Below, piece by piece: positions 1 to 64,000 of a DNA stretch of 64,000 nucleotides. The number at the start of each line of letters is the position of its first letter. Within the stretch, counting starts at the first letter, position 1. The notes beneath the pieces are model-generated. The model saw only the letters and a list, made by a program, of their open reading frames with translations. It made no database searches and was not told the DNA's origin. Origin of the DNA: Sphingomonas naphthae (lineage in GTDB: Bacteria; Pseudomonadota; Alphaproteobacteria; Sphingomonadales; Sphingomonadaceae); contig NZ_CP117411.1 in NCBI RefSeq assembly GCF_028607085.1, positions 1,612,001 through 1,676,000 on the forward strand, written 5' to 3'. The position numbers and the translations under genes were made by a program.

Positions 1-77
1 ACATAAGGAACAACGACAGGGCGTGACGGTTTCGTGACCAAGCGATTACCGCCCGCCCCGAAAGGGAGGTTCTTCCG

Positions 78-317
78 ATGCTTCAAATGGTTGCGACCCT
101 GTTTTATGCCACGACCGGCCTGCTGGCCCTGGCCGTGATCGCGCAGGCCCTGCTTGATTATCGCGACGAGATCCGCGTGGCGCTTACCGGGCGCAATGCG
201 CCAGCGGCCAATGTGGCGCGGGTGCGTCTGGTGGGCCGGCCGCGCCGGACCCGGTCGATCAGGATGCGTCCGAACTCGCTGGCGGAAGGCTCCGCCCCGC
301 TGCGCGCTGCCGCCTGA
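78..317 (+). CDS. small hypothetical membrane-anchored protein
   Basis: 79 residues. Residues 5-26 form one hydrophobic segment, followed by an Arg-rich, probably cytoplasmic tail. A good Shine-Dalgarno (AAAGGGAGG, 61-69) stands 8 bases before the ATG, which is the main reason to call it real. I recognise no family. The 3' end overlaps the convergent pssA gene by about 59 bases, and that overlapped part is Arg/Pro-rich, so the natural stop could have been extended by drift. It could be a lineage-specific small envelope protein. The upstream end lies at the window edge, so promoter context is not visible. Confidence 0.55.
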   Translation: MLQMVATLFYATTGLLALAVIAQALLDYRDEIRVALTGRNAPAANVARVRLVGRPRRTRSIRMRPNSLAEGSAPLRAAA

Positions 318-1086
318 TGCGGCCATAGCTGCGGGCCGAGAAAGGGATCGTCGCCGCATAGACGATCATCAACCCGCTCGCCGTGACCCACGGCGCGGTC
401 AGCAGCGATCCACCGACCAGCGCCACCACCACCAGCAAGGCCAGTCGCCACTCGCGGCGCAGGCGGATCGATCCCCAACTGTAGGTTGCCACGCTCGACA
501 CCATCAGGAAGGCGCACAGTAGGGTCCACGGCGCCACGACGTAGAGCGAGCGGATGCTGTCTTCGCCGGTCGCCAGCCACAGGATGATCGGCAACAAGGT
601 CATGCCCGCGCCGGTGGGGGCCGGGACGCCGGTGAGGAAGCCGGCCGACTTCATCGGCTGCTCCTCGGCATCCAGGCTGGAATTGAAGCGGGCCAGGCGC
701 AGCGCGCAGCACACCGCATGGCTCAGCGCCACGATCCAGCCGAATTTGGGCCAGGTTTGGAGGATCCACAGATAGAGGATCACCGCCGGCGACACGCCGA
801 AGGCGATCACGTCGGACAGCGAATCGAGTTCTGCGCCGAAGCGGCTCTGGCCGTTGAGCAGGCGGGCGATGCGCCCGTCGAGCCCGTCCAGCACACCGGC
901 GCCGGCGATCATCGCCACCGCCAGCATCCAGTGGGTCACGTCCCCGCTCTGCGCGGCGGCTATGGCGAAGCGCACGCCGGTCAGGCCGAAGCACAAAGCG
1001 AGCGCGGTCACCGCATTGGGCGGCAACGCCCGCAACGGGATACCGCGACGCTCGCTCGGGCGGGCTCGGGAAAGCGGGGGACGCAT
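259..1086 (-). CDS. pssA: CDP-diacylglycerol-serine O-phosphatidyltransferase
   Basis: Makes phosphatidylserine from CDP-diacylglycerol and serine in the inner membrane, the step before Psd in phosphatidylethanolamine synthesis. The CDP-alcohol phosphotransferase signature D-G-x2-A-R-x8-G-x3-D-x3-D is complete at about residues 70-92 (D70, G71, A74, R75, G84, D88, D92). Several hydrophobic segments follow, as in membrane-type PssA. I start at the ATG at 1086 (275 aa); the frame is open upstream but would overlap psd. It lies 13 bases behind psd on the same strand, so the two are almost certainly co-transcribed. The C-terminus is basic and Ser-rich. Confidence 0.9.
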   Translation of the reverse strand: MRPPLSRARPSERRGIPLRALPPNAVTALALCFGLTGVRFAIAAAQSGDVTHWMLAVAMIAGAGVLDGLDGRIARLLNGQSRFGAELDSLSDVIAFGVSPAVILYLWILQTWPKFGWIVALSHAVCCALRLARFNSSLDAEEQPMKSAGFLTGVPAPTGAGMTLLPIILWLATGEDSIRSLYVVAPWTLLCAFLMVSSVATYSWGSIRLRREWRLALLVVVALVGGSLLTAPWVTASGLMIVYAATIPFSARSYGRIRRQRAAGRSLPPASSDAS

Positions 1087-1099
1087 CGATCGCGCCGCC

Positions 1100-1834
1100 C
1101 TAGAGCGGCTGCCCCTCGACGAGGGTGGTTTCCCCGAAGCGGCCCAGCACCGTCTCGCCGGCGATGCACCGCTGGCCGAGCGCAACGCGGGGCGCGGTGC
1201 CTTCGGGCAGGAACACGTCGACCCGGCTGCCGAAGCGGATCAGGCCGATGCGCTGGCCCTTGGCGACGATATCGCCGTCCTTCACGAAGGGCACGATGCG
1301 GCGGGCGACGAGGCCGGCGATCTGGGTGAAGCCGATGCGGCGCCCCTCCCCGTCCTCGACCAATATGTGCTGGCGCTCATTCTCCTCGCTGGCCTTGTCG
1401 AGGCTGGCGTTGAGGAACTTGCCCGAAATATAGACCACGCGGCGGACGATGCCGGCCACCGGCGCGCGATTGATGTGCACGTCGAACACCGACATGAAGA
1501 TCGACACGCGCACCATCGGCAGGTCGCCCAGCGCGTCCGGCCCGGCCAGCTCGCGCGGCACGGGCACGCGCTGGATCATCGTCACCAGCCCGTCGGCGGG
1601 CGAAATGATCAGTTCCTTGTCCTTCGGCACCGAGCGGATCGGATCGCGGAAGAAGGCGGCGACCCACAGGGTCACGCCTGCCATCGGCCAGGCGAGGGTT
1701 TCCCATGCGCACCAGGCGAGGATCAAAGTGATCGCGGCGGCGATCACGACATATTTGCGGCCTTCGGGGTGGATCGCGGGCCAGCGCCATTCGGCACTGG
1801 GGGTTCCGGCGCCGGTCGGTTCGATCGAGCTCAT
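1100..1834 (-). CDS. psd: phosphatidylserine decarboxylase proenzyme
   Basis: Decarboxylates phosphatidylserine to phosphatidylethanolamine. This is the short Psd type common in alphaproteobacteria (244 aa from the ATG at 1834). The autocatalytic cleavage site is visible as R-F-G-S near residues 200-203, where Ser becomes the pyruvoyl group of the small subunit. Other family marks are F-R-D-P, S-P-A-D-G and the D-V-H-x-N-R-A-P stretch. One or two N-terminal hydrophobic segments (about residues 25-60) anchor it. No strong ribosome site precedes the ATG, and a TTG at 1876 is an alternative start. It is first in the psd-pssA operon. Confidence 0.92.
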
Positions 1835-1977
1835 GATGCGCGTTGTAGGTGGATGGGACACCCATGACAATCGCAACCGGCAGGTGGTGAGCGCGCAACC
1901 GGCGGTTGATCCCGGCGGATCATCACCCTACAGCCGCGCGCAACCCACACTTTGGCAGTATGAGGAAGCGGCGCGAT

Positions 1978-3198
1978 ATGGCGAAGATCAAGGTAAACAC
2001 CCCGATCGTCGAGATGGACGGCGACGAGATGACCCGCATCATCTGGAAGTGGATCCGCGAGCGGCTGATCCTGCCGTATCTGGATGTGGACCTGAAATAT
2101 TACGACCTGTCGATCGAGAATCGCGACGCGACCGACGACAAGGTGACGGTCGACAGCGCCAAGGCGACCCAGCAGTACGGCGTCGCCGTGAAGTGCGCGA
2201 CGATCACGCCGGACGAGGCGCGCGTCGAGGAATTCAAGCTCAAGAAGATGTGGAAGTCGCCCAACGGCACGATCCGCAACATCCTGGGCGGCGTGGTCTT
2301 CCGCGAGCCGATCGTGATGTCGAACGTGCCGAAGCTGATCCCCGGCTGGACGGACCCGATCGTCGTCGGCCGCCATGCCTTCGGCGACCAGTATCGCGCC
2401 ACCGACTTCCGCGTGCCCGGCCCCGGCAAGCTGAAGATGATCTGGACCGGCGAGGATGGCTCCTCGATCGAGGAAGAGGTGTTCGATTTCCCCTCGTCCG
2501 GCGTGACGATGGGCATGTACAACCTCGACGACAGCATCCGCGATTTCGCGCGCGCCTCGATGAACTATGCGCTCGATCGCAAGTGGCCGCTGTACCTGTC
2601 GACCAAGAACACGATCCTGAAGGCCTATGACGGCCAGTTCAAGGATCTGTTCCAGGAGGTTTTCGACGCGGAATTCAAGGACAAGTATCGCGACGCGAAC
2701 ATCTCCTACGAACACCGCCTGATCGACGACATGGTCGCCTCGGCGCTCAAGTGGTCGGGCAAGTTCGTGTGGGCCTGCAAGAATTACGATGGCGACGTGC
2801 AATCGGATCAGGTGGCGCAGGGCTTCGGCTCGCTGGGCCTGATGACCTCGGTGCTGATGACGCCGGACGGCAAGACGATCGAGGCCGAGGCGGCGCATGG
2901 CACCGTCACCCGCCACTATCGCATGCACCAGCAGGGCAAGCAGACCTCGACCAACCCGATCGCGTCGATCTTCGCCTGGACCGGCGGCCTCAAGTTCCGC
3001 GGCAAGTTCGACGGCACGCCCGACGTGACCAAGTTCGCCGAGACGCTGGAGAAGGTCTGCATCGACACCGTCGAGAGCGGCAAGATGACCAAGGATCTCG
3101 CGATCCTCATCGGCCCGGACCAGCCCTGGATGACCACCGAGCAATTCTTCGAGGCGGTCGTGGTGAACCTGGAAGCCGAAATGAAGAACTGGGGCTAA
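1978..3198 (+). CDS. icd: NADP-dependent isocitrate dehydrogenase (homodimeric type)
   Basis: TCA-cycle enzyme oxidising isocitrate to 2-oxoglutarate with NADP. 406 residues. The sequence is of the eukaryotic-like dimeric IDH class: N-terminal [12 protein letters not shown], the S-P-N-G-T-I-R-N substrate loop, and [10 protein letters not shown] near the cofactor site. The start is set by GAGGAA (1962-1967) 10 bases before the ATG. It is monocistronic: psd diverges upstream, and a strong intrinsic terminator follows at 3244-3276. Full length with no disruptions seen. Confidence 0.95.
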
Positions 3199-3243
3199 GC
3201 TCCAGAAATTCGGAGGGCGCTGGTGCGGCGGCCTCCGCGCTCG

Positions 3244-3276
3244 AGGGGCGGGTTGCTCAGGCAGCCCGCCCCTTTT
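3244..3276 (+). terminator. rho-independent terminator of icd, inside the rnhB 3' end
   Basis: A 13-bp stem (AGGGGCGGGTTGC at 3244-3256 with GCAGCCCGCCCCT at 3261-3273, one G-T pair), loop TCAG and a short T run to 3276. It lies 45 bases after icd on the plus strand. The loop contains the rnhB stop codon and the right arm encodes the last rnhB residues, so the two convergent genes share this DNA. Confidence 0.8.
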
Positions 3277-3919
3277 CGTTGAGGCCGGCGAACAGATCGC
3301 CGAAGGACGTGCGATGGTGCCGGGTGTGGCCTGCCGCCACGATCGCCGCGCGATGCGCCGCCGTGCCGTAGCCGGAATTCTGCCCCCAGCCATAGACAGG
3401 GTGCCGCTCCGCCAGCCGCGCCATCATCCGGTCGCGCGCAACCTTGGCGAGGATCGAGGCGGCGGCGATCTGGGGGACGATGCTGTCGCCGCGCACCACC
3501 GCGCGGCAGTCGCCGGCCAGGCCCGGTGGCACGTCCACGCCATCGAACCGCACCGGCGCGTCCACGCCGAGCCGCGTCACCGCCGCGCGCATCGCCGACA
3601 GGGTCATATTGCGGATGCCATACAGGTCGATCGCACGCGCCGACCGCGCGGCGAAGGCGAAGCGGACGCATTCGCCGAGCTTCGCATGGAGCAGCTCGCG
3701 TTCCGCCCTGGCGATCCGCTTCGAATCGTCGAGCAATGCCAGCAGGCCGCGCGGCAGGCAGTCCGGCTCGAACCACACGGCGGCCACCACCACCGGCCCG
3801 CACAGGGCGCCGCGCCCCACCTCATCGCAGCCGATCACCGCCGGCAGCCGTTTCGCGGCCCGCCCCGCGAACGGGCGGACGCCCCGCATTCCCGTCTTTG
3901 TTCCTGTTTTCGACGCCAT
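3257..3919 (-). CDS. rnhB: ribonuclease HII
   Basis: Endonuclease cutting the RNA strand of RNA-DNA hybrids and single ribonucleotides in DNA. The RNase HII active-site motif G-C-D-E-V-G-R-G occurs at about residues 30-36 (D32, E33 metal ligands). The other acidic ligands fall in V-R-F-D-G-V-D and in the conserved G-D-S-x7-A-A-S-I-L-A-K-V-x-R-D block. 220 residues from the ATG at 3919; a TTG at 3961 would add 14 residues of unlikely sequence. The last codons overlap the icd terminator. Confidence 0.92.
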   Translation of the reverse strand: MASKTGTKTGMRGVRPFAGRAAKRLPAVIGCDEVGRGALCGPVVVAAVWFEPDCLPRGLLALLDDSKRIARAERELLHAKLGECVRFAFAARSARAIDLYGIRNMTLSAMRAAVTRLGVDAPVRFDGVDVPPGLAGDCRAVVRGDSIVPQIAAASILAKVARDRMMARLAERHPVYGWGQNSGYGTAAHRAAIVAAGHTRHHRTSFGDLFAGLNEKGRAA

Positions 3920-4071
3920 ATCGTCAGGATAGTTCAATCCGATACCGATCGAAACACGCAATCTGTCTTCGCAGGTGGAACAAAGCTGGTAACGGGCTTG
4001 AGCATTTCGTAATGAAATGCAGATATTGCTGTCGCCTTGGTTGGGGAATCAAGGTGGGGCCGGCGGGGACA

Positions 4072-5463
4072 ATGAACGTCATGAGCAACCGGTACGAGCT
4101 GGCGGTCGAAATGGCCGAGCGGCACGGCCAGGCACAGCCCAAATCGTGGCGGCGGGCACAGATCTACATGGCGATGGCTGCGGCCGATCTGCTGATGATC
4201 TCGCTTGGCTTCATGATCGCGTCGGTCCTCTGGGCCGGCTATGTCGAAAAGAATGTCAGCACCATGCTGGCCTTCATCCTGCCGATCCAGATGCTGGCGG
4301 GCCTCAACGCCCAATCCTATGGCATGGCGACGCTGATCAGCCCGGCGCGCAGCGTGACCCGCGCGGTCCAGTCCTTCCTGTGGACGATGCTCGCGGTGAT
4401 CTGCATGGGCTTCCTGCTGAAGGTGGGCGCCGAATATTCGCGCGCCATCGCGGCGATCGGCGCGGCGCTCTCCGTGGCTTTGCTGATCGCGGGCCGGATG
4501 GGTGTGTTCTGGCTGGGCACCCGCGTGTTGATCGACGGGCCGATCAGCAAGGTCATCCTGTGCGATGGCACGATGCTGCTGCCCGGGCCGGGCGAGACGA
4601 TCATCAATACCGCCGCCGCCGGCCTCGCGCCGATGCTGCACGATCCGATGATGCTCGATCGCATCGGCCGCGCGGTGCGCCATGCCGATCGCGTCATCGT
4701 CGCCTGCGCACCCGATCGCCGCGTCGCCTGGGCGACCGCCCTGAAGGGCGCGGGCGTCGACACGGAATTGCTGATGCCCGAGTTCGAGGAGCTGGGCGTG
4801 CTGGGCACCGATTCGTACGGCGACGCCATCACCGCGATCGTCGCGCGCGGCCCGCTGGGCCTGCGCAACCGCGCGATCAAGCGGTGCTTCGATCTTTTCA
4901 TCGTGGCGTGGCTGCTGCCCGTGCTGCTGGGCGTCACCGGGCTGGTGGCCTTGCTCATCAAGCTCGACGACGGCGGGCCGGTCTTCTTCGTCCAGCGCCG
5001 CATCGGCCAGGGTAACCGCCTGTTCCCGATGTACAAGTTTCGCAGCATGAAGGCGGCGCAGCTCGACGCGGGTGGCGTCCAATCCACCCAGCGCGGCGAT
5101 TCCCGCATCACCCGCGTCGGCCGCATCCTGCGCAGCACCAGCATCGACGAACTGCCGCAGCTGTTCAATGTCCTCAAGGGCGACATGAGCATCGTCGGCC
5201 CCCGCCCCCACGCGCTGGCCTCCACCGCCGGCGACGCGCTATTCTGGGAGGTGGACCAGCGCTACTGGGGCCGCCACGCCGCCAAGCCCGGCCTCACCGG
5301 CCTCGCCCAGGTACGCGGCTTCCGGGGTGCGACCGAAACGGCGAGCGATCTGACGAACCGCGTGCAGGCCGATCTGGAATATCTCGCCAACTGGACGATC
5401 TGGCGCGACATGCGCATCGTCGCCGCCACCTTCGGCGTGCTGTTGCACCATAACGCTTACTGA
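4072..5463 (+). CDS. polyprenyl glycosylphosphotransferase (priming sugar transferase)
   Basis: Transfers the first sugar phosphate to undecaprenyl phosphate in exopolysaccharide assembly. The N-terminal 130 residues hold four to five membrane segments. The C-terminal half (about 265-463) is a bacterial sugar transferase domain with the family marks K-R-x-F-D, the Y-K-F-R-S-M block, D-E-L-P-Q-L-x-N-V-x-K-G-D-M-S, V-G-P-R-P and P-G-L-T-G. Architecture and length (463 aa) match GumD, WcaJ and the sphingan enzymes GelB/SpsB. No other polysaccharide genes lie nearby, so the product sugar cannot be inferred. ATG at 4081 is an alternative start. Confidence 0.85.
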   Translation: MNVMSNRYELAVEMAERHGQAQPKSWRRAQIYMAMAAADLLMISLGFMIASVLWAGYVEKNVSTMLAFILPIQMLAGLNAQSYGMATLISPARSVTRAVQSFLWTMLAVICMGFLLKVGAEYSRAIAAIGAALSVALLIAGRMGVFWLGTRVLIDGPISKVILCDGTMLLPGPGETIINTAAAGLAPMLHDPMMLDRIGRAVRHADRVIVACAPDRRVAWATALKGAGVDTELLMPEFEELGVLGTDSYGDAITAIVARGPLGLRNRAIKRCFDLFIVAWLLPVLLGVTGLVALLIKLDDGGPVFFVQRRIGQGNRLFPMYKFRSMKAAQLDAGGVQSTQRGDSRITRVGRILRSTSIDELPQLFNVLKGDMSIVGPRPHALASTAGDALFWEVDQRYWGRHAAKPGLTGLAQVRGFRGATETASDLTNRVQADLEYLANWTIWRDMRIVAATFGVLLHHNAY

Positions 5464-5477
5464 TCCCACACGCCAAA

Positions 5478-5506
5478 CGACCCGCCCGGCTGTGCCGAGC
5501 GGGTCG
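5478..5506. terminator. stem-loop between convergent genes
   Basis: CGACCCGC (5478-5485) pairs with GCGGGTCG (5499-5506), with an inner 4-bp CGGC/GCCG stem and a TGT loop. It stands 15 bases after the sugar transferase stop and before the stop of the convergent secreted protein. There is no T run, so the terminator role is inferred from position. Confidence 0.45.
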
Positions 5507-5531
5507 CGAAGCCTGTGCTGTCAGGCCGGGA

Positions 5532-5879
5532 TCAGTAAGGACGAGCGGGCGGGGCCGACGAGGCCGGCGCCGGGCCGACCGGGCTTTGCACCGACGTGGC
5601 TGCCGGAGCATTGCTGTACGCGCTGATCATAGCACCACGGGTCGATCCCGCCGGATCGCCGGCATTGCCGATCAGATCCGCCGCCGTGCCCGTGGTGAGC
5701 AGCGGGCGAGCCTGCGCCGGGGCACTGGCCGACTGCTCGGGGCTTGCCGGCGGAGTCGGCTTGGCCATCGCTTCGGCCTCGGAAACGGTGGGCGACGGAG
5801 CCGCCTGCGGCGCGGCGAAAACAGCGGTCGACGAGGCGAGGATCAGCGCCAGGGCGCCGGTGCGGAATGTGGCGTTCAT
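5532..5879 (-). CDS. small secreted Ala/Pro-rich protein, unknown function
   Basis: 115 residues. The first ~23 form a classic signal peptide (short basic start, long hydrophobic core, A-x-A-type cleavage at V-F-A-A). The mature part is rich in Ala, Pro and Ser with no recognisable domain or Cys, suggesting a disordered periplasmic protein. The start at 5879 is fixed by AGGAG 9 bases upstream; the frame is open further upstream, but that sequence looks non-coding. I do not recognise a family. Confidence 0.6.
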   Translation of the reverse strand: MNATFRTGALALILASSTAVFAAPQAAPSPTVSEAEAMAKPTPPASPEQSASAPAQARPLLTTGTAADLIGNAGDPAGSTRGAMISAYSNAPAATSVQSPVGPAPASSAPPARPY

Positions 5880-6025
5880 CGTGCATCTCCTGATTGGGAA
5901 CCTGCATGGCTGAACGTCGCGGATCGCAATTTGGTCCGTTGACAGAATGAATTTTCGCGGAATCGCCCGATCAGCGATCAAAACGAATCCGAAACGAACG
6001 GACTTTTCGGTTGTCCTGAGGGCAT

Positions 6026-6049
6026 CCCCCTCCCGCAAGCGAGAGGGGG
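6026..6049 (-). terminator. possible terminator of the M16 peptidase gene
   Basis: Stem CCCCCTC (6026-6032) with GAGGGGG (6043-6049) plus an inner C-G/G-C pair and CAAG loop, located 9 bases past the stop of the leftward M16 gene. No clear T tract on that strand. Confidence 0.4.
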
Positions 6050-6057
6050 CCGCGCTC

Positions 6058-8880
6058 CTACTTCAACGTCGGGCTATCCAGATTCAGCCCCGCCGCCGGG
6101 ATCACCTCGGGCGTGATCCCCTTGGCCTGCATCGCCGGCAGGAACTGCTTGGCATCCCCCACGATCACGATGCTCGCCGCCGCCGGATCGAGCAGCGCCG
6201 CGCCGGTCTCCTTCACTGTCTCCGGCGTCACCGCCTCCACCGACGCGACATAGCTGCCGAGCGTGGCGAGCGGCACGCCCTGGCTCACCAGCGATCCGAT
6301 CTCGCCCGCCAGCCCCGACGTCGTCTCGATAGTGCGGCCGAACCCGCCGGTCAGCACCGCCTTGCGCGTGTCGAGTTCGGCCACCGCGACAGGCTCCTGC
6401 CCCAGCTTGCGCATCTCCGCCACAATCAGATCGGCCACCTCGGGCGCGCTGGCGTTCTTGGTCTGCGCCGTCGCCACGATCGGCCCGATGGTGCGCCGCG
6501 CGCCGACCGAGCTGCCCGCGCCATAGGAAAGCCCCCGCTTCACCCGGATTTCCCAGTTCAGCCGCGAGGAATAGCCCGTGCCCAGAACGCTGTTGGTCAC
6601 CTGCGCCGCATAATAACGCGCATCCTTTCGCGCGATGCCCTGCCGCGCGACCAGCACCGCCGCCTGCCCCGCCTCGGGCAGATCGACGACGATCACGCGC
6701 GGCGCGAGCGGTGTCGCGGCGGCGGGCAGCGGCGGGATCGGCGTGGCGGGCGCCTTCCACGATCCGAAGAGCTTCTTCGCCAGCGCCTCGGCCCGATCGA
6801 CCGAAATATCGCCGACGAGAATGAGCGTCGCCGCATCCGGCCGGAAGCGTGCGCGATAGGTGCCCGCCACATCGGCCTGGGTGATCGCCTTGAGCGCCGT
6901 CGTCGTGCCGCCGGCCGGATGGCCATAGGCGCTGCCCCCGAACACCGCGCGCGCCGCGACCAGCTTGCCCAGCTCGCCCGGCTGCTTGAGGGACACGTTG
7001 AGCGCGTCGAGCGTCAGCCCACGCTGGCGATCCAGCTCCTCCTGCGAGAAGATCGGGTTGAGCGCGGAATCGGCGAAGATCGCCATCGCCGGCTCCAGCA
7101 CATCGGACTTCACCGTCAGGCCCAGGGTCGAGCCGTCCCAGCTCGATCCCGCGCCGATCGAACCGCCCAGCGCCTCGATCCCGTCGGCCACCTGCGTCGC
7201 CGAGCGCGTCTTGGTGCCCTTGGTCAGCAGATCGGCGGTGATCGAGGCGAGGCCCGATCGCGCCGCCGGGTCGGTCGCCGAACCACCACCCACCAGCAGC
7301 TGCGCCGATACGATCGGCACGTCATGCTTTTCCATCACCACCAGCTTGAGGCCGTTGGCGAGCGTCCGCTCGACCGGCACTGGCACCTTCGCGGCCAGCG
7401 GCTCGGCGGCCGTTGGCGGCTGCACCCGTTGCGCCTCGGCGGCGGCGGTCACCACCTCGACACCCGGCGGCACGGGCAGCGGCGCGACCTTCACGGTCGG
7501 CGCGATGGCGAAGGTCTCGGGCGCGGCGCCGGGCTCCGCCGGCAGATAGCGCACCACCGTCCGCACCTTGTCGGTCAGATACTGCTTGGCCACTCGCTGC
7601 ACGTCGGCCGGCGTCACCGCCGCGATCTCGGCGAGTTGGCGGTCGGCGGCGGCCGCATCGCCATCGATGATGATGGCGGCGGCGATCGCATTGGCCTTGC
7701 CCGATGCGGTTTCGCGCGCGCGGATCTGGCTGGTCAGGATGCCGTTCTTGGCCTTCTCCATCTCGGCCGCGCTCGGCGGGGCGTCGCGCAGCGCGGCGAT
7801 CTGCGCCAGCAGCGCCGCCTCGCCCTGATCCACCGTCTTGCCGGTCGAGAGGATCGCATAGGCCGCGAAAATGCCCGTGCCCTGCTTGCTGTCGATATCG
7901 GTGCCGGCCTGCACCGCCGTCCCCTGCCGCACCAGCGCCTCGTAGATGCGCGAGCTTTCGCCGCCCGACAGGATCGAATCCAGCACCGTCAGCGCGGCAT
8001 TGTCCTTGTCGCGATCCGGCGGGATCAGGTAACTGATGAGCACCGCGGGCAGCGGCACGTTGGGCGCGTGCACCGTCACGCTCTTGGGCGCGGTGCGGGC
8101 CGGCTCCTGCGCGGTCACCCTCGGCACCTTGAAGGCGCGGTTTTTCAGCGGCCCGAAATAGCCGTCGACCCACTTGTCCAGATCGGCCGGATCGAAATTG
8201 CCCGCGACCACCAGCACCGCATTGTCGGGCCGATAATAAGTCGCGTGGAAGGCGCGGATGTCGTCGACCGTCGCGGCATCGAGATCCTCGATGCTGCCGA
8301 TGCCCGGCCGGGCGTAAGGATGAACGCTGTACGACGCCATCGGGAAGTAGAGCGCGAACAGCCGCCCATAGGGCGCGGCCAGCACACGCAGGCGCAGTTC
8401 CTCCTTCACCACCTCCCGCTCGGACTTGAACGACGCCTCGTCCACCACCAGCGATCCCATCCGCTCGGCCTCGGCCCACAACAGGCGGCGCAGGTGGTTG
8501 GCGGGCACCACCTCGTAATAATTGGTGTAATCGTCGTTGGTGGAGGCGTTGTTGAAGCCGCCGACATCCTCGGTCAGCCGGTCCATCGTCTCGGCCGGCA
8601 TGTTGCGCGTCGCCTTGAACATCAGATGCTCGAACATGTGCGCGAAGCCCGAGCGGCCGGCCGGATCGTCCTTCGACCCGACATCATACCATACGTTGAC
8701 CGACACATTGGTCGTCGCCGTATCGCGGATGGCGAACACGCGCAGGCCGTTGGGCAAGGTGCGGCTGGTGTAGGCGATCGGCTGGACGGTGGCGGCGGCG
8801 GGCGCGTCGGCGGCGATCGCGGGGAGCGAGGCGCCGAGCAGGCAGCCGGCGGCGATCGAACGCAACAGCAAAGAACGCAT
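6058..8880 (-). CDS. secreted zinc protease, M16 (pitrilysin/insulinase) family, two-domain
   Basis: 940 residues with an N-terminal signal peptide (about 1-24), so periplasmic or outer-membrane associated. It contains two tandem M16 halves. The first has the inverted zinc motif H81-x-x-E84-H85 and a downstream Glu pair near 160 as the third ligand. The second half (about 510-940) keeps the fold but lacks HxxEH, as expected for the inactive partner. The start at 8880 is supported by AAGGAA 6 bases upstream. Such proteins in proteobacteria degrade peptides in the periplasm; the substrate is not predictable. Confidence 0.9.
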   Translation of the reverse strand: MRSLLLRSIAAGCLLGASLPAIAADAPAAATVQPIAYTSRTLPNGLRVFAIRDTATTNVSVNVWYDVGSKDDPAGRSGFAHMFEHLMFKATRNMPAETMDRLTEDVGGFNNASTNDDYTNYYEVVPANHLRRLLWAEAERMGSLVVDEASFKSEREVVKEELRLRVLAAPYGRLFALYFPMASYSVHPYARPGIGSIEDLDAATVDDIRAFHATYYRPDNAVLVVAGNFDPADLDKWVDGYFGPLKNRAFKVPRVTAQEPARTAPKSVTVHAPNVPLPAVLISYLIPPDRDKDNAALTVLDSILSGGESSRIYEALVRQGTAVQAGTDIDSKQGTGIFAAYAILSTGKTVDQGEAALLAQIAALRDAPPSAAEMEKAKNGILTSQIRARETASGKANAIAAAIIIDGDAAAADRQLAEIAAVTPADVQRVAKQYLTDKVRTVVRYLPAEPGAAPETFAIAPTVKVAPLPVPPGVEVVTAAAEAQRVQPPTAAEPLAAKVPVPVERTLANGLKLVVMEKHDVPIVSAQLLVGGGSATDPAARSGLASITADLLTKGTKTRSATQVADGIEALGGSIGAGSSWDGSTLGLTVKSDVLEPAMAIFADSALNPIFSQEELDRQRGLTLDALNVSLKQPGELGKLVAARAVFGGSAYGHPAGGTTTALKAITQADVAGTYRARFRPDAATLILVGDISVDRAEALAKKLFGSWKAPATPIPPLPAAATPLAPRVIVVDLPEAGQAAVLVARQGIARKDARYYAAQVTNSVLGTGYSSRLNWEIRVKRGLSYGAGSSVGARRTIGPIVATAQTKNASAPEVADLIVAEMRKLGQEPVAVAELDTRKAVLTGGFGRTIETTSGLAGEIGSLVSQGVPLATLGSYVASVEAVTPETVKETGAALLDPAAASIVIVGDAKQFLPAMQAKGITPEVIPAAGLNLDSPTLK

Positions 8881-9120
8881 GGATATTCCTTCAGAAACGA
8901 TGCGTAACTTGTAGGCGTGGCCGTGAAGCGCCGCCAAGCGGTTTCGCGTGCGGGCGTCGGCATATACGCGCGAGCCGCCTGCGTTCATCCGCCGTTCACC
9001 ACGTTTTGGCCTGCGCGGCGGAAAACCGCCGTTGCGCGCGGATCGTTTCGCCCGCACCATGCTGGCGGGGGCGTGACATCACCCGACGCTCCGCGCCTGT
9101 CGATCCGGAGCATGTGCCGA

Positions 9121-10674
9121 ATGATCCTCGACGCAGACGGCCTCGGCGAGAGCGGGATGGTGCAGGGGGATATCGCGATCGTCGGCGGAGGCGCCGCCGG
9201 CATCACCATCGCCCAGGCGCTCGCCGGATCGGGACTGACGGTGATCCTGATCGAAAGCGGCACCAAGCGACGCGGCGAGCCCGGCGCGGACGGCTTTCGC
9301 GGGGAATCGATCGGCACGGCGATGGACCCGGCCGGCGGCCGCTTCCAGGGCCTGGGCGGCAGCACCAACCGCTGGACCGGCCGCTGCGCCCCGCTCGACC
9401 CGATCGATCTCGCGCCGCGCGACTGGGTGCCCCATTCCGGCTGGCCGATCGGCTGGGACGAGCTGGCGCGCTGGTACGGCCCGGCCGAGGCGGTTTGCGG
9501 CCTCTCCGATGCCGCCCCGGTGCCGCCCGCTACCGATGGCGATACGGTCGCCCCGTTCGGCTGGCGCTTCGCCGCGACCGGCTGGAAGACCTACCAGAGC
9601 TGGGGCGACCGCTATCACGATCTGCTCCGGCTCGATCCGAACATCCGCGTCGTCACCGGCGCGCTGGCCGCGGGCATCGCCATCGACGGCGGCGACATCA
9701 CCCACGCCCGCTGGCTGACGCTGCGCACCCACAGATTGCGCGAAGTCCGCGTGATCGCCCGCCACTTCGTCCTGAGCGCCGGAGGGATAGAGAATGCCCG
9801 GCTGCTGCTCGACGTGATCGCCAGCCAGCCCGGCACCCTGCCCGCCGTCGCCGACAGTGTCGGCCGCTATTTCATGCAGCACCCCCGCGTCACCACCGCC
9901 ACCATCGCCTGCACCCGCGCGCAGGCCGCCCGCCTCCAACAGAGCTTCAACAATTTCCCCTCGTCGCGCGGCCACCACCACGAGATCGGCTTCGCGCTGA
10001 CACCCGAGACGCAGGCGCGCGAGAGGCTGCTCAACGCCAGCGCGGTCCTGCGCTACGATGCCGCCCCCAGCGCCGCCCGGCGCGGCTGGGCGGCGCTGCG
10101 ATCGGGCATGACGCCCTACCCCCGTGAATGGCTGGCGCTCGCCGGCTATGCCCTCCGCCCCGACCGCCTCCTGCCCCGCGCCGCCACCCGCATGGCGGGC
10201 CGCCTCGCGCTCCGCACCGATCCAATCGTGTCGCTCGTCGTCGATATCGAGCAGGCCCCCCAGCCCGACAGCCGCATCACCTTGGCCAACAGCCTCGACC
10301 GCTACGGCCGCCGCCGCGCCCGCGTCGACTGGCGCATCGCCGAGCAGGATCGCAGCACGGTGCGGCATATGACGGAGGGCATCGCCACCTTCCTCGCCAC
10401 CCGCGATCTCGGCCGGCTCGTCCCCGAGGCGGTGGACGACATCCTCGATCCCGCGCGGATGCAGCACAGCTTCCACCACATCGGCAGCACCCGCATGAGC
10501 GACAGCCCGCGCGACGGCGTGGTGGACCGCGACGGCCGCGTCCACGGCACCGCCAACCTCTACGCCTGCGGTTCGTCGGTCATGCCCACCGGCGGCCACG
10601 CCAACCCGACCTTCACGATCGTCGCGCTGGCGTTGCGACTGGCGGATCACCTGAAAGCGGTGGCAACGGCCTAA
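9121..10674 (+). CDS. GMC-family FAD-dependent oxidoreductase
   Basis: Glucose-methanol-choline type flavoprotein oxidising an unknown alcohol. The ADP-binding motif G-G-G-A-A-G follows a short N-terminal extension (about residues 21-28), and an Asp/Glu for ribose binding ends the second strand (L-I-E-S-G). G-L-G-G-S-T-N is the FAD-contacting loop. The C-terminal GMC domain shows H-H-I-G-S-T-R-M and the P-T-G-G-H-A-N-P-T-F-T stretch, where His and Asn are the usual catalytic pair. 517 aa from ATG 9121; ATGs at 9112 and 9157 are possible. It diverges from the M16 gene. The electron acceptor is unknown. Confidence 0.8.
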   Translation: MILDADGLGESGMVQGDIAIVGGGAAGITIAQALAGSGLTVILIESGTKRRGEPGADGFRGESIGTAMDPAGGRFQGLGGSTNRWTGRCAPLDPIDLAPRDWVPHSGWPIGWDELARWYGPAEAVCGLSDAAPVPPATDGDTVAPFGWRFAATGWKTYQSWGDRYHDLLRLDPNIRVVTGALAAGIAIDGGDITHARWLTLRTHRLREVRVIARHFVLSAGGIENARLLLDVIASQPGTLPAVADSVGRYFMQHPRVTTATIACTRAQAARLQQSFNNFPSSRGHHHEIGFALTPETQARERLLNASAVLRYDAAPSAARRGWAALRSGMTPYPREWLALAGYALRPDRLLPRAATRMAGRLALRTDPIVSLVVDIEQAPQPDSRITLANSLDRYGRRRARVDWRIAEQDRSTVRHMTEGIATFLATRDLGRLVPEAVDDILDPARMQHSFHHIGSTRMSDSPRDGVVDRDGRVHGTANLYACGSSVMPTGGHANPTFTIVALALRLADHLKAVATA

Positions 10675-10689
10675 CCCGGCCCTTCCCGC

Positions 10690-11808
10690 TTACTTCCGCC
10701 CGTATCGCGCCCGGAAATCGTTGGCGAAACCGGTCAGCCGCCCCTCCGCGATCGCCGAACGCAGCCCCGCCATAAGCTGTTGATAGAACCACAGATTATG
10801 TTCGGTCATCAGCATGGCGCCCAGCATCTCGCCCGATCGGATGAGGTGGTGGAGATAGGCGCGGCTCCAGCCAGCGGTCGGCGAATCGGGATCGAGCGGG
10901 GACGTATCCTCGGCCCACTTCGCGTTGCGGATATTGACCGGGCCATCCCAGGTGAAGGCCTGGCCGTTGCGGCCGCTGCGCGTCGGCAGCACGCAATCGA
11001 ACATGTCGATGCCGCGCTCGACCGCGCCGACGATGTCGTCGGGCTTGCCCACGCCCATCAGATAGCGCGGCTTGGCCGGATCGAGCTGGCCGGGGGCGTA
11101 ATCGAGGCAGGCGAACATCGCCTCCTGCCCCTCCCCCACCGCGAGGCCGCCGACCGCATAGCCATCGAAGCCAATGCCGAGCAAAGCATCCGCCGACGCC
11201 TTGCGCAGTCCCTCGTCGAGCGCGCCCTGCTGGATGCCGAACAGAGCCGCCCCCTCGGCATGGGTGCCGCCGCGATCGAATTCGTCGCGCGAACGCTGCG
11301 CCCAGCGCATCGATCGCGCCATGGCGGCGGCCTGCACCTCGCGGGTCGAAGTGGTCGGCACCAGCTCGTCGAACGCCATCACGATATCCGATCCGAGCAG
11401 CCGCTGGATCTCGATCGAGCGTTCGGGCGTGATGAGGTGGCGCGATCCGTCGAGGTGGCTGGCGAAGGCCACGCCCTCCTCGCTGCGCTTGGTGAGTTCG
11501 GAGAGGCTCATCACCTGATAGCCGCCGCTGTCCGTCAGGATCGGCCGGTCCCAGCCCATGAAATGGTGCAGGCCACCCAGACGCGCCACCCGCTCGGCGC
11601 CGGGGCGGAGCATGAGGTGGTAGGTGTTGCCGAGGATGATGTCGGCGCCGGCCGCGCGCACGTCGGTGGGCTTCATTGCCTTCACCGTGGCGGCGGTGCC
11701 GACCGGCATGAAGGCGGGGGTGCGGATTTCGCCCCGGCGCATCGTGATGGTGCCGGTGCGTGCGCGGCCATCGGTGGCGCGGATGTCGAACTGGAAACGG
11801 GGTGTCAT
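10690..11808 (-). CDS. tgt: queuine tRNA-ribosyltransferase (Tgt) lacking the zinc-site cysteines
   Basis: Exchanges guanine-34 for preQ1 in tRNAs with GUN anticodons. 372 residues. The TIM-barrel motifs are intact: D-S-G-G-Y-Q-V at the substrate pocket and [13 protein letters not shown] with the nucleophilic Asp. The structural zinc site is not: bacterial Tgt normally has C-x-C-x2-C just before the S-R-A-Y-L-H-H segment and a later His. Here the segment reads P-D-S-P-T-A-G-W (DNA checked at 10870-10900), two residues shorter with no Cys, while T-E-H-N keeps the His. It may use a metal-free fold or be impaired. queA is not in the window. Confidence 0.9.
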
Positions 11809-11833
11809 CCCGCCGCCCTTAATGTCCCCCGAT

Positions 11834-11921
11834 CGTCATTGCGAGCGCAAGCGAAGCAATCCAGTCCCGAGGATCGTATCCGGTCGAGAGACTGGATCGC
11901 GTCGCTCCGCTCGCGATGACG
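11834..11921. repeat. REP-like palindromic intergenic repeat, copy 1
   Basis: Inverted arms: CGTCATTGCGAGCG (11834-11847) and its near-complement at the right end (to 11921), with AAGCAATCCAGT / ACTGGAT as inner arms. A related copy with the same arms lies at 13231-13318, so both sides of the EEP gene carry one. Such sequences form long hairpins after convergent or tail-to-head genes. Confidence 0.75.
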
Positions 11922-11930
11922 AATGAAAGA

Positions 11931-13037
11931 TCAGGCCCGGCGCGCCACCGGCGCCGCCGCCGCGATCGTGACCGGGCTGGTCAGGCGGTAGGTGGCGACA
12001 TAGCCGACATGGTCGGACAGCATCGTGCCGTCGCGCTCGCGGCCGAAGGGGACGCTGATCGAGACCGGCTCGATGCCGACGCCGAGGCCGCCGGCATAAA
12101 CCTGAAGATCCTTGCCCTTGCGGAAGGCGGTGCGGGCATCCGCGTCGCGCGGGGTGAGGCATGGGGTCAGCGGATCGAAGCAGGTGGCGAGCGCCGTCTG
12201 CGGGGCGGCGGCCATGCCGATGCTGCGCGGCAGGCGGGCCAGCATCGCGTTGAAATAGCTGCGGCGCACGGTCGACTTGCCGATATTGGTGTCGCCCGCC
12301 AGCACATAGGGCGTGCCCGCCGGCAGGTTGGCGCGCAGGAAAGCGCCGATCGTATCGACCTGGCGGGTGAAGGCATAGGTGAAGCGCGCCTTCGACACGC
12401 CCGACGCCGCCTTGGAATTGAGGTGGGTGGCGATCACCGCGACCGGCGTGGCCGAACCCGGCACGCGCACCATCGCCATCACCACGCCCTTGTTGGCGAG
12501 GCAATCGAAACCGGCGCAGGCATAGGCCGGGAAGGCCGCGCGCTTGACCGCGACGATCGGATAATCGGAGAGGATGGCGACGCCGCTGTCGAGCCACTTG
12601 CCCGACCGCTCGCCCGCCAGCCACGAGGCGCCGCGCGCGAACGCCCGGTCGGCATCGCTCTCGGGCGCGCCGCCGGCCATGTCGCGATCGGGGCCGTTGG
12701 CGACGTAGCGATAGCCCGCCGCCTTCGCGATCGTCCTGTCGGCGCCGGAGAAGGCCTCCTGAAGCACGACGACATGCGGCTGGGCGCCCTGCACGCGCAG
12801 ACCGGCGAGGCGGCCGGCGATGCGCTGCGCGGCATCGGCGCGGCCGAAGCGCACCGGGAAGGGCAGCCCCTCCACATTGTAGGTCAGCACGGACAGCGAC
12901 GGGCCATCCACCTGCACCGGGCCACCCACCGGCATCTGCACCGTTGCGATGGGCGTCAGGCTGGTCGGCGCGGGCGCCGCCAGCAGCACGGCGGAGACGA
13001 CGACGGTGGCGACAGTGGCAAAAGTCCGCAGGTTCAT
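11931..13037 (-). CDS. secreted endonuclease/exonuclease/phosphatase-family enzyme (sphingomyelinase-like)
   Basis: 368 residues with an N-terminal signal peptide (about 1-22). The EEP catalytic layout is visible: Y-N-V-E-G near residue 53-57 (Asn and Glu metal ligands), V-L-Q-E-A, T-H-L-N-S, a G-D-T-N motif and a C-terminal S-D-H. This is the DNase I fold used by bacterial neutral sphingomyelinases, phosphoinositide phosphatases and secreted nucleases. The N-V-E-G-L-P start of the fold and the secreted location favour a phospholipase/sphingomyelinase-like role, but substrate is inferred only. GAGG precedes the ATG at 13037. Confidence 0.75.
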   Translation of the reverse strand: MNLRTFATVATVVVSAVLLAAPAPTSLTPIATVQMPVGGPVQVDGPSLSVLTYNVEGLPFPVRFGRADAAQRIAGRLAGLRVQGAQPHVVVLQEAFSGADRTIAKAAGYRYVANGPDRDMAGGAPESDADRAFARGASWLAGERSGKWLDSGVAILSDYPIVAVKRAAFPAYACAGFDCLANKGVVMAMVRVPGSATPVAVIATHLNSKAASGVSKARFTYAFTRQVDTIGAFLRANLPAGTPYVLAGDTNIGKSTVRRSYFNAMLARLPRSIGMAAAPQTALATCFDPLTPCLTPRDADARTAFRKGKDLQVYAGGLGVGIEPVSISVPFGRERDGTMLSDHVGYVATYRLTSPVTIAAAAPVARRA

Positions 13038-13230
13038 TCCGACCTCAGCAACAGGGCTTTGGTGGGATGACGGCACCGCGCGGCAAGGTCCGCACCTGTT
13101 CGCGGAACTTTTTGTGATCGGGAGATTTCGTTACGTTGCCGCTATTTCGCCGCCATCGGCCGCGGGTGCGGGCGGGTCTTTGCGACGGCTATCGCACGAT
13201 GGCGTTCAAGCTCTTGGAAAGGCCCCTCTT

Positions 13231-13318
13231 CGTCATTGCGAGCATAGCGAAGCAATCCAGCCTCCCGACCGGATGCCGGCGTTGAAACTGGATTGCTTCG
13301 CTTCGCTCGCAATGAAGA
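13231..13318. repeat. REP-like palindromic intergenic repeat, copy 2
   Basis: Same arms as the copy at 11834: CGTCATTGCGAGC at 13231 and AGCAATCCAG at 13251, mirrored by CTGGATTGCTTCGC and GCGAATG-like right arm ending near 13318 (13288-13318). The spacer differs from copy 1, as expected for a structure-conserved element. It lies in the 297-base gap between the EEP and nitronate monooxygenase-like genes. Confidence 0.75.
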
Positions 13319-13334
13319 ATGGCAACCGGGAGGG

Positions 13335-14345
13335 TCAGCCCCGCTTGGCCAGGGCCGTCTCGGCCTCGGCCATCAGGGTCGCCAGGATGTCCGCCACCGG
13401 CTCCTCCTTCTTGACCATGCCCACGGATTGCCCGGCCATCACCGATCCATTCTCCACATCGCCGTCGATCACCGCGCGGCGCAGCGCGCCCGCCCAATAA
13501 TGTTCGATCTGGAGCTGCGCCTCGCCCATCGCCACCGCGCCCTCGTCGAGCTGCTGGGCCACTTCGCGCTGCTTGGCTGTGAACAGCTCGCTCGACGCAT
13601 TCTTCAGCGCGCGGACCGGGATGACCGGCAGACGCGGATCGATCTGCACCGAGGCGATGGCGTCGCGGGCGGAAGCGCGGATGAAGGCCTTCTTGAAATT
13701 CGGGTGGGCGACACATTCCGTGGCGCACACGAAGCGCGTGCCGAGCTGCACGCCAGCCGCGCCCATCTCCAGATAGCCCGCGATCGCGTCCCCCCGGCCG
13801 ATGCCGCCCGCCACGAAGACCGGAAGCTGGTCGGCGATCTCGGGAAGCATCTCCTGCGCCAGCACCGAAGTGGAAACCGGGCCGATATGGCCGCCCGCCT
13901 CCGATCCCTCGATCACCAGCGCGTCCACGCCCGATCGGATCAGCTTCTTGGCGAGCGCCAGCGCCGGGGCGAAGCAGATCAGCTTGGCGCCCGACGCCTT
14001 GATCCGCTCCAGCGAACCCGCCGGCGGCAGGCCGCCCGCCAGCACGACATGGCCGACGTCATGCTTCGCGCAGACATCGATCAGCTCGGACAGCGCCGGG
14101 TGCATCGTGATGAGGTTCACGCCGAACGGCTTGTCCGTCAGCGCCTTGGTCGCGGCGATCTCGGTATCGAGCAGCGCCGGGGTCATCGCCCCGCAGGCGA
14201 TCACGCCGAAGCCGCCCGCGTTGGAGATGGCGGCGACGAGGTGGCGCTCGCTCACCCACGACATCGCCCCCGCCATGATCGCGGTCCGCGTCCCCAGAAA
14301 GGCCGCCCCGCGCGCCATCAGCGCGCTCACGCGATCGTTGCTCAT
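13335..14345 (-). CDS. nitronate monooxygenase / FabK-like FMN flavoprotein
   Basis: 336 residues, 2-nitropropane dioxygenase superfamily TIM barrel. FMN-contacting features are A-G-A-M-S-W near the N-terminus, the E-G-S-E-A-G-G-H-I-G loop, V-A-G-G-I-G-R-G and G-A-A-G-V-Q-L-G-T-R-F. The set fits nitronate monooxygenase, which oxidises alkyl nitronates; the related enoyl-ACP reductase FabK cannot be excluded from sequence alone. The start at 14345 has GAGGG 7 bases upstream. It diverges from the MarR gene, with about 164 bases between them. Confidence 0.8.
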   Translation of the reverse strand: MSNDRVSALMARGAAFLGTRTAIMAGAMSWVSERHLVAAISNAGGFGVIACGAMTPALLDTEIAATKALTDKPFGVNLITMHPALSELIDVCAKHDVGHVVLAGGLPPAGSLERIKASGAKLICFAPALALAKKLIRSGVDALVIEGSEAGGHIGPVSTSVLAQEMLPEIADQLPVFVAGGIGRGDAIAGYLEMGAAGVQLGTRFVCATECVAHPNFKKAFIRASARDAIASVQIDPRLPVIPVRALKNASSELFTAKQREVAQQLDEGAVAMGEAQLQIEHYWAGALRRAVIDGDVENGSVMAGQSVGMVKKEEPVADILATLMAEAETALAKRG

Positions 14346-14509
14346 CGAAACCCTCGTTTGTAATTCTTGTCGCCCGACCCTTAGACAGCGTGGCGCCCCG
14401 GCGAAACCCTCGTCCCGTGGATAGGGGCGAAGAAGGCGAATAGGCGGCGGACATGCTTGAGATCGGGCGAACCGCCGTCTACGCAAAGCCATGATCGTGC
14501 GGAGGGCGG

Positions 14510-14977
14510 ATGGACGGCGAAACGGGTGACGGCATTGGCCTGGGCGAGCTGGACGGGCTGATCGGCTATCATATCCGCCGGGCTTCTTCGGTGTTCGGCG
14601 GCACTTTCGTCCGCGCCGTGACCGGCACGGGGCTGCGCCAGGTGCCGTTCGGCATCCTTTCGGTCGTCGCCGCCAATCCCGGCATCAAGCAGGGTGCGGC
14701 CGGCCGCGCGCTCGGCATCCAGCGCGCCAACATGGTGGCACTCATCAACGAACTGGTCGATGCCGGCCTCGTCGACCGCCGCGCCGCCGACGACGATCGC
14801 CGCGCCTTCGCCCTTTCTGTAACCCCCCGCGGCGCGGCGCTGCTGGAGGATTGCACCCGGCGCATCAAGGAGCAGGAGGCCGAACTGCTCGCCGATTTCG
14901 ACGAGACCGAGCGCATCCTGCTGATCGATCTCGTCCGCCGTATCGAAGCGCGCGAGGCGCCGACCTCCGCCGACTGA
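14510..14977 (+). CDS. MarR-family regulator, FerC-like
   Basis: 155-residue winged-helix repressor. The DNA-binding part spans about 50-115: G-A-A-G-R-A-L-G-I-Q-R-A-N-M recognition helix, then the wing D-D-D-R-R-A-F-A-L. In Sphingobium SYK-6 the MarR protein FerC represses ferBA and responds to feruloyl-CoA. Here the gene lies 142 bases upstream of an aldehyde dehydrogenase-ferB-ferA operon, so the same role is likely (inference). The palindrome at 15084-15102 is its candidate site. GGAGGG precedes the ATG at 14510. Confidence 0.8.
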   Translation: MDGETGDGIGLGELDGLIGYHIRRASSVFGGTFVRAVTGTGLRQVPFGILSVVAANPGIKQGAAGRALGIQRANMVALINELVDAGLVDRRAADDDRRAFALSVTPRGAALLEDCTRRIKEQEAELLADFDETERILLIDLVRRIEAREAPTSAD

Positions 14978-15083
14978 ACAGGCCGATTCGCGGCCTACAC
15001 CGCGATAGATTTTCGCATTTTTCCGCCATTCTCGCGCACCGCTCGTCGGCGCAGCGGAAGCCTCTTGCCGCGCGTCCTCGATA

Positions 15084-15102
15084 TGGTTATGCCTAATAAC
15101 AA
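15084..15102. promoter_or_regulatory. candidate FerC operator palindrome
   Basis: TGGTTAT (15084-15090), a 5-base spacer, then ATAACAA (15096-15102): 7-bp arms with one mismatch, perfect over GTTAT/ATAAC. It sits just before the AAGGAG ribosome site of the aldehyde dehydrogenase gene, in the only AT-rich patch of that gap. The position suits a MarR repressor of the downstream operon. Confidence 0.45.
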
Positions 15103-15119
15103 TAACGAAGGAGAGATCA

Positions 15120-16559
15120 GTGGCGACGTCCCTTTCCGCGCCCGTCGGCGCACTTTCCCCGGCTACGTTCGATCGTCTGAACCCCGTGACGGGCGCCGTC
15201 GCGACGACCGCGCCGGCCGCGACCGTCGCCGACGCCAACGCTGCGGCCGATGCGGCGGCGGCGGCCTTCCCGGCCTGGTCGGCGCTCGGCCCCAATGCCC
15301 GCCGCGCCGTGCTGATGAAGGCGGCGGACGCGCTCGCCGCCAAGGCCGATGCCTTTGTCGATGCGATGATGGGCGAGATCGGCGCGACCGAGGGCTGGGC
15401 GCGCTTCAACCTGATGCTGGCGGTCGGCATGGTCCGCGAGGCGGCCGCCCTCACCACCCAGATTTCGGGCGAGGTGATCCCCTCCGACAAGCCCGGCTGC
15501 ATCGCCATGGCTCTGCGCGAGCCGGTCGGCGTGATCCTCGGCATCGCGCCGTGGAACGCGCCGATCATCCTGGGCGTGCGCGCGATCGTCGTGCCGCTCG
15601 CCTGCGGAAATACGGTGGTGCTGAAGGCCTCCGAGCAATGCCCGCGCACCCACAGCCTAATCGTCGAGGCCTTCGCCGAGGCCGGCTTCCCGCAGGGCGC
15701 GGTCAACATCGTCACCAACGCGCCGGCCGATGCCGCCGAGATCGTCGGCGCGCTGGTCGATCACCCGGATGTGCGCCGCATCAACTTCACCGGCTCCACC
15801 ACCGTCGGCCGGATCATCGCGAAGCGCGCGGCCGAGCATCTCAAACCCGTCCTGCTCGAACTGGGCGGCAAGGCGCCGCTGATCGTGCTGGAGGATGCCG
15901 ATCTGGACGAGGCGGTGAAGGCGGCCGCCTTCGGCGCCTTCATGAATTCCGGCCAGATCTGCATGTCGACCGAGCGGATCATCGTGGTCGATGCCATCGC
16001 CGACGCCTTCGCCGAGAAGTTCCGCGCCAAGGTCTCGACCATGCCGGTCGGCGATCCGCGTGAGGGCAAGACCCCGCTCGGCGCCGTGGTCGATCAGAAG
16101 ACGGTCGATCACGTGAAGGGCCTGATCGACGATGCCGTCGCCTCGGGCGCGACGATGCTCGTCGGCGGCGACGCCGATGGCGTGCTGATGCCCGCGCATG
16201 TGATCGACAGGGTCACGCCTACGATGAAGCTGTTCCGCGACGAGAGCTTCGGCCCCGTCGTCGGCATCATCCGCGCCCGAGACGAGGCGGAGGCGATCGC
16301 GCTCGCCAACGACACCGAATATGGCCTCTCTGCCGCCGTCTTCACCCGCGACACCGCGCGCGGCCTGCGGGTGGCGCGCCAGATCAAGTCCGGCATCTGC
16401 CACGTCAACGGGCCGACCGTGCACGACGAGGCGCAGATGCCCTTCGGCGGGGTCAAATCCTCCGGCTACGGCCGCTTCGGCGGCAAGGCCGGCATCGACA
16501 GCTTCACCGAGCTGCGCTGGATCACGATCGAAACCCAGCCCGGCCATTTCCCGATCTGA
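15120..16559 (+). CDS. vdh: aromatic aldehyde dehydrogenase (vanillin / 4-hydroxybenzaldehyde type)
   Basis: 479-residue NAD(P)-dependent aldehyde dehydrogenase. Catalytic C281 lies in N-S-G-Q-I-C-M and the general base E247 in L-E-L-G-G-K; F-T-G-S-T-x-V-G binds the cofactor and P-W-N-A-P is the usual oxyanion Asn region. First gene of an operon with a feruloyl-CoA hydratase/lyase and a CoA ligase, so it should oxidise the vanillin or 4-hydroxybenzaldehyde released by the lyase to vanillate or 4-hydroxybenzoate. Starts with GTG, preceded by AAGGAG. Substrate comes from context; the fold itself is certain. Confidence 0.85.
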   Translation: MATSLSAPVGALSPATFDRLNPVTGAVATTAPAATVADANAAADAAAAAFPAWSALGPNARRAVLMKAADALAAKADAFVDAMMGEIGATEGWARFNLMLAVGMVREAAALTTQISGEVIPSDKPGCIAMALREPVGVILGIAPWNAPIILGVRAIVVPLACGNTVVLKASEQCPRTHSLIVEAFAEAGFPQGAVNIVTNAPADAAEIVGALVDHPDVRRINFTGSTTVGRIIAKRAAEHLKPVLLELGGKAPLIVLEDADLDEAVKAAAFGAFMNSGQICMSTERIIVVDAIADAFAEKFRAKVSTMPVGDPREGKTPLGAVVDQKTVDHVKGLIDDAVASGATMLVGGDADGVLMPAHVIDRVTPTMKLFRDESFGPVVGIIRARDEAEAIALANDTEYGLSAAVFTRDTARGLRVARQIKSGICHVNGPTVHDEAQMPFGGVKSSGYGRFGGKAGIDSFTELRWITIETQPGHFPI

Positions 16560-16607
16560 TCGGTCCCGCCCGATCCCCCCGACATCCACCGTTCCGAGGA
16601 CATTGCC

Positions 16608-17444
16608 ATGACCGATCGTGCCGAAGCCGATACCGTTGCTTTTGAAATCATCGACCGCGTCGCCTGGGTAAGCTTCAACCGCCCCGAAAAGCGCAATTGC
16701 ATGAGCCCCAAGCTCAACCGCCGCATGATGGAGGTGCTCGACGAACTGGAGCACAGCCCGGACGTCGGCGTGCTGGTGCTGACCGGCGAGGGCACCGCCT
16801 GGACCGCCGGCATGGACCTGAAGGAATATTTCCGCGACACCGAGGCACAGGGCCTGGGCGGCAGCCGCAAGGCGCAGCGCGAAAGCTATGGCTGGTGGCG
16901 GCGCCTGCGCTGGTATCAGAAGCCGACGATCGCGATGGTCAACGGCTGGTGCTTCGGCGGCGGCTATGGCCCGTTGTTCGCCTGCGACCTGGCCTTCGCC
17001 GCCGAGGACGCGCAATTCGGCCTGTCCGAGATCAACTGGGGCATCCTGCCGGGCGGCGGCGCCGCCAAGGTCGCGACCGAGCTGACCTCGTTCCGCCGCG
17101 CCATGTATCATTCGCTGATGGGCGAGAATATCGACGGCAAGACGGCGGTCGAATGGGGCTTCGTCAACGAGGCGCTGCCGCTCGACCAGCTCAAGGCGCG
17201 CGTGTCGGAGGTGGCGAACGTGCTGCTCAAGAAGAACCCTGTCGCGCTCAAGGCCACCAAGGACGCCATCCGCCGCGTGCGCGAGATGACCTACGACAAT
17301 GCCGAGGATTATCTGCTGCGCGCGCAGGAAGCGGCCAACAGCTACGACAATGAGGGCCGCAAGGAAGGCATCAAGCAGTTCATCGACGACAAGACCTACA
17401 AGCCCGGTCTTGGCGCCTATGATCTCAGCAAGCAGAACGCCTGA
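16608..17444 (+). CDS. ferB: feruloyl/p-coumaroyl-CoA hydratase-lyase
   Basis: Hydrates hydroxycinnamoyl-CoA and splits it into the benzaldehyde and acetyl-CoA. 278 residues, crotonase fold. It matches the HCHL/Ech subfamily strongly: N-R-P-E-K-R-N, A-W-T-A-G-M-D-L-K-E-Y-F, M-V-N-G-W-C-F-G-G-G and G-L-S-E-I-N-W-G with the catalytic Glu at 141 (E143 in the Pseudomonas enzyme). The C-terminal Q-F-I-D-D-K-x-Y-K-P-G-L tail is also HCHL-specific. It lies between the aldehyde dehydrogenase and the CoA ligase on one transcript. Confidence 0.93.
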   Translation: MTDRAEADTVAFEIIDRVAWVSFNRPEKRNCMSPKLNRRMMEVLDELEHSPDVGVLVLTGEGTAWTAGMDLKEYFRDTEAQGLGGSRKAQRESYGWWRRLRWYQKPTIAMVNGWCFGGGYGPLFACDLAFAAEDAQFGLSEINWGILPGGGAAKVATELTSFRRAMYHSLMGENIDGKTAVEWGFVNEALPLDQLKARVSEVANVLLKKNPVALKATKDAIRRVREMTYDNAEDYLLRAQEAANSYDNEGRKEGIKQFIDDKTYKPGLGAYDLSKQNA

Positions 17445-17458
17445 GGCCCGGCCCCGCC

Positions 17459-19594
17459 ATGACCCTCGAAACCCTCGCCCGCCCGGCGGTCCGCTCGCTG
17501 GACCGCCTGCTCCGCGCCCGCTCCGTCGCGATCGTCGGCGCCTCCGAGAAGCCGGGCGCGCTCGGTAACGCGGTGTTGCGTAACCTGGAGCGGCACGGCT
17601 ATGCGGGCGCGATCCACCTCATCAACCCCAAGCGGCCGGTGATCGCCGGCCGCCAGGCGCTGGGCGGGATCGCGGAACTGCCCGAGGGGGTCGATGCGGC
17701 GGTGCTGGCGATCCCCGGCGCGGCGGTGCTGGATACGGTGCGGCAATTGGCGGCGCGCGGCGTGGGCGCGGCGGTAATCTTCTCGGCGGGCTTCGCCGAG
17801 GGCGGCGAGGAGGGCCTCGCCGCGCAGGCCGAAGTCGCCCGCATCGCCGCCAAGCATGGCATGGTGATCGAGGGGCCGAACTGCCTCGGCATGACCAATT
17901 ATGTCGAGGGCATCCCCCTCACCTTCGTCGAGACCCCGCCGCTCGTGATCGACCGGCCGGGCGTCGGCATCGTATCCCAGTCGGGCGCGATGGCGGTGGT
18001 GCTGGGCACGACCCTGATGGCCAAGGGGCTGGGCATCACCATCTCCGTCTCGACCGGCAACGAGGCCGCCTCGGGCGTCGAGGATTATGTCGACTATCTG
18101 CTCGACGAGCCCAACACGGCCGCGATCGGCATGATCGTCGAGCAATTCCGCAAGCCCCGCCGCTTCCTGGCCCTCGCCGAAAAGGCGCGCGCGGCGGGCA
18201 AGCGCATCGTCCTCCTCCACCCCGGCACGTCGAGCGCGGCGCGCGAATCCGCCGCCACCCATACCGGCGCGATGGCGGGCGATTGGCAGGTGATGAAGAC
18301 GCTCGTCGAGCGCGCCGGCGTCATACTGGTCGAGGGGCTGGAGGAATTGGGCGACGTGCTCGATCTCGCCATCCGCTCCGGCCATGTCACGACAGGCGGG
18401 ATCGGCGCGGGCGGCACGGCGGTGCTGACCGAATCCGGCGCCTTCAAGGCGCTGACGCTCGACCTATGCGAGAAGCTCGGCCTCGCTCTGCCCCTAATGG
18501 AAGCGGAGACCCGCGCGGCGCTCAAGGCGGCGGTGCCCGATTTCATCCCCGTCTCCAATCCGATGGACCTGACCGCGCAATCCTTGGTCGATCCCGATCT
18601 CTATCGCCGCGCGCTGATGCCGCTGCTGGCCGACACCACCATCGCCAGTATCGTCCTCGGCATCATCCAGACCGACGCCCACACCTGCCGCCTGAAGTTC
18701 GAGCCGATCATCGCCGCGATCCGCGCGCTGACGCCCGCCAAGCCGGTGATCTTCGCCGGCCTCGACGATGGCGCGCCGGTGCAGCCGGAATATGTCGCGG
18801 CGCTGCGCGATCTGGGCGTCACCTATTTCCCCTCGCCCGACCGCGCCTTCCGCGCGCTGGCCCGGCTGACGGCCGCCGCCGCGCGCGATCCCGCCGCCAC
18901 CACCGATGCGCCCGTCACGGCCACCCTGCCCCACGGCGGCGTCATCCCCGAATATCGCGCCAAGGCGGTGCTGGCGCCGATCGGCATCCCCTTCCCCATG
19001 GGCGGCTTCGCGGCCACCATCGACGAGGCGAAGGCCGTCGCCGCGTCGGTCGGCTATCCCGTCGTCCTCAAGGCGCAGGCGCAGGCGCTCAGCCACAAGA
19101 GCGATGCCGGCGGCGTGATCCTCAACCTCGGCGACGAGGCCGCGCTGGCCGAAGGCTGGGCGCGCCTGTTCGCCAATGTCGCGCGCCATGCGCCCGGCGT
19201 GCTGCTCGACGGCGCACTGGTCGAGGCGATGGGCGCGCGCGGCACCGAGCTGATCGTCGGCGCGCGCAACGATCCCGAATGGGGGCCGGTGATCCTCGTC
19301 GGCTTCGGCGGCGTACAGGCCGAAGTCTTGCAGGACGTGCGCCTGCTCCCGCCCGACCTGACCCACGATGCGATCGTCGCCGAACTGCGCAAGCTGAAAA
19401 GCGGCGTCCTGCTCGACCGCTGGCGCGGCGCCCCCGCGCTGGATGTCGATGCCGTCGCCGACATCATCGCCGGCGTCGGCCGCCTGCTGCGCGGCACGCC
19501 CGCCATCCGCGAGATCGATCTCAACCCGGTGGTGGCCTATCCCAAAGGCCAGGGCGCGGTGGCGCTGGATGCGCTGATGCTGGTCGAAGGCTGA
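17459..19594 (+). CDS. ferA: NDP-forming acyl-CoA synthetase, probable feruloyl-CoA synthetase
   Basis: 711 residues. Order: CoA-binding Rossmann domain (about 15-150, with V-G-A-S-E-K-P-G), succinyl-CoA ligase-like domains (about 155-470, with the S-Q-S-G-A-M loop and T-H-T-G-A-M-A-G around the phospho-His), and a C-terminal ATP-grasp domain (about 490-710, with L-K-A-Q and G-A-R-N-D-P-E-W-G-P). SYK-6 FerA belongs to this NDP-forming family rather than the AMP-binding ligases, and this gene lies 14 bases after ferB, so ferulate/p-coumarate activation is the best inference. Other acids remain possible. Confidence 0.85.
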   Translation: MTLETLARPAVRSLDRLLRARSVAIVGASEKPGALGNAVLRNLERHGYAGAIHLINPKRPVIAGRQALGGIAELPEGVDAAVLAIPGAAVLDTVRQLAARGVGAAVIFSAGFAEGGEEGLAAQAEVARIAAKHGMVIEGPNCLGMTNYVEGIPLTFVETPPLVIDRPGVGIVSQSGAMAVVLGTTLMAKGLGITISVSTGNEAASGVEDYVDYLLDEPNTAAIGMIVEQFRKPRRFLALAEKARAAGKRIVLLHPGTSSAARESAATHTGAMAGDWQVMKTLVERAGVILVEGLEELGDVLDLAIRSGHVTTGGIGAGGTAVLTESGAFKALTLDLCEKLGLALPLMEAETRAALKAAVPDFIPVSNPMDLTAQSLVDPDLYRRALMPLLADTTIASIVLGIIQTDAHTCRLKFEPIIAAIRALTPAKPVIFAGLDDGAPVQPEYVAALRDLGVTYFPSPDRAFRALARLTAAAARDPAATTDAPVTATLPHGGVIPEYRAKAVLAPIGIPFPMGGFAATIDEAKAVAASVGYPVVLKAQAQALSHKSDAGGVILNLGDEAALAEGWARLFANVARHAPGVLLDGALVEAMGARGTELIVGARNDPEWGPVILVGFGGVQAEVLQDVRLLPPDLTHDAIVAELRKLKSGVLLDRWRGAPALDVDAVADIIAGVGRLLRGTPAIREIDLNPVVAYPKGQGAVALDALMLVEG

Positions 19595-19601
19595 AGCCCC
19601 T

Positions 19602-19630
19602 CGTCACCCCGGCACGGGGCCGGGGTGACG
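19602..19630. terminator. stem-loop between convergent ferA and pobA
   Basis: Perfect 11-bp arms CGTCACCCCGG (19602-19612) and CCGGGGTGACG (19620-19630) with a 7-base loop, 7 bases after ferA and 11 before the pobA stop. No T run. It may act as a bidirectional terminator or belong to a REP-like repeat family. Confidence 0.5.
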
Positions 19631-19641
19631 CCAGTCCACCC

Positions 19642-20851
<1,210 letters not shown>

Positions 20852-20927
20852 AAGGGTGTCACCGGACGCGGCCGCCGCCGCCGAATTGCTTGCACTTTTC
20901 GCTTGGTCGCAGCATCCTGCGCGGACG

Positions 20928-21812
20928 ATGGCCCATCCCGCCCTCCCCCGCTTCGCGCTCTACGGCGAGCCCGACCGGACGGTGTCCGATCACTTCATCC
21001 ATATCGAGACGATCGAGCGGCGCAGCGCCGCCTATGACTGGACAATTCGCCCACATTCGCACGCCCTGCTCGATCACCTTTTCCTGATCCGCGCGGGCGG
21101 CGGGGAAATGCTGGCCGAGGGCGAGCGGCACAATTTCGGCCCGGCGATCTTGGTCATACCGGCCGGCCTCGCCCACGGCTTCGCCTTCGTGCCGGGCACG
21201 ATCGGCCATGTCGTGACGGTCGCCAGCGCGCTGATGCGGCACATCGCGGGCGAGGTCGCGCCGATCGCCCGACTGCGCGAGGCCGCGACGGTGCTGCCGA
21301 TCGCCGCATCCCCGCAAATCGATGCGCTGCTGGCCGGCCTGATGGCCGAGACCGTCAGCGAAGCGCCCCTCGCCGCCAGCGCCAGCGAAGCGCTGCTCCG
21401 TTTGCTGCTAGTCGCCGCCTGCCGTGCCCTGCCCGCGCCGGGCGTAACGGGTGATGCGACACCACCCCGCCGCGCGGCGCTGCTGGTCGGCCGCTATGCC
21501 GAACAGGTCGAGCGGCATCTGCGCGACAATTGGACGATCGCCGATCATGCCAAAGCGCTCGGCACGTCGGTCGCGCGGCTGCGTGCCTGTTGCGTCGAGG
21601 TGACCGGCCACCCGCCGATCCACCTCGCCCACGACCGCCTCTTCGCCGAAGCCCGCCGCCAACTCGCCTATACCGATCGCACCATCGCCGAGATCGGCTA
21701 CGACCTCGGCTTCACCGACCCGGCCTATTTCTCGCGTTTCTTCCGCCACATGGCGGGCGTTGCGCCGTCCCGCTGGCGCGACGACACGATAGGCCCGCCC
21801 GTCGCGGCCTGA
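20928..21812 (+). CDS. AraC-family regulator, PobR-like
   Basis: 294 residues from the ATG at 20928 (a TTG at 20832 would start within the putative operator). The N-terminal cupin-like sensor (about 20-160, with P-H-S-H and a second-half P-A-G-L-A-H-G-F) is followed by an AraC DNA-binding domain at about 195-285, with two helix-turn-helices; the second carries T-I-A-E-I-G-Y-D-L-G-F-T-D-P-A-Y-F-S-R-F. AraC/XylS-type PobR proteins activate pobA in several bacteria. The divergent arrangement 110 bases from pobA supports that role here. Confidence 0.85.
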   Translation: MAHPALPRFALYGEPDRTVSDHFIHIETIERRSAAYDWTIRPHSHALLDHLFLIRAGGGEMLAEGERHNFGPAILVIPAGLAHGFAFVPGTIGHVVTVASALMRHIAGEVAPIARLREAATVLPIAASPQIDALLAGLMAETVSEAPLAASASEALLRLLLVAACRALPAPGVTGDATPPRRAALLVGRYAEQVERHLRDNWTIADHAKALGTSVARLRACCVEVTGHPPIHLAHDRLFAEARRQLAYTDRTIAEIGYDLGFTDPAYFSRFFRHMAGVAPSRWRDDTIGPPVAA

Positions 21813-21815
21813 GCC

Positions 21816-23459
21816 TCAGCCGCGATAGCGCGCTTCGAGGAGATCGAGTTCGCGGATGATCTTTTGCGCGACGCTGCTGCCGACCTGCCGTTCGCGGGCG
21901 AGCTGGAAGAGGGCGTCGCGCTCGGCCTTGAGGCCGACGAGGCGGAGATCGCGTTCGAGACGGTCCTGGAGGCGGGCCTCGGCCGAGGCTTCGGCGCCCT
22001 GGCTGCGGCTTTCGATGCGGTCGCGATAGAGATCCATGATGCGGCTGCCCGCCGCCGCGTAGAAATCGGCGTTGCCGTTGCGCTCGGCCAGTTCGTGCTG
22101 CGTCCGCTCGATCTCGCGGATGGCCGCCTTGGAGACGGTAACGCGGGCGGCATCCTCCTCGGCCTGAAGCGAGGGTTCGGCGGGCATCGTCAGCCCCTTG
22201 AGCAGCAGCGGCAGGGCGATGCTGGCGATCACCAGCGAGACGATGATGACCCCGGCGGCGAGGAAGATCGCCAGGTCGCGCGCCGGAAAGGGCGTGCCGT
22301 CGGTGAGCGTCAGCGGCAGGGTGAGCACACCCGCCAGAGTGATCGCGCCACGCACGCCGGCGAAGGACATGGCCGCGATCAGCCGCCAGTCCGGGCTGTG
22401 GAGCGGTGCCGCCCCCTCGGTCTTGCGCCGGCGCAGCAGGGTAAGCTTCAGCGACACCCACACCCAGGCGAAGCGCACGGCGGCCAGCCCGGCGACGATC
22501 GCGACGACATAGACGCCCAGCCAGATCGGGCGGACATGCCCCGTCACCTGCACCGTCTCGACGGCGCCCGACAGGATCGCGGGAAGCTGCTCGCCCAGCA
22601 GCACGAAGATGATGCCGTTCAGCGCGAACTGGATCGTGTCCCACACCGAATTGCGGCGCATCCGGGTGCTGGCCATCGCCTGCCGCGAGATTTCCGCGAA
22701 GGTCATCGTCACGCCCGCGGCGACGGCGGCGAGGATGCCAGAAGCGTGGATATGCTCGGCGATCAGGTAGGAGCCGAACGGGATGAGCAGGCTGACGAGG
22801 ATCTGCGAACCCGCCTCCTCGCCGTAGCGGCCCGACACCCATGCCTTGGCGCGCGTCGCGATCAGGGTGGTCAGCACGCCGACGACGATGCCGGCGCCCG
22901 CGACCCACAGGAAATCGAACGCTGCGGCCGAGGCGGAGAAGGTGCCCGTCAGCGCGGCGGCGATGGCGAAGCGCAGGCAGACGAGGCCCGACGCATCGTT
23001 GAGGAGCGATTCGCCCTCCAATATGTGCATCATCCGGCGCGGGATCGGCACGCGCGCGGCTATGGCGGACACCGCGATCGGATCGGTCGGCGACACCACC
23101 GCCGCCAGCGCGAAGGCCACCGCCAGCGGCATCGCCGGCACCATCCAGTGGATGAACAGCCCCATGCCGATCACGGTGATGAGGACGAGGCCCAGCGCCA
23201 GCTCGACGACGGTGGAGACGTCCTTGAGCAGTTCGTCCTTGGGGATGCGCCACCCGTCGAGGAACAGCAGGGGAGGCAGGAAGAGGAGGAGGAACAGCTC
23301 GGGATCGAGATCGACCCGGTGCGAGGTCGACAGGCCGATGATCGCCCCGAAGAGGATCTGCACGAGCGGCGTCGGCAAGGACACCGGCAGCATCCGCGAC
23401 AAGGCCCCGCTGACGACGACCGCCAGCAGCAGGAAGAGGACGATCGACACTGACTCCAA
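21816..23459 (-). CDS. CPA1-family Na+/H+ antiporter
   Basis: About 547 residues: 12 hydrophobic segments in the first ~400, then a charged cytoplasmic tail of about 140 residues rich in Glu and Arg with coiled-coil character. Family motifs include L-F-L-P-P-L-L-F, V-S-P-T-D-P-I-A-V and E-G-E-S-L-L-N-D-A-S-G-L-V, holding the transport Asp/Asn pair, and F-A-G-V-R-G-A-I-T-L. It resembles E. coli YjcE. No good ATG exists; I choose TTG at 23459 because GGAG lies 7 bases upstream, with GTG at 23450 as alternative. Confidence 0.85.
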   Translation of the reverse strand: MESVSIVLFLLLAVVVSGALSRMLPVSLPTPLVQILFGAIIGLSTSHRVDLDPELFLLLFLPPLLFLDGWRIPKDELLKDVSTVVELALGLVLITVIGMGLFIHWMVPAMPLAVAFALAAVVSPTDPIAVSAIAARVPIPRRMMHILEGESLLNDASGLVCLRFAIAAALTGTFSASAAAFDFLWVAGAGIVVGVLTTLIATRAKAWVSGRYGEEAGSQILVSLLIPFGSYLIAEHIHASGILAAVAAGVTMTFAEISRQAMASTRMRRNSVWDTIQFALNGIIFVLLGEQLPAILSGAVETVQVTGHVRPIWLGVYVVAIVAGLAAVRFAWVWVSLKLTLLRRRKTEGAAPLHSPDWRLIAAMSFAGVRGAITLAGVLTLPLTLTDGTPFPARDLAIFLAAGVIIVSLVIASIALPLLLKGLTMPAEPSLQAEEDAARVTVSKAAIREIERTQHELAERNGNADFYAAAGSRIMDLYRDRIESRSQGAEASAEARLQDRLERDLRLVGLKAERDALFQLARERQVGSSVAQKIIRELDLLEARYRG

Positions 23460-23604
23460 ACCTGATCTCCGAATAGGTGCGTGGGCGCCCCTTTCTAGGG
23501 AGGACGGCCCGGCGGGCAACCCGTGACGGCAGGTTCGTCGCGCGGGACAGCATGGTCGTCGACAGTCGCTCGCCCGGCGGCGGGCGGCGCGGCAGCGGGC
23601 GGGA

Positions 23605-25077
23605 ATGAATATGCCCCCGCCCCTCCGCCTGATCGATCGCCGCAGCCTGCTCGTCGCGGGCGGCGCGGCCCTGCTGTTTTCCGGGGCGGCGGCACAGGCG
23701 GAAGCCGGTGGGTTGCTCGATGCGATGAACAGCGGCGATCCGGCGGCGATCGCGCGCTGGGCCGAGGGGACGATGTCGCCAGCCGGGCTGCGCCGGCGAT
23801 CGGCCGAGGCGTGGGGCAGGCTGCTGGCGGACGCGGCGCAGCGGGCGGGGCGGCTTTCGCTGGAGGGCAGCGACAGCCAGCGCGGCGCGACCCGGCTGCG
23901 GCTGCGCGCGGCACGGCTGACGGGCGTGCGATTCCTCGACCTGCGCGCCGACCGGGACGATCCGGCGAAGATCTACGATATCCGGCAGGTCGCGCAGCCG
24001 GTGGCCTATGCCGGGCCGCTGGCGCCGACCACGAGCCGCACGGCGCTGGCCGCAGCGATCCGCCGGCGGCTGGCCTTCGCCCTCGCGCACGACGATTTCT
24101 CGGGCACGATCCAGGTGACCGCGCCCGACGGCACGGCGCTGGTGCGCGACACGACCGGCTGGGCGGATCGCGTGGCGCGGCGGGCGATGACGGCGGAGAC
24201 GCCGGTGAATATCGGATCGGCCGACAAGAGCTTCACCGCGATCCTGATCGGCCAGCTGGTGGAGGCGGGCCGGATCGGCTTTGATACTGCCCTGCTGTCG
24301 GTGCTGCCCGATTATCCTCGCCCCGAGGCGCTCGCGGGCGTGACGATCCGCCACCTGCTCGCGCACCGTGCCGGGCTGGGCGAGCCCGAGGGCGGGATCC
24401 TCGCTTATTCGCAGCAACCCTATGATCGGGTGGCGGACCTGCTCCCCGCCATCGCCGCGATGCCGCCGGCCTTCGCGCCCGGCACGCGCGCCGCCTATAG
24501 CAACGAGGGTTATGTGATCCTCGGCGCGGTGATCGAGCGCCTGACCGGGCGCCCCTATTGGGACGTGCTGGCCGAGCGGCTCTATCGCCCCGCCGGCATG
24601 ACGGGCAGCGCGCATCTCACCCGGCCCGAGGCGATGGCCCGCGCGGCGCGTGGCTATCTGTATGCGGCGGACGATCTGCTGCTGGCGGACGGGCGGATCG
24701 TGAGCGAGCGCCAGATGCCGTGGCGGGGCAATTCCTGCGGCGGCGGCTATTCCACCGCCGGCGACATCGCGCGCTACTTCGCGGCCCTGCGCGCCGGCCG
24801 GCTGCTCCGGCCCGGCACGCTCGCCGCGATGACGGCGCCGGCCAGCGAGCCCTATCCGGGCGTGCATTTCGGCATGGGTTTCGCGATTGACACCATCGAG
24901 GGGCGCACGCTGATCGGCCATTCGGGCGGCGGATCGGCGATCGGGGTGGGTGTGGGGCTGAGGACGATGCTCGACAGCGGCTGGTCGATCGCGGTGATGG
25001 GCAATTACGACCTGCAATATGCCCAGGCGCTGACGACCGACCTGGCGACGCTGCTCGCGCGGACCAGCGCCGCATAA
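23605..25077 (+). CDS. secreted serine hydrolase, beta-lactamase/PBP class C fold
   Basis: 490 residues. An R-R-S-L-L-V-A-G-G-A start suggests a Tat-type or simple signal peptide (about 12-32). An extra ~130-residue domain precedes the catalytic part. The active-site set is complete: S205-A-D-K208, Y298-S-N in A-Y-S-N-E-G-Y, and H-S-G-G-G near the C-terminus in the place of KTG. Such proteins are esterases, D-aminopeptidases or carboxypeptidases more often than true beta-lactamases; the substrate is unknown. It diverges from the antiporter gene, and a sensor kinase follows 44 bases later. Confidence 0.82.
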   Translation: MNMPPPLRLIDRRSLLVAGGAALLFSGAAAQAEAGGLLDAMNSGDPAAIARWAEGTMSPAGLRRRSAEAWGRLLADAAQRAGRLSLEGSDSQRGATRLRLRAARLTGVRFLDLRADRDDPAKIYDIRQVAQPVAYAGPLAPTTSRTALAAAIRRRLAFALAHDDFSGTIQVTAPDGTALVRDTTGWADRVARRAMTAETPVNIGSADKSFTAILIGQLVEAGRIGFDTALLSVLPDYPRPEALAGVTIRHLLAHRAGLGEPEGGILAYSQQPYDRVADLLPAIAAMPPAFAPGTRAAYSNEGYVILGAVIERLTGRPYWDVLAERLYRPAGMTGSAHLTRPEAMARAARGYLYAADDLLLADGRIVSERQMPWRGNSCGGGYSTAGDIARYFAALRAGRLLRPGTLAAMTAPASEPYPGVHFGMGFAIDTIEGRTLIGHSGGGSAIGVGVGLRTMLDSGWSIAVMGNYDLQYAQALTTDLATLLARTSAA

Positions 25078-25121
25078 GTCCCATCTTGTCTCGGTTCGCG
25101 TTTGACCACAGACTTGGGGCC

Positions 25122-26234
25122 ATGGGGGGACGCCAGCGATATCGGTCGATCCGGGCGGCCGTGACCAGCGAGGCCGGGCAGGCGCTCGTGCTGACGCTCT
25201 CGGTGTGGTTCCTGTTCGTCTACGGCAGCTATATCGTGTCGGAACTGATCGCGGGCCGTACCGGCTTCGTGATGGAGCTGCCGCTCGACGTGCCGGCGGT
25301 GCTGCTGGTCGCGCTGCTCGCGCACATCCTCTATCCGGTCGCGGTGCATGTCGTCGGCAAGCCGCCGGCCTATCGCTGGCTGGTGATGTTCGGCGCCTCC
25401 GCGCTGGTGTCGTTGCCGCAATCGGCGATCAACATCGTCGAGAATTGGATGCTGGGCGTGATCCCGGCGCTCGACGACCGCTATATCGCCATGATCCGCC
25501 ATCGCTTCGGTCGATCCTTCCTGTCGCATCTCTACATGAGCTTCGCCAACGGGGCGCTGCTGATGTTCCTGATCGAAGCGCGCCGGCGGCAGGAGCAGGG
25601 CGTGGTGCTGGCGCGGGCCGAACTGCTCGCCGCGCGCGAGCGGGCCAATGCGCTCCGGCTCCAGCTCAACCCGCATTTCCTGTTCAACACGCTCAATTCG
25701 ATCTCCAGCCTGATCGTGACGCGGCGGCCCGACGATGCCGACGAGATGATCTCGCGCCTGTCCGATTTCCTGCGGCTGTCGCTGAACGGCGATCCGTCCG
25801 AACTGGTGGCGCTCACAGAGGAATTTGCCGCGCTGGAAACCTATCTGGCGATCGAGACGGTGCGATTCGGATCGCGCATGGCGGTGGAGATGGAGCTGCC
25901 GCGCGCTTTGGAGGGCGCGCCGGTGCCGAGCTTCATCCTCCAGCCGCTCGTCGAGAATGCGGTGAAATATGGCGTGGCGCGATCGAAGGGCGAGGTGACG
26001 GTGCGGATCGCCGCCACCGAGGAGGCAGGCCTACTGGTGCTGACCATCGCCGACGACGGCAATGCCGCGCCCGACGCCAAGGCGGCGCAGGGCTTCGGCA
26101 TCGGGCTGGAGAATATCCGCGAGCGGCTGGCCAGCCGCTATGGCGCGGCGGCCGGGCTGGCGCTGGAGCAACGGCCGGACGGCTTCACCTCGACGGTGAC
26201 GATCCCGCTTACGCCCTCCGTCATTCCAGCGTGA
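25122..26234 (+). CDS. LytS/YpdA-type sensor histidine kinase A
   Basis: 370 residues. N-terminal membrane region with about four hydrophobic segments (roughly 20-160), a short coiled linker, then the His_kinase domain with L-N-P-H185-F-L-F-N-T-L-N as phospho-acceptor box and a C-terminal ATPase (V-E-N-A-V-K-Y-G as N box; G-I-G-L-E-N-I-R-E-R-L as G box). No regulator follows it directly; the nearest LytTR regulator is at 28041 with a second kinase of the same type. The ATG at 25122 has GGGG upstream; an upstream TTG at 25086 is less likely. Confidence 0.87.
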   Translation: MGGRQRYRSIRAAVTSEAGQALVLTLSVWFLFVYGSYIVSELIAGRTGFVMELPLDVPAVLLVALLAHILYPVAVHVVGKPPAYRWLVMFGASALVSLPQSAINIVENWMLGVIPALDDRYIAMIRHRFGRSFLSHLYMSFANGALLMFLIEARRRQEQGVVLARAELLAARERANALRLQLNPHFLFNTLNSISSLIVTRRPDDADEMISRLSDFLRLSLNGDPSELVALTEEFAALETYLAIETVRFGSRMAVEMELPRALEGAPVPSFILQPLVENAVKYGVARSKGEVTVRIAATEEAGLLVLTIADDGNAAPDAKAAQGFGIGLENIRERLASRYGAAAGLALEQRPDGFTSTVTIPLTPSVIPA

Positions 26235-26781
26235 GGCAGGCGAGCGGGGCGAGGATCACGAACAGCACCGCCGCCGCCACGATGCCGATCAATTCGCTGT
26301 CGAGCCGCGCGCCGGTCAGCATCGTCACCGGCACCATGGCGAGGCCGAGCGCCGCCAGCTTGAGTGCGGCGTGGCGGTTGCGACGCAGCTTATAGGCCCG
26401 CACCGGATTGCGCACGCCGCACAGAGCATGGATCGTCTCGGCCAGCATCGGATCGTAACCGGCGGCGCGGAAGCGGGCGGTCTCGGCCTCGCTCGCCTGG
26501 CCCCGGCCGATGCGGATCAGGATGGCGAAGCGGCGCAGCGCCTCCAGCTTCGGATCGGCGAGGTCGGTCGCGGGCTCGATGCCGAACAGCCAGTGCGCGG
26601 CGCGGGCGAGGCCGGCCATCACCGGCCCGCGCGGCGCCGGATCGAGGCGCGACAGCAGGATCACCTTGCGCTCGATCCGCGACAGCGCGGGGGTCGCCTC
26701 GGCGGCGACGAGCACGGGGCGCGGGCGGGCGGCGGGGGCCGGATCGCCGAAGCGGCGGGCGGGGGCGGGAGCGAGGGACAT
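26221..26781 (-). CDS. hypothetical membrane protein
   Basis: 186 residues between two kinase genes on the opposite strand. The N-terminal 110 residues are hydrophilic, rich in Ala and Arg; two hydrophobic segments (about 137-157 and 163-183) end the protein, so it is probably a C-tail-anchored inner-membrane protein. A clear ribosome site (AGGAAAG) precedes the ATG at 26781. Its last codons overlap the 3' end of kinase A by 14 bases. I recognise no family; the N-terminal part does not show a known fold by eye. Confidence 0.6.
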   Translation of the reverse strand: MSLAPAPARRFGDPAPAARPRPVLVAAEATPALSRIERKVILLSRLDPAPRGPVMAGLARAAHWLFGIEPATDLADPKLEALRRFAILIRIGRGQASEAETARFRAAGYDPMLAETIHALCGVRNPVRAYKLRRNRHAALKLAALGLAMVPVTMLTGARLDSELIGIVAAAVLFVILAPLACLTLE

Positions 26782-26973
26782 CAGCGGCTTTCCTATGGTC
26801 CTGGGTGGATGCCGCCCCCTGCCCTGCGGCCGCGCGCCGCGCAGCCGCGCCGCGTCCAACCCGACCGGCGATGCGATCGGGCAAATTGGTCGCACGATCC
26901 GCCACCTTCGTCCGATCCCGGTCGCGCCCGACCCGCCTGTGCGGACAGGAAGGCGCCTTCCACGAACGCCTGC

Positions 26974-28044
26974 ATGGGGTTTCCCATCGACCGTCCCCTT
27001 CTCCCGCCCGCCAGCCCGTCGACCGCCCTCGCGCGGTGGAGCGATGCGCTGCGGATCACCGTCGGCCTGTGGCTGCTGGTGCTGCTCATCTATCTGCCGC
27101 TGATCGTCGCGCGTTACCCGCCCTCGGCCTGGGCCAGCGTCGTGCTGGACAGCCTGACGGTCACCGTATCGATGGCGCTGGCGATGCCCCTGTTCGCGCT
27201 GTTCCGGATGACGGCGGCGCGCAACGCCGCGCTGCGCATCGCGCTGCTGGTGCCGGCGATCCTCTCGACCGCTCTGTCGCAGGCGCTGTTCGACGCGGCC
27301 TATACGGGCTGGCTGGCCGATCGCGCGGTATGGGTGGCCGCACCCGCCAGCCTCGCCCACAGCTATGGCGCGGCGTTCAACTATGCCTGCGTGTTCGCGG
27401 TGAACGTCGCGCTGTTCCAGCTCGCGCTGATGCGGCGGCGTTCCTGGGCCGATCAGCGGCGGATCGAGGCGATCCGGGCGGGCGCGCAGGCGGCGCAGAT
27501 CGAGGCGATGCGCCGGCAGATCGACCCGCATTTCCTGTTCAACAGCCTCAACGCCTTGTCCGCCCTGATCGTCGGCCAGCGCAACGGCGAGGCGGAGGAG
27601 CTGACCGACCGGCTCAGCCGCTATCTGCGCACCACCAGCGCGCTCGACCTGGCCGGGCTGGTGAGCGTGGAGGACGAGCTGGACGCGATCGGCGACTATC
27701 TCGCGATCGAGCAGATTCGCTTCGGCGGCCGGCTGACCGTCACGATCGACTGCGATCCGCGCGCCGCGCCGCGCCGGGTGCCCGCCTTCCTCCTCCAGCC
27801 GATCGTGGCGGATGCCATTGAGGCGACCGTTTCGCCCTTCGGCGCGGCGACGGTGGGGATCGAGGCGGCGATGCGCGAGGCGATCTTGGTGCTGACGCTG
27901 CGCCACGGCGCCGCCCACCCGCTGCACGCCGCCACAATGGCCGACACGCGCGAGCGGCTGGGCGCGATGTTCGGCGACCGAGCCCGAGTGATGGCCGAGG
28001 ACGACGGTATCGTCCGCATCCTGATCGCGGAGGACGCGCGATGA
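26974..28044 (+). CDS. LytS/YpdA-type sensor histidine kinase B
   Basis: 356 residues, same architecture as kinase A: about four membrane segments (roughly 25-145), then I-D-P-H186-F-L-F-N-S-L-N. The ATPase half looks degraded: the N box reads V-A-D-A-I-E-A-T instead of the E-N-A-V-K-Y-G seen in kinase A, and no glycine-rich G-x-G-L-x-N box is evident (D-T-R-E-R-L stands in its place). ATP binding may therefore be weak or lost. It overlaps the response regulator start by 4 bases (ATGA), a sign of translational coupling. The N-terminal start is uncertain. Confidence 0.82.
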   Translation: MGFPIDRPLLPPASPSTALARWSDALRITVGLWLLVLLIYLPLIVARYPPSAWASVVLDSLTVTVSMALAMPLFALFRMTAARNAALRIALLVPAILSTALSQALFDAAYTGWLADRAVWVAAPASLAHSYGAAFNYACVFAVNVALFQLALMRRRSWADQRRIEAIRAGAQAAQIEAMRRQIDPHFLFNSLNALSALIVGQRNGEAEELTDRLSRYLRTTSALDLAGLVSVEDELDAIGDYLAIEQIRFGGRLTVTIDCDPRAAPRRVPAFLLQPIVADAIEATVSPFGAATVGIEAAMREAILVLTLRHGAAHPLHAATMADTRERLGAMFGDRARVMAEDDGIVRILIAEDAR

Positions 28045-28880
28045 TCGACATGCTCACACGAACGATTGAGGCCGCCCCGGCGCGGAGCTACGATGAAGCG
28101 GGAGGGACGGAGATGCGCGTTCTGCTGGTGGACGACGAAACGCTGGCGATCGACCGGCTGCGCACCTTGCTGGCCGATGTGGAGGGCGTCACCATCGTCG
28201 GCGAGGCAGGCGACGGCGAGAGCGCGCTGGCGCTGATCGGCGAGACGCTGCCCGATCTGGTCATCCTCGACGTGCAGATGCCGGGCCGCAACGGGCTGCG
28301 CACGGCGGGCGCGATCACCGTCGATCCCGCGCCCGAGATCGTCTTCATCACCGCGCACGAACATTATGCGCCCGACGCCTTCGATCTGGACGCGGCGGAT
28401 TATATCCTGAAGCCCGTCCGCTTCGAGCGGCTGCGCCAGGCGATCGATCGCGCGCGCAAGCGGCGGATGCTCAACCGGACGGCGGATCGGGTGGAGGCGC
28501 TGGAGAGCCAGCTGGCGGCGCTGCGCGGCGGTGCGGTGGCCGGGGGCGGCGATCCGGAGTTCTGGGTGCCCAGCCGCCATGGCCAGGTGCGGGTGCCGCT
28601 GGAATCGATCGACTGGATCGAGGCGGCGCGCGATTACGTGCTGCTCCACACCGCGCTGCGCAGCTTCATGCTGCGGACGACGATGACGGCGCTGGAGGAG
28701 AAATTGACGGGCACGCCGCTGGTGCGGGTGCATCGCTCGGCCTTCGTGCGGCCGGCGCGGGTGAGCGAGGTGCGGCGCGACGGCCGCTCGGTCACCCTGA
28801 TGCTGGCGGACGGCGCCAGCGTGCAGGTCGGGCCGAGCTATGTCTCGACGATCGAGACGGTGCTCGGCCTTTCCCGGTAG
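28041..28880 (+). CDS. LytTR-family response regulator
   Basis: Receiver domain followed by a LytTR DNA-binding domain. The acidic pair is D-D-E in V-L-L-V-D-D-E, the phospho-acceptor Asp lies in V-I-L-D-V-Q-M-P, and K-P ends the receiver. The C-terminal half shows I-D-W-I-E-A-A-R-D-Y-V and V-R-V-H-R-S-A-F-V typical of LytTR. Two starts are plausible: ATG 28041, overlapping the kinase stop with GGAGG upstream, and ATG 28113, also with GGAGGG upstream. The later start puts the phospho-Asp at residue 53, the usual position. Confidence 0.88.
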   Translation: MIDMLTRTIEAAPARSYDEAGGTEMRVLLVDDETLAIDRLRTLLADVEGVTIVGEAGDGESALALIGETLPDLVILDVQMPGRNGLRTAGAITVDPAPEIVFITAHEHYAPDAFDLDAADYILKPVRFERLRQAIDRARKRRMLNRTADRVEALESQLAALRGGAVAGGGDPEFWVPSRHGQVRVPLESIDWIEAARDYVLLHTALRSFMLRTTMTALEEKLTGTPLVRVHRSAFVRPARVSEVRRDGRSVTLMLADGASVQVGPSYVSTIETVLGLSR

Positions 28881-28893
28881 AGACCACGCGCGA

Positions 28894-28989
28894 TCAGGCT
28901 GGGAGCGAGACCGAGGCGTTGATGAGCATGGCGGCGAAGAAGAGGGCGGCGATCACGCTCATGGCGCGGCTGATGATGGTGTCGGTCAT
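28894..28989 (-). CDS. 31-residue single-pass membrane protein (small ORF)
   Basis: M-T-D-T-I-I-S-R then a hydrophobic stretch (about residues 9-30) ending in a TGA at 28894. A strong ribosome site AAGGAA stands 6 bases before the ATG at 28989, and the gap it occupies holds no other gene. It runs opposite to the LytTR regulator, with stops facing each other 13 bases apart. Function unknown. The strong ribosome site together with a clean membrane helix argue for a real small protein; conservation in relatives would settle it. Confidence 0.45.
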   Translation of the reverse strand: MTDTIISRAMSVIAALFFAAMLINASVSLPA

Positions 28990-29251
28990 TATCGTTTCCT
29001 TTTTAAGATGCGGCGCGTCGCTGCGCCGGCCGCTCCCTAGAGGTGCCGCCCCGTCGATGAGCGGGCGCGCCGACCGGGGTGGCGATCGCTGCGACGGGGT
29101 GGCTTCGTCGAGCCGGGATGCAGCTTCGTCGCACCGTCCCGCCGCGCGTCATGCCGGTCGCGGCGCGATGTCGGCGGCGGCCCGCCACGCCTAGATCGAC
29201 CCCAGCACCCGGAAAGCGGGTGTCGTTTCACGAATATCAAAGGGGTTGCTT

Positions 29252-29809
29252 ATGCATATTCTTCTTCTCGTCCCGGCCGCTGCGGCGGCCGCTTTCCTCG
29301 CCGCCGCGCCGGCCTCGGCCCAGGGCGTGCGCGCCGAAATTCACGGCGGCTGGGATCGGGTGTCCGGCGGCGGGCATGACGACGGCATCGTCTATGGCGT
29401 CGGCCTCGGCTACGATCATGCGATCGGCCGGAAGCTGACCCTCGGGATCGAGGCCAATGCCGACGAGAGCAGTGTCAAGGAATGCCAGTCGGCCGGCACC
29501 GTGCGCGCCTGCGCCAAGGCCGGCCGCGATCTCTCGGTGGCGGCGCGGCTGGGCCACAAGGTGAGCGAGACCGGCACGCTCTACGCGCTGGCGGGCTATA
29601 CTAACGCCCGCGTCACCGGCTCGTTGATCGCCGGCATCGTGCCGACCGCGACGCGCTTTTCGGACACTCTGGACGGCGTACGGGTCGGCGTCGGCTATGA
29701 GCAGGCGATCTCGGGCAAGCTCTACGCCAAGGCGGAATATCGCTATTCCAACTATGAGGGCGGCACCGAGCGCCACCAGTTGCTGACCGGCATCGGCGTC
29801 CGCTTCTGA
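29252..29809 (+). CDS. small outer-membrane beta-barrel protein (OmpA/OmpX-like fold)
   Basis: 185 residues with a signal peptide of about 25 residues ending A-S-A-Q. The mature part shows alternating hydrophobic/polar strands with aromatic ends (Y-G-V-G-L-G-Y, L-Y-A-L-A-G-Y, Y-A-K-A-E-Y-R-Y) and a terminal Phe (G-I-G-V-R-F), the usual signal for outer-membrane assembly. About eight strands, as in porin-family OMP_b-brl proteins. Two Cys at about 72-83 may form a disulfide in a loop. AAGGGG precedes the ATG at 29252. Adhesin or structural role inferred only. Confidence 0.8.
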   Translation: MHILLLVPAAAAAAFLAAAPASAQGVRAEIHGGWDRVSGGGHDDGIVYGVGLGYDHAIGRKLTLGIEANADESSVKECQSAGTVRACAKAGRDLSVAARLGHKVSETGTLYALAGYTNARVTGSLIAGIVPTATRFSDTLDGVRVGVGYEQAISGKLYAKAEYRYSNYEGGTERHQLLTGIGVRF

Positions 29810-29818
29810 AACCTCGGG

Positions 29819-29844
29819 CGGCCGGTCGCGCGGGCGACCGGCCG
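29819..29844. terminator. stem-loop between convergent genes
   Basis: Perfect 11-bp arms CGGCCGGTCGC (29819-29829) and GCGACCGGCCG (29834-29844) with a 4-base loop, between the barrel gene and the convergent PAS gene. No T run follows. Confidence 0.5.
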
Positions 29845-29860
29845 ATCCGTCAAGGAACGA

Positions 29861-30754
29861 TCATTCCGGCGTGACGATCACCACCGCGCCGTCGCTGGCA
29901 TGTTCCCCGCGCAATTCGGCCAGCGCGATCCGCACCGGGCGCTCGCCACCGCCATTGACCGTCAGAGCGGTCGTGAAGCTCTGCGCCGCGCCGCCGCCCA
30001 GGACCGCTTCGATCCGGTGGGCGGCATCGACCCGGCGGGCGAGCGGCAGGATATCGGTCAGGCGGGCGCGGTAGAGCGCCTCGGGCTCGAAACCCGCCAG
30101 CCGCGCCAGCGTGGCATCGACCGACACGAAGGTGCCGCGCGGCGACAGCCGGCCCCGGCCGACCCCGCTGTGCGCGGCGGCCGCCGCCGCCATCGCCGTT
30201 TCCTCCTCGGCCCGCGCCCTCTGCGCCTTCTCCTCGGTCACGTCACGGAAGAGGATCGCCGCCCCGTCGAGATAGGGCATCGTCTCGAAGCGCAGCCAGC
30301 GCCCCTCGAAGGTGAGCGAGGGCTGGTCGAACACCGCACTCTCGCCCGATTGCACCGCACGGACGATGAAGGTGTTGAGCAGGGTCCGGCCAAAATCGGT
30401 GAACAGATCGGCCAGGGTCGAGCCGACCACCTTCTGGCGTGCCAGCTTGAGATAAGAGGCACCGGCAGGATTGAGTTCGGTCACCACCAGATTGCGATCG
30501 ACGGCCATGAACCCCTGCACCAGCCGATCGAGAACGCTGCCGAGGCGGATCGAAGATGGCTCCACAATGGCACGATCGGCCTGAACCGCCCGCTGGCTCA
30601 GCTGGCTATAGTTGGAAACGGACAGGATCACGAGACGTTCGCGCCCGTGATGGGTCACGAAAATCGGCCCCGTCGCGGCTCGATCCTGCCACATCCCGAA
30701 ATGCCGAACGAATTCCGCGGACGTCACACTGGTCCGCAATGGTTCCATTTTCAC
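29861..30754 (-). CDS. Phd/YefM-like antitoxin fold fused to PAS sensor domains
   Basis: 297 residues. Residues 1-50 look like a Phd/YefM antitoxin N-terminus: V-T-S-A-E-F-V-R-H-F at the start, then P-I-F-V-T-H-H-G-R-E-R-L-V-I-L-S and a Y-S-Q-L helix. Two PAS-like regions follow (about 72-172, with V-V-T-E-L-N-P-A-G and F-R-D-V-T-E-E-K-A-Q; about 195-295). There is no kinase or output domain and no toxin gene next door. It may be a DNA-binding sensor built from an antitoxin fold (inference). GTG start with GGGAGG upstream; ATG at 30748 is alternative. Confidence 0.75.
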   Translation of the reverse strand: MKMEPLRTSVTSAEFVRHFGMWQDRAATGPIFVTHHGRERLVILSVSNYSQLSQRAVQADRAIVEPSSIRLGSVLDRLVQGFMAVDRNLVVTELNPAGASYLKLARQKVVGSTLADLFTDFGRTLLNTFIVRAVQSGESAVFDQPSLTFEGRWLRFETMPYLDGAAILFRDVTEEKAQRARAEEETAMAAAAAAHSGVGRGRLSPRGTFVSVDATLARLAGFEPEALYRARLTDILPLARRVDAAHRIEAVLGGGAAQSFTTALTVNGGGERPVRIALAELRGEHASDGAVVIVTPE

Positions 30755-30949
30755 GATAGCTCGCCCTCCCGCTGCCGTAGATTGAGAGGTGTCGGGAAAT
30801 GCTGTGAAAATGAAATATGCGGATCATCCAAATCGGACTTTTAACCGCGTAACCCGCTCGACAACGGTGTTGTTTACGTAAATGGCGGCAGAATTTGCCA
30901 ACATTACGCAAATTACATCATTTTGCCGCCACCATTAGGTAGGTTTGAC

Positions 30950-31402
30950 ATGATTACACGCGGCCTGTGGAAAACGTCCCTTGAACGCCAGGTTAACCGT
31001 GGCTCGCTTCGGCGAAACACGACTGGCGCGGCCGTTGTCGAATTCGCCCTCGTTCTGCCCCTGCTGCTCACGATCCTGTTCGCGATCGTCGTCTACGGCA
31101 CCTATTTCTGGCGCGCCCATGGCCTGCAACAGGTGGCGAACGATGCCGCGCGCGTGGCGATCGGGGGCGTGACCAAGGCGGAGCGCAAGTCGCTGGTGGA
31201 CGCCACCATCGCCAGCGAACTCCCTTCGCTCGGCGGGATCAGCACCACAACGGTTACCACCAATGTGGCGGATACCGGCGCCGTGCTGACCGTGACGCTG
31301 GCCTATAACGCGCAGGCCGATCTGGCGACGGCGGCGGGGTTCATTCCCCTGCCCTCGGCGATGATCCAGCGCGTCGCCGTGGTCCGCCTGGCCGGCCTCT
31401 GA
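30950..31402 (+). CDS. TadE-like pilus-assembly/pseudopilin protein
   Basis: 150 residues. After a basic start comes G-A-A-V-V-E-F-A-L-V-L-P-L-L-L, the TadE-type prepilin-like segment with Glu at +5 of the processing site and a single membrane helix (about 26-50). The rest is a periplasmic strand-rich part. Directly followed (3 bases) by a TadG-like gene, the usual tandem. No tad secretion ATPase or prepilin genes are in the window. An AT-rich leader (30880-30949) precedes it. Confidence 0.82.
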   Translation: MITRGLWKTSLERQVNRGSLRRNTTGAAVVEFALVLPLLLTILFAIVVYGTYFWRAHGLQQVANDAARVAIGGVTKAERKSLVDATIASELPSLGGISTTTVTTNVADTGAVLTVTLAYNAQADLATAAGFIPLPSAMIQRVAVVRLAGL

Positions 31403-31405
31403 TCG

Positions 31406-33058
31406 ATGCGTTCGCTTTGGCGGGACCGGCGTGGCGCGGTCACGATCCTCGTCGCGGTCATGCTGGTCGCCAGCATGGCGAGCCTGGCCTTCGCGGTCGA
31501 TGCCGCAACCGTCTTCGCCGATGGGCGGCGCTTGCAGGGCATCGCCGACGCCTCGGCCCTGTCCGCCGCCGCGAACATTTCGGCGCCCACCAGCGCCGTC
31601 ACCAGCACGATCAGCGACAATGGCTGGGCCAGCCGCGCGACCGCCAGCGAAGTCACCACCGGCAGCTATGACGTCAGCGCCGCCATGGCCTCGCGCTTCA
31701 CCGCCGGCGGCAGCACGCCCAATGCGGTGCGGGTAACGCTCCAGTCGGATTCTCCCCTGTTCTTCGGCAAGATCTTCGGCCGCAACAGCTTTCGTGTGTC
31801 ACGCACCGCCACCGCTACCAAGGTCGATCTCGCCTCCTTCTCGCTCGGCTCGCGCCTGGCCTCGCTCGACGGGGGTATCGCCAACGCCTTGTTGAGCGGG
31901 CTGACCGGCACCACCGTCAACCTCACCCTGATGGATTATCAGGCGCTGGTCGATGCCGACATCGATCTGCTCGCTTTCAGCAAGATCCTCCAGACGCAGC
32001 TGTCCGCGCAGGCGATGACGTTCGAACAGACGCTGGCGATCAGCAACAGTGTCGGCAACACGCTGGGCGCCATCGCCAGCACGCTCGATGCGCAGGGCTC
32101 GACGACCGCCGCCGCCGCCGTCCGCAAGATCGTGCCCTCCACCATCGGCATGAGCGCCACCTCGCTCTCGGCGCTCATCTCGCTCGGGCCGATCGGCAAG
32201 CAGGATCATGCCGCCCCCGGCGCGCCGATCAATGCCAACAGCTGGGATCTGATCCAGGCGCTGCTGCAAACCTCGGGCGGGCCGCGCCAGATCACCGCCA
32301 ATCTCGGCACCGGCATCCCCGGCCTCGCCAATGTGAAGCTGTATATCGCGATCGGCGACCGGATGGTGAATTCGCCCTGGCTCACCGTCACCAACAGCGG
32401 CACCACCGTGATCCGCACCAGCCAGACGCGCATCTATCTCGACACCAACGTGCTGTCGGTCGGCCTGCTGTCGTCGCTCTACAATGTCGCCAGCATCCGC
32501 CTGCCGCTCTATGTCGAGCTGGCCGAGGCGCAGGCCAAGCTCTCCACCCTGAGCTGCGTCAGCGGCTCCAAGACGGCGGCCTTGCTGGTCAAGCCTGGCA
32601 TCGGCCACGCCTCGATCGCCGAAGTGCCGACCACCCCGGCATCGACCTTCACCAACCAGACCGTCGCCTTGCCCGAAACGCCGGCGGCCGCGATCAACCT
32701 GCTGCTGCTGACCGTCACGATCAATGCCCGCACCGATCTGTCCTCGCAGAACTGGCAGACCGTGCCCTTCACCAACGCCGAGATCAGCGCCCAGACGGTC
32801 AAGACCGTTACCGCCACCGGCGCCATCACCGCGCTCGCCACATCGCTCACCAAGAGCCTGTCGATCGGCGTGCAACTGGGCGCGCTCAAGCTGCCGAGCC
32901 TCACGGTCGGCGCTCTGGTCGGCGACCTGCTGGAGGCCGCCGGGCCGCCGCTCGACGCGGTGCTGGGCTCGGTCACCAATTTGCTGGGCATCCGGCTGGG
33001 GCAGGCGGACGTGCGGATCAACGGGGTGCGCTGCGGGGTGCCTTCGCTGGTGGCGTAA
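31406..33058 (+). CDS. TadG-like protein with N-terminal membrane helix
   Basis: 550 residues. The N-terminus R-R-G-A-V-T-I-L-V-A-V-M-L and the following helix with A-V-D-A-A-T-V-F-A-D-G-R-R-L-Q-G-I-A-D-A-S-A-L-S-A-A are the hallmark of TadG/TadE-type minor pilins. The long Thr/Ser/Ala-rich remainder has no metal-ion adhesion motif (no D-x-S-x-S) that I can see, so it is a TadG variant without an obvious vWA domain. Probably extracytoplasmic and anchored. Co-transcribed with the TadE-like gene. Confidence 0.75.
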   Translation: MRSLWRDRRGAVTILVAVMLVASMASLAFAVDAATVFADGRRLQGIADASALSAAANISAPTSAVTSTISDNGWASRATASEVTTGSYDVSAAMASRFTAGGSTPNAVRVTLQSDSPLFFGKIFGRNSFRVSRTATATKVDLASFSLGSRLASLDGGIANALLSGLTGTTVNLTLMDYQALVDADIDLLAFSKILQTQLSAQAMTFEQTLAISNSVGNTLGAIASTLDAQGSTTAAAAVRKIVPSTIGMSATSLSALISLGPIGKQDHAAPGAPINANSWDLIQALLQTSGGPRQITANLGTGIPGLANVKLYIAIGDRMVNSPWLTVTNSGTTVIRTSQTRIYLDTNVLSVGLLSSLYNVASIRLPLYVELAEAQAKLSTLSCVSGSKTAALLVKPGIGHASIAEVPTTPASTFTNQTVALPETPAAAINLLLLTVTINARTDLSSQNWQTVPFTNAEISAQTVKTVTATGAITALATSLTKSLSIGVQLGALKLPSLTVGALVGDLLEAAGPPLDAVLGSVTNLLGIRLGQADVRINGVRCGVPSLVA

Positions 33059-33082
33059 CCCCTGGAGCCCGCCTCAAAACGC

Positions 33083-33166
33083 CCGTTCGTCCCGAGCGAA
33101 GTCGAGGGGCGTGCCCCGCGCGCTGCGCCCAGCCTCCCGTCCCTCGACTTCGCTCGGGACGAACGG
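33083..33166. repeat. long intergenic inverted repeat (REP-like)
   Basis: Left arm CCGTTCGTCCCGAGCGAAG (33083-33101) continuing GTCGAGGG; the right arm mirrors it (about 33140-33166), giving roughly 25 paired bases around a 31-base GC-rich loop. It lies between the TadG-like gene and ku. Its sequence is unrelated to the 11834/13231 pair, so it is a second REP family. Confidence 0.7.
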
Positions 33167-33233
33167 ACGGGGGGTGGGGGAACCCTCCCCCCTCTCGCGC
33201 TTTGAATCGCCTTCGCAACGAAGGATGGCGATC

Positions 33234-34145
33234 ATGGCGGCACGACCCTATTGGCAAGGCCAGATCCGCCTCGCGCTGGTCTCGATCCCGGTGCAGATCT
33301 ATTCCGCCACCAAGAGCGGCGCGACGGTCGCCTTCCACCAGATCCACGAACCCTCCGGCAAGCGGATCAAATATGAGAAGGTCGTGCCCGGCATCGGCCC
33401 GGTCGACCCTGACGAAATCCTGAAGGGCTATGAGTTCGAGAAGGGTCATTACGTCCTGCTCGACGAGGACGAGATCGCGGCGGTCAAGCTGGAGAGCAAG
33501 AAGACGCTCGAGCTGACCCAGTTCGTCGATTATGATTCGATCGACCCGATCTATTACGACAAGCCTTATTATGTCGTGCCGGCCGACGATCTGGCCGAGG
33601 AGGCGTTCGTCGTGCTGCGCGAGGCGCTGCGCAAGACGCGCAAGATCGGCATGGGCCAGCTGGCGCTGCGCGGCCGCGAATATGTCGTCAGCCTGAAACC
33701 CTGCGGGCGCGGGCTGGTGCTGGAGACGTTGCGCTATTCGGACGAGGTCCACCGCGCTTCCGGCTATTTCCGCGACATCGGCGACACCAAGCCCGAGGAG
33801 GATCTGCTCGATCTGGCAACGACGCTGATCGACAAGAAGGCCGGCAAGTTCGACGCCGCCCATTTCCACGATCGCTATATCGACGCGCTCAAGGAGCTGA
33901 TCGAGCGCAAGCGCAAGGGCCGCACGATCGAGACCGACGAGGAGGATGCCAAGCCGGCGGCGCGCGGCGGCAACGTCGTCGACCTGATGGCGGCGCTCAA
34001 GAAGTCGCTCGAGAAGGGCAACGCCAAGGAGGCGCCCGCCGCCAAGGCCCCGGCCAGGAAGGCCGCGCCGAAGAAGCCCGCCAATGACACGACCACCACC
34101 CGTAAGGCGCCCGCCAAGAAGGCGCCGGCGCGCAAGCGGGCCTGA
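33234..34145 (+). CDS. ku: DNA end-binding protein Ku
   Basis: Bacterial Ku, the homodimeric ring that binds double-strand ends in non-homologous end joining. 303 residues. R-P-Y-W-Q-G-Q-I-R-L-A-L-V-S-I-P-V at the start, H-Q-I-H-E-P-S-G-K-R-I, and K-R-K-G-R at the end of the core are family features. The last ~50 residues are a Lys/Ala/Pro tail resembling histone H1-like tails, which in other Ku proteins aids DNA binding and LigD recruitment. The start at 33234 has GAAGG 9 bases upstream; ATG 33225 overlaps that site. ligD follows after 2 bases. Confidence 0.93.
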   Translation: MAARPYWQGQIRLALVSIPVQIYSATKSGATVAFHQIHEPSGKRIKYEKVVPGIGPVDPDEILKGYEFEKGHYVLLDEDEIAAVKLESKKTLELTQFVDYDSIDPIYYDKPYYVVPADDLAEEAFVVLREALRKTRKIGMGQLALRGREYVVSLKPCGRGLVLETLRYSDEVHRASGYFRDIGDTKPEEDLLDLATTLIDKKAGKFDAAHFHDRYIDALKELIERKRKGRTIETDEEDAKPAARGGNVVDLMAALKKSLEKGNAKEAPAAKAPARKAAPKKPANDTTTTRKAPAKKAPARKRA

Positions 34146-34147
34146 TC

Positions 34148-36646
34148 GTGGCGAAGGCGGCGGCCCCGGCGGGCGACGATCCGCTGGCGCGCTACAATGC
34201 CAAGCGCGATTTCAGCCGCACGAAGGAGCCGGCGGGACAGCGCGGCGAGACGCCCGACAGCCACCTCTTCATGGTGCAGAAGCATGACGCGACCCGGCTG
34301 CACTGGGACTTCCGGCTCGAGCTGGAGGGCGTGCTCAAGAGCTGGGCGGTGACGCGCGGGCCGAGCCTCGATCCCGACGACAAGCGCCTTGCCGTCCGCA
34401 CCGAGGATCACCCCCTCTCCTACGCCACCTTCGAGGGGACGATCCCCAAGGGCGAATATGGCGGCGGCACGGTGATGCTGTGGGATCGCGGCACCTGGAC
34501 GCCTTTGCCCGGCAAGGACCCCATCAAGACGCTCGCCGAGGGCCACCTCCACTTCACGCTCGATGGCGAGCGGATGAAGGGCGAATGGATCATGGTCCGC
34601 CTGAAACCGCGCGGGCGCGAGAAGGCCGAGAACTGGCTGCTGCGGAAGGTTGCGGACGATTTCGCCGGCGGGTCGGACGATCTGGTAGGCCAGGCCATCA
34701 CCAGCGTCGAAACCGGTCGTACGATGGCCGAGATCGCGGGGGGCGAAGAACCCAAGGTCGCGAAGCGCAGGCCGGCCGCCGCGAAGAAGGCCGCCCCTGC
34801 CAAGGCGTCCAGGGGCAAGCTCCCCACCTTCCGCGAACCGCAACTGGCCACCTTGGTCGATGCCGTCCCCGCCGGATCGGGCTGGATCCACGAGGTGAAG
34901 TATGACGGCTATCGCACCCTGATCGGCGTCGGCGGCGGCAAGGCCAAGGCGTGGACGCGCACCGGGCTCGACTGGTCGGATCGCTTCGCCGGCGTGGTCG
35001 AGGCGGCGGCCGCCCTCCCCGGATCGGCGCTGATCGATGGCGAAGTGGTGGCAATGGACGCCAACGGCCACCCCAGCTTCCAGCGATTGCAGGCCGCGCT
35101 GAAGGATGGCGGCACCGGCGCGCTCCACTATTTCGCCTTCGACCTGCTGGAGCAGGACGGTGAGGATCTGACGTCGCTGCCCAACACCGAGCGCAAGGCG
35201 CGGCTGGCGGCGCTGCTGCACGACGCCCCCGAACCACTCCATTATGCCGAGCATGTCACCGGATCGGGCGAGGCGATGTTTTCGGGAATCTGCGCCGAGG
35301 GGCTGGAAGGCATCATCTCCAAGCGCGCCGACGCCCCCTATCGCACCGGCCGCCGCAGCCCGGCCTGGGTGAAGGTGAAATGCACCCGCCGGCAGGAATT
35401 CGTGATCGTCGGCTGGACGCCCTCCGACAAGGCGCGCGGCTTCCGCAGCCTGCTGCTTGGGCTGCATGAGGATGGCCGGCTGCGCTACGCCGGCAAGGTC
35501 GGCACCGGTTTCAACGCGGCGCTGATGGACGATCTGCTCGCCCGGATGAAGCCGCTCGAGCGCAAGACCGCCCCGGTCGAGGCCCCCCGCGCGGCGGTGC
35601 GCGGGGCGCATTGGGTAACGCCGAAGCTCGTCGCCGAGGTCGCCTTCGCCGAATTCACCGAAGAGGGCGTGCTGCGCCACGCCAGCTTCCTCGGTCTGCG
35701 CGAGGACAAGCCCGCAGGCGACGTCACCGAGGAGAAAGCCGCCCCCGCCGCCAAGGCCACCAAACGCGCCAAGGCCGCCACGCAGGCCCCAGCCGGCATC
35801 ACCAGCCCCGATCGGGTGATCGACCCCGACAGCGGCATCACCAAGGGCCAGCTCGCGGCTTATTATGCCGAGGTCGCCGAGCCGCTGTTGGCATGGCTCT
35901 CCCGCCGCCCTGTCAGCCTCGTCCGCTGCCCCCAGGGCCGCGCCAAACATTGCTTCTTCCAGAAGCATGACAGCGGCAGCTTTGGCGATCATGTCCACCA
36001 CGTCCCCATCCGCGAGAAGGACGGATCGACCGAACCCTATCTCTACGTCGACGATGCCGAAGGGATGATGGCCTGCGTGCAGATGGGCACGATCGAATTT
36101 CACGGCTGGGGATCGATGATCGAGGCTGTAGAGGCCCCCGACCGGATGGTCTTCGATCTCGATCCCGATGAGGGGCTGGGCTTCGAGGCGGTGAAGCACG
36201 CCGCCTTCCTGCTGCGCGACGAACTCGCCGGGCTCGGCCTGAAGAGCTGGCCGCTGCTGTCGGGCGGCAAGGGCGTGCATGTCGTGGTGCCGCTGGATGC
36301 GTCGGCCGAATGGCCGGCGGTGAAGGATTTCGCCAGCCGCTTCTCCCGCGCGCTGGCCGCGGCCCACCCCGATCGCTTCACCGCCAACATGAAGAAGGTG
36401 GAGCGCAAGGGCCGCATCTTCCTCGACTGGCTCCGCAACCAGCGCGGCGCCACCGCCGTCCTGCCCTACTCCGCCCGCGCCCGCGCCAACACCCCGGTCG
36501 CGGCGCCGGTGACATGGGAGGAGTTGCGCGACGTGGAGACGCCCGCGCGCTGGTCGGTGCTGGACGGCGCCGAACTGGTGAAGCGGGCTGGCAGCAAGGC
36601 GCTCAGGGGCTGGGCCGTCGCCAGACAGGCCCTGCCCGCCGCGTGA
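34148..36646 (+). CDS. ligD: ATP-dependent DNA ligase D (phosphoesterase-ligase-polymerase)
   Basis: Multifunctional end-joining ligase, 832 residues. Order: 3'-phosphoesterase (about 10-170, with K-H-D-A-T-R-L-H-W-D-F-R-L-E), a Lys/Ala linker, ATP-dependent ligase (about 225-420; E-V-K251-Y-D-G nucleophile, L-I-D-G-E-V-V-A, E-G-I-I-S-K-R, W-V-K-V-K-C), OB-fold (to about 530), second Lys/Ala linker, then an AEP-type polymerase (about 565-825) with F-D-L-D-P-D-E-G acidic pair and G-G-K-G-V-H. Starts with GTG 2 bases after ku; translational coupling is likely. Confidence 0.95.
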   Translation: MAKAAAPAGDDPLARYNAKRDFSRTKEPAGQRGETPDSHLFMVQKHDATRLHWDFRLELEGVLKSWAVTRGPSLDPDDKRLAVRTEDHPLSYATFEGTIPKGEYGGGTVMLWDRGTWTPLPGKDPIKTLAEGHLHFTLDGERMKGEWIMVRLKPRGREKAENWLLRKVADDFAGGSDDLVGQAITSVETGRTMAEIAGGEEPKVAKRRPAAAKKAAPAKASRGKLPTFREPQLATLVDAVPAGSGWIHEVKYDGYRTLIGVGGGKAKAWTRTGLDWSDRFAGVVEAAAALPGSALIDGEVVAMDANGHPSFQRLQAALKDGGTGALHYFAFDLLEQDGEDLTSLPNTERKARLAALLHDAPEPLHYAEHVTGSGEAMFSGICAEGLEGIISKRADAPYRTGRRSPAWVKVKCTRRQEFVIVGWTPSDKARGFRSLLLGLHEDGRLRYAGKVGTGFNAALMDDLLARMKPLERKTAPVEAPRAAVRGAHWVTPKLVAEVAFAEFTEEGVLRHASFLGLREDKPAGDVTEEKAAPAAKATKRAKAATQAPAGITSPDRVIDPDSGITKGQLAAYYAEVAEPLLAWLSRRPVSLVRCPQGRAKHCFFQKHDSGSFGDHVHHVPIREKDGSTEPYLYVDDAEGMMACVQMGTIEFHGWGSMIEAVEAPDRMVFDLDPDEGLGFEAVKHAAFLLRDELAGLGLKSWPLLSGGKGVHVVVPLDASAEWPAVKDFASRFSRALAAAHPDRFTANMKKVERKGRIFLDWLRNQRGATAVLPYSARARANTPVAAPVTWEELRDVETPARWSVLDGAELVKRAGSKALRGWAVARQALPAA

Positions 36647-36692
36647 TGGCAAACGGGATGATCTTCAGGAAGGATCGGTTAGTAGGGGCGCC

Positions 36693-37562
36693 ATGATCCG
36701 TATCGCTGCCCTTGCCGCCCTCCTCCTCGCCACCACCGCTCCGGCCGCCCCCCCTGCCCCCGCCAAACCCGCGCTGTGGCAGGTGAAGGACGCCGACACG
36801 ACCATCTATCTGTTCGGCACGGTCCACGTCCTGCCGGCGGGCGAGCGCTGGTTCGAGGGGCCGGTGAAGGCCGCGTTCGACAAAGCCGACGCGCTCGTGA
36901 TCGAGACGGTCGCCCCGCCCCCGGCCGAGGCGGCGCGGGTGATGATGGCGCGCGCGATCGATCCCGCCGGCCGCAGCCTCACCGCGATCGTCGGGCCGGA
37001 GAGTGCCGCCAAACTCGGCAAGGCGCTGGTGGCGGAAGGCCGCCCGGCGGACATGCTCGACCGGTTCGAGCCATGGTATGCCGCCACCCTCCTCACTTTC
37101 CTCGCGCTCGACCGGATAGGGATCAAGGCCGGGTCGGGCGTCGAGCCGCAATTGCAGGCGGCGGCGGGTGCCGCGGCCAAGCCGGTCGAGGGGCTGGAGG
37201 GGTTCGACGCGCAACTGGCGCTGCTCGACGGACTCTCTGCGGCGGACCAGAAGAAATTGCTCGACGAGAGCGTCGAGGAAATGGCCGAGGCCGACGGCAA
37301 GCTGCGCCCGATGATCGCCGCCTGGGAAAAAGGCGACGCCCCCGCCCTCGCCCGACTGATGAACGAGGGGCTGAAGGACGCGCCCGAAATCCGTCGCCTC
37401 CTGCTCGACGACCGCAACGCCCGCTTCGCCGACTGGATCGCGGCGCGGATGGCGCGGCCCGGCACGGTGTTCCTGGCGGTCGGCGCGGGCCATCTGGGCG
37501 GCGAGGCCAGCGTACAGGCGTTCCTCGCGAAGAAGGGCCTGAAGGCGACGCGGGTGCAATAA
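36693..37562 (+). CDS. TraB/GumN-family protein, secreted
   Basis: 289 residues with a signal peptide of about 18 residues. The family motifs are L-F-G-T-V-H near residue 40 and the C-terminal G-A-G-H-L-G-G, which hold the Gly/His residues of the erythromycin-esterase/Tiki-like metalloprotease superfamily. GumN is linked to xanthan loci and TraB to pheromone shutdown, but the function of stand-alone proteobacterial copies is unsettled. It follows ligD by 46 bases and could share its transcript. Confidence 0.82.
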   Translation: MIRIAALAALLLATTAPAAPPAPAKPALWQVKDADTTIYLFGTVHVLPAGERWFEGPVKAAFDKADALVIETVAPPPAEAARVMMARAIDPAGRSLTAIVGPESAAKLGKALVAEGRPADMLDRFEPWYAATLLTFLALDRIGIKAGSGVEPQLQAAAGAAAKPVEGLEGFDAQLALLDGLSAADQKKLLDESVEEMAEADGKLRPMIAAWEKGDAPALARLMNEGLKDAPEIRRLLLDDRNARFADWIAARMARPGTVFLAVGAGHLGGEASVQAFLAKKGLKATRVQ

Positions 37563-37586
37563 GGCCCCCGCGACGTCCGCCCCCGA

Positions 37587-38276
37587 TCAGCGCGGCGCGC
37601 GCCGCCCCCGGCCGATCCCCATCCGCGCGAATTCCGCCTGCCCATCGACGAACTGGTGCTTCAGCGCGCCGCCGACATGGAGGACGAGCAGCGCGATGAT
37701 GATCCACGCGATCTGCATGTGCCGCTCCACCAGCGTGTCGTGGAGCAACTTCTGCTCCGCGATGCCCTGGGGCGTGGTGCCCATCCGCTGGATCGGGCCG
37801 ATCTTGGGCCAGGGGATGACCCACCACAATTTGGTCGGCCCGCCACGGCGCGCCTTGGGCGCGGCGGCGGCGGGGGCAGCGCCGCCGGGCACGGGTGCCG
37901 GCGCGGCCTCGATCTGGCCGGGCGGCGGGGGCGGCGGATTGGCCGAGATCAGAGCCCAGCCGGACAGCGGCATCAGCACCATCGCCACATAGAGCAGGAA
38001 ATGGACGAGATGGGCGAGGCCCTTCTCCCATCCCCTGGTGCCCGGCGCGAACGGCGGCGGGCGATGCGTCAGCCGCCACACGATCCGCACGATGCTGAGC
38101 AGCAGCACGGTGATGCCAGAGGAGATATGGGTCTGGATCACGAAGCCGCGCAGGGGCTGCTCGAACCCCTCCATGAAGAAGCCCAGCGCCAGATTGCACA
38201 GGATCAGCGCCGCGATCGCCCAATGCAGCGCGATCGCGACCTTCGTATAGCGGGTATCGGTCGTCATGAGCGCCAT
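37587..38276 (-). CDS. cytochrome b561-family membrane protein
   Basis: 229 residues, four membrane helices. Heme-ligand candidates are the His in I-A-L-H-W (helix 1), the His in Q-T-H-I-S-S (helix 2), H-L-V-H-F-L-L-Y (helix 3) and L-H-V-G-G-A-L-K-H-Q-F (helix 4), as in proteobacterial b561 electron carriers. An unusual insert of about 45 residues, rich in Pro, Ala and Gly, lies between helices 3 and 4 and would sit in the periplasmic or cytoplasmic loop. GAGGGG precedes the ATG at 38276. Possible roles: superoxide-quinone reductase or respiratory shuttle. Confidence 0.82.
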   Translation of the reverse strand: MALMTTDTRYTKVAIALHWAIAALILCNLALGFFMEGFEQPLRGFVIQTHISSGITVLLLSIVRIVWRLTHRPPPFAPGTRGWEKGLAHLVHFLLYVAMVLMPLSGWALISANPPPPPPGQIEAAPAPVPGGAAPAAAAPKARRGGPTKLWWVIPWPKIGPIQRMGTTPQGIAEQKLLHDTLVERHMQIAWIIIALLVLHVGGALKHQFVDGQAEFARMGIGRGRRAPR

Positions 38277-38381
38277 GCCTATCCCCTCGATGGGTTGTCG
38301 CCCGATCCTGCGGCGGGGCGCGGCCGCCCGCAATAGCCTGGGGGGAGGAGGAAAAGCACCCCGCCGTTGCCCACACCCCGC

Positions 38382-38410
38382 TTGACTCGCCCGCCCCACC
38401 CCCTTAGGGG
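38382..38410 (+). promoter_or_regulatory. putative sigma70-type promoter of tRNA-Glu
   Basis: TTGACT (38382-38387), a 17-base spacer and TAGGGG (38405-38410). The -10 box is weak but the spacing and location, 16 bases before the tRNA, fit. Confidence 0.4.
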
Positions 38411-38426
38411 CCGCGTCTCCGCGAAC

Positions 38427-38502
38427 GGCCCCTTCGTCTAGCGGTCTAGGACGTCGCCCTCTCACGGCGAAAACACGGGTTCGAGTCCCGTAGGGGTCAC
38501 CA
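38427..38502 (+). tRNA. tRNA-Glu (anticodon CTC)
   Basis: 76 bases with CCA encoded. The acceptor GGCCCCT pairs with AGGGGTC (one G-T pair), the anticodon stem-loop reads CGCCCTCTCACGGCG-like with CTC in the loop, and the T arm ACGGG-TTCGAGT-CCCGT is perfect. Its 3' end marks the start of a gene-poor, repeat-bearing region, so it is a candidate integration site. I found no second copy of its 3' end and no integrase in the window. Confidence 0.95.
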
Positions 38503-39043
38503 TCGTCAAGCCCTAAATGGCTGACGCGCGGACGAAATGCCGGATAGCGGCATTGATGAGGCGCCATTTCGTCCCACACTTTGATTGGGCTTCCGCGCGC
38601 TTCAGCGCGCGTGCTTGAACTGCCGTGAGACGGCAGCCGATGTCGCTTGGTGGGCGCATCTGACCCAATCCCGGCCATTCAAGCAGACTTTCCTGCTTTC
38701 CGAAACCGGCCGCTCATTCATGTGAACGGTCCGATTGCATTCGCGAGCACCACCTCCCGCTCGAAATGGCTTAATTTGGGACAAATCCGTCATTCCCAAC
38801 AACCTGCGGCAACGGCAGATTCTGCTGGAAGCGGTCATTGCCACCCCGATCGAATGCCGGCGCGGAACGCGTAATTGTGGGGCGATTCCGCCCCGACCCT
38901 TTACCTCGCCACCAACCGGGCAGCTATCGGGAAAGTGCGCTGGCTTTTGGGTCGGGAACGCGGACGATTGGTGGAAAGCGGACATTCGCGGGATCGCATG
39001 ATCGAGGTCCGGTAGGGTCAGAAGCGGACTGGTGCCGGACGGA
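38503..39043. other. gene-free stretch behind the tRNA with a diverged repeat
   Basis: 541 bases with no frame I can support as coding. It holds one copy of a repeat shared with 41903-41998 (see separate entries) and an AAGCGGACATTCGC-type motif at 38977 that recurs as GCGGACATTC or its complement at 39533 and 39727. It reads as decayed or repeat-derived island DNA. Confidence 0.5.
38778..38884. repeat. intergenic repeat family 1, copy 1
   Basis: About 100 bases that align with 41903-41998 in the same orientation. A 28-base block is identical (starting GATTCTGCTGGAAGC at 38818) and is flanked by matching GGGACAAA, CCGTC and GGCGCGGAACGCG words. Non-coding in both copies. Confidence 0.7.
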
Positions 39044-39442
39044 TCAGGCAGGAAAATGAATACCGCACAGTTTGTTACCGTCGGGATCACGAAAATAGGC
39101 CAGTTCGATGGTGCCCATGGAGGCAGTTTCGCGCGGTCCGGGCGGAGCTTCGATCGAGGTCCCGCCAGCGGCAACGGCGGTATCGTGAAGCTGCTTCACC
39201 TGCTCGGGCGAGTCGCAGGAAAAGGCGACGGTGCTGCCGTTGGCGACGCTTGCCGGTTCGTCGTTGATCGGCTGGCTGACGATGAAATTGGTCCCGTTGC
39301 CGTTATTGTAGATCAGACGTGTATGGCCGCTGTCGGCGATGTTCCTCGTCCCTTCCCCTGCACCCAAGGTGCCGAGCACCGTGTCGTAGAAGCGCTTAGA
39401 CCGTTCAATGTCGTTCGATCCGACCATGGTGTGAAAAAGCAC
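39044..39442 (-). CDS. VOC-superfamily (glyoxalase-like) protein
   Basis: 132 residues with the beta-alpha-beta-beta-beta VOC pattern: M-V-G-S-N-D-I-E-R-S-K-R-F-Y-D at the start and the terminal F-R-D-P-D-G-N-K-L-C stretch. Metal-site candidates are the first His (L-F-H-T) and the Glu in G-T-I-E-L-A. It resembles small bacterial glyoxalase/bleomycin-resistance homologues whose substrate is usually unknown. GTG start at 39442, 7 bases after GGAG. It stands alone in the gene-poor region. Confidence 0.8.
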   Translation of the reverse strand: MLFHTMVGSNDIERSKRFYDTVLGTLGAGEGTRNIADSGHTRLIYNNGNGTNFIVSQPINDEPASVANGSTVAFSCDSPEQVKQLHDTAVAAGGTSIEAPPGPRETASMGTIELAYFRDPDGNKLCGIHFPA

Positions 39443-39769
39443 GCATACTCTCCTGAAGGCTGATCGACTTCCGATCGCCATTGGCGATCTCACCTAACAG
39501 GCACATGATCCGCGGTCACCCCCGAGTCCTCGGAATGTCCGCTACTGGGGCGGCTGCCGACCGGCGGTTTCATGAGGATCGATCGGCAGCTCCCGTCAAA
39601 TCCGGACGTTCGCGTCCCGTTTAGCGAACGGCGAAATCTGGACTGCAGCCGGGAGCTACGGCCGGATCTTGGGACTTAGCCGTCGTTCGCGAGCCATCCG
39701 GCGAATGACGGCTTTCGGCGCGAGCGGACATTCGGTGATCAGTGATGGAATAAGATCGAAGCCAACTGT
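39443..39769. other. gene-free stretch with repeat remnants
   Basis: 327 bases without a supportable gene. It contains one copy of the second repeat family (39606-39650) and two GCGGACATTC-type words (GAATGTCCGC at 39533; GCGGACATTC at 39727). Confidence 0.45.
39606..39650. repeat. intergenic repeat family 2, copy 1
   Basis: Shares ACGTTCGC-x-TCCC, then GAACGGCGA-x-AT-x-TGG and GCA-x-CC with 43656-43699, same orientation, with one indel in the variable part. Both copies lie in non-coding DNA of the same region. Confidence 0.6.
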
Positions 39770-40165
39770 TCAGCAAATAAAGTCTTGCCAATTTGGCCCG
39801 TCCGCAGGCTGGCCCGCTTCCACCCATGCGAGCTTCCTGCCTAGAAATTGGAGGGCGGACTCGAGCTCGGAGCGTCGCACCTCGAGTTTCGCCATCTGCA
39901 TCCTCAAGACTTCGGCGGTTCGTGCAGGCGAGTCCGCACCCGCACGGTACTCGGCACCCAGTGCCGCGATTTCCCTTAGCGAATAGCCCAGTGATTGTTG
40001 CAGCCGGATCATCCGCGCCGCCGTGACGTCCTGCGGGCCGAAGACCTGATAGGGGTTGGCGCCGCCCTTGCCGTTCCGCCCCGGGCTCAGCAGCCCCTTG
40101 CGGACGTAGAACCGGATCGTGTCGAGCGACAGGCCGGTCGCTTTGGAAAACTGGGAAATCAGCAT
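39770..40165 (-). CDS. MerR-family regulator
   Basis: 131 residues from ATG 40165. The winged-helix MerR domain starts at once (I-S-Q-F-S-K-A-T-G-L-S-L-D-T-I-R-F-Y-V-R-K-G-L-L) and runs to about 70, followed by a coiled-coil dimer helix (about 80-115). The C-terminal part has a single Cys at the last residue, so it is not an obvious metal sensor. An ATG at 40186 would add 7 residues but lies inside the operator dyad. It diverges from the aldo/keto reductase gene and probably controls it through the 19-bp-spaced promoter at 40179-40209. Confidence 0.85.
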   Translation of the reverse strand: MLISQFSKATGLSLDTIRFYVRKGLLSPGRNGKGGANPYQVFGPQDVTAARMIRLQQSLGYSLREIAALGAEYRAGADSPARTAEVLRMQMAKLEVRRSELESALQFLGRKLAWVEAGQPADGPNWQDFIC

Positions 40166-40178
40166 CACGGAAGCGCTC

Positions 40179-40209
40179 TTGACCATGGACTAAGGTCCAC
40201 GGTTATAGG
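40179..40209 (+). promoter_or_regulatory. MerR-type promoter of the aldo/keto reductase gene
   Basis: TTGACC (40179-40184) and TATAGG (40204-40209) are separated by 19 bases, the long spacer typical of MerR-activated promoters. A perfect dyad, TGGAC-TAAG-GTCCA (40186-40199), fills the spacer. The layout predicts activation by the divergent MerR protein. Confidence 0.65.
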
Positions 40210-40238
40210 GCTGGCCTGTCAGAAACTGGAGACACAAA

Positions 40239-41222
40239 ATGACCGGCCTTTCCTCTCCAATCCCGCAGGTTCCACTCGGTCAGGACGGCCCCCTCATCGG
40301 CGTCCAGGGTCTCGGCTGCATGGGCATGAGCGAATTCTACGGCGCGACCGACGAGGCCGAATCGCGCGCCACGCTGGAGCGCGCCCTGGAATTGGGCGTC
40401 ACCCTGTTCGACACCGCCGACATGTACGGCATGGGGGCCAACGAGACGTTTCTTTCGCCTTTCGTGCGGGCGCACCGGGACCGCGTGCTGATCGCCACCA
40501 AGTTCGGCTACGCCCGCTCGCCCGAGCGTCCCGACGACTGGAGTCTCAACAACCGGCCCGAATTCATGCGCGCAGCGGCAGAGCGTTCGCTCCGGCGGCT
40601 CGGCGTCGACACCATCGACCTTTACTATATGCACCGGCGTGACCCCGCCGTGCCGCTGGAGGACAGCATCGGCGCGATGGCCGACCTCGTCGCCGAAGGA
40701 AAGATCCGCTGGCTGGGACTGTGTGCAGTGGATGCGGCCGAATTGCGAGCGGCGCATGCCCTGCATCCGATCGCGGCGCTGCAATCGGAATGGTCGATAT
40801 TCACGCGCGACATCGAACGCGAGGTGATCCCGGCGGCGGCGGAACTCGGAGTGACGGTGGTGCCCTATTCACCGCTGGGACGCGGGATGCTGACCGGGCG
40901 GCCCTTCGGCGCCACATTGGGGGCGGACGATGCGCGCCAGAATTTCCCGCGCTTCTCGGCGGAGAATGTCGATGCGAATGCCCGGCTCGTCGAACGGATC
41001 GAGGGGATTGCCACCGACATGGGGGCCACCCCGGCGCAACTCGCGCTGGCGTGGCTCTATGCACAGGCGGCTGAACTCGGCGTCGCCTGCGTGCCGATCC
41101 CGGGCACCCGCAAGCGCGCGCGTCTCGAGGAAAATCTGGCCGCAGCCCTGCTGCGCCCGAGTGAAGCGGCGATACAGGCGCTCGAACCGCTCGCCGCTGC
41201 CGTTCAGGGCATCGCGGTTTGA
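40239..41222 (+). CDS. aldo/keto reductase (YajO/general stress type)
   Basis: 327-residue NADPH-dependent TIM-barrel reductase. Catalytic tetrad: D-T-A-D-x-Y (Asp and Tyr), Lys in A-T-K-F-G, His in Y-M-H-R. V-P-Y-S-P-L-G-R-G-M-L-T-G and the I-P-G-T-R-K block bind the cofactor. Similar to AKR13-like enzymes that reduce reactive aldehydes. GGAG lies 7 bases before the ATG. Its promoter is predicted to be under the divergent MerR; a GFA gene follows 64 bases later. Confidence 0.88.
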   Translation: MTGLSSPIPQVPLGQDGPLIGVQGLGCMGMSEFYGATDEAESRATLERALELGVTLFDTADMYGMGANETFLSPFVRAHRDRVLIATKFGYARSPERPDDWSLNNRPEFMRAAAERSLRRLGVDTIDLYYMHRRDPAVPLEDSIGAMADLVAEGKIRWLGLCAVDAAELRAAHALHPIAALQSEWSIFTRDIEREVIPAAAELGVTVVPYSPLGRGMLTGRPFGATLGADDARQNFPRFSAENVDANARLVERIEGIATDMGATPAQLALAWLYAQAAELGVACVPIPGTRKRARLEENLAAALLRPSEAAIQALEPLAAAVQGIAV

Positions 41223-41286
41223 TGGGACGTACATTGCCCGGTAATCGGGCAGGCAACCGCCTGCCACTCACCCTTCGGAACAGGGA

Positions 41287-41730
41287 ATGCTCATGCCGAT
41301 CACGGGAGGGTGCCGTTGCGGCACGATCCGTTACGATATCGCCCTCGACGCCCTGCCGCTCATCTATGCCTGTCATTGCCGGGACTGCCAGACATGGAGC
41401 GGAAGCGCCTTCGCGCTCCACGCGATGCTGCCCGAAGCAATCCTTTCGCTGGACCCGGGCGCGCATCGCTTCCGGGTGGACGATGTGGAGCAGATGCCGT
41501 CCGAGCATCTTGGATGCGCACGCTGCATGACACGCATCGCCAACCGCAACAGCGCGGTTCCGGGCATGATCATCCTGCGCGCGGGAACGCTCGACCGCAG
41601 CGACGAGGTTGTGCCTGCGGTCCATATCTGGACCAGCAGCGCCCAGCCTTGGGTGACTCTGCCCGAAAAGGCTCCCGCCTTCGAGAAAACGCCGACGCCT
41701 GCGCAGTTCGAGGCCGCGCTTGGCAAGTAA
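41287..41730 (+). CDS. GFA-family zinc protein (glutathione-dependent aldehyde-binding)
   Basis: 147 residues of the Gfa/CENP-V fold. Zinc ligands are visible: G-G-C-R-C-G at residues ~8-12, C-H-C-x2-C near 29-34 and C-A-R-C near 77-80. Family members bind glutathione adducts of formaldehyde, though most homologues have unknown function. With the adjacent aldo/keto reductase and VOC genes it suggests a small aldehyde-detoxification set (inference). ATG at 41293 is an alternative start. Confidence 0.85.
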   Translation: MLMPITGGCRCGTIRYDIALDALPLIYACHCRDCQTWSGSAFALHAMLPEAILSLDPGAHRFRVDDVEQMPSEHLGCARCMTRIANRNSAVPGMIILRAGTLDRSDEVVPAVHIWTSSAQPWVTLPEKAPAFEKTPTPAQFEAALGK

Positions 41731-42202
41731 GGGTCTGCAAGCGTCGAGCGATGAGCTTCGCAGTTCCACATTCTAGCGAGCTTCTGCTCGGGACAAATGA
41801 TGCCAGGTGTATGACTGGTTTTGGCGCAAGCCGACTCTCTTGCCGTGGTGATGGAACGGCTTGAGTTGGTCGCGTGCTGCCTTAAGCCGGCCGCCGGGTC
41901 GTGGGACAAAACCGTCGTTCCCGGCGACCGCGGATTCTGCTGGAAGCGGTCATTGCCACCTCGATCAATTGTCGGCGCGGAACGCGCAGCTGTGGTGGTT
42001 AGCGGGCCGACCGCTTTCGGGAAGGCAGATGGCGATAACCGACATGCTCGGCGCAGCCGCCTTTCCCAATAAGGATCGAAGTTTGGGATAGGACATGTAG
42101 GCTCCCAAAGCTGGCAATCCATCCCGAGACATCGTTTTTCGATAAACTGGATTGACTCATGTAGCAGCGCTCTCTTATTGAATATCAATAAGGGAGGCGT
42201 CG
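41731..42202. other. gene-free stretch with repeat family 1
   Basis: 472 bases with no supported gene. The central part (41903-41998) repeats the sequence at 38778-38884. The last 50 bases before the DUF2975 gene are AT-richer and probably hold its promoter. Confidence 0.45.
41903..41998. repeat. intergenic repeat family 1, copy 2
   Basis: Same orientation as 38778-38884 with the identical 28-base block (starting GATTCTGCTGGAAGC at 41933) and flanking GGGACAAAACCGTC. Slightly shorter through a small deletion before the block. Confidence 0.7.
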
Positions 42203-42724
42203 ATGCGGCAGCAGGATCAGTTGGTACGAGGTGCGGCAGCGATCGTCCGCATCGGCCGTGCTGTGAACGGACTGCTCTTCGTCGCCATCGCGGCCGGGCT
42301 GGCCGGGACATGGGTTTCACCCGGCTTCCACCGCGACATGCTGGTCAGAGCCGACCCGGCGGTTGACGTGGCCGCTGCCCTCACCGGCATCCGGTTCCTC
42401 ATGCTGATCGGTGTCGCCATGACGATCGCTACCGACCGGCTGCTGGCTCCCTTGGCAGGCGTCATAGCGAGCGCCCGGTACGGCGATCCCTTCGTTCCGA
42501 CCAACGCCGACCGACTGCGGCGGATCGGTTCGGCGCTGCTCGCCCTGCAACTGCTCGATCTCCCCTGCACGCTGCTGGCGAGATACTGGCCGAGCCTCGG
42601 TTCGGCAGCACCCGCCGGCGGTATCTCGGTAGGCGGATGGCTGGCTACGTTGATGGTGTTCATGTTGGCTCGTGTGTTCGCCACCGGATCGCTCATGCGC
42701 GATGATCTGTCGGGCACCGTCTGA
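42203..42724 (+). CDS. DUF2975-type membrane protein
   Basis: 173 residues with four hydrophobic segments (about 21-38, 55-80, 105-122, 140-158). The pattern, including P-F-V-P-T-N-A-D-R-L-R-R-I-G after the second helix, matches the DUF2975 family, which in many bacteria is encoded just before a small YozG-like Xre repressor, exactly as here. Function unsettled. AAGGGAGG lies 5 to 9 bases before the ATG. First of a three-gene run with the Xre and another membrane gene. Confidence 0.75.
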   Translation: MRQQDQLVRGAAAIVRIGRAVNGLLFVAIAAGLAGTWVSPGFHRDMLVRADPAVDVAAALTGIRFLMLIGVAMTIATDRLLAPLAGVIASARYGDPFVPTNADRLRRIGSALLALQLLDLPCTLLARYWPSLGSAAPAGGISVGGWLATLMVFMLARVFATGSLMRDDLSGTV

Positions 42725-42726
42725 CG

Positions 42727-42948
42727 ATGCCGATCACCGTGCATCTGGACGACGTGCTGGCACGACGGCGCATGTCGCTTACCGACTTGTCGCAGGCGGT
42801 CGATATCACCCTTGCTAATCTGTCGATCCTCAAAACTGGCAAGGCGAAGGCGATCCGCTTCTCCACCCTGGAGGCGATCTGCGCCGTGCTGGACTGCCAG
42901 CCGGGCGACCTCCTCTCATTCCAGCCTGACGAACCACCCGGCCGCTGA
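42727..42948 (+). CDS. small Xre-family (YozG-like) transcriptional regulator
   Basis: 73 residues, almost entirely one Cro/C1-type helix-turn-helix: M-S-L-T-D-L-S-Q-A-V-D-I-T-L-A-N-L-S-I-L-K-T-G-K-A-K-A-I-R-F-S-T-L-E-A-I-C; the end reads C-Q-P-G-D-L-L, a mark of the YozG subgroup. It starts 2 bases after the DUF2975 stop, so the pair is coupled. Probably autoregulates the operon. Confidence 0.88.
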   Translation: MPITVHLDDVLARRRMSLTDLSQAVDITLANLSILKTGKAKAIRFSTLEAICAVLDCQPGDLLSFQPDEPPGR

Positions 42949-42986
42949 CGGCAACGCGGCGGTCCCTTATACCGGAGCGATCCACC

Positions 42987-43391
42987 ATGCCCGAACTCGC
43001 CCCTTGGCGCGCCAACCTGCTGCGCGCCGGCTACCTCCTGCTGATCGTCGGCCTTGGCCTGACCGTCTGGCCCTCCATCATCAATCCGGCGAAGACGTGG
43101 GCACCGGATCGCGGTGTCATCGTCGCCATGCTGGGCGCGCTGTCGCTACTCGCTCTCGTGGGCCTGCGTCATCCCGTGAGGATGCTGCCGCTGCTGTTCT
43201 GGGAAGTCACATGGAAGGCGCTCTGGCTGCTGCGCGTCGCCTTGCCGCTGTGGTCAGCCGGTCGCCTCAATCCGGCTGCGGCCGAGACGGCGATGGAGTG
43301 CCTGATGGCGGTACTGGTCGCGCTGGTCATTCCGTGGGACCATGCGCTGCGCGCCTACATTCTTGCACCAGCGGAGCGGTGGCGTCGGTAG
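42987..43391 (+). CDS. hypothetical four-helix membrane protein
   Basis: 134 residues with hydrophobic segments at about 14-30, 45-60, 65-85 and 105-122 and an Arg-rich C-terminus. GGAG stands 9 bases before the ATG. It follows the Xre gene by 38 bases in the same direction, making it the likely third gene of that operon. I do not recognise the family. Confidence 0.6.
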   Translation: MPELAPWRANLLRAGYLLLIVGLGLTVWPSIINPAKTWAPDRGVIVAMLGALSLLALVGLRHPVRMLPLLFWEVTWKALWLLRVALPLWSAGRLNPAAAETAMECLMAVLVALVIPWDHALRAYILAPAERWRR

Positions 43392-43757
43392 GACAGCTTT
43401 CTTGATTGCGAACCCAAAGCGGGACAATCGCCTAGGCGGTCGCGGCGAGAGCCGTCCGGGGCACACCTTTTCCCAAAATCTGTTCCCGATTGCTCTCTCC
43501 CGAAATAACCTAGCGGAGACGGAGAAACGGGAAAGATTGCGCTCAACAAATGGCCGTTATCGGGAGCGCGGATCGGTGGCCTGAACGTCCAAGCGTGGGG
43601 CGCTTGCTGTCTGGCAGCTTCATGACGCTCGGCAGGCGGCTTCTGCCACATACGAACGTTCGCATCCCACAGGGGAACGGCGATATTTGGGTCGCAACCT
43701 GCCGTTCTAAGTCCGATGGCCCAACGGCCGTCCTTCGTCGCTTTGACAGCCAAACTA
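43392..43757. other. gene-free stretch with repeat family 2
   Basis: 366 bases between convergent genes without a supportable frame. It holds copy 2 of the second repeat family (43656-43699). Confidence 0.45.
43656..43699. repeat. intergenic repeat family 2, copy 2
   Basis: Matches 39606-39650 over about 35 of 44 positions in the same orientation (ACGTTCGCATCCC, then GAACGGCGATATTTGG). Confidence 0.6.
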
Positions 43758-44825
43758 TCATCTGTTTCGATGCCGGAACGGAGGCGGTGCTTGGTCGGTC
43801 TTGCTTGGTACGACCTCGATGATCCGGTCCCCCGTTTCCAGCACGTGTACTTCCGGTTGCCAGAAACCGTAACGCACCTCGTTCCGGTACACGCGCAACC
43901 CCATGCCGGTGGTGATCGCCGATAGCGGCTTGCCGATCTCGTGCGGCGCGACGGCGCGTTCGTGGAGCGACACCGCGCCGTGAAGCCCGGCCAGATCCAT
44001 CATGTAATCGGCCAGATGCGGCCCGCTGGTCGATCCGGCGAGCAACAGACCGGCAAAGCTCGCCGGATTGATCACGGTGTTGGCACCGGCCTGCGTCGCC
44101 AGCGCTTCGTTGTCCTCCGACCGGATCACGACGCTGATCGGCAGGGTTGCCGCCAGCCGTCGCGCCGTCAGGACGATCAGGATCGAGGTGTCGTCGCGCC
44201 CCGCCGCAACGATCATCGCGCTCGCGCGGGCCACGTGCACCGCCTCCAGCGTGGTGTTGCGCGTGGCATCGCCGGCCAGCACGACGACGCCTTCGCCCTC
44301 GGCCTTGTCCAGGGCGTCGGCACGCGGGTCGATCACGACGATCTTGTCGCGGTAGTTGCCGCGACGGATCAACTCCGCGACCGCCTCGGTGCCGCTCGTG
44401 CCGTGGCCCGCCACGATGATATGGCCGTGAAGATCGTTCTGCAGGACGCGCATGCGCCACCTCTCCCAAACGCGTTTCAACAGGAAGTCGTAGGCCGTCC
44501 CAAGAAAGATCAGCCAGACGAACAGCCGCACCGGCGTCACCACGAAAGTATCGAACATGCGCGCGCGGTCGGTGACGGGGACGATGTCGCCATAACCGAC
44601 CGTCGTCACCGTGATCATCGTGAAATACACGACGTCGACGAAGCTGACGCTGCCGTCGACATTGTCGCGCAATCCCGTCCGGTCGAACCAGTGCCCGGCC
44701 AGCGCGACGCCGATCAGCGCGAGCGCCAGGCCGATCCGCCACGACAACGCCAGCCATATTGGTGTGCGGCCGCGCTGGCGCAGGACGGGTGAGCGCTCGA
44801 CGGGGGGCGGGTCCGGGCGAAGCAT
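43758..44825 (-). CDS. voltage-independent K+ channel with RCK (TrkA-N) domain
   Basis: 355 residues. Two membrane helices flank the selectivity filter T-V-G-Y-G-D (about residues 74-79), then an RCK/TrkA-N Rossmann domain starts at H-I-I-V-A-G-H-G-T-S-G (about 135) and a C-terminal TrkA-C-like part (about 255-345) follows. Structure like MthK/Kch-type ligand-gated channels, likely gated by nucleotide or Ca2+. Stands alone and faces the DUF2975 operon. Confidence 0.88.
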   Translation of the reverse strand: MLRPDPPPVERSPVLRQRGRTPIWLALSWRIGLALALIGVALAGHWFDRTGLRDNVDGSVSFVDVVYFTMITVTTVGYGDIVPVTDRARMFDTFVVTPVRLFVWLIFLGTAYDFLLKRVWERWRMRVLQNDLHGHIIVAGHGTSGTEAVAELIRRGNYRDKIVVIDPRADALDKAEGEGVVVLAGDATRNTTLEAVHVARASAMIVAAGRDDTSILIVLTARRLAATLPISVVIRSEDNEALATQAGANTVINPASFAGLLLAGSTSGPHLADYMMDLAGLHGAVSLHERAVAPHEIGKPLSAITTGMGLRVYRNEVRYGFWQPEVHVLETGDRIIEVVPSKTDQAPPPFRHRNR

Positions 44826-45179
44826 GATGGTGCCTTAGCGCGGATCGGCGCGTTGGACAGCCGTGGGCGAAGTAACCGGCATCAGAAACGTCCGCCGGGA
44901 GAGCGACTTGCAGCACAAACTGACGACGATCATGACCGCCTATCAAGCCGCTCTGGACTGGTGTTCGTATTCGCGCTGATAATCTCGCTCGGCGGGCTGA
45001 CGCCCGCCTCGCACCGGTCCGGGCGATGGCCTGGAGATCATTCTCGAAAGCAGGTTCGGCCGCATGATGGCTTATTCGCCCATCACACAGGATCGGTCAC
45101 CGTGCGGTGAAAATATCCGATGCTCCGAAGGTTGTCGGTTCGTCGAGGGGTTTGGCCGGAAGCGACGGGAGAGCGTCGT
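44826..45179. other. gene-free stretch between the K+ channel and the catabolic operon
   Basis: 354 bases. I see no supported gene: frames present have poor starts and no recognisable product. It carries the channel promoter on its left and the 3' untranslated end of the reductase operon on its right. No clear terminator hairpin was found. Confidence 0.4.
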
Positions 45180-46409
45180 TCAGTTGGCCGCCAATTCCTT
45201 GAGAACCACGCTCGTGTCGGCGAGCCGCTCGGCCGGCAATGCTACGGCGCCGACGACCAGCGCCTTGCCCTGGACGTAATCCTTGGTGGCGTTGACGCAG
45301 TCGAGCGCGATGACCTTGCCGTCCTTCAGATAGACGATCGAGAAGCTGCGGGTCGCCGGATCCCCGCGTAGCACCGCCTCGTCATGGCCGGTCGACAGGC
45401 CCACCGTCTGGAGGCGCAGATCATATTGGTTGGACCAGAACCACGGCACGGCGTGATAGGCCACCTCCTGCCCGAGAATGGTCTTGGCCGCGACGGTCGC
45501 CTGATCGTTGGCGTTCTGGACCGATTCCAGGCGGATCGGCATGTCGCCGGCGAAGGGATTGGCGTGGAGCGCGCAGTCGCCGATGGCGTAGATGTGCGGC
45601 AGGCTGGTGCGGCATTGCGCATCGACCGCGACGCCATTGCCGCCCTCGGCGCCCGCCGCCAGCAGCGGCTCGACGGCGGGGATGATGCCGATGCCGACGA
45701 TCACCATCTCGCAGGCCGGGATCTCGCCATCGGCCAGCCGCACGCCGATGACCCGGCCCTCGGCCTCCTCGATACATTCGACCTTCGCGCCCAGCCGCAC
45801 ATCGACGCCATGGGCGCGATGCTCGGCCTCGTAGAAGCGCGACAGCGGCTCGCCGGCGACGCGGGCCAGCACCCGGTCGAGCGCCTCCAATACCGTCACC
45901 TTCTTGCCGAACTTGGCCAGCACGGCGGCCGCCTCCAGCCCGATATAGCCGCCGCCGATCACGACGACGCGGGTGGTGCCGGCCAGTTCTCCGGTCATCC
46001 GATCGACATCGGCGCGGGTGCGCACGCCGTGGACGCCGATCAGGTCGTGGCCCGAGCAGGTCAGCTTGCGGGGTGAGCCGCCGGTGGCCCAGATCAGGTC
46101 GCCATAGCCGATCGTCTCGCCGTCCGCCGTCGTGATGCTCCGCGCCTCGGGATCCACCGACACGACCTTGCGGCCGAGCAGCATCGCCACCTGCCGCTCC
46201 TCCCAGAAGGCGGGCGGTCGGATCAGGATGCGCTCGAACGCCTTCTCGCCCGAGAAATAATCCTTCGACAGCGGGGGCCGCTCATAGGGCAGCTCCGGCT
46301 CGTCGCCGACGATCGCGATCGTCCCCGCGAACTTGGCCTGCCGCAGCGCCACCGCCGCTTGCGCCCCGCCATGCCCGCCACCCACGATCACCACGTCGTA
46401 TTGCGTCAT
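45180..46409 (-). CDS. NADH-dependent ferredoxin reductase of a Rieske oxygenase system
   Basis: 409-residue FAD/NAD(P)-binding reductase. FAD motif [10 protein letters not shown] at the N-terminus, [10 protein letters not shown] typical of putidaredoxin/rubredoxin reductases, second Rossmann motif [10 protein letters not shown] and C-terminal Y-A-I-G-D-C-A. Similar in type to RedA2 of the dioxin dioxygenase system. Last gene of the eight-gene operon, 4 bases after the ferredoxin. It should pass electrons from NADH to the ferredoxin serving one or both Rieske oxygenases (54814 and 58736). Confidence 0.9.
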
Positions 46410-46413
46410 ATCC

Positions 46414-46734
46414 TCAATCCTCGGGGGCGATGCGGACCACCAGAGCGTTCAATGCCGCATCAAGCAAGATCTGGCATGACAGTCGTGAATTGGGCTGACG
46501 ATGCTCCGAACTGTCGAGCAGATCATCCTCGTCGCCACCGGCAGCTGAGTCTAGCCCGGCCGGGGCTTGTTCGATGAAGACATGGCAGGTCGCGCAGGAA
46601 CAGGAGCCGCCGCACAGCGCGACCAGTTCGTAGATTCCGGCGGCGCGGATCGCCTCCATCAGGGAGACACCGGGATCGGCGGACACGGCGACGGAGACAT
46701 TTTCCCGCGTGATGACGGTCAGATCGATCGCCAT
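46414..46734 (-). CDS. [2Fe-2S] ferredoxin, adrenodoxin/putidaredoxin type
   Basis: 106 residues. Cluster ligands C41-x5-C47-x2-C50 in [11 protein letters not shown] and C87 in S-C-Q-I-L, the vertebrate-type pattern used by Fdx3 of dioxin dioxygenase and by the dicamba demethylase ferredoxin. An extra Cys at 45 lies within the motif. Its ATG overlaps the stop of the extradiol dioxygenase gene by one base, and the reductase follows. Confidence 0.93.
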
Positions 46735-47720
46735 CAATGATGCCCGGCCGCCGGCTCGATGCCGGTCATGTAGCGGAAGTTCCAGTCGGGTTCGCGCATC
46801 AGGAAGGGCGGCAGATTGTGGACGAAATGGGCGTAAGCGAAGAGCGGGTTGAGCCATTCGCGCGGCACCCAATTGTCGTCCACCGCATCGGCATCGGCGC
46901 CGAACTCGGCCTCGCCGCCGGCGGGGCACGGGAAATAATAGAAGAGGGCTGAATCGACCCGGTGGCGCCCCAGGCCCTGATCGGAGGGCGCCCATCCTTT
47001 TCGCACCATGGCGTTCACCGCGATCATGATCTCGTCGACATCCTCCAGCGCGAAATTGGCGTGGTGGAAGCGCAGCTTGCCATCGACGCCGGGGAAGGGC
47101 GCGTCAGCGTTGAGGAACAGGATATTGTGGTGGTTGGTGGTGCCGTCGGCGCGGAGGTAATTGCCGAAGCCGGTCTGGCGATCGGTAAGGCGGAAGTTCA
47201 GCACGTCGACCATGAAGCGATAGACCTCGTCATAGTTCGGCACTGCGAACACGACATGGGTGATGAGGCGCGGGGTCGCCTGGAGGCGCCAGCGACGCGG
47301 GCGATTGAGGCGGCCGACGAGGCCCGGCGCATTGGCCGCATCGGGCGCGGCCGTGAGCGGACGGGGCACCCACAGGCGCAGCGCCATAGGCACGCCGAAC
47401 GGAGTGCCGAAGCGCACCAGATCGCCTTCGCGGGACAACGGCACGACGGCCTCCAGCCGATCGCACAGCGCGGCAAGCGCCTCGGGGCGATCGACCCCCC
47501 AGACGACCTCCTGCACCCCCTGCCCGACCACGCCGGTCGTCTGCGGCAAGGCCGGTGAGCCGAGCGGATGGATCTCCACCTCCGCGCCGTTGACGAGGCC
47601 GAAGCGCGAGGAGGCCACGTCGGCATGCAATTCCTTCAGCCCGAAATCGCGGAAGAAGCGGGTCGATTCCGCCAGATCCTCGACCCCATATACCAGCCGC
47701 TCGATGCCGATGATGGCCAT
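46734..47720 (-). CDS. two-domain VOC extradiol (catechol 2,3-dioxygenase-like) ring-cleavage enzyme
   Basis: 328 residues, two VOC modules: an N-terminal domain without metal ligands (about 4-115) and a catalytic C-terminal one (about 148-310). Metal-ligand candidates are His in L-I-T-H-V-V-F, His in R-F-H-H-A-N-F and Glu in G-E-A-E-F-G, the His-His-Glu order of type I extradiol dioxygenases. Distant from well-known BphC or XylE by eye, so the ring substrate is open. GGAG precedes the ATG. It belongs to the eight-gene operon. Confidence 0.8.
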   Translation of the reverse strand: MAIIGIERLVYGVEDLAESTRFFRDFGLKELHADVASSRFGLVNGAEVEIHPLGSPALPQTTGVVGQGVQEVVWGVDRPEALAALCDRLEAVVPLSREGDLVRFGTPFGVPMALRLWVPRPLTAAPDAANAPGLVGRLNRPRRWRLQATPRLITHVVFAVPNYDEVYRFMVDVLNFRLTDRQTGFGNYLRADGTTNHHNILFLNADAPFPGVDGKLRFHHANFALEDVDEIMIAVNAMVRKGWAPSDQGLGRHRVDSALFYYFPCPAGGEAEFGADADAVDDNWVPREWLNPLFAYAHFVHNLPPFLMREPDWNFRYMTGIEPAAGHH

Positions 47721-47750
47721 CCTCTTTCTCCGATCGATCCGTTTTATGGT

Positions 47751-48542
47751 TCAGGCAGTGGCGACGTCGCCCGGCCCGCCGTAAGCGAGCCAGCCACCGT
47801 CCACCGGCAGGTTGGCGCCGCTGATATAGGCGCTGAGATCGGACAGGAGGTAGGCGGCGGCATGGGCCACGTCCTCCACCCGGCCGATCCGCCCCATCGG
47901 CGTGCGCCGCTCCAGTCGCGCGATGTCAATCTTGCCCTCCGCCGCCAGCCGCTCGATCATGGGCGTGGCGATGTAGGTGGGCGCGATGGCGTTGACCCGC
48001 ACACCGCGCGCGGCCCACTCGCAGGTAAGCGTGCGCGCGAGATGGGCTATCGCGGCCTTGGCCGGGCCGTAGGCATGACGGCGCGGGATACCGCCGACGC
48101 CGTTGACCGACGACACCAGCACGATTGAGCCCGCCCCCTGCGCCACCATCGCCCGCCCCGCCGCCCGCGCGACGAGGAAGCTGCCGCGCAGATGCACGTC
48201 CACCGTCCGTTGCCAGGCGTCGATCGGAACATCGAGTGCGAGCTGGACCGGATCGGCGATGCCCGCCGAGTTGAACACGCCATCGATCCCGCCAAGCGCG
48301 GCCACCATGCGATCGACGCTAGCGTCGCATTGCGCCTCATCGACCACGTCGAGCCCGGCGCGGCGCTCTTCGGTCAGATCGGGCCATGCGGCGGCGAGCG
48401 CGTCGGCATCGCGATCGGTGACGAAGACCGAAGCGCCGAAATCCACGAAGGCCCGCGCCGCGCCGAGGCCGATGCCGCTTGCGGCCCCGGTGACCAGAAT
48501 GCGCTTGCCGGCGAGCAGGGGCAGGGTGGCGAGGCCGCTCAC
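47751..48542 (-). CDS. short-chain dehydrogenase, candidate cis-dihydrodiol dehydrogenase
   Basis: 263 residues, classical SDR: T-G-A-A-S-G-I-G cofactor loop (about 18-25), D-R-D for NAD preference at the second strand, N-S-A-G, catalytic Ser in L-V-S-S-V-N and Y-x3-K in A-Y-G-P-A-K. The C-terminal P-V-D-G-G-W is usual. GTG start overlapping the SMP-30 stop by 4 bases (GTGA) fixes the start. With a ring-hydroxylating dioxygenase in the locus, a diol dehydrogenase role is the simplest inference. Confidence 0.85.
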   Translation of the reverse strand: MSGLATLPLLAGKRILVTGAASGIGLGAARAFVDFGASVFVTDRDADALAAAWPDLTEERRAGLDVVDEAQCDASVDRMVAALGGIDGVFNSAGIADPVQLALDVPIDAWQRTVDVHLRGSFLVARAAGRAMVAQGAGSIVLVSSVNGVGGIPRRHAYGPAKAAIAHLARTLTCEWAARGVRVNAIAPTYIATPMIERLAAEGKIDIARLERRTPMGRIGRVEDVAHAAAYLLSDLSAYISGANLPVDGGWLAYGGPGDVATA

Positions 48543-49576
48543 CAATGCACCATGGGCAGGCCAGCGACGGGGCTGGCGAAGGCCGGGATGCGGGTTGCGC
48601 GGAGGCCGCCAAGATAGGCGGTGCACAGGTCCGGTCCGCCGAAGGTGACGCTGGCGAGCCAGGGACAGATTGTGCCGCCGGAGAGCATCAGCGTGTCGAA
48701 CGGCACCGGCGCGCCGGTGGCGAATGCCGCCTCCAGAGCCGTCGTGCCCGCCGGATCGCCGTCGTCGAGCAGGGTCAGCACGTCGCCCTCAGGCGTGAGC
48801 GCGATCAGGCGATCGGCGAAGATCATCGTCGCCCAGAGGTTGCCATAGGCATCGAAGGTGATGCCATCGATCATGCCGGTGCCGAGCGAGGCCGGGCCGT
48901 AGATTTCGCGATCGATGAGCGCGCCGTCCGCTGCGACCCGGAAGCGGGTCACCCGGCGTGCGGTCGTCTCGGCGACGTAGAGCCATTCCTCCGCTGCGTC
49001 GAAACGGATCTCGTTGGCGAAGTGCAGCCCGTCCGCCACGATACGCGGGCCGCGTTCGTCGAGCAAGATGATGCAGCCGTCCGCCAGCCCCTGCCGGATC
49101 GCGTCGCTCCACGGGTTCACCATCGTCGAAACGGTGATCCAGATGCGGTCACGGCGATCGCGCAGGACGAAATTCACCTTGCCCATCGGCCGGCCTTCGA
49201 TCCGGTCGAGGATCACCCGCGTCTCGCCGCTGCGGGTCATCCGCTCCAGCCGATCGGTGCCGAAATTGGAAATGAGGATGTCGCCGTTCGCGGCGAAGGC
49301 GAGACCGTTGGGGAGCGTGCCGGTCAGCAGGCTGTCCGCCGCCGAGGCCGACAGGTCGAAATGCGGGTCCGGCGCCTGAGTGACGAGCGTCTGCGTGTCG
49401 TCCGGGTCAATCCGCACCACCCCGCCGCGCGCGTCGGCGCTCCACAGCGTCCCGTCACGCTCGGCGAGGATGCATTCGGGGCGTTGCAGATCGATGCCGA
49501 CCATGCGGATCGCGGCGGGATCGACCTGGAAGCCGGCCAGCGGGTTCGGCCCCCGCCCTTCGCGCAGGAGGGTCAT
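48539..49576 (-). CDS. SMP-30/gluconolactonase-family lactonase
   Basis: 345 residues, six-bladed propeller. Metal-site candidates are Glu in P-E-C-I-L, Asn in L-P-N-G-L, Asn in F-A-N-E-I and Asp in M-I-D-G-I-T, the standard SMP-30 set. Such enzymes open sugar and other lactones with a divalent metal. Overlaps both neighbours by 4 bases (ATGA and GTGA), so it is tightly coupled in the operon. It probably hydrolyses a lactone intermediate. Confidence 0.85.
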   Translation of the reverse strand: MTLLREGRGPNPLAGFQVDPAAIRMVGIDLQRPECILAERDGTLWSADARGGVVRIDPDDTQTLVTQAPDPHFDLSASAADSLLTGTLPNGLAFAANGDILISNFGTDRLERMTRSGETRVILDRIEGRPMGKVNFVLRDRRDRIWITVSTMVNPWSDAIRQGLADGCIILLDERGPRIVADGLHFANEIRFDAAEEWLYVAETTARRVTRFRVAADGALIDREIYGPASLGTGMIDGITFDAYGNLWATMIFADRLIALTPEGDVLTLLDDGDPAGTTALEAAFATGAPVPFDTLMLSGGTICPWLASVTFGGPDLCTAYLGGLRATRIPAFASPVAGLPMVHW

Positions 49577-50724
49577 GCCGCCATTCGGGCGAAGCGATCG
49601 GCCAGCCAGTCGCCGATGAAATTCTGGACCGGCTCCATATTGTCGGCGCCGCAATGCTCGATACCACCCTCGGCGGGGGTGAAGACCTTCAGCTCGCGAT
49701 CGGGGCTGTTGACCGCCTGCTCATAGCTCTGCTCGGCATATTTGAGCGGGATCTGGCGATCGTTGCCACCATGCGTCACAAGGAAGGGTACGCGGATGTT
49801 CTGGAGGTGGCCGTTGAGGTTCACCTTGTCCATCAGCGCCATGAAGCTCGCCATGTCGGGCTGGCCCCAGACCCACATCACATGGTCCCAATAATGGGGC
49901 ACCGGCATGTCGCCCTCGCGCTGGAGCCGGGCCTTCTGGTGCCCGCCCCAATCGTGGTTGCCGCCCCAGACCGCGCCGATCGCGAAGCGGGGTTCGTAGG
50001 CGAGCGCGCGCGGGGCGTAATAGCCGCCCATCGACCAGCCCATCATGCCGATCCGCTTGCAGTCGACGTCGGCGCGGGTTTCGAGATAATCGACGGCCGC
50101 GCCCGCCCAGCGTTCGGTATCGTGGATCGCGGTGAGGCCATCGAGGCGCAGCGCCTCGCCGACGCCGGGCTGGTCGATCAGCAGGGTCGAAATGCCGCGT
50201 TTGGCGAAGCGGTCGCGCAGCGCCAGCAGTACCATCTCCTTGGTGCTGTCGAGCCCGTTGCAGAAGATCATGCAGGGGCGCGGGCCGTCTCCACGGCCGG
50301 GCACGAAGGTGGCCGCGAGGTGCGCGCCCTCATAGGGAAAGGTCACGCGGGCAGCGCCGAGATCGCTCGTCCGGTAGAAGGCTTCGACCGTGTCGAGCAT
50401 CGTCCGGTACATCGCCTTGCGCGGGCCGAAGTCACGGCTCTGCATCCGTTCGGCGGTGATATAATAAGCGGCGGCGCGGGCATATTTTTCGGCGGCGCTG
50501 ATCGGATGGCCGGCAGCCTCATCGGCCTCGGCCAGCCCGCGCACCCGATCGGCGAGCGCGCCCCAGGCGTCGAAGAAGGCTTCGGTGCCCTCATCGGGGT
50601 TGGCGCTGGCGACGGCGCGGACCTTGTCGTTGGCGGGATCGATCTCGCCCATCACCCCGCCCATGTTGAGGCAGATGTTGACCGAGAGATTCCAGACGTA
50701 ATTGCCGGGGAAGGGTTCGTACAT
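49573..50724 (-). CDS. alpha/beta hydrolase, dihydroxypseudooxynicotine hydrolase-like (C-C or ester hydrolase)
   Basis: 383 residues with an all-helical N-terminal domain of about 140 residues before the hydrolase core, an architecture of 2,6-dihydroxypseudooxynicotine hydrolase and FrsA-like proteins. Nucleophile Ser in G-W-S-M-G-G, acid in G-G-N-D-R-Q-I-P, and base His in G-I-E-H-C-G-A-D. In that family the enzyme cleaves a C-C bond of a diketone-like substrate. In this locus it could act on the ring-fission product (inference). GAGGAG precedes the ATG at 50724. Confidence 0.8.
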   Translation of the reverse strand: MYEPFPGNYVWNLSVNICLNMGGVMGEIDPANDKVRAVASANPDEGTEAFFDAWGALADRVRGLAEADEAAGHPISAAEKYARAAAYYITAERMQSRDFGPRKAMYRTMLDTVEAFYRTSDLGAARVTFPYEGAHLAATFVPGRGDGPRPCMIFCNGLDSTKEMVLLALRDRFAKRGISTLLIDQPGVGEALRLDGLTAIHDTERWAGAAVDYLETRADVDCKRIGMMGWSMGGYYAPRALAYEPRFAIGAVWGGNHDWGGHQKARLQREGDMPVPHYWDHVMWVWGQPDMASFMALMDKVNLNGHLQNIRVPFLVTHGGNDRQIPLKYAEQSYEQAVNSPDRELKVFTPAEGGIEHCGADNMEPVQNFIGDWLADRFARMAA

Positions 50725-50747
50725 GGTGGGGCCGCTCCTCTTGGCGG

Positions 50748-51674
50748 TCAGAATTCGACGCGGTCGCCGCCCTTGAGGCCGAGCATGCCGCGCGCTTCGT
50801 CCGGGGTGGCGGGCTCGTGGCCCATCTCCTTCAGGATGCGGACGATCTTGGCGACCTGCTCGGCGTTGGAGGCAGCGAGCTTGCCGCGCTCGATGAACAG
50901 GCTGTCCTCGAGCCCGACCCGGACATGGCCGCCGAGCAGCGCCGCCTGCGTCAAGAACGGCATCTGGTGCCGCCCGGCCGCCAGCACCGACCACTGATAT
51001 GCGCCGCGCCCGAACAGCCGGTCGGCCGTCTCCTTCATCACGAAGAGATTTTCGAGATCGGCGCCGATGCCGCCCAGGATACCGAAGATCATCTGGACAA
51101 AGAAGGGCGGCTTCACGAGGCCGCGATCGACGAAATGGGCGAGGTTGTAGAGGTGGCCCAGATCGTAGCATTCATGCTCGAACTTAGTGCCGCTCTGCGA
51201 CATCACGGTCAGGATCGTATTGATGTCGCGGAAAGTGTTGCGGAAGATGTAATCGTCAGAATTGACGACATAATCCTTCTCCCAATCATGCTTCCACGTC
51301 CCGATCCGCTTGGCGGCGGGGAAGAAGGCGAAGTTGAGCGAACCCATGTTGAGCGAGCATAGCTCCGGCGCGAACTGCTTCGCGGCGGCAAGCCGCTCGG
51401 TGACGGTCATCGTCGCGCTGCCGCCGGTGGTGATGTTGACGACGGCGTCGGTGCGCTGACGGATCACCGGCAGGAACCGGCCGTAGATGTCGGGATCGCC
51501 GGTCGGGCGCCCGTCCTCGGGCATACGGGCGTGGAGGTGGAGGATGGCGGCGCCCGCTTCGGCGGCGTCGATCGACTGTTCAGTAATCTCCTCCGGCGTG
51601 ATAGGCAGCGCATCCGACATGGTGGGCGTGTGCGCCGATCCGGTGACGGCGCAGCTGATGATGACCTTGGCCAT
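50748..51674 (-). CDS. beta-keto acid cleavage enzyme (BKACE, DUF849)
   Basis: 308-residue TIM barrel of the 3-keto-5-aminohexanoate cleavage family. These enzymes condense a beta-keto acid with acetyl-CoA and release acetoacetate plus a new CoA ester. Zinc-site marks: H-L-H-A-R near the N-terminus, N-I-T-T-G-G, the central C-S-L-N-M-G-S-L-N-F and the C-terminal G-G-H-V-R-V-G-L-E-D. All look intact. It starts one base after the dehydrogenase stop, so the two probably act in sequence. Which keto acid is used cannot be read from sequence. Confidence 0.9.
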   Translation of the reverse strand: MAKVIISCAVTGSAHTPTMSDALPITPEEITEQSIDAAEAGAAILHLHARMPEDGRPTGDPDIYGRFLPVIRQRTDAVVNITTGGSATMTVTERLAAAKQFAPELCSLNMGSLNFAFFPAAKRIGTWKHDWEKDYVVNSDDYIFRNTFRDINTILTVMSQSGTKFEHECYDLGHLYNLAHFVDRGLVKPPFFVQMIFGILGGIGADLENLFVMKETADRLFGRGAYQWSVLAAGRHQMPFLTQAALLGGHVRVGLEDSLFIERGKLAASNAEQVAKIVRILKEMGHEPATPDEARGMLGLKGGDRVEF

Positions 51675-51675
51675 G

Positions 51676-52488
51676 TCAGGCGGCTCCACCGATGCGGGGG
51701 AGGATATCGGGCAACATCTGCTGGGTGAGCGCCGCCGCCGGGATCGCCACCCCGACATCGTGGCCGAGCGTGATGGCGGCCTTCAGATCCTTGTAGAAGA
51801 TCGGCGTGGCGCGGGGATGGAGATCGAGTTCGGGCCACATATCCCCGGCGCGGCTCTGCGCGAAGCCGGCGCTGAACACCGCCAGCAAAGCCTCCCGCGA
51901 AACGCCCGCCGCCTCGCCCAGCCGCAGACCTTCCGAGACGGCGATCATGTTGACGCAGCAGACGAGCTGGTGGGCGATCTTGGCGGCGGTAGCGGTGCCG
52001 ACGGCGCCAGTCAGCGTGATCGACTGGCCGGAGGTGCGGAACACGGGCAGGCAGGCCGCGACCGCCGCCTCGTCGCCGCCGACCATATAGGCCATCGTCT
52101 TTTCCTCGGCGCCCTTAGCGCTGCCGCTGACCGGCGCATCGACCAGCACGGCGCCGTGGCGGCCGGCGAGGTCGGCGGCGGCGGCGATCGTGTCGGGCAG
52201 GACGGTGCTGTGGATGACGACGATCTTGCCGCTGCAGTCGCAGGGGAACACGCCTCCCTCCCCGCCCAGCACGTCGAGCACCTGTGCGTCGTTCACCACG
52301 CAGAGGATGACGAGGTCGCTGGCGGCGGCCACTTCGGCAGGCGTCGCAGCGGCGGTGGCGCCGGCCCCGGCCAGCTCGGTCATCGGCTCGGGGCGGACAT
52401 CGTACACGGTCAGCGGATAGCCGGCCTCGACGATGTTGCGCGCCAGCGGCTTTCCCTGGAACCCAAGCCCGATGAACCCCACTCTCAT
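51676..52488 (-). CDS. beta-hydroxyacid dehydrogenase (3-hydroxyisobutyrate dehydrogenase family)
   Basis: 270 residues. Rossmann motif G-F-I-G-L-G-F-Q-G at the N-terminus, substrate loop D-A-P-V-S-G-S-A-K-G-A-E and catalytic Lys in T-A-A-K-I-A-H-Q-L-V. First gene of the eight-gene leftward operon, with GGAG 8 bases upstream. Such enzymes oxidise 3-hydroxy acids to 3-keto acids or semialdehydes; next to a BKACE this suggests it produces the beta-keto acid that BKACE then cleaves (inference). Confidence 0.88.
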   Translation of the reverse strand: MRVGFIGLGFQGKPLARNIVEAGYPLTVYDVRPEPMTELAGAGATAAATPAEVAAASDLVILCVVNDAQVLDVLGGEGGVFPCDCSGKIVVIHSTVLPDTIAAAADLAGRHGAVLVDAPVSGSAKGAEEKTMAYMVGGDEAAVAACLPVFRTSGQSITLTGAVGTATAAKIAHQLVCCVNMIAVSEGLRLGEAAGVSREALLAVFSAGFAQSRAGDMWPELDLHPRATPIFYKDLKAAITLGHDVGVAIPAAALTQQMLPDILPRIGGAA

Positions 52489-52719
52489 ACGCCCTGCTCC
52501 CGTCTCTTTCTTGCGGCTGTTTCGCCGGAGATGGAGGAGAGCTAACGAGGGGGCGGATGGCCCGGAAATCTTTTGGGCTGATACCAGCGATCCGCAGCTC
52601 GGATGACGCCGTCGATCCCGACCAGCTATCCAAACCATCACGACAAATGATTACGCCGCCCCGCCGGCCGCCATTAGCCTCCCCTCACGCCCTCCGCGCC
52701 GCGATGGAGGCGCCAGAGA

Positions 52720-54108
52720 ATGAGAGAGGGTGACTTGCAGACACAGCCCGCGACGGACGTCGGCACACGGACCAGCCTGTGGGTGCTGCTCCTGATGACG
52801 CTCACCTACACATCGAGCTTCATGGATCGCACGATCCTCTCGATCATACAGAATCCGATCAAGGAGGAACTGGGCCTCAGCGACACACAACTCGGCCTGC
52901 TCGGCGGGTTTGCGTTCGCCATCTTCTATTCGACCCTCGGCATTCCCATCGCGCGGTTGGCGGAGCAGGTCGACCGGCGCTGGCTCATCAGCGTGTCGCT
53001 CACGATCTGGTCGGCAGCGACGGCGATGAGCGGGCTGGCACGCGGCTTCGCGAGCCTCTTCCTGCTGCGGGTCGCGGTCGGCGTGGGCGAAGCCGGGGCC
53101 AGCCCGCCGGCCCATTCGCTCATCACCGATTTCTTCCCGCCCCACCGGCGCGGCACAGCCTTTTCCATCTATTCGCTGGGCGTGTCGGCGGGCGTGCTGA
53201 TCGGCGCGACCGGGGGTGGCTATGTCGCGCAGACCTATGGCTGGCGGATGACCTTCGCGGTGTTCGGCATTCCCGGGCTGCTGCTCGCCATCCTGATCCC
53301 GCTCACCATCCGCGAGCCCGCGCGCGGCAGGCTCGATCCTGGCCAACCGGTCGAGGCGGCGCCGCCCAGCTTCGCGGCGGTGCTGCGGCAGTTCCGGGCG
53401 AAACGCGCGCTGTTCCACTGTGTCGCGGGGGCCAGCATCGCCGCCTTCGGCTCCTATTCGATCCTGACCTTCGCGGCGCCCTTCTTCATCCGCGTCTACG
53501 GCGCCACTTTGTCCGAAGCGGGGCTGTTCCTGGGGCTGACGAGCGGCGTGTCGGCGGGCATCGGCATCTTCCTGTCAGGCATCGTTACCGACCGGCTGGG
53601 CTCGCGCGACCGGCGCTGGGCGGTATGGGTGCCCGCGATCGGCCTGCTGCTGGCGACGCCGGGCTACATCATGGGCTTCCTTGCGCCCACCCAAGCCCTC
53701 GCGATGACAATCCTGCTCGTACCGCCGGCACTGCAATATCTCTACATGGGGCCTACCTTCGGGCTGATGCATAATATGGTGACGCCCCGGATGCGGGCGA
53801 CGGCGACAGCGCTGCTCTATCTCGCGGTCAACCTGTTCGGCATGGGCCTGGGGCCGACCCTGACGGGATTCCTCAGCGACCGGCTGGCGGCGGCCCACTT
53901 CACGGGCGGCGACTATGCCGTGCAATGCGCGGGCGGCAAGGCGACGCAAGCGGCGCTCGACACGCTCTGCCGCGCCGCCTCGGCGGAGGGGGTGCGCTGG
54001 TCGCTGATCCTGGCGACGAGCGCCTTCCTTTGGGCCGCCATCCACTATCTGATCGCCGCCCGCACCTTGAGGGCGGATCTCGGCCAAACGGACCCCGCGC
54101 GCCAATGA
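52720..54108 (+). CDS. MFS transporter, spinster-like
   Basis: 462 residues, 12 membrane helices. MFS motif A is seen after helix 2 as I-P-I-A-R-L-A-E-Q-V-D-R-R and again in the second half as S-G-I-V-T-D-R-L-G-S-R-D. S-S-F-M-D-R-T-I-L at helix 1 is typical of the spinster-type carriers often found in sphingomonad aromatic loci. It diverges from the eight-gene operon (231-base gap) and overlaps the GST gene by 4 bases. Probably imports the aromatic substrate or exports an intermediate. Confidence 0.88.
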   Translation: MREGDLQTQPATDVGTRTSLWVLLLMTLTYTSSFMDRTILSIIQNPIKEELGLSDTQLGLLGGFAFAIFYSTLGIPIARLAEQVDRRWLISVSLTIWSAATAMSGLARGFASLFLLRVAVGVGEAGASPPAHSLITDFFPPHRRGTAFSIYSLGVSAGVLIGATGGGYVAQTYGWRMTFAVFGIPGLLLAILIPLTIREPARGRLDPGQPVEAAPPSFAAVLRQFRAKRALFHCVAGASIAAFGSYSILTFAAPFFIRVYGATLSEAGLFLGLTSGVSAGIGIFLSGIVTDRLGSRDRRWAVWVPAIGLLLATPGYIMGFLAPTQALAMTILLVPPALQYLYMGPTFGLMHNMVTPRMRATATALLYLAVNLFGMGLGPTLTGFLSDRLAAAHFTGGDYAVQCAGGKATQAALDTLCRAASAEGVRWSLILATSAFLWAAIHYLIAARTLRADLGQTDPARQ

Positions 54109-54812
54109 CGATCACCCTGTTCGCCTACCCGACGCGCTTCGACTTGCCGAGTTCGAGCCCGTTCGTGATGAAGACCGAAATCCAGCTCCGCATGATGGGG
54201 CTGGCGTATCGCAAGGCCTTCGACGGGATCGATCGCGCGCCGAGAGGCAAGCTGCCGTATATCGATGACGGCGGGACGATCGTGCCGGATTCCACCGCGA
54301 TCCGCCGCTATCTCGAAGGTGCCTACCATCGCGATCTCGACGCGGGTTTCGATGAAGCGCAGCGCGCGGTGGCCTGGACGGCCGAGCGGCTCGCCGAGGA
54401 CAATCTGTTCTGGCTGATGGTCCATGCCCGCTGGGCGATCGACGACAATTTCGAGGCCGGGCCGGCGCGCAATTTCGATGCCCTCCCGGACGCCGTGCGC
54501 GACACCGCGCGGCAACGGCAGCGAGCGAAGGTGATCGCCTATCTCGATGGCCAGGGCACGGGACGCCTGTCCGACGACGAGCGCCGCGTGATGGCGGATC
54601 GCGGCTATGACGCGCTGTCACGCCTAATCGGCGACAAGCCTTTTCTGCTGGGCGACACGCCCTGCGGAGCGGACGCGAGCCTGTTCGCGCAGATCGCGGC
54701 CGCGCTGATCCCACCCTTTCCAAGCCACACGCAAAACGCGGCGGCGCGGCACGACAATCTCGTCCGCTATGTGGATCGGATGATGGCGCTCTACTATCCC
54801 GACTTCGCCTAG
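54105..54812 (+). CDS. glutathione S-transferase-like protein (metaxin/FAX type)
   Basis: 235 residues. Thioredoxin-like N-terminal part with P-Y-I-D-D-G and P-D-S-T-A-I-R-R-Y-L (glutathione gamma-Glu site), helical C-terminal part from about 80 with G-D-K-P-F-L-L-G-D-T-P-C-G-A-D-A-S-L-F, typical of the GST_N_4/GST_C_6 group. ATGA overlap with the MFS gene shows coupling. Its stop is one base from the convergent Rieske gene. May conjugate or isomerise a pathway intermediate; the catalytic residue is not obvious. Confidence 0.82.
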   Translation: MTITLFAYPTRFDLPSSSPFVMKTEIQLRMMGLAYRKAFDGIDRAPRGKLPYIDDGGTIVPDSTAIRRYLEGAYHRDLDAGFDEAQRAVAWTAERLAEDNLFWLMVHARWAIDDNFEAGPARNFDALPDAVRDTARQRQRAKVIAYLDGQGTGRLSDDERRVMADRGYDALSRLIGDKPFLLGDTPCGADASLFAQIAAALIPPFPSHTQNAAARHDNLVRYVDRMMALYYPDFA

Positions 54813-54813
54813 A

Positions 54814-55869
54814 TCACGCCGGCTGGGGGGCCTCGACTTCGACCGGCTCGCTGTCCTGCTCGGCGGCGATCATCGCGGCGAGCTGGCGGCGGACGCGGAT
54901 GGCGGCGCTGTCGATGGGGAGTAGGAGCGGCTTCAAGCCGAGCAGGTCGTCCGTCCCCATCCGCGCCTGCTGCATCTCCAGCATCGGCTTGTCCTCCAGC
55001 GCGAAGGCCTTGAAGATGTTCGCGCCCAGTGCCGCGTGGAAGGTCGCATCGTCGACGCGGAAGTAGCGGACATTGTTGTAGAAATAGTGGGTGGTGAAGC
55101 GCGTCTCGGGCGTCATGCTGTGGACGGTGGCGGTGAGGTCGCCTTCCCGCCATGCCACCCCGGCCGCCGTGGTGGCGGTGCGCAGCACGAGGATCGCGGG
55201 CGCCGTCCAGGCGACCTCGATCCATTTGTCGGCGCGTGCCCCCCCCGGCAGCAGCGCCCGATAGGCGGCAGACGGCTCACGGTCGGCCGCGAACCACTCG
55301 ATCGCGACCCGCCCCGGCGCCTCCTGCACGGTCGTCCTCGCCCCCGTCATCATGCCGCCGAGCGTGTCCGGGTGGAGATAATCGGTGTGGCTGAGATCGA
55401 GGATATTGTCGGTGAGCAGCTGATAGTTGCAGGCCGTCGGCATATGACCGCGGATGCTCGTCTGCGGCGGGGCGCGATCGAGGAAGGCGAGATCGGGCAC
55501 GAGGGCGGGATCGGCCGCGTCGGCCTCCCCCAGCCACACCCATATCGCGCCGTGGCGCTCGACGACGGGATAGGCCGTCGTCCGCATCCGGCCGGTGACC
55601 GGCCCATGCGGATTATGGACGCAGCGCCCGTCGCTGCCGAAGACCAGGCCGTGGTAATTGCAGCGCACCACCCCGCCCGCCACCCGCCCGGCCGACAGCG
55701 GCGCGAACCGGTGTGGGCAGGTATCGCGCAGGATTGCGGGCGCGCCTCCGGCATCGCGAAAGAGCAGCAGCGGCGTGTCGAGCACGGTGCGCGCGAGCGA
55801 GGCGCTGTCGGACAGCTCCTCGCCCCATGCCACCTGATACCAGCAGTTCTTCAACCACGGCATCGGCAT
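54814..55869 (-). CDS. Rieske non-heme iron oxygenase, VanA/DdmC (O-demethylase) type
   Basis: 351 residues. Rieske ligands C51-x-H53 and C70-x2-H73 (C-P-H-R-F-A-P-L-S and C-N-Y-H-G). The mononuclear iron site shows N155, D158, H161 and H166 in D-N-I-L-D-L-S-H-x4-H, the same spacing as dicamba O-demethylase. The size, single-subunit type and H-N-P-H-G-P also match DdmC/VanA. Expected chemistry is removal of a methyl from an aryl ether or a related monooxygenation. The putidaredoxin-type ferredoxin and reductase (45180-46734) are the obvious redox partners. Last in its operon. Confidence 0.88.
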   Translation of the reverse strand: MPMPWLKNCWYQVAWGEELSDSASLARTVLDTPLLLFRDAGGAPAILRDTCPHRFAPLSAGRVAGGVVRCNYHGLVFGSDGRCVHNPHGPVTGRMRTTAYPVVERHGAIWVWLGEADAADPALVPDLAFLDRAPPQTSIRGHMPTACNYQLLTDNILDLSHTDYLHPDTLGGMMTGARTTVQEAPGRVAIEWFAADREPSAAYRALLPGGARADKWIEVAWTAPAILVLRTATTAAGVAWREGDLTATVHSMTPETRFTTHYFYNNVRYFRVDDATFHAALGANIFKAFALEDKPMLEMQQARMGTDDLLGLKPLLLPIDSAAIRVRRQLAAMIAAEQDSEPVEVEAPQPA

Positions 55870-55883
55870 GCTCCCCGCCCCGC

Positions 55884-58073
55884 TCAGAAATTATAGCCCA
55901 CGGTCCCGCCCCACAGGCGCGGCGGGACATATTGGCCCGAGATGAAGCGGCCACTGGCGATGACATATTTGGTCGTCGCGACCCGCTCGTTGGTGAGGTT
56001 GCGGACCCAGAGGCTGGCGAACCAGCGCTTGCCATCGGCATCGTAGCGGATGCTGGTGTCGAAGCGGGTGACCGGCTTCTGGCTGGTCTGTGCCTGGGCG
56101 AAGGGCGTGAAGAACACGCGGCTCTGATATTGCGCCTGCGCCGAGGTGGTGACGGTGCCGCTGCCGACATCCGCTTTATATTCGGCGCTGACGGTCGAGG
56201 ACCATTCGGGCGTCTGCACCAGGCGATTGCCGGCCTGATCGCGGACGACGCCGGTGGGGCCGTCGAGCGGGTTGATCGTCAGGAAGCGGGTGAATGTCGC
56301 ATCCGAATAGCCACCGATCGCGGAAAGCTGGAAGGCGCGGGTCGGCCGCCATACCAGTTCCAGTTCGACGCCCTGCGCGCGTGCGTCTGCGGCGTTCTCG
56401 AATACCGAGACGAAGCTGCCCGCCGTCGTGCCCGGAAGGGTGCGCGAAACCTGGAGATCCGAGATATCATAGCGGTAGATCGACAGGTTGGCGCGCAGCG
56501 TGCGGTTGAAGAGGGTCGATTTGACGCCCGCCTCATAGGCCTTGACCCGCTCGGGCCGCAGGATCGGCGTGGTCGAGCCCGAGGCGATGACGCCGCTCTT
56601 CAGCCCCTCCGCATAGGAAGCGTAGATCAGCACGTCCGACGTCGGCTTGAATTCCAGCCCAACGCGGGGCGTGAAATCCTTGACCGAACCGGCGGTCTGA
56701 TAGGGGAAGAGCGTACCGCCGCGCGTGAAGCGGGCATCGCCCTCACGCCGCTCCCAGCTCCAGCGCCCGCCGAGATCGAGGCTCAGCTGATTGGTGAGAT
56801 TGTAGCTGACGTTGGCGAAGCCGGCGACGGATTCGGTACCCACCGTGCCAAATTGGCTGATGGTGAGCGCATTGGTCGGCCCGTAAGGGTTGGCTCCGAT
56901 GCGAATGTCGCTCTGGAGATTTTCCTTATAGTAATAGGCACCCACCACGGCCTTGATCCGGTCGGTGGTGACGAGCGCCTGGAACTCCTGCGTATATTGA
57001 TCGGTCTCGACCGGGATGACGACATTGGCAAGCGCCGCCGCGGTGCCGTCGAAATCGCGGGCGCCGATATTCTTGAAGCGGCGATAGCCCGAGATCGACT
57101 TGAACGTGAGTGCCGAACTCGCCTCGTAGCTGACCGTGCCAGTGAAGCTGTAGGTATGGCGATCGTTGCGCGGGTCGATATCGGTGTTGATGTCGCGCGG
57201 GTTGCTGGCGAAGAAGCTGCTGGCAAGGCCCGGCGGGCGAAGCGCGGCGTTGCCGGGGAAGGAATCCGACAGATATTTGATCTGGTAATTGGCGTCCTTT
57301 TCGCTGGTATATTCGCCGGACAGCAGGATTTCGAGCTTCTCGCTTGGGAGGAACAGCAGCGTGCCACGCACCGCCCGACGGCTGGCATCGTCAATGTCCT
57401 TGCCGGTGCGGACATTCTTTCCCCAGCCGTCATGATCCTCGGTCTTGAAGGCGATGCGGGCACGGATGGTGTCGCTGATCGGCCCGCTTACCGCGCCTTC
57501 GAGAACGAGATTGTTGTAATTGCCGTAGGAGATGCGGCCATAGCCCGACAGATCGGCGGTTGGCTTGTTGGTGACGAGGTTGATCGCGCCGCCGGTCGTA
57601 TTGCGGCCGTAGAGCGTGCCCTGCGGCCCGCGCACGACCTCGACCCGCTCAAGATCGAAGAAGGCGCCCAGCTGCGCGCCCGGCTGCGACACGACCACGC
57701 CATCGACGTTGAGGCCGACCGACGGATCGGAGCCGGCCGCGAAATTGTCGTTGCCAAGGCCGCGGCTGGTGATCTGTGCGGTGCCATTCACTTCGCCGAT
57801 GGCGATGCTGGGGAGCTGGCCCTGAAGGGCTTGCACGTTGACGATGCCGCGCTCGGTAAGTTCCGCGCCGCCCAGCACGCTGATCGCCAGCGGCACCGAC
57901 TGGGCCGTCTCGGTCACCTTGCGCGCCGTCACGACGATCTCGCCGACGCCGGCGGACTGCTCTTCCGCCTCGGCCGGCGCGCTCACGGCCGGCTGGGTCT
58001 GCGCCCAGGCCGGCGGGGCGAAAGCGGCCAGCGCAACGCCGGCGCACAGAATCGAAACCCGCTTGGTCGTCAT
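55884..58073 (-). CDS. TonB-dependent outer-membrane receptor
   Basis: 729 residues. Signal peptide about 1-23, then the TonB-box/plug region (E-I-V-V-T-A-R-K, S-V-P-L-A-I-S-V, I-T-S-R-G, V-D-G-V-V-V, V-E-V-V-R-G-P-Q-G-T-L-Y-G-R-N-T-T-G-G) and a 22-strand barrel ending in aromatic Y-N-F. The plug type is the one used for non-siderophore substrates in sphingomonads. It is sandwiched between two oxygenase genes on one transcript, so uptake of the aromatic substrate across the outer membrane is likely. GGGAGGA precedes the ATG at 58073. Confidence 0.92.
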   Translation of the reverse strand: MTTKRVSILCAGVALAAFAPPAWAQTQPAVSAPAEAEEQSAGVGEIVVTARKVTETAQSVPLAISVLGGAELTERGIVNVQALQGQLPSIAIGEVNGTAQITSRGLGNDNFAAGSDPSVGLNVDGVVVSQPGAQLGAFFDLERVEVVRGPQGTLYGRNTTGGAINLVTNKPTADLSGYGRISYGNYNNLVLEGAVSGPISDTIRARIAFKTEDHDGWGKNVRTGKDIDDASRRAVRGTLLFLPSEKLEILLSGEYTSEKDANYQIKYLSDSFPGNAALRPPGLASSFFASNPRDINTDIDPRNDRHTYSFTGTVSYEASSALTFKSISGYRRFKNIGARDFDGTAAALANVVIPVETDQYTQEFQALVTTDRIKAVVGAYYYKENLQSDIRIGANPYGPTNALTISQFGTVGTESVAGFANVSYNLTNQLSLDLGGRWSWERREGDARFTRGGTLFPYQTAGSVKDFTPRVGLEFKPTSDVLIYASYAEGLKSGVIASGSTTPILRPERVKAYEAGVKSTLFNRTLRANLSIYRYDISDLQVSRTLPGTTAGSFVSVFENAADARAQGVELELVWRPTRAFQLSAIGGYSDATFTRFLTINPLDGPTGVVRDQAGNRLVQTPEWSSTVSAEYKADVGSGTVTTSAQAQYQSRVFFTPFAQAQTSQKPVTRFDTSIRYDADGKRWFASLWVRNLTNERVATTKYVIASGRFISGQYVPPRLWGGTVGYNF

Positions 58074-58166
58074 AGGAATCCTCCCTCTGTTCTTATATTT
58101 GTCCGGTCCCGGCACGGATTGCGGCCCGCGCCGGCCCGTATGATGTCTCCGGCCGTCCGACGATTG

Positions 58167-58718
58167 TCAGAGGAAGAAGGACAGGTTCTTCACATGCAGC
58201 GTGGCCTGATCGATCAGGATCTTGCGCCAGAAAATCTTGAGGCCCGCGTCGGTGCGGCGGATCTTGTCGATCCGCTTGGCGACCAGCATCTCGCCCGCCT
58301 CCTCCATCCGCGAGCGGTGGCAGATCAGCTTGCTGCGGACGGTGATGACCTGCCCGTCCGGCGTCTCCTCCACCCCATCGACATAGATGTTGGCGACGAT
58401 GTGCGACACGCGCGACAGCGGCTCCTCCGCCCAGTGGATCTTGGTCATCACCTGATAGACGCGCGCCTGGAGCGTCGCCCGCGTATCGTCGATCCAGGCG
58501 GATTCATGCTCGTCGGTCGCGTCGTCGAACCGGTGCTTGAACTGGAGGTTCTTGCGGATCGGCACCCAATAGCGGATGTCCTCGGCGAAATAATCGAGCC
58601 ATTCCTCGAAATGGCGGGAGTCGATCATGTCGGCCTCGCGATAGAGGAATTCCTCGATCTCGCGCGTCAGCAGCAATTCGTCGACCGCGCTCATGCGGCC
58701 GGTGGTTTCGGTCAGCAT
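58167..58718 (-). CDS. ring-hydroxylating dioxygenase, beta subunit
   Basis: 183 residues of the small-subunit SnoaL-like fold: E-I-E-E-F-L-Y-R-E-A-D-M-I-D, the W-L-D-Y-F-A-E-D-I-R-Y-W-V-P block and C-terminal W-R-K-I-L-I-D-Q with terminal L-S-F-F-L. Structural partner of the alpha subunit, 17 bases downstream of it. Start 58718 has GGAGGGG; ATG 58694 is also possible. Confidence 0.92.
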   Translation of the reverse strand: MLTETTGRMSAVDELLLTREIEEFLYREADMIDSRHFEEWLDYFAEDIRYWVPIRKNLQFKHRFDDATDEHESAWIDDTRATLQARVYQVMTKIHWAEEPLSRVSHIVANIYVDGVEETPDGQVITVRSKLICHRSRMEEAGEMLVAKRIDKIRRTDAGLKIFWRKILIDQATLHVKNLSFFL

Positions 58719-58735
58719 CGCCTCGTCCCCTCCGC

Positions 58736-60004
58736 TCACAGGCCCATCGCGTCGGACCAGGCGCGATAGAAGGCCATGTTGTTGCGCTCGGTCATCCACC
58801 ATTTGCTGACGTCGCCGGGAATGTAGGGATCGCGGTAGCTGCCCGAATCCGCGACGTAGCTGAACGGGGCGTGCTGCGCGCCGCGCACCGTCGAGCCCTC
58901 GGACGCATAGTTCCAATTCTCCATGTCATCCTGCTCGGTCATGCCGCCGGGGCCGCTGTAGGAGATGTAATAGCGGCGCAGGAAATCCTTGGCCTCCTGC
59001 GGCGCGTCCTTGTCGACGAAGAACATGCGCCACGCCTGACAGGATTGCGGCCCGTTGGGGTGCGCCATCAGGAACACGCGCGGCTGTTGCGTATGGAAGC
59101 CCGCGTTGGGGAAGATGTTGGCCAGCACCATTGGCGATCCCGCCCGCTCGCCGAGCCGGTCCACCCGGCGGCGCCAGCAATCCTCGAAATATTCGGAGGT
59201 GATCTTCGACATCTGATAATGATCGCGCGGCCTGTCGGTCGGCACCTTCTCGAAGATCAGGCCGTGGCCGTTGTCGGTCGCGGTCAGGAACAGCTCGCCG
59301 AACGGATCGCGCCGACCGATCCCCTCGCGCGGACCGATCTTGCTCATGTCGGTCGACTGGTGGCTGATGTTGTGGAGCGGATCGCCGCCCGAATTTTCCG
59401 AGACGAACTTCCAGTTGCACGGGATATTCCATTTCTGGACCCCGCCATAGACCTCGACCTCGCCGTCGCCGCCGTCCCACGGACCCAGCCCGATCCACAG
59501 CCCCTCCTTCGCGTCGCCGAGGTATGTCTCGAAATCGGGCGCGTCGGGATTCCACGTCGCCCAGATCGTGCCCCGGAAGCTCGCCACCTTGGCGACCTTG
59601 ATGAGCCCCCAATCCTTGCGATTGAAGCTGGCGGGGAAATTCTCCTTCTCCGGCACGCCCTTCAGATCGCCGTTCAGATCGTAGGACCAGGCGTGATAGG
59701 GGCAGTAGAACAGCTTTGTGTTGCCCTCGTCGTAGCGGCAGATGCGCATGCCCTTGTGGCGGCAGGTGTTGAGGAAGACGTTGGGCTTGCCGTCCTTGCT
59801 ACGCGACAGGATCACCTGATCCTCGCCCATCCGCGAAAGGAAGAAGTCGCCGACCCTGGGGATCTGGCTCTCGTGGCCGACCAGCAGCCATTTCTGGCGG
59901 AAGATCCGGTCCAGCTCCATTTCGTAGATTTCGCGATCATGGAAAATCTTGCGGCTGACGACGTCCCTCGTCGTATCGACGAGGCGGTTGGGGATCATGT
60001 CCAT
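58736..60004 (-). CDS. ring-hydroxylating dioxygenase, alpha (catalytic) subunit
   Basis: 422 residues. Rieske ligands C81-x-H83-x17-C101-x2-H104. The catalytic iron site lies in E-N-S-G-G-D208-P-L-H211-N-I-S-H215, with a three-residue gap between the His ligands where most alpha subunits have four or five. The third ligand Asp is probably in T-E-Q-D-D-M-E-N-W. Forms a hexamer with the beta subunit and should make a cis-dihydrodiol, or hydroxylate with loss of a substituent. First gene of the leftward oxygenase operon and divergent from LysR. ATG 59998 is an alternative start. Confidence 0.92.
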   Translation of the reverse strand: MDMIPNRLVDTTRDVVSRKIFHDREIYEMELDRIFRQKWLLVGHESQIPRVGDFFLSRMGEDQVILSRSKDGKPNVFLNTCRHKGMRICRYDEGNTKLFYCPYHAWSYDLNGDLKGVPEKENFPASFNRKDWGLIKVAKVASFRGTIWATWNPDAPDFETYLGDAKEGLWIGLGPWDGGDGEVEVYGGVQKWNIPCNWKFVSENSGGDPLHNISHQSTDMSKIGPREGIGRRDPFGELFLTATDNGHGLIFEKVPTDRPRDHYQMSKITSEYFEDCWRRRVDRLGERAGSPMVLANIFPNAGFHTQQPRVFLMAHPNGPQSCQAWRMFFVDKDAPQEAKDFLRRYYISYSGPGGMTEQDDMENWNYASEGSTVRGAQHAPFSYVADSGSYRDPYIPGDVSKWWMTERNNMAFYRAWSDAMGL

Positions 60005-60311
60005 ATGCGTATCCGATGGCGGTGCGGGATCAGGAAAGGCGACGGCGGCAACGAACGGCGGCACGGCGCGCGAGAAGCGGTTCCGCGGCCCATTCGGCAG
60101 ACGATCTCATGCAAACCCTCCTCGTTTTCTTTCCGCCATGGTCGGGTGCCGGGCGCCGATTGAAAAATCATTTGTCGGGATAGGTGCCATTCGCGCGGCA
60201 TATCTCCCCATCGGCGCCGCCCTGCCCTATCGTTCCGAAAGGTCGTATCGTCCGCGAACTACGGGGCATCGCCGGACCGCTGACGTACGACACCACGGGA
60301 AGGGGATCGGA
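60005..60311. promoter_or_regulatory. divergent promoter region, dioxygenase operon / LysR gene
   Basis: 307 bases with no gene, holding both promoters. The AT-richest part is about 60160-60210. A repeated TATCGT-TCCG / TATCGTCCG word (60228-60257) could be part of a LysR site, but I cannot place a convincing T-N11-A box. Confidence 0.4.
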
Positions 60312-61241
60312 ATGCATCTGCAAGGGCTGGATCTTAATCTGCTTGTGGCCCTGGACGCGCTCCTGTCCGAAAAGAATGTCACGCGCGCGGCCGAGCGGAT
60401 CAACATCTCGCAGCCCGGCATGAGCGCAGCACTACAGAAGCTGCGGTATTTCTTCGACGATCCGCTGCTTGAGCGGGTCGGGCGGAACATGGAGCTTACA
60501 AATCGCGGACGAATGCTCGCCGAACCGACAAAGCTGATCCTCTCCCAGATCCGCGATCTCAATGAAGAGGCGCGGCGCTTCGAACCTTCCGAAGCCAGTC
60601 GTATATTCCGTATCGCCGCGACGACATTCTGCGCCGAAATTCTCGCCACGCCACTGATCCGCAAGCTTCAGGAATTGGCCCCCAGGATCAGCGTCCAGTT
60701 TGAAGACCTGTCGAATGACACGGTGCGTCGAATCTCCGATGGGCAGATCGACTTCGCCATCACCATTTCAGCGCGCATCATCGAGAGTTTCGACAATCTG
60801 AGCGAATCTCTGGCGTCGGAGAAGCTCTTCACTGACCGCTTCGTCGTCGCCATCTCACGCGACCATCGGTTCAGCGGCGATGCGATCAGTTTCGACGAGT
60901 TCTGCGACATGCCCTATATCGAGACGCGATTTGCCGGCGTGATCGCGGGTGTCAGCGAACAATTACTGCGCCAGCAGCCACGCCAGCCCCATGTGTGTGC
61001 TTGGCTCCCCAATTTTCAGCTGACACTCGATGCGATCGGCCAAACGAACATGGTGACTTTACTGCCATCGCTCCTCGTTGAGTTGAAAGGCGACCGATAC
61101 AATGTCCGCACGCTTCCAGTGCCATTCGCCATGCCGGACCTGGAAGAGCGCCTTTTTTGGCACACCCGCAACAACAGTGATCCGGGGCATAGCTGGATGT
61201 CCAGCCTGTTACGAAATGTCATTACCGAGCTTATGATTTGA
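60312..61241 (+). CDS. LysR-family regulator, NodD/NahR-like
   Basis: 309 residues. Winged-helix domain 1-65 (L-D-L-N-L-L-V-A-L-D-A-L-L, N-V-T-R-A-A-E-R-I-N-I-S-Q-P-G-M-S-A-A-L) of the NodD/NahR/LinR subgroup, then the two-lobe effector domain (about 90-305). AAGGGG precedes the ATG. Divergent from the ring-hydroxylating dioxygenase operon, so it likely activates it with the substrate or an early intermediate as inducer. Its 3' end is 79 bases from the IS3 element. Confidence 0.9.
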   Translation: MHLQGLDLNLLVALDALLSEKNVTRAAERINISQPGMSAALQKLRYFFDDPLLERVGRNMELTNRGRMLAEPTKLILSQIRDLNEEARRFEPSEASRIFRIAATTFCAEILATPLIRKLQELAPRISVQFEDLSNDTVRRISDGQIDFAITISARIIESFDNLSESLASEKLFTDRFVVAISRDHRFSGDAISFDEFCDMPYIETRFAGVIAGVSEQLLRQQPRQPHVCAWLPNFQLTLDAIGQTNMVTLLPSLLVELKGDRYNVRTLPVPFAMPDLEERLFWHTRNNSDPGHSWMSSLLRNVITELMI

Positions 61242-61337
61242 ATGGGCCTGTCAAAGCAATCCGGCAGCGTATCGGTCAGGTTGCTAGAACGGCGATATGA
61301 GCCGGAAATCGAGAGCGAAGTGACCTGCTCCCCGTTT

Positions 61338-62186
61338 TCATGCCGCTGATAAGTTAGCTTCGGTGTCCTCATGCCCCTGGCGGGGGCGGTTGGTAAACTC
61401 GGCGGGCGCCATGCCGCCGAGGCTGCTGTGCGGACGCACGGTGTTATAGTCTGTCCGCCATGCCTCGATGATCCGTCTCGCCGCAGCCAGCGAGGAGAAC
61501 AGGTGCTCGTTCAGGCACTCGTCGCGCAAGCGACCATTGAAGCTCTCGACAAAGCCGTTCTGCTGCGGCTTGCCCGGCGCGATGTAATGCCACTCCACGC
61601 CCGTGTCCTGGCACCAGGCGAGGACGGCGTGACTGGTCAGTTCGGTCCCGTTGTCGCTGACCACCATGCATGGCAGCCCACGACGCTCGGCGATGGCCGT
61701 CAGCTCCCGCACGACACGCCGCCCTGACAGCGAGGTATCGACGATGCAGGCCAGGCACTCCCGGCTGTAGTCGTCGATGACATTGAGCAGGCGGAACCGC
61801 CGGCCGCAGGCCAATGCATCCGACACGAAGTCGAGCGACCAGCGCTGGTTGGGTTCCTGCGGAATCGCCATCGGCGCCCGCGTGCCCAACGCTCGTTTTC
61901 GGCCGCCGCGCTTTCGCACCGTCAGCCGCTCCTCGCGATACAGCCGGTACATCTTCTTCAGGTTCATGCCCTTGCCTTCACGCCGGAGCAGGACCGCCAG
62001 CCGGCGATAACCGAACCGACGACGCTCGTTGGCGATCTCGCGCATCCGTTCGCGCACAGCGTCGTCCTTCCCGCGAAGCGGCTCATATTGCCATGCCGAC
62101 CGGTTGACCCCGATCAGTCTGCAAGCGCGACGCTCGGAGAAGCCGTGGTCGGCCATCAGCTTCTCCACCGCAGCGTAGCGATCCAC
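61338..62186 (-). CDS. IS3-family transposase OrfB (integrase catalytic domain)
   Basis: 282 residues. DDE catalytic residues: D in L-D-F-V-S-D, D in V-V-S-D-N-G-T-E and E in [12 protein letters not shown], 35 residues apart as in retroviral-type integrases. The N-terminal HTH_21 part is present. The listed start is GTG 62186, but the normal product is a fusion with OrfA by -1 frameshift at 62204-62198. The reading frame is intact, so the element may be active. Confidence 0.93.
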
Positions 62187-62194
62187 AGACCGGG

Positions 62195-62458
62195 TCAGTT
62201 TTTTCCCAGCAGATCCTTCAGCGCCGACACGTCCAGCATCGACTCCGCCAGCAGCTTCTTCAGCCGACGGTTCTCATCCTCGAGCGTGCGCAACCGCGCC
62301 GCCTCCGACACGGTCATGCCGCCGTACTTCGCCTTCCAGTTGTAGAACGTCGCATCGCTGATGCCATGCTTCCGGCATAGCTCGGCGGTCTTCACGCCCG
62401 CCTCGTGCTCACGCAGCACGCCAATAATCTGGTCCTCGGTAAAACGGCCTCGACGCAT
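62195..62458 (-). CDS. IS3-family transposase OrfA
   Basis: 87 residues: helix-turn-helix of transposase_8 type ([12 protein letters not shown], then [19 protein letters not shown]) and a leucine-zipper tail ([15 protein letters not shown]). It ends in L-L-G-K-N just after the A6C slippery heptamer. Confidence 0.93.
62198..62204 (-). other. programmed -1 frameshift site A-AAA-AAC
   Basis: Six A and a C on the coding strand, directly before the OrfA stop. OrfB lies in the -1 frame relative to OrfA, so slippage makes the OrfAB transposase. Confidence 0.75.
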
Positions 62459-62611
62459 CGCTCGTCTCCATCTGACGAGCTAACCTACCAATGGCATGAT
62501 TTCCGGGGAGCAGGTCAGCAGCCGGCCACGCGCGGGCGGATCGACGTCTAACCAGATCAATTGCTACGCTTCTTCCGCCAGATCATCCGTGACTTGAACT
62601 TGACAGCGACA

Positions 62612-63214
62612 TCAGCCTTCAAATTCAAATCGGCCGGCGTTGCTTCCGGGCAGTGGATTGGGTTCGGGTAGATCGAACTGCCCAATTGTCGCAACGTCGG
62701 CCTTGGTCACCCTTGAGAATTTTAACGTTTGTAGCCAACGTTTCACGGTTTCGGCGGCACTTGGTCGATCGTCGCCAGCATCCACTATCACGCCCAAACA
62801 TCCTGGGTCGGTTGCCCCTGCTTCCCTCACAGGAAACCAATAGTCCGGCGCGATTATTTCATATTCCTCTGTGTCGGTATTAACGGATTTCGGCCTCTGA
62901 TTGTCATCCAGAGTCGAAGTCATATATTTTAATGGCACTTTAAACGTCTGCCACGGCGTTCCGATATACGCATGATTTTGACAGGTCTCGGATGACGGTC
63001 TATTGGTCGTGATCGACAAATGTACCCACTTGTCTCGTAGGTTGAAGGGTATCGTTGCGTGCCAGCCTGACCAACGATATCGACCTAGGTCGTCATTTTG
63101 CTCGATCGGGAAGAAGCCGAATCTGTCCGGCTGGGGGATGCCAGATACATCTGCGCAGCCTAAGGCTGAGAAGCCGTTCCGGCAGGCCGACCTGGCGCAG
63201 CGGCGTAGAGCCAT
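62612..63214 (-). CDS. hypothetical protein of lower GC, next to the IS
   Basis: 200 residues from ATG 63214. From about residue 28 the sequence is protein-like, with W, Y, F and Asp spread normally (R-Y-R-W-S-G-W-H-A-T-I-P-F and I-I-A-P-D-Y-W-F-P-V), and base composition clearly lower in GC than the neighbours. The first 27 residues are Arg/Cys-rich and unconvincing, so the true N-terminus may be lost or frameshifted. No family recognised. Lies between the IS and nrdB, perhaps a remnant of transferred DNA. Confidence 0.5.
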   Translation of the reverse strand: MALRRCARSACRNGFSALGCADVSGIPQPDRFGFFPIEQNDDLGRYRWSGWHATIPFNLRDKWVHLSITTNRPSSETCQNHAYIGTPWQTFKVPLKYMTSTLDDNQRPKSVNTDTEEYEIIAPDYWFPVREAGATDPGCLGVIVDAGDDRPSAAETVKRWLQTLKFSRVTKADVATIGQFDLPEPNPLPGSNAGRFEFEG

Positions 63215-63271
63215 TGCCGCCTGGGCTATCGACGTGCCCTTACCTCCCACCGCCTGCGGCGGCGGGTCCCT

Positions 63272-63296
63272 CCCCTCTCCCTGAACGGGAGAGGGG
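63272..63296 (-). terminator. hairpin behind nrdB
   Basis: Perfect 10-bp stem CCCCTCTCCC (63272-63281) and GGGAGAGGGG (63287-63296) with a 5-base loop, 8 bases after the nrdB stop on the minus strand. No T tract. Confidence 0.5.
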
Positions 63297-63304
63297 CACG
63301 ATAT

Positions 63305-64000
63305 TCACTCCGCCGCCACGCCCGAATGGCCGAACATATCCCGCTCGGCGACATCCTCGTTCGCGACCAGCGTGGCCGTGTTGGCGGCCTTGCGGCGGTC
63401 GAAGGCGTCCCATACTTCGTTCCAGTTGCCCCGCGTGGCGGCCTTGGAATATTCGGTGGCGCGCTGTTCGAAGAAATTGGCGTGTTCGACGCCGTTGAGC
63501 ATCGGCGCGAGCCAGGGCAGCGGGTGCTCGTCGATCATGTAGATGGGCTTCAGGCCGAGCTGGCCGAGCCGCCAATCGGCGATGTAGCGGACGTATTTCT
63601 TGATGTCCTTGGGCGTCATGCCGCTGACCGGCCCCATTTCGAACACCAGATCGATGAAGGCATCCTCGATCCGCACCGTTTTCTGGCACATGTCCATGAT
63701 GTCGTCGCGCACCGACGGGGTCATGCAGTTCCGCTCCTTCACGAAGGCGTGGAACAGCTTGATGATGCCCTCGCAATGGAGCGTCTCGTCGCGGATCGAC
63801 CAGGTGACGATCTGGCCCATGCCCTTCATCTTGTTGAAGCGCGGGAAGTTCATCAGCATGGCGAAGCTGGCGAAGAGCTGGAGCCCCTCGGTAAAGCCGC
63901 CGAACATCGCCAGCGTCTTGGCGATATCCTCGTCGGTATCGACGCCGAAGGTGCTGAGGTAATCGTGCTTGTCCTTCATCTCCTTATATTGGAGGAAGGC
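63305..64000 (-). CDS. nrdB: ribonucleoside-diphosphate reductase beta subunit, N-terminus cut by the window
   Basis: 232 residues of the C-terminal part; the frame runs off the window end in A-F-L-Q-Y-K-E. Class I R2 subunit supplying the tyrosyl (or metal) cofactor for dNTP synthesis. Iron ligands seen are Glu in F-T-E-G-L and E-x2-H in D-E-T-L-H-C-E-G. The C-terminal region has V-E-H-A-N-F-F-E-Q-R-A-T-E-Y-S-K-A of the alphaproteobacterial NrdB group. The missing N-terminal part and nrdA would lie to the right. Confidence 0.93.
   Translation of the reverse strand, partial: AFLQYKEMKDKHDYLSTFGVDTDEDIAKTLAMFGGFTEGLQLFASFAMLMNFPRFNKMKGMGQIVTWSIRDETLHCEGIIKLFHAFVKERNCMTPSVRDDIMDMCQKTVRIEDAFIDLVFEMGPVSGMTPKDIKKYVRYIADWRLGQLGLKPIYMIDEHPLPWLAPMLNGVEHANFFEQRATEYSKAATRGNWNEVWDAFDRRKAANTATLVANEDVAERDMFGHSGVAAE

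Follow-up and report, generated by a model that had tools for sequence, protein, structure and literature searches.

The window, the whole 64,000-nucleotide stretch of Sphingomonas naphthae DNA that was analysed, carries at the head of an operon a HIBADH-family (beta-hydroxyacid) dehydrogenase gene followed directly by the gene for a beta-keto acid cleavage enzyme (BKACE), and the VOC enzyme, FrsA-like hydrolase and BKACE of this operon recur as a core in relatives. The operon is best explained as the lower part of an aromatic degradation pathway that would end with the dehydrogenase and then BKACE, an explanation that, taken whole, we judge to be about an even call. The BKACE exit as such is highly likely and well supported by context, while the supply of BKACE by the dehydrogenase product is plausible and might equally well prove wrong. 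We infer the substrate, the order of the steps, the direction of the dehydrogenase and the use of its product by BKACE.

Both genes lie on the minus strand, with an intergenic gap of one base. The dehydrogenase gene (51676..52488; ATG at 52488, 270 aa) has its stop at 51676 and the BKACE gene (50748..51674; ATG at 51674, stop ending at 50748, 308 aa) starts at 51674; the two are the first genes of a minus-strand run, as the first-pass annotation had read them. The run continues with an alpha/beta hydrolase, a supposed C-C (retro-Claisen) hydrolase (49573..50724), an SMP-30/gluconolactonase-type protein, a supposed lactonase (48539..49576), a short-chain dehydrogenase (SDR; 47751..48545), a VOC-family extradiol dioxygenase (46734..47720), a [2Fe-2S] ferredoxin (46414..46734) and a dioxygenase-type ferredoxin-NAD(+) reductase (45180..46409), and ends at 45180. 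Successive gaps are 1, 23, -4, -7, 30, -1 and 4 bases, the start of the SDR being uncertain. Upstream, and divergent, lies an MFS transporter gene (52720..54108, plus strand); in Sphingobium sp. 15-1 the corresponding position is taken by a homologue at 79%. The MFS gene is followed by a gene for a GST-family protein (54105..54812, plus strand) whose nearest NCBIfam model is the isoprene-epoxide GST IsoI, at 128.8 bits and thus below the cut-off of 300. Farther upstream are a VanA-type Rieske oxygenase with a VanA_C domain (54814..55869, minus strand), a TonB receptor named by eye, and a two-subunit ring-hydroxylating dioxygenase. The beta subunit of the latter (RHDb; 58167..58718, minus strand) has a 74% homologue beside the alpha subunit gene in Sphingobium sp. 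15-1, and its alpha subunit (RHDa; 58736..60004, minus strand) is HcaE-like. A LysR-type regulator, also named by eye (60312..61241, plus strand), has homologues of 74%, 65% and 64% that adjoin related dioxygenase loci. Next to the LysR gene, an IS3-type transposase-like ORF (61338-62186, by eye) marks the outer border of the catabolic region. Elsewhere in the window, a row of MarR-, aldehyde dehydrogenase-, enoyl-CoA hydratase- and ADP-forming acyl-CoA synthetase-like genes (14510-20817, by eye), closed by a 4-hydroxybenzoate hydroxylase-like gene (19642-20817), resembles a cluster for hydroxycinnamates (ferulate/p-coumarate).

The BKACE family is large, and a physiological role is known for few of its members. 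The window BKACE matched the Pfam BKACE model (PF05853) at 367.3 bits (gathering score 24.8) and, at 517 bits, passed the cut-off of 430 for the NCBIfam equivalog NF053538 (3,5-dioxohexanoate:acetyl-CoA acetone transferase); it fell below the cut-offs of the lysine-fermentation (239.3 of 382) and 3-oxoadipate (175 of 350) equivalog types. Among solved structures it is closest to 3e02, 3e49 and 8rio/8rip, the last being the Paracoccus enzyme, and the catalytic Tyr is kept: Tyr170 aligns with Tyr173 of 8rio, to which the accessible part of PMC12871164 assigns the catalytic role. The same part describes a DUF849 member of divergent chemistry, so that the window homologue might acylate rather than cleave, the activity reported for BsfD in flavophos synthesis. 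However, BsfD has Phe at the position of the catalytic Tyr, and the window BKACE scores 363 bits to the Paracoccus cleaving enzyme versus 151 bits to BsfD chain 9zsc; we regard acylation as highly improbable. In a tree of 90 distinct sequences (98 before identical rows were removed), built by a quick method that left 34 of 87 inner branches open, the window BKACE pairs with that of locus L110 of Sphingobium sp. 15-1 (support 93) within a sphingomonad-rich group of cyclase-linked and VOC-linked BKACEs. A few members with phloroglucinol-type neighbours fall into a wider group of 35 (support 98); six from Alteromonadaceae, whose neighbours are of that type too, branch separately. The BKACEs of L037, L046, L092 and L093 sit on a far branch, and the core therefore includes two BKACE lineages.

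The dehydrogenase matched NAD_binding_2 (PF03446, 136.9 bits) and NAD_binding_11 (PF14833, 62.9 bits) and has the catalytic Lys (K170), which places it in the beta-hydroxyacid dehydrogenase superfamily; with the PF05853 match, this bears out the two families named at first pass. It passed no curated equivalog cut-off. The best NCBIfam scores were to tartronate semialdehyde reductases (TIGR01505, 171.5 bits, cut-off 340.75), and the HIBADH equivalog TIGR01692 was missed at 139.9 of 291.6 bits. The protein shares its fold family and catalytic Lys with tartronate semialdehyde reductase and 3-hydroxyisobutyrate dehydrogenase, but has K170-x-x-H173-Q174 where these have K-x-x-N-(N/Q). The tartronate semialdehyde reductase scores would suit an enzyme that removes an aldehyde or semialdehyde from ring cleavage and does not feed BKACE. 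We consider such a reductase improbable: the best score is just half the cut-off, the active-site stretch has His in place of Asn, and beta2 ends in Asp30, which marks a preference for NAD and so agrees with oxidation. A tartronate-semialdehyde-type dehydrogenase would, moreover, by itself be compatible with a BKACE feed, because a BKACE is reported, in the available sections of PMC11961710, to convert malonic semialdehyde and acetyl-CoA to formyl-CoA and acetoacetate.

Relatives of the dehydrogenase (E up to 1e-30) occur in 140 of 397 genomes of the family. Besides the window genome, only G394 and G359 have a relative that is 48 to 49% identical, those next in rank reaching 36 to 43%. In both, the relative directly precedes homologues of the dioxygenase genes (RHDa 78%, RHDb 64%), and the BKACE clusters lie elsewhere, about 0.97 Mb or more away in G394 (L084, L092) and on other contigs in G359 (L088, L093). 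Sphingobium sp. 15-1 has both forms, one (48%) directly before RHDa and the other at BKACE, ~14 kb away. Phylogenetic analysis separated these forms into clade B (window and L110; support 99/97) and clade R (three rows; 97/97), which are sisters, the five sequences being held together at 98/96. Clade B adjoins BKACE in both loci where it is found, and clade R adjoins the Rieske dioxygenase in all three. All five sequences have K-x-x-H-Q at the active-site Lys, and all 21 other alignment rows (18 distinct genes) have Asn instead of His; Asp at the end of beta2 occurs in all five and in six of the other rows. 6-Phosphogluconate dehydrogenase likewise has His at the position of this His. The dehydrogenase belongs to a small, sharply marked clade.

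Clade R immediately precedes the dioxygenase alpha gene in all three of its genomes (G394, G359 and Sphingobium sp. 15-1), which speaks for an alternative reading: the window dehydrogenase would serve a dioxygenase-linked upper pathway, for example by oxidising a hydroxymethyl group attached beside a carboxyl, and would merely be co-transcribed with BKACE, whose 3-oxo acid would come straight from hydrolase and lactonase, as in HIBADH-free clusters. Ten core clusters indeed have no HIBADH in the stretches fetched, and the dehydrogenase at at least 48% and RHDa at at least 78% co-occur in the same three of 397 family genomes, with RHDa also present in Sphingobium sp. 15-1 (88%). Yet Sphingobium sp. 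15-1 holds both an R and a B copy with only B at BKACE, which argues for a division of labour between them, and the window genome shows no R copy, its second match (E up to 1e-30) being only 31% identical. We rate this alternative as unlikely, if a serious one. The simpler notion of the dehydrogenase as just a partner of the dioxygenase was set aside, since Sphingobium sp. 15-1 holds both subtypes and the tree separates them.

The pair of dehydrogenase and BKACE is rare. A scan of named genomes found it at one other locus, L110, among the best 80 of 451 BKACE loci (in 68 of these the flanks each measure 1.5 kb or more), and HIBADH was found in 0 of 22 neighbourhoods taken for a VOC or BKACE hit; a general HIBADH-BKACE couple is thereby ruled out. 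At L110 the order MFS-HIBADH-BKACE-hydrolase-SMP30-SDR-VOC is that of the window, with identities of 72% for HIBADH, 87% for BKACE, 87% for the hydrolase, 81% for SMP30, 81% for the SDR and 77% for VOC. This identical gene order makes the pairing more than chance. Between the two loci, HIBADH has a pN/pS of 0.36 (dN 0.218, dS 0.92) and the five neighbour genes have values of 0.14 to 0.24. HIBADH is under purifying selection; it is therefore constrained, yet the loosest of the six genes compared. That looseness and the occurrence of the pair in two genomes only count against a feed of BKACE, as does the sister clade at the Rieske dioxygenase, which both pair-bearing genomes have too. The pair is real, and its reading as a BKACE feeder is plausible.

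Other dehydrogenases adjoin BKACE more often. Among the same best 80 of 451 loci, a 3-hydroxyacyl-CoA-dehydrogenase-type gene lies within 150 bases upstream of BKACE in nine and an SDR within 150 bases downstream in nine. A dehydrogenase beside BKACE is thus an arrangement that recurs, with enzymes of different families in the dehydrogenase position. On plasmid pSWIT02, a cyclase, an SDR and a 3-hydroxyacyl-CoA-dehydrogenase-type gene precede BKACE, a set that looks like the phloroglucinol set in the accessible text of PMC10470551. On plasmid 1 of Paracoccus denitrificans PD1222 (L106:6941-8930), a BKACE gene overlaps a ketopantoate-reductase-family gene by 8 bases, a candidate for another dehydrogenase-BKACE couple; an identity of this BKACE with BKACE15 was ruled out, as it scores 364 bits to 8rio and 8rio is merely its third-best chain. 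A literature search with most subscription journals outside its scope found neither the HIBADH-BKACE pair nor Sphingobium sp. 15-1 by name, and for the combination of DUF849, SMP-30 and extradiol enzymes it gave unrelated matches only; where beta-keto acid cleavage and ring cleavage occur together, the matches include the phloroglucinol paper PMC10470551. Such couples are known elsewhere; what looks new here is a HIBADH-family dehydrogenase in the couple and its extradiol ring-cleavage setting.

Two further observations concern related loci. Directly after the shared operon, L110:15643-20296 holds an HsaD/BphD-like hydrolase, an FAD monooxygenase, a BphC-like dioxygenase and a Rieske oxygenase; this second ring-cleavage set hints that the substrate may have two rings. 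In Sphingobium sp. YBL2, plasmid 4pYBL2-4 (L109:155-3881) carries an SDR-dioxygenase alpha-beta set and then a short VOC gene. This gene shares 52% identity with that of the window across 228 residues, and an insertion element lies 0.7 kb downstream of it.

The dehydrogenase aside, the operon has a wider distribution. BKACE relatives (E up to 1e-40) were found in 45 of 246 genomes of the order, and VOC relatives (E up to 1e-50) in 23 of 397 genomes of the family. We inspected 22 neighbourhoods, 20 chosen by VOC hit and two by BKACE hit; 12 contained BKACE, and SMP30 at at least 68% was present in 10 of these 12. Cluster labels were assigned by BLAST against few reference proteins, and ORFs in several loci were named by eye. 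The recurring core is VOC, FrsA-like hydrolase and BKACE, found in ten distinct clusters without HIBADH (L037, L082, L083, L084, L086, L087, L088, L089, L090 and L133) and in two with it; L090 and L111 have sequence in common and were counted as one, and L133 comes from a Roseiarcaceae genome. The stretches of the ten include SMP30 in eight, an FAD monooxygenase in nine and a cyclase-family hydrolase in seven. HIBADH is absent from the stretches fetched around all ten and is thus not part of the core. A compact cyclase-BKACE-SMP30 triad was seen at L153, L155, L160, L168 and L186, with SMP30 at 60-64% to the window's; neither VOC nor the FrsA-like hydrolase was found within these five loci. 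SMP30 and BKACE may be the smallest working unit.

As to the hydrolase of the core, its nearest solved structures are 2,6-dihydroxypseudooxynicotine hydrolase and the Yellowish-green 1-like protein. The former cleaves a C-C bond, according to the available sections of PMC11069340.

In the proposed pathway, an oxygenase would start the degradation of an aromatic compound and the operon would encode the lower part. The VOC enzyme would open the ring, the FrsA/DHPON-hydrolase-like enzyme would break a C-C bond of the ring-cleavage product, and SMP-30 would open a lactone to leave a 3-hydroxy acid. The HIBADH-type enzyme would then use NAD+ to oxidise this acid to a 3-oxo acid (C5 may bear a second oxygen), which BKACE would cleave with acetyl-CoA into acetoacetate and a CoA ester two carbons shorter. 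The last two steps are modelled on the anaerobic phloroglucinol pathway PGR-DPGC-TfD-TAL of Clostridium scatologenes, in which an exit by hydroxy-acid dehydrogenase and BKACE is proven: in the accessible text of PMC10470551, TfD oxidises (S)-3-hydroxy-5-oxohexanoate to 3,5-dioxohexanoate, and TAL, a BKACE, cleaves this 3,5-dioxo acid. The likeness, as far as that text goes, extends to clustered genes and to a 3-hydroxy-acid dehydrogenase that makes the 3-oxo acid BKACE turns into acetoacetate and a CoA ester. TfD, however, is annotated in the 3-hydroxyacyl-CoA dehydrogenase family and the adjacent gene of the window in the HIBADH family, and the phloroglucinol ring is opened by reduction and a cyclase-family cyclohydrolase, whereas the window has an extradiol dioxygenase. 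With the sphingomonad cyclase of L082 as sole cyclase query, the window genome gave no match at 1e-5. BKACE15 of Paracoccus denitrificans (PDB 8RIO, 8RIP, 9HNF), close to the window BKACE in sequence at 363 bits, is reported to accept 3,5-dioxohexanoate and 5-hydroxy-beta-ketohexanoate, and the accessible part of PMC11961710 describes its genetic context as suggesting aromatic-compound degradation and its physiological role as unknown. For the products, two matches to the pcaI/scoA family (acetoacetate activation) exceed the cut-off in the window genome, and upstream in Sphingobium sp. 15-1 acyl-CoA dehydrogenase, enoyl-CoA hydratase, ADP-forming acyl-CoA synthetase and thiolase look-alikes (by eye) fit the uptake of a CoA ester.

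Regarding the first steps, the isoflavone ifc and naringenin fde clusters, in the available portions of PMC11069340 and PMC11303751, share with the window a VOC (glyoxalase-type) ring-cleaving enzyme and a 2,6-dihydroxypseudooxynicotine-hydrolase-like alpha/beta hydrolase. They begin, however, with an FAD monooxygenase, and the window genome is without an ortholog of the FAD monooxygenase of related clusters: the best match to that of L082, used as query rather than IfcA or FdeE, is 28% identical. Those portions of the two papers name no BKACE, SMP-30 or HIBADH. According to PMC11069340, the isoflavone pathway yields 2-hydroxy-5-(4-hydroxyphenyl)-4H-pyran-4-one by a step whose gene was not identified, and a hydrolase-gene mutant still degraded daidzein. 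A pyranone could be a substrate that SMP-30 and BKACE take further; the VOC likeness to IfcB/FdeC is by family only. The L082-type FAD monooxygenase is present in nine of the ten core clusters without HIBADH and in neither of the two with it, L110 carrying an FAD monooxygenase of another type; as the loci are related, this split between FAD monooxygenase and HIBADH is only suggestive. Because the HIBADH operons are without an L082-type FAD monooxygenase and cyclase, and have an SDR and a nearby dioxygenase, their layout suggests a less oxidised aromatic whose cleavage would leave a 3-hydroxy rather than a 3-oxo acid.

The first-pass annotation had the lower pathway end by turning a 3-hydroxy acid into a CoA ester and acetoacetate. 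This reading is supported in part. NF053538, the 12 ring-cleavage clusters, the phloroglucinol precedent and clade B at BKACE in both loci speak for it; the ten HIBADH-free core clusters and the sister clade at the Rieske dioxygenase speak against it. The difference from classic meta pathways drawn there is not an exclusive one, because a 4-hydroxy-2-oxovalerate aldolase is encoded in the genome as well (576.5 bits, well over the cut-off), some 650 kb from the operon and beside hydratase and acylating acetaldehyde dehydrogenase look-alikes (by eye). Sphingobium sp. 15-1 has aldolase and acetaldehyde dehydrogenase genes (by eye) in the same region as its dioxygenase.

Taken together, the VOC-C-C hydrolase-SMP-30-BKACE core might be a new aerobic lower pathway for oxygen-ring or acyl-substituted aromatics, a tentative proposal that we hold to be rather doubtful. 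A pyranone or lactone from ring cleavage would lose its side chain to the hydrolase, SMP-30 would open the lactone to give a 3-oxo-5-hydroxy or 3,5-dioxo acid, and BKACE would cleave it. The window type would be a branch that handles more reduced substrates: a dioxygenase and an SDR would stand in for the FAD monooxygenase, and the new K-x-x-H-Q dehydrogenase would make the 3-oxo acid. Such an undescribed pathway could supply the steps after A-ring cleavage of flavonoid-like compounds. The conserved core links one BKACE branch to extradiol ring cleavage and gives that branch a testable role; the ways in which meta-cleavage pathways are known to end would gain an exit as acetoacetate and a CoA ester. 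The substrate of the K-x-x-H-Q dehydrogenase clade would identify the pathway.
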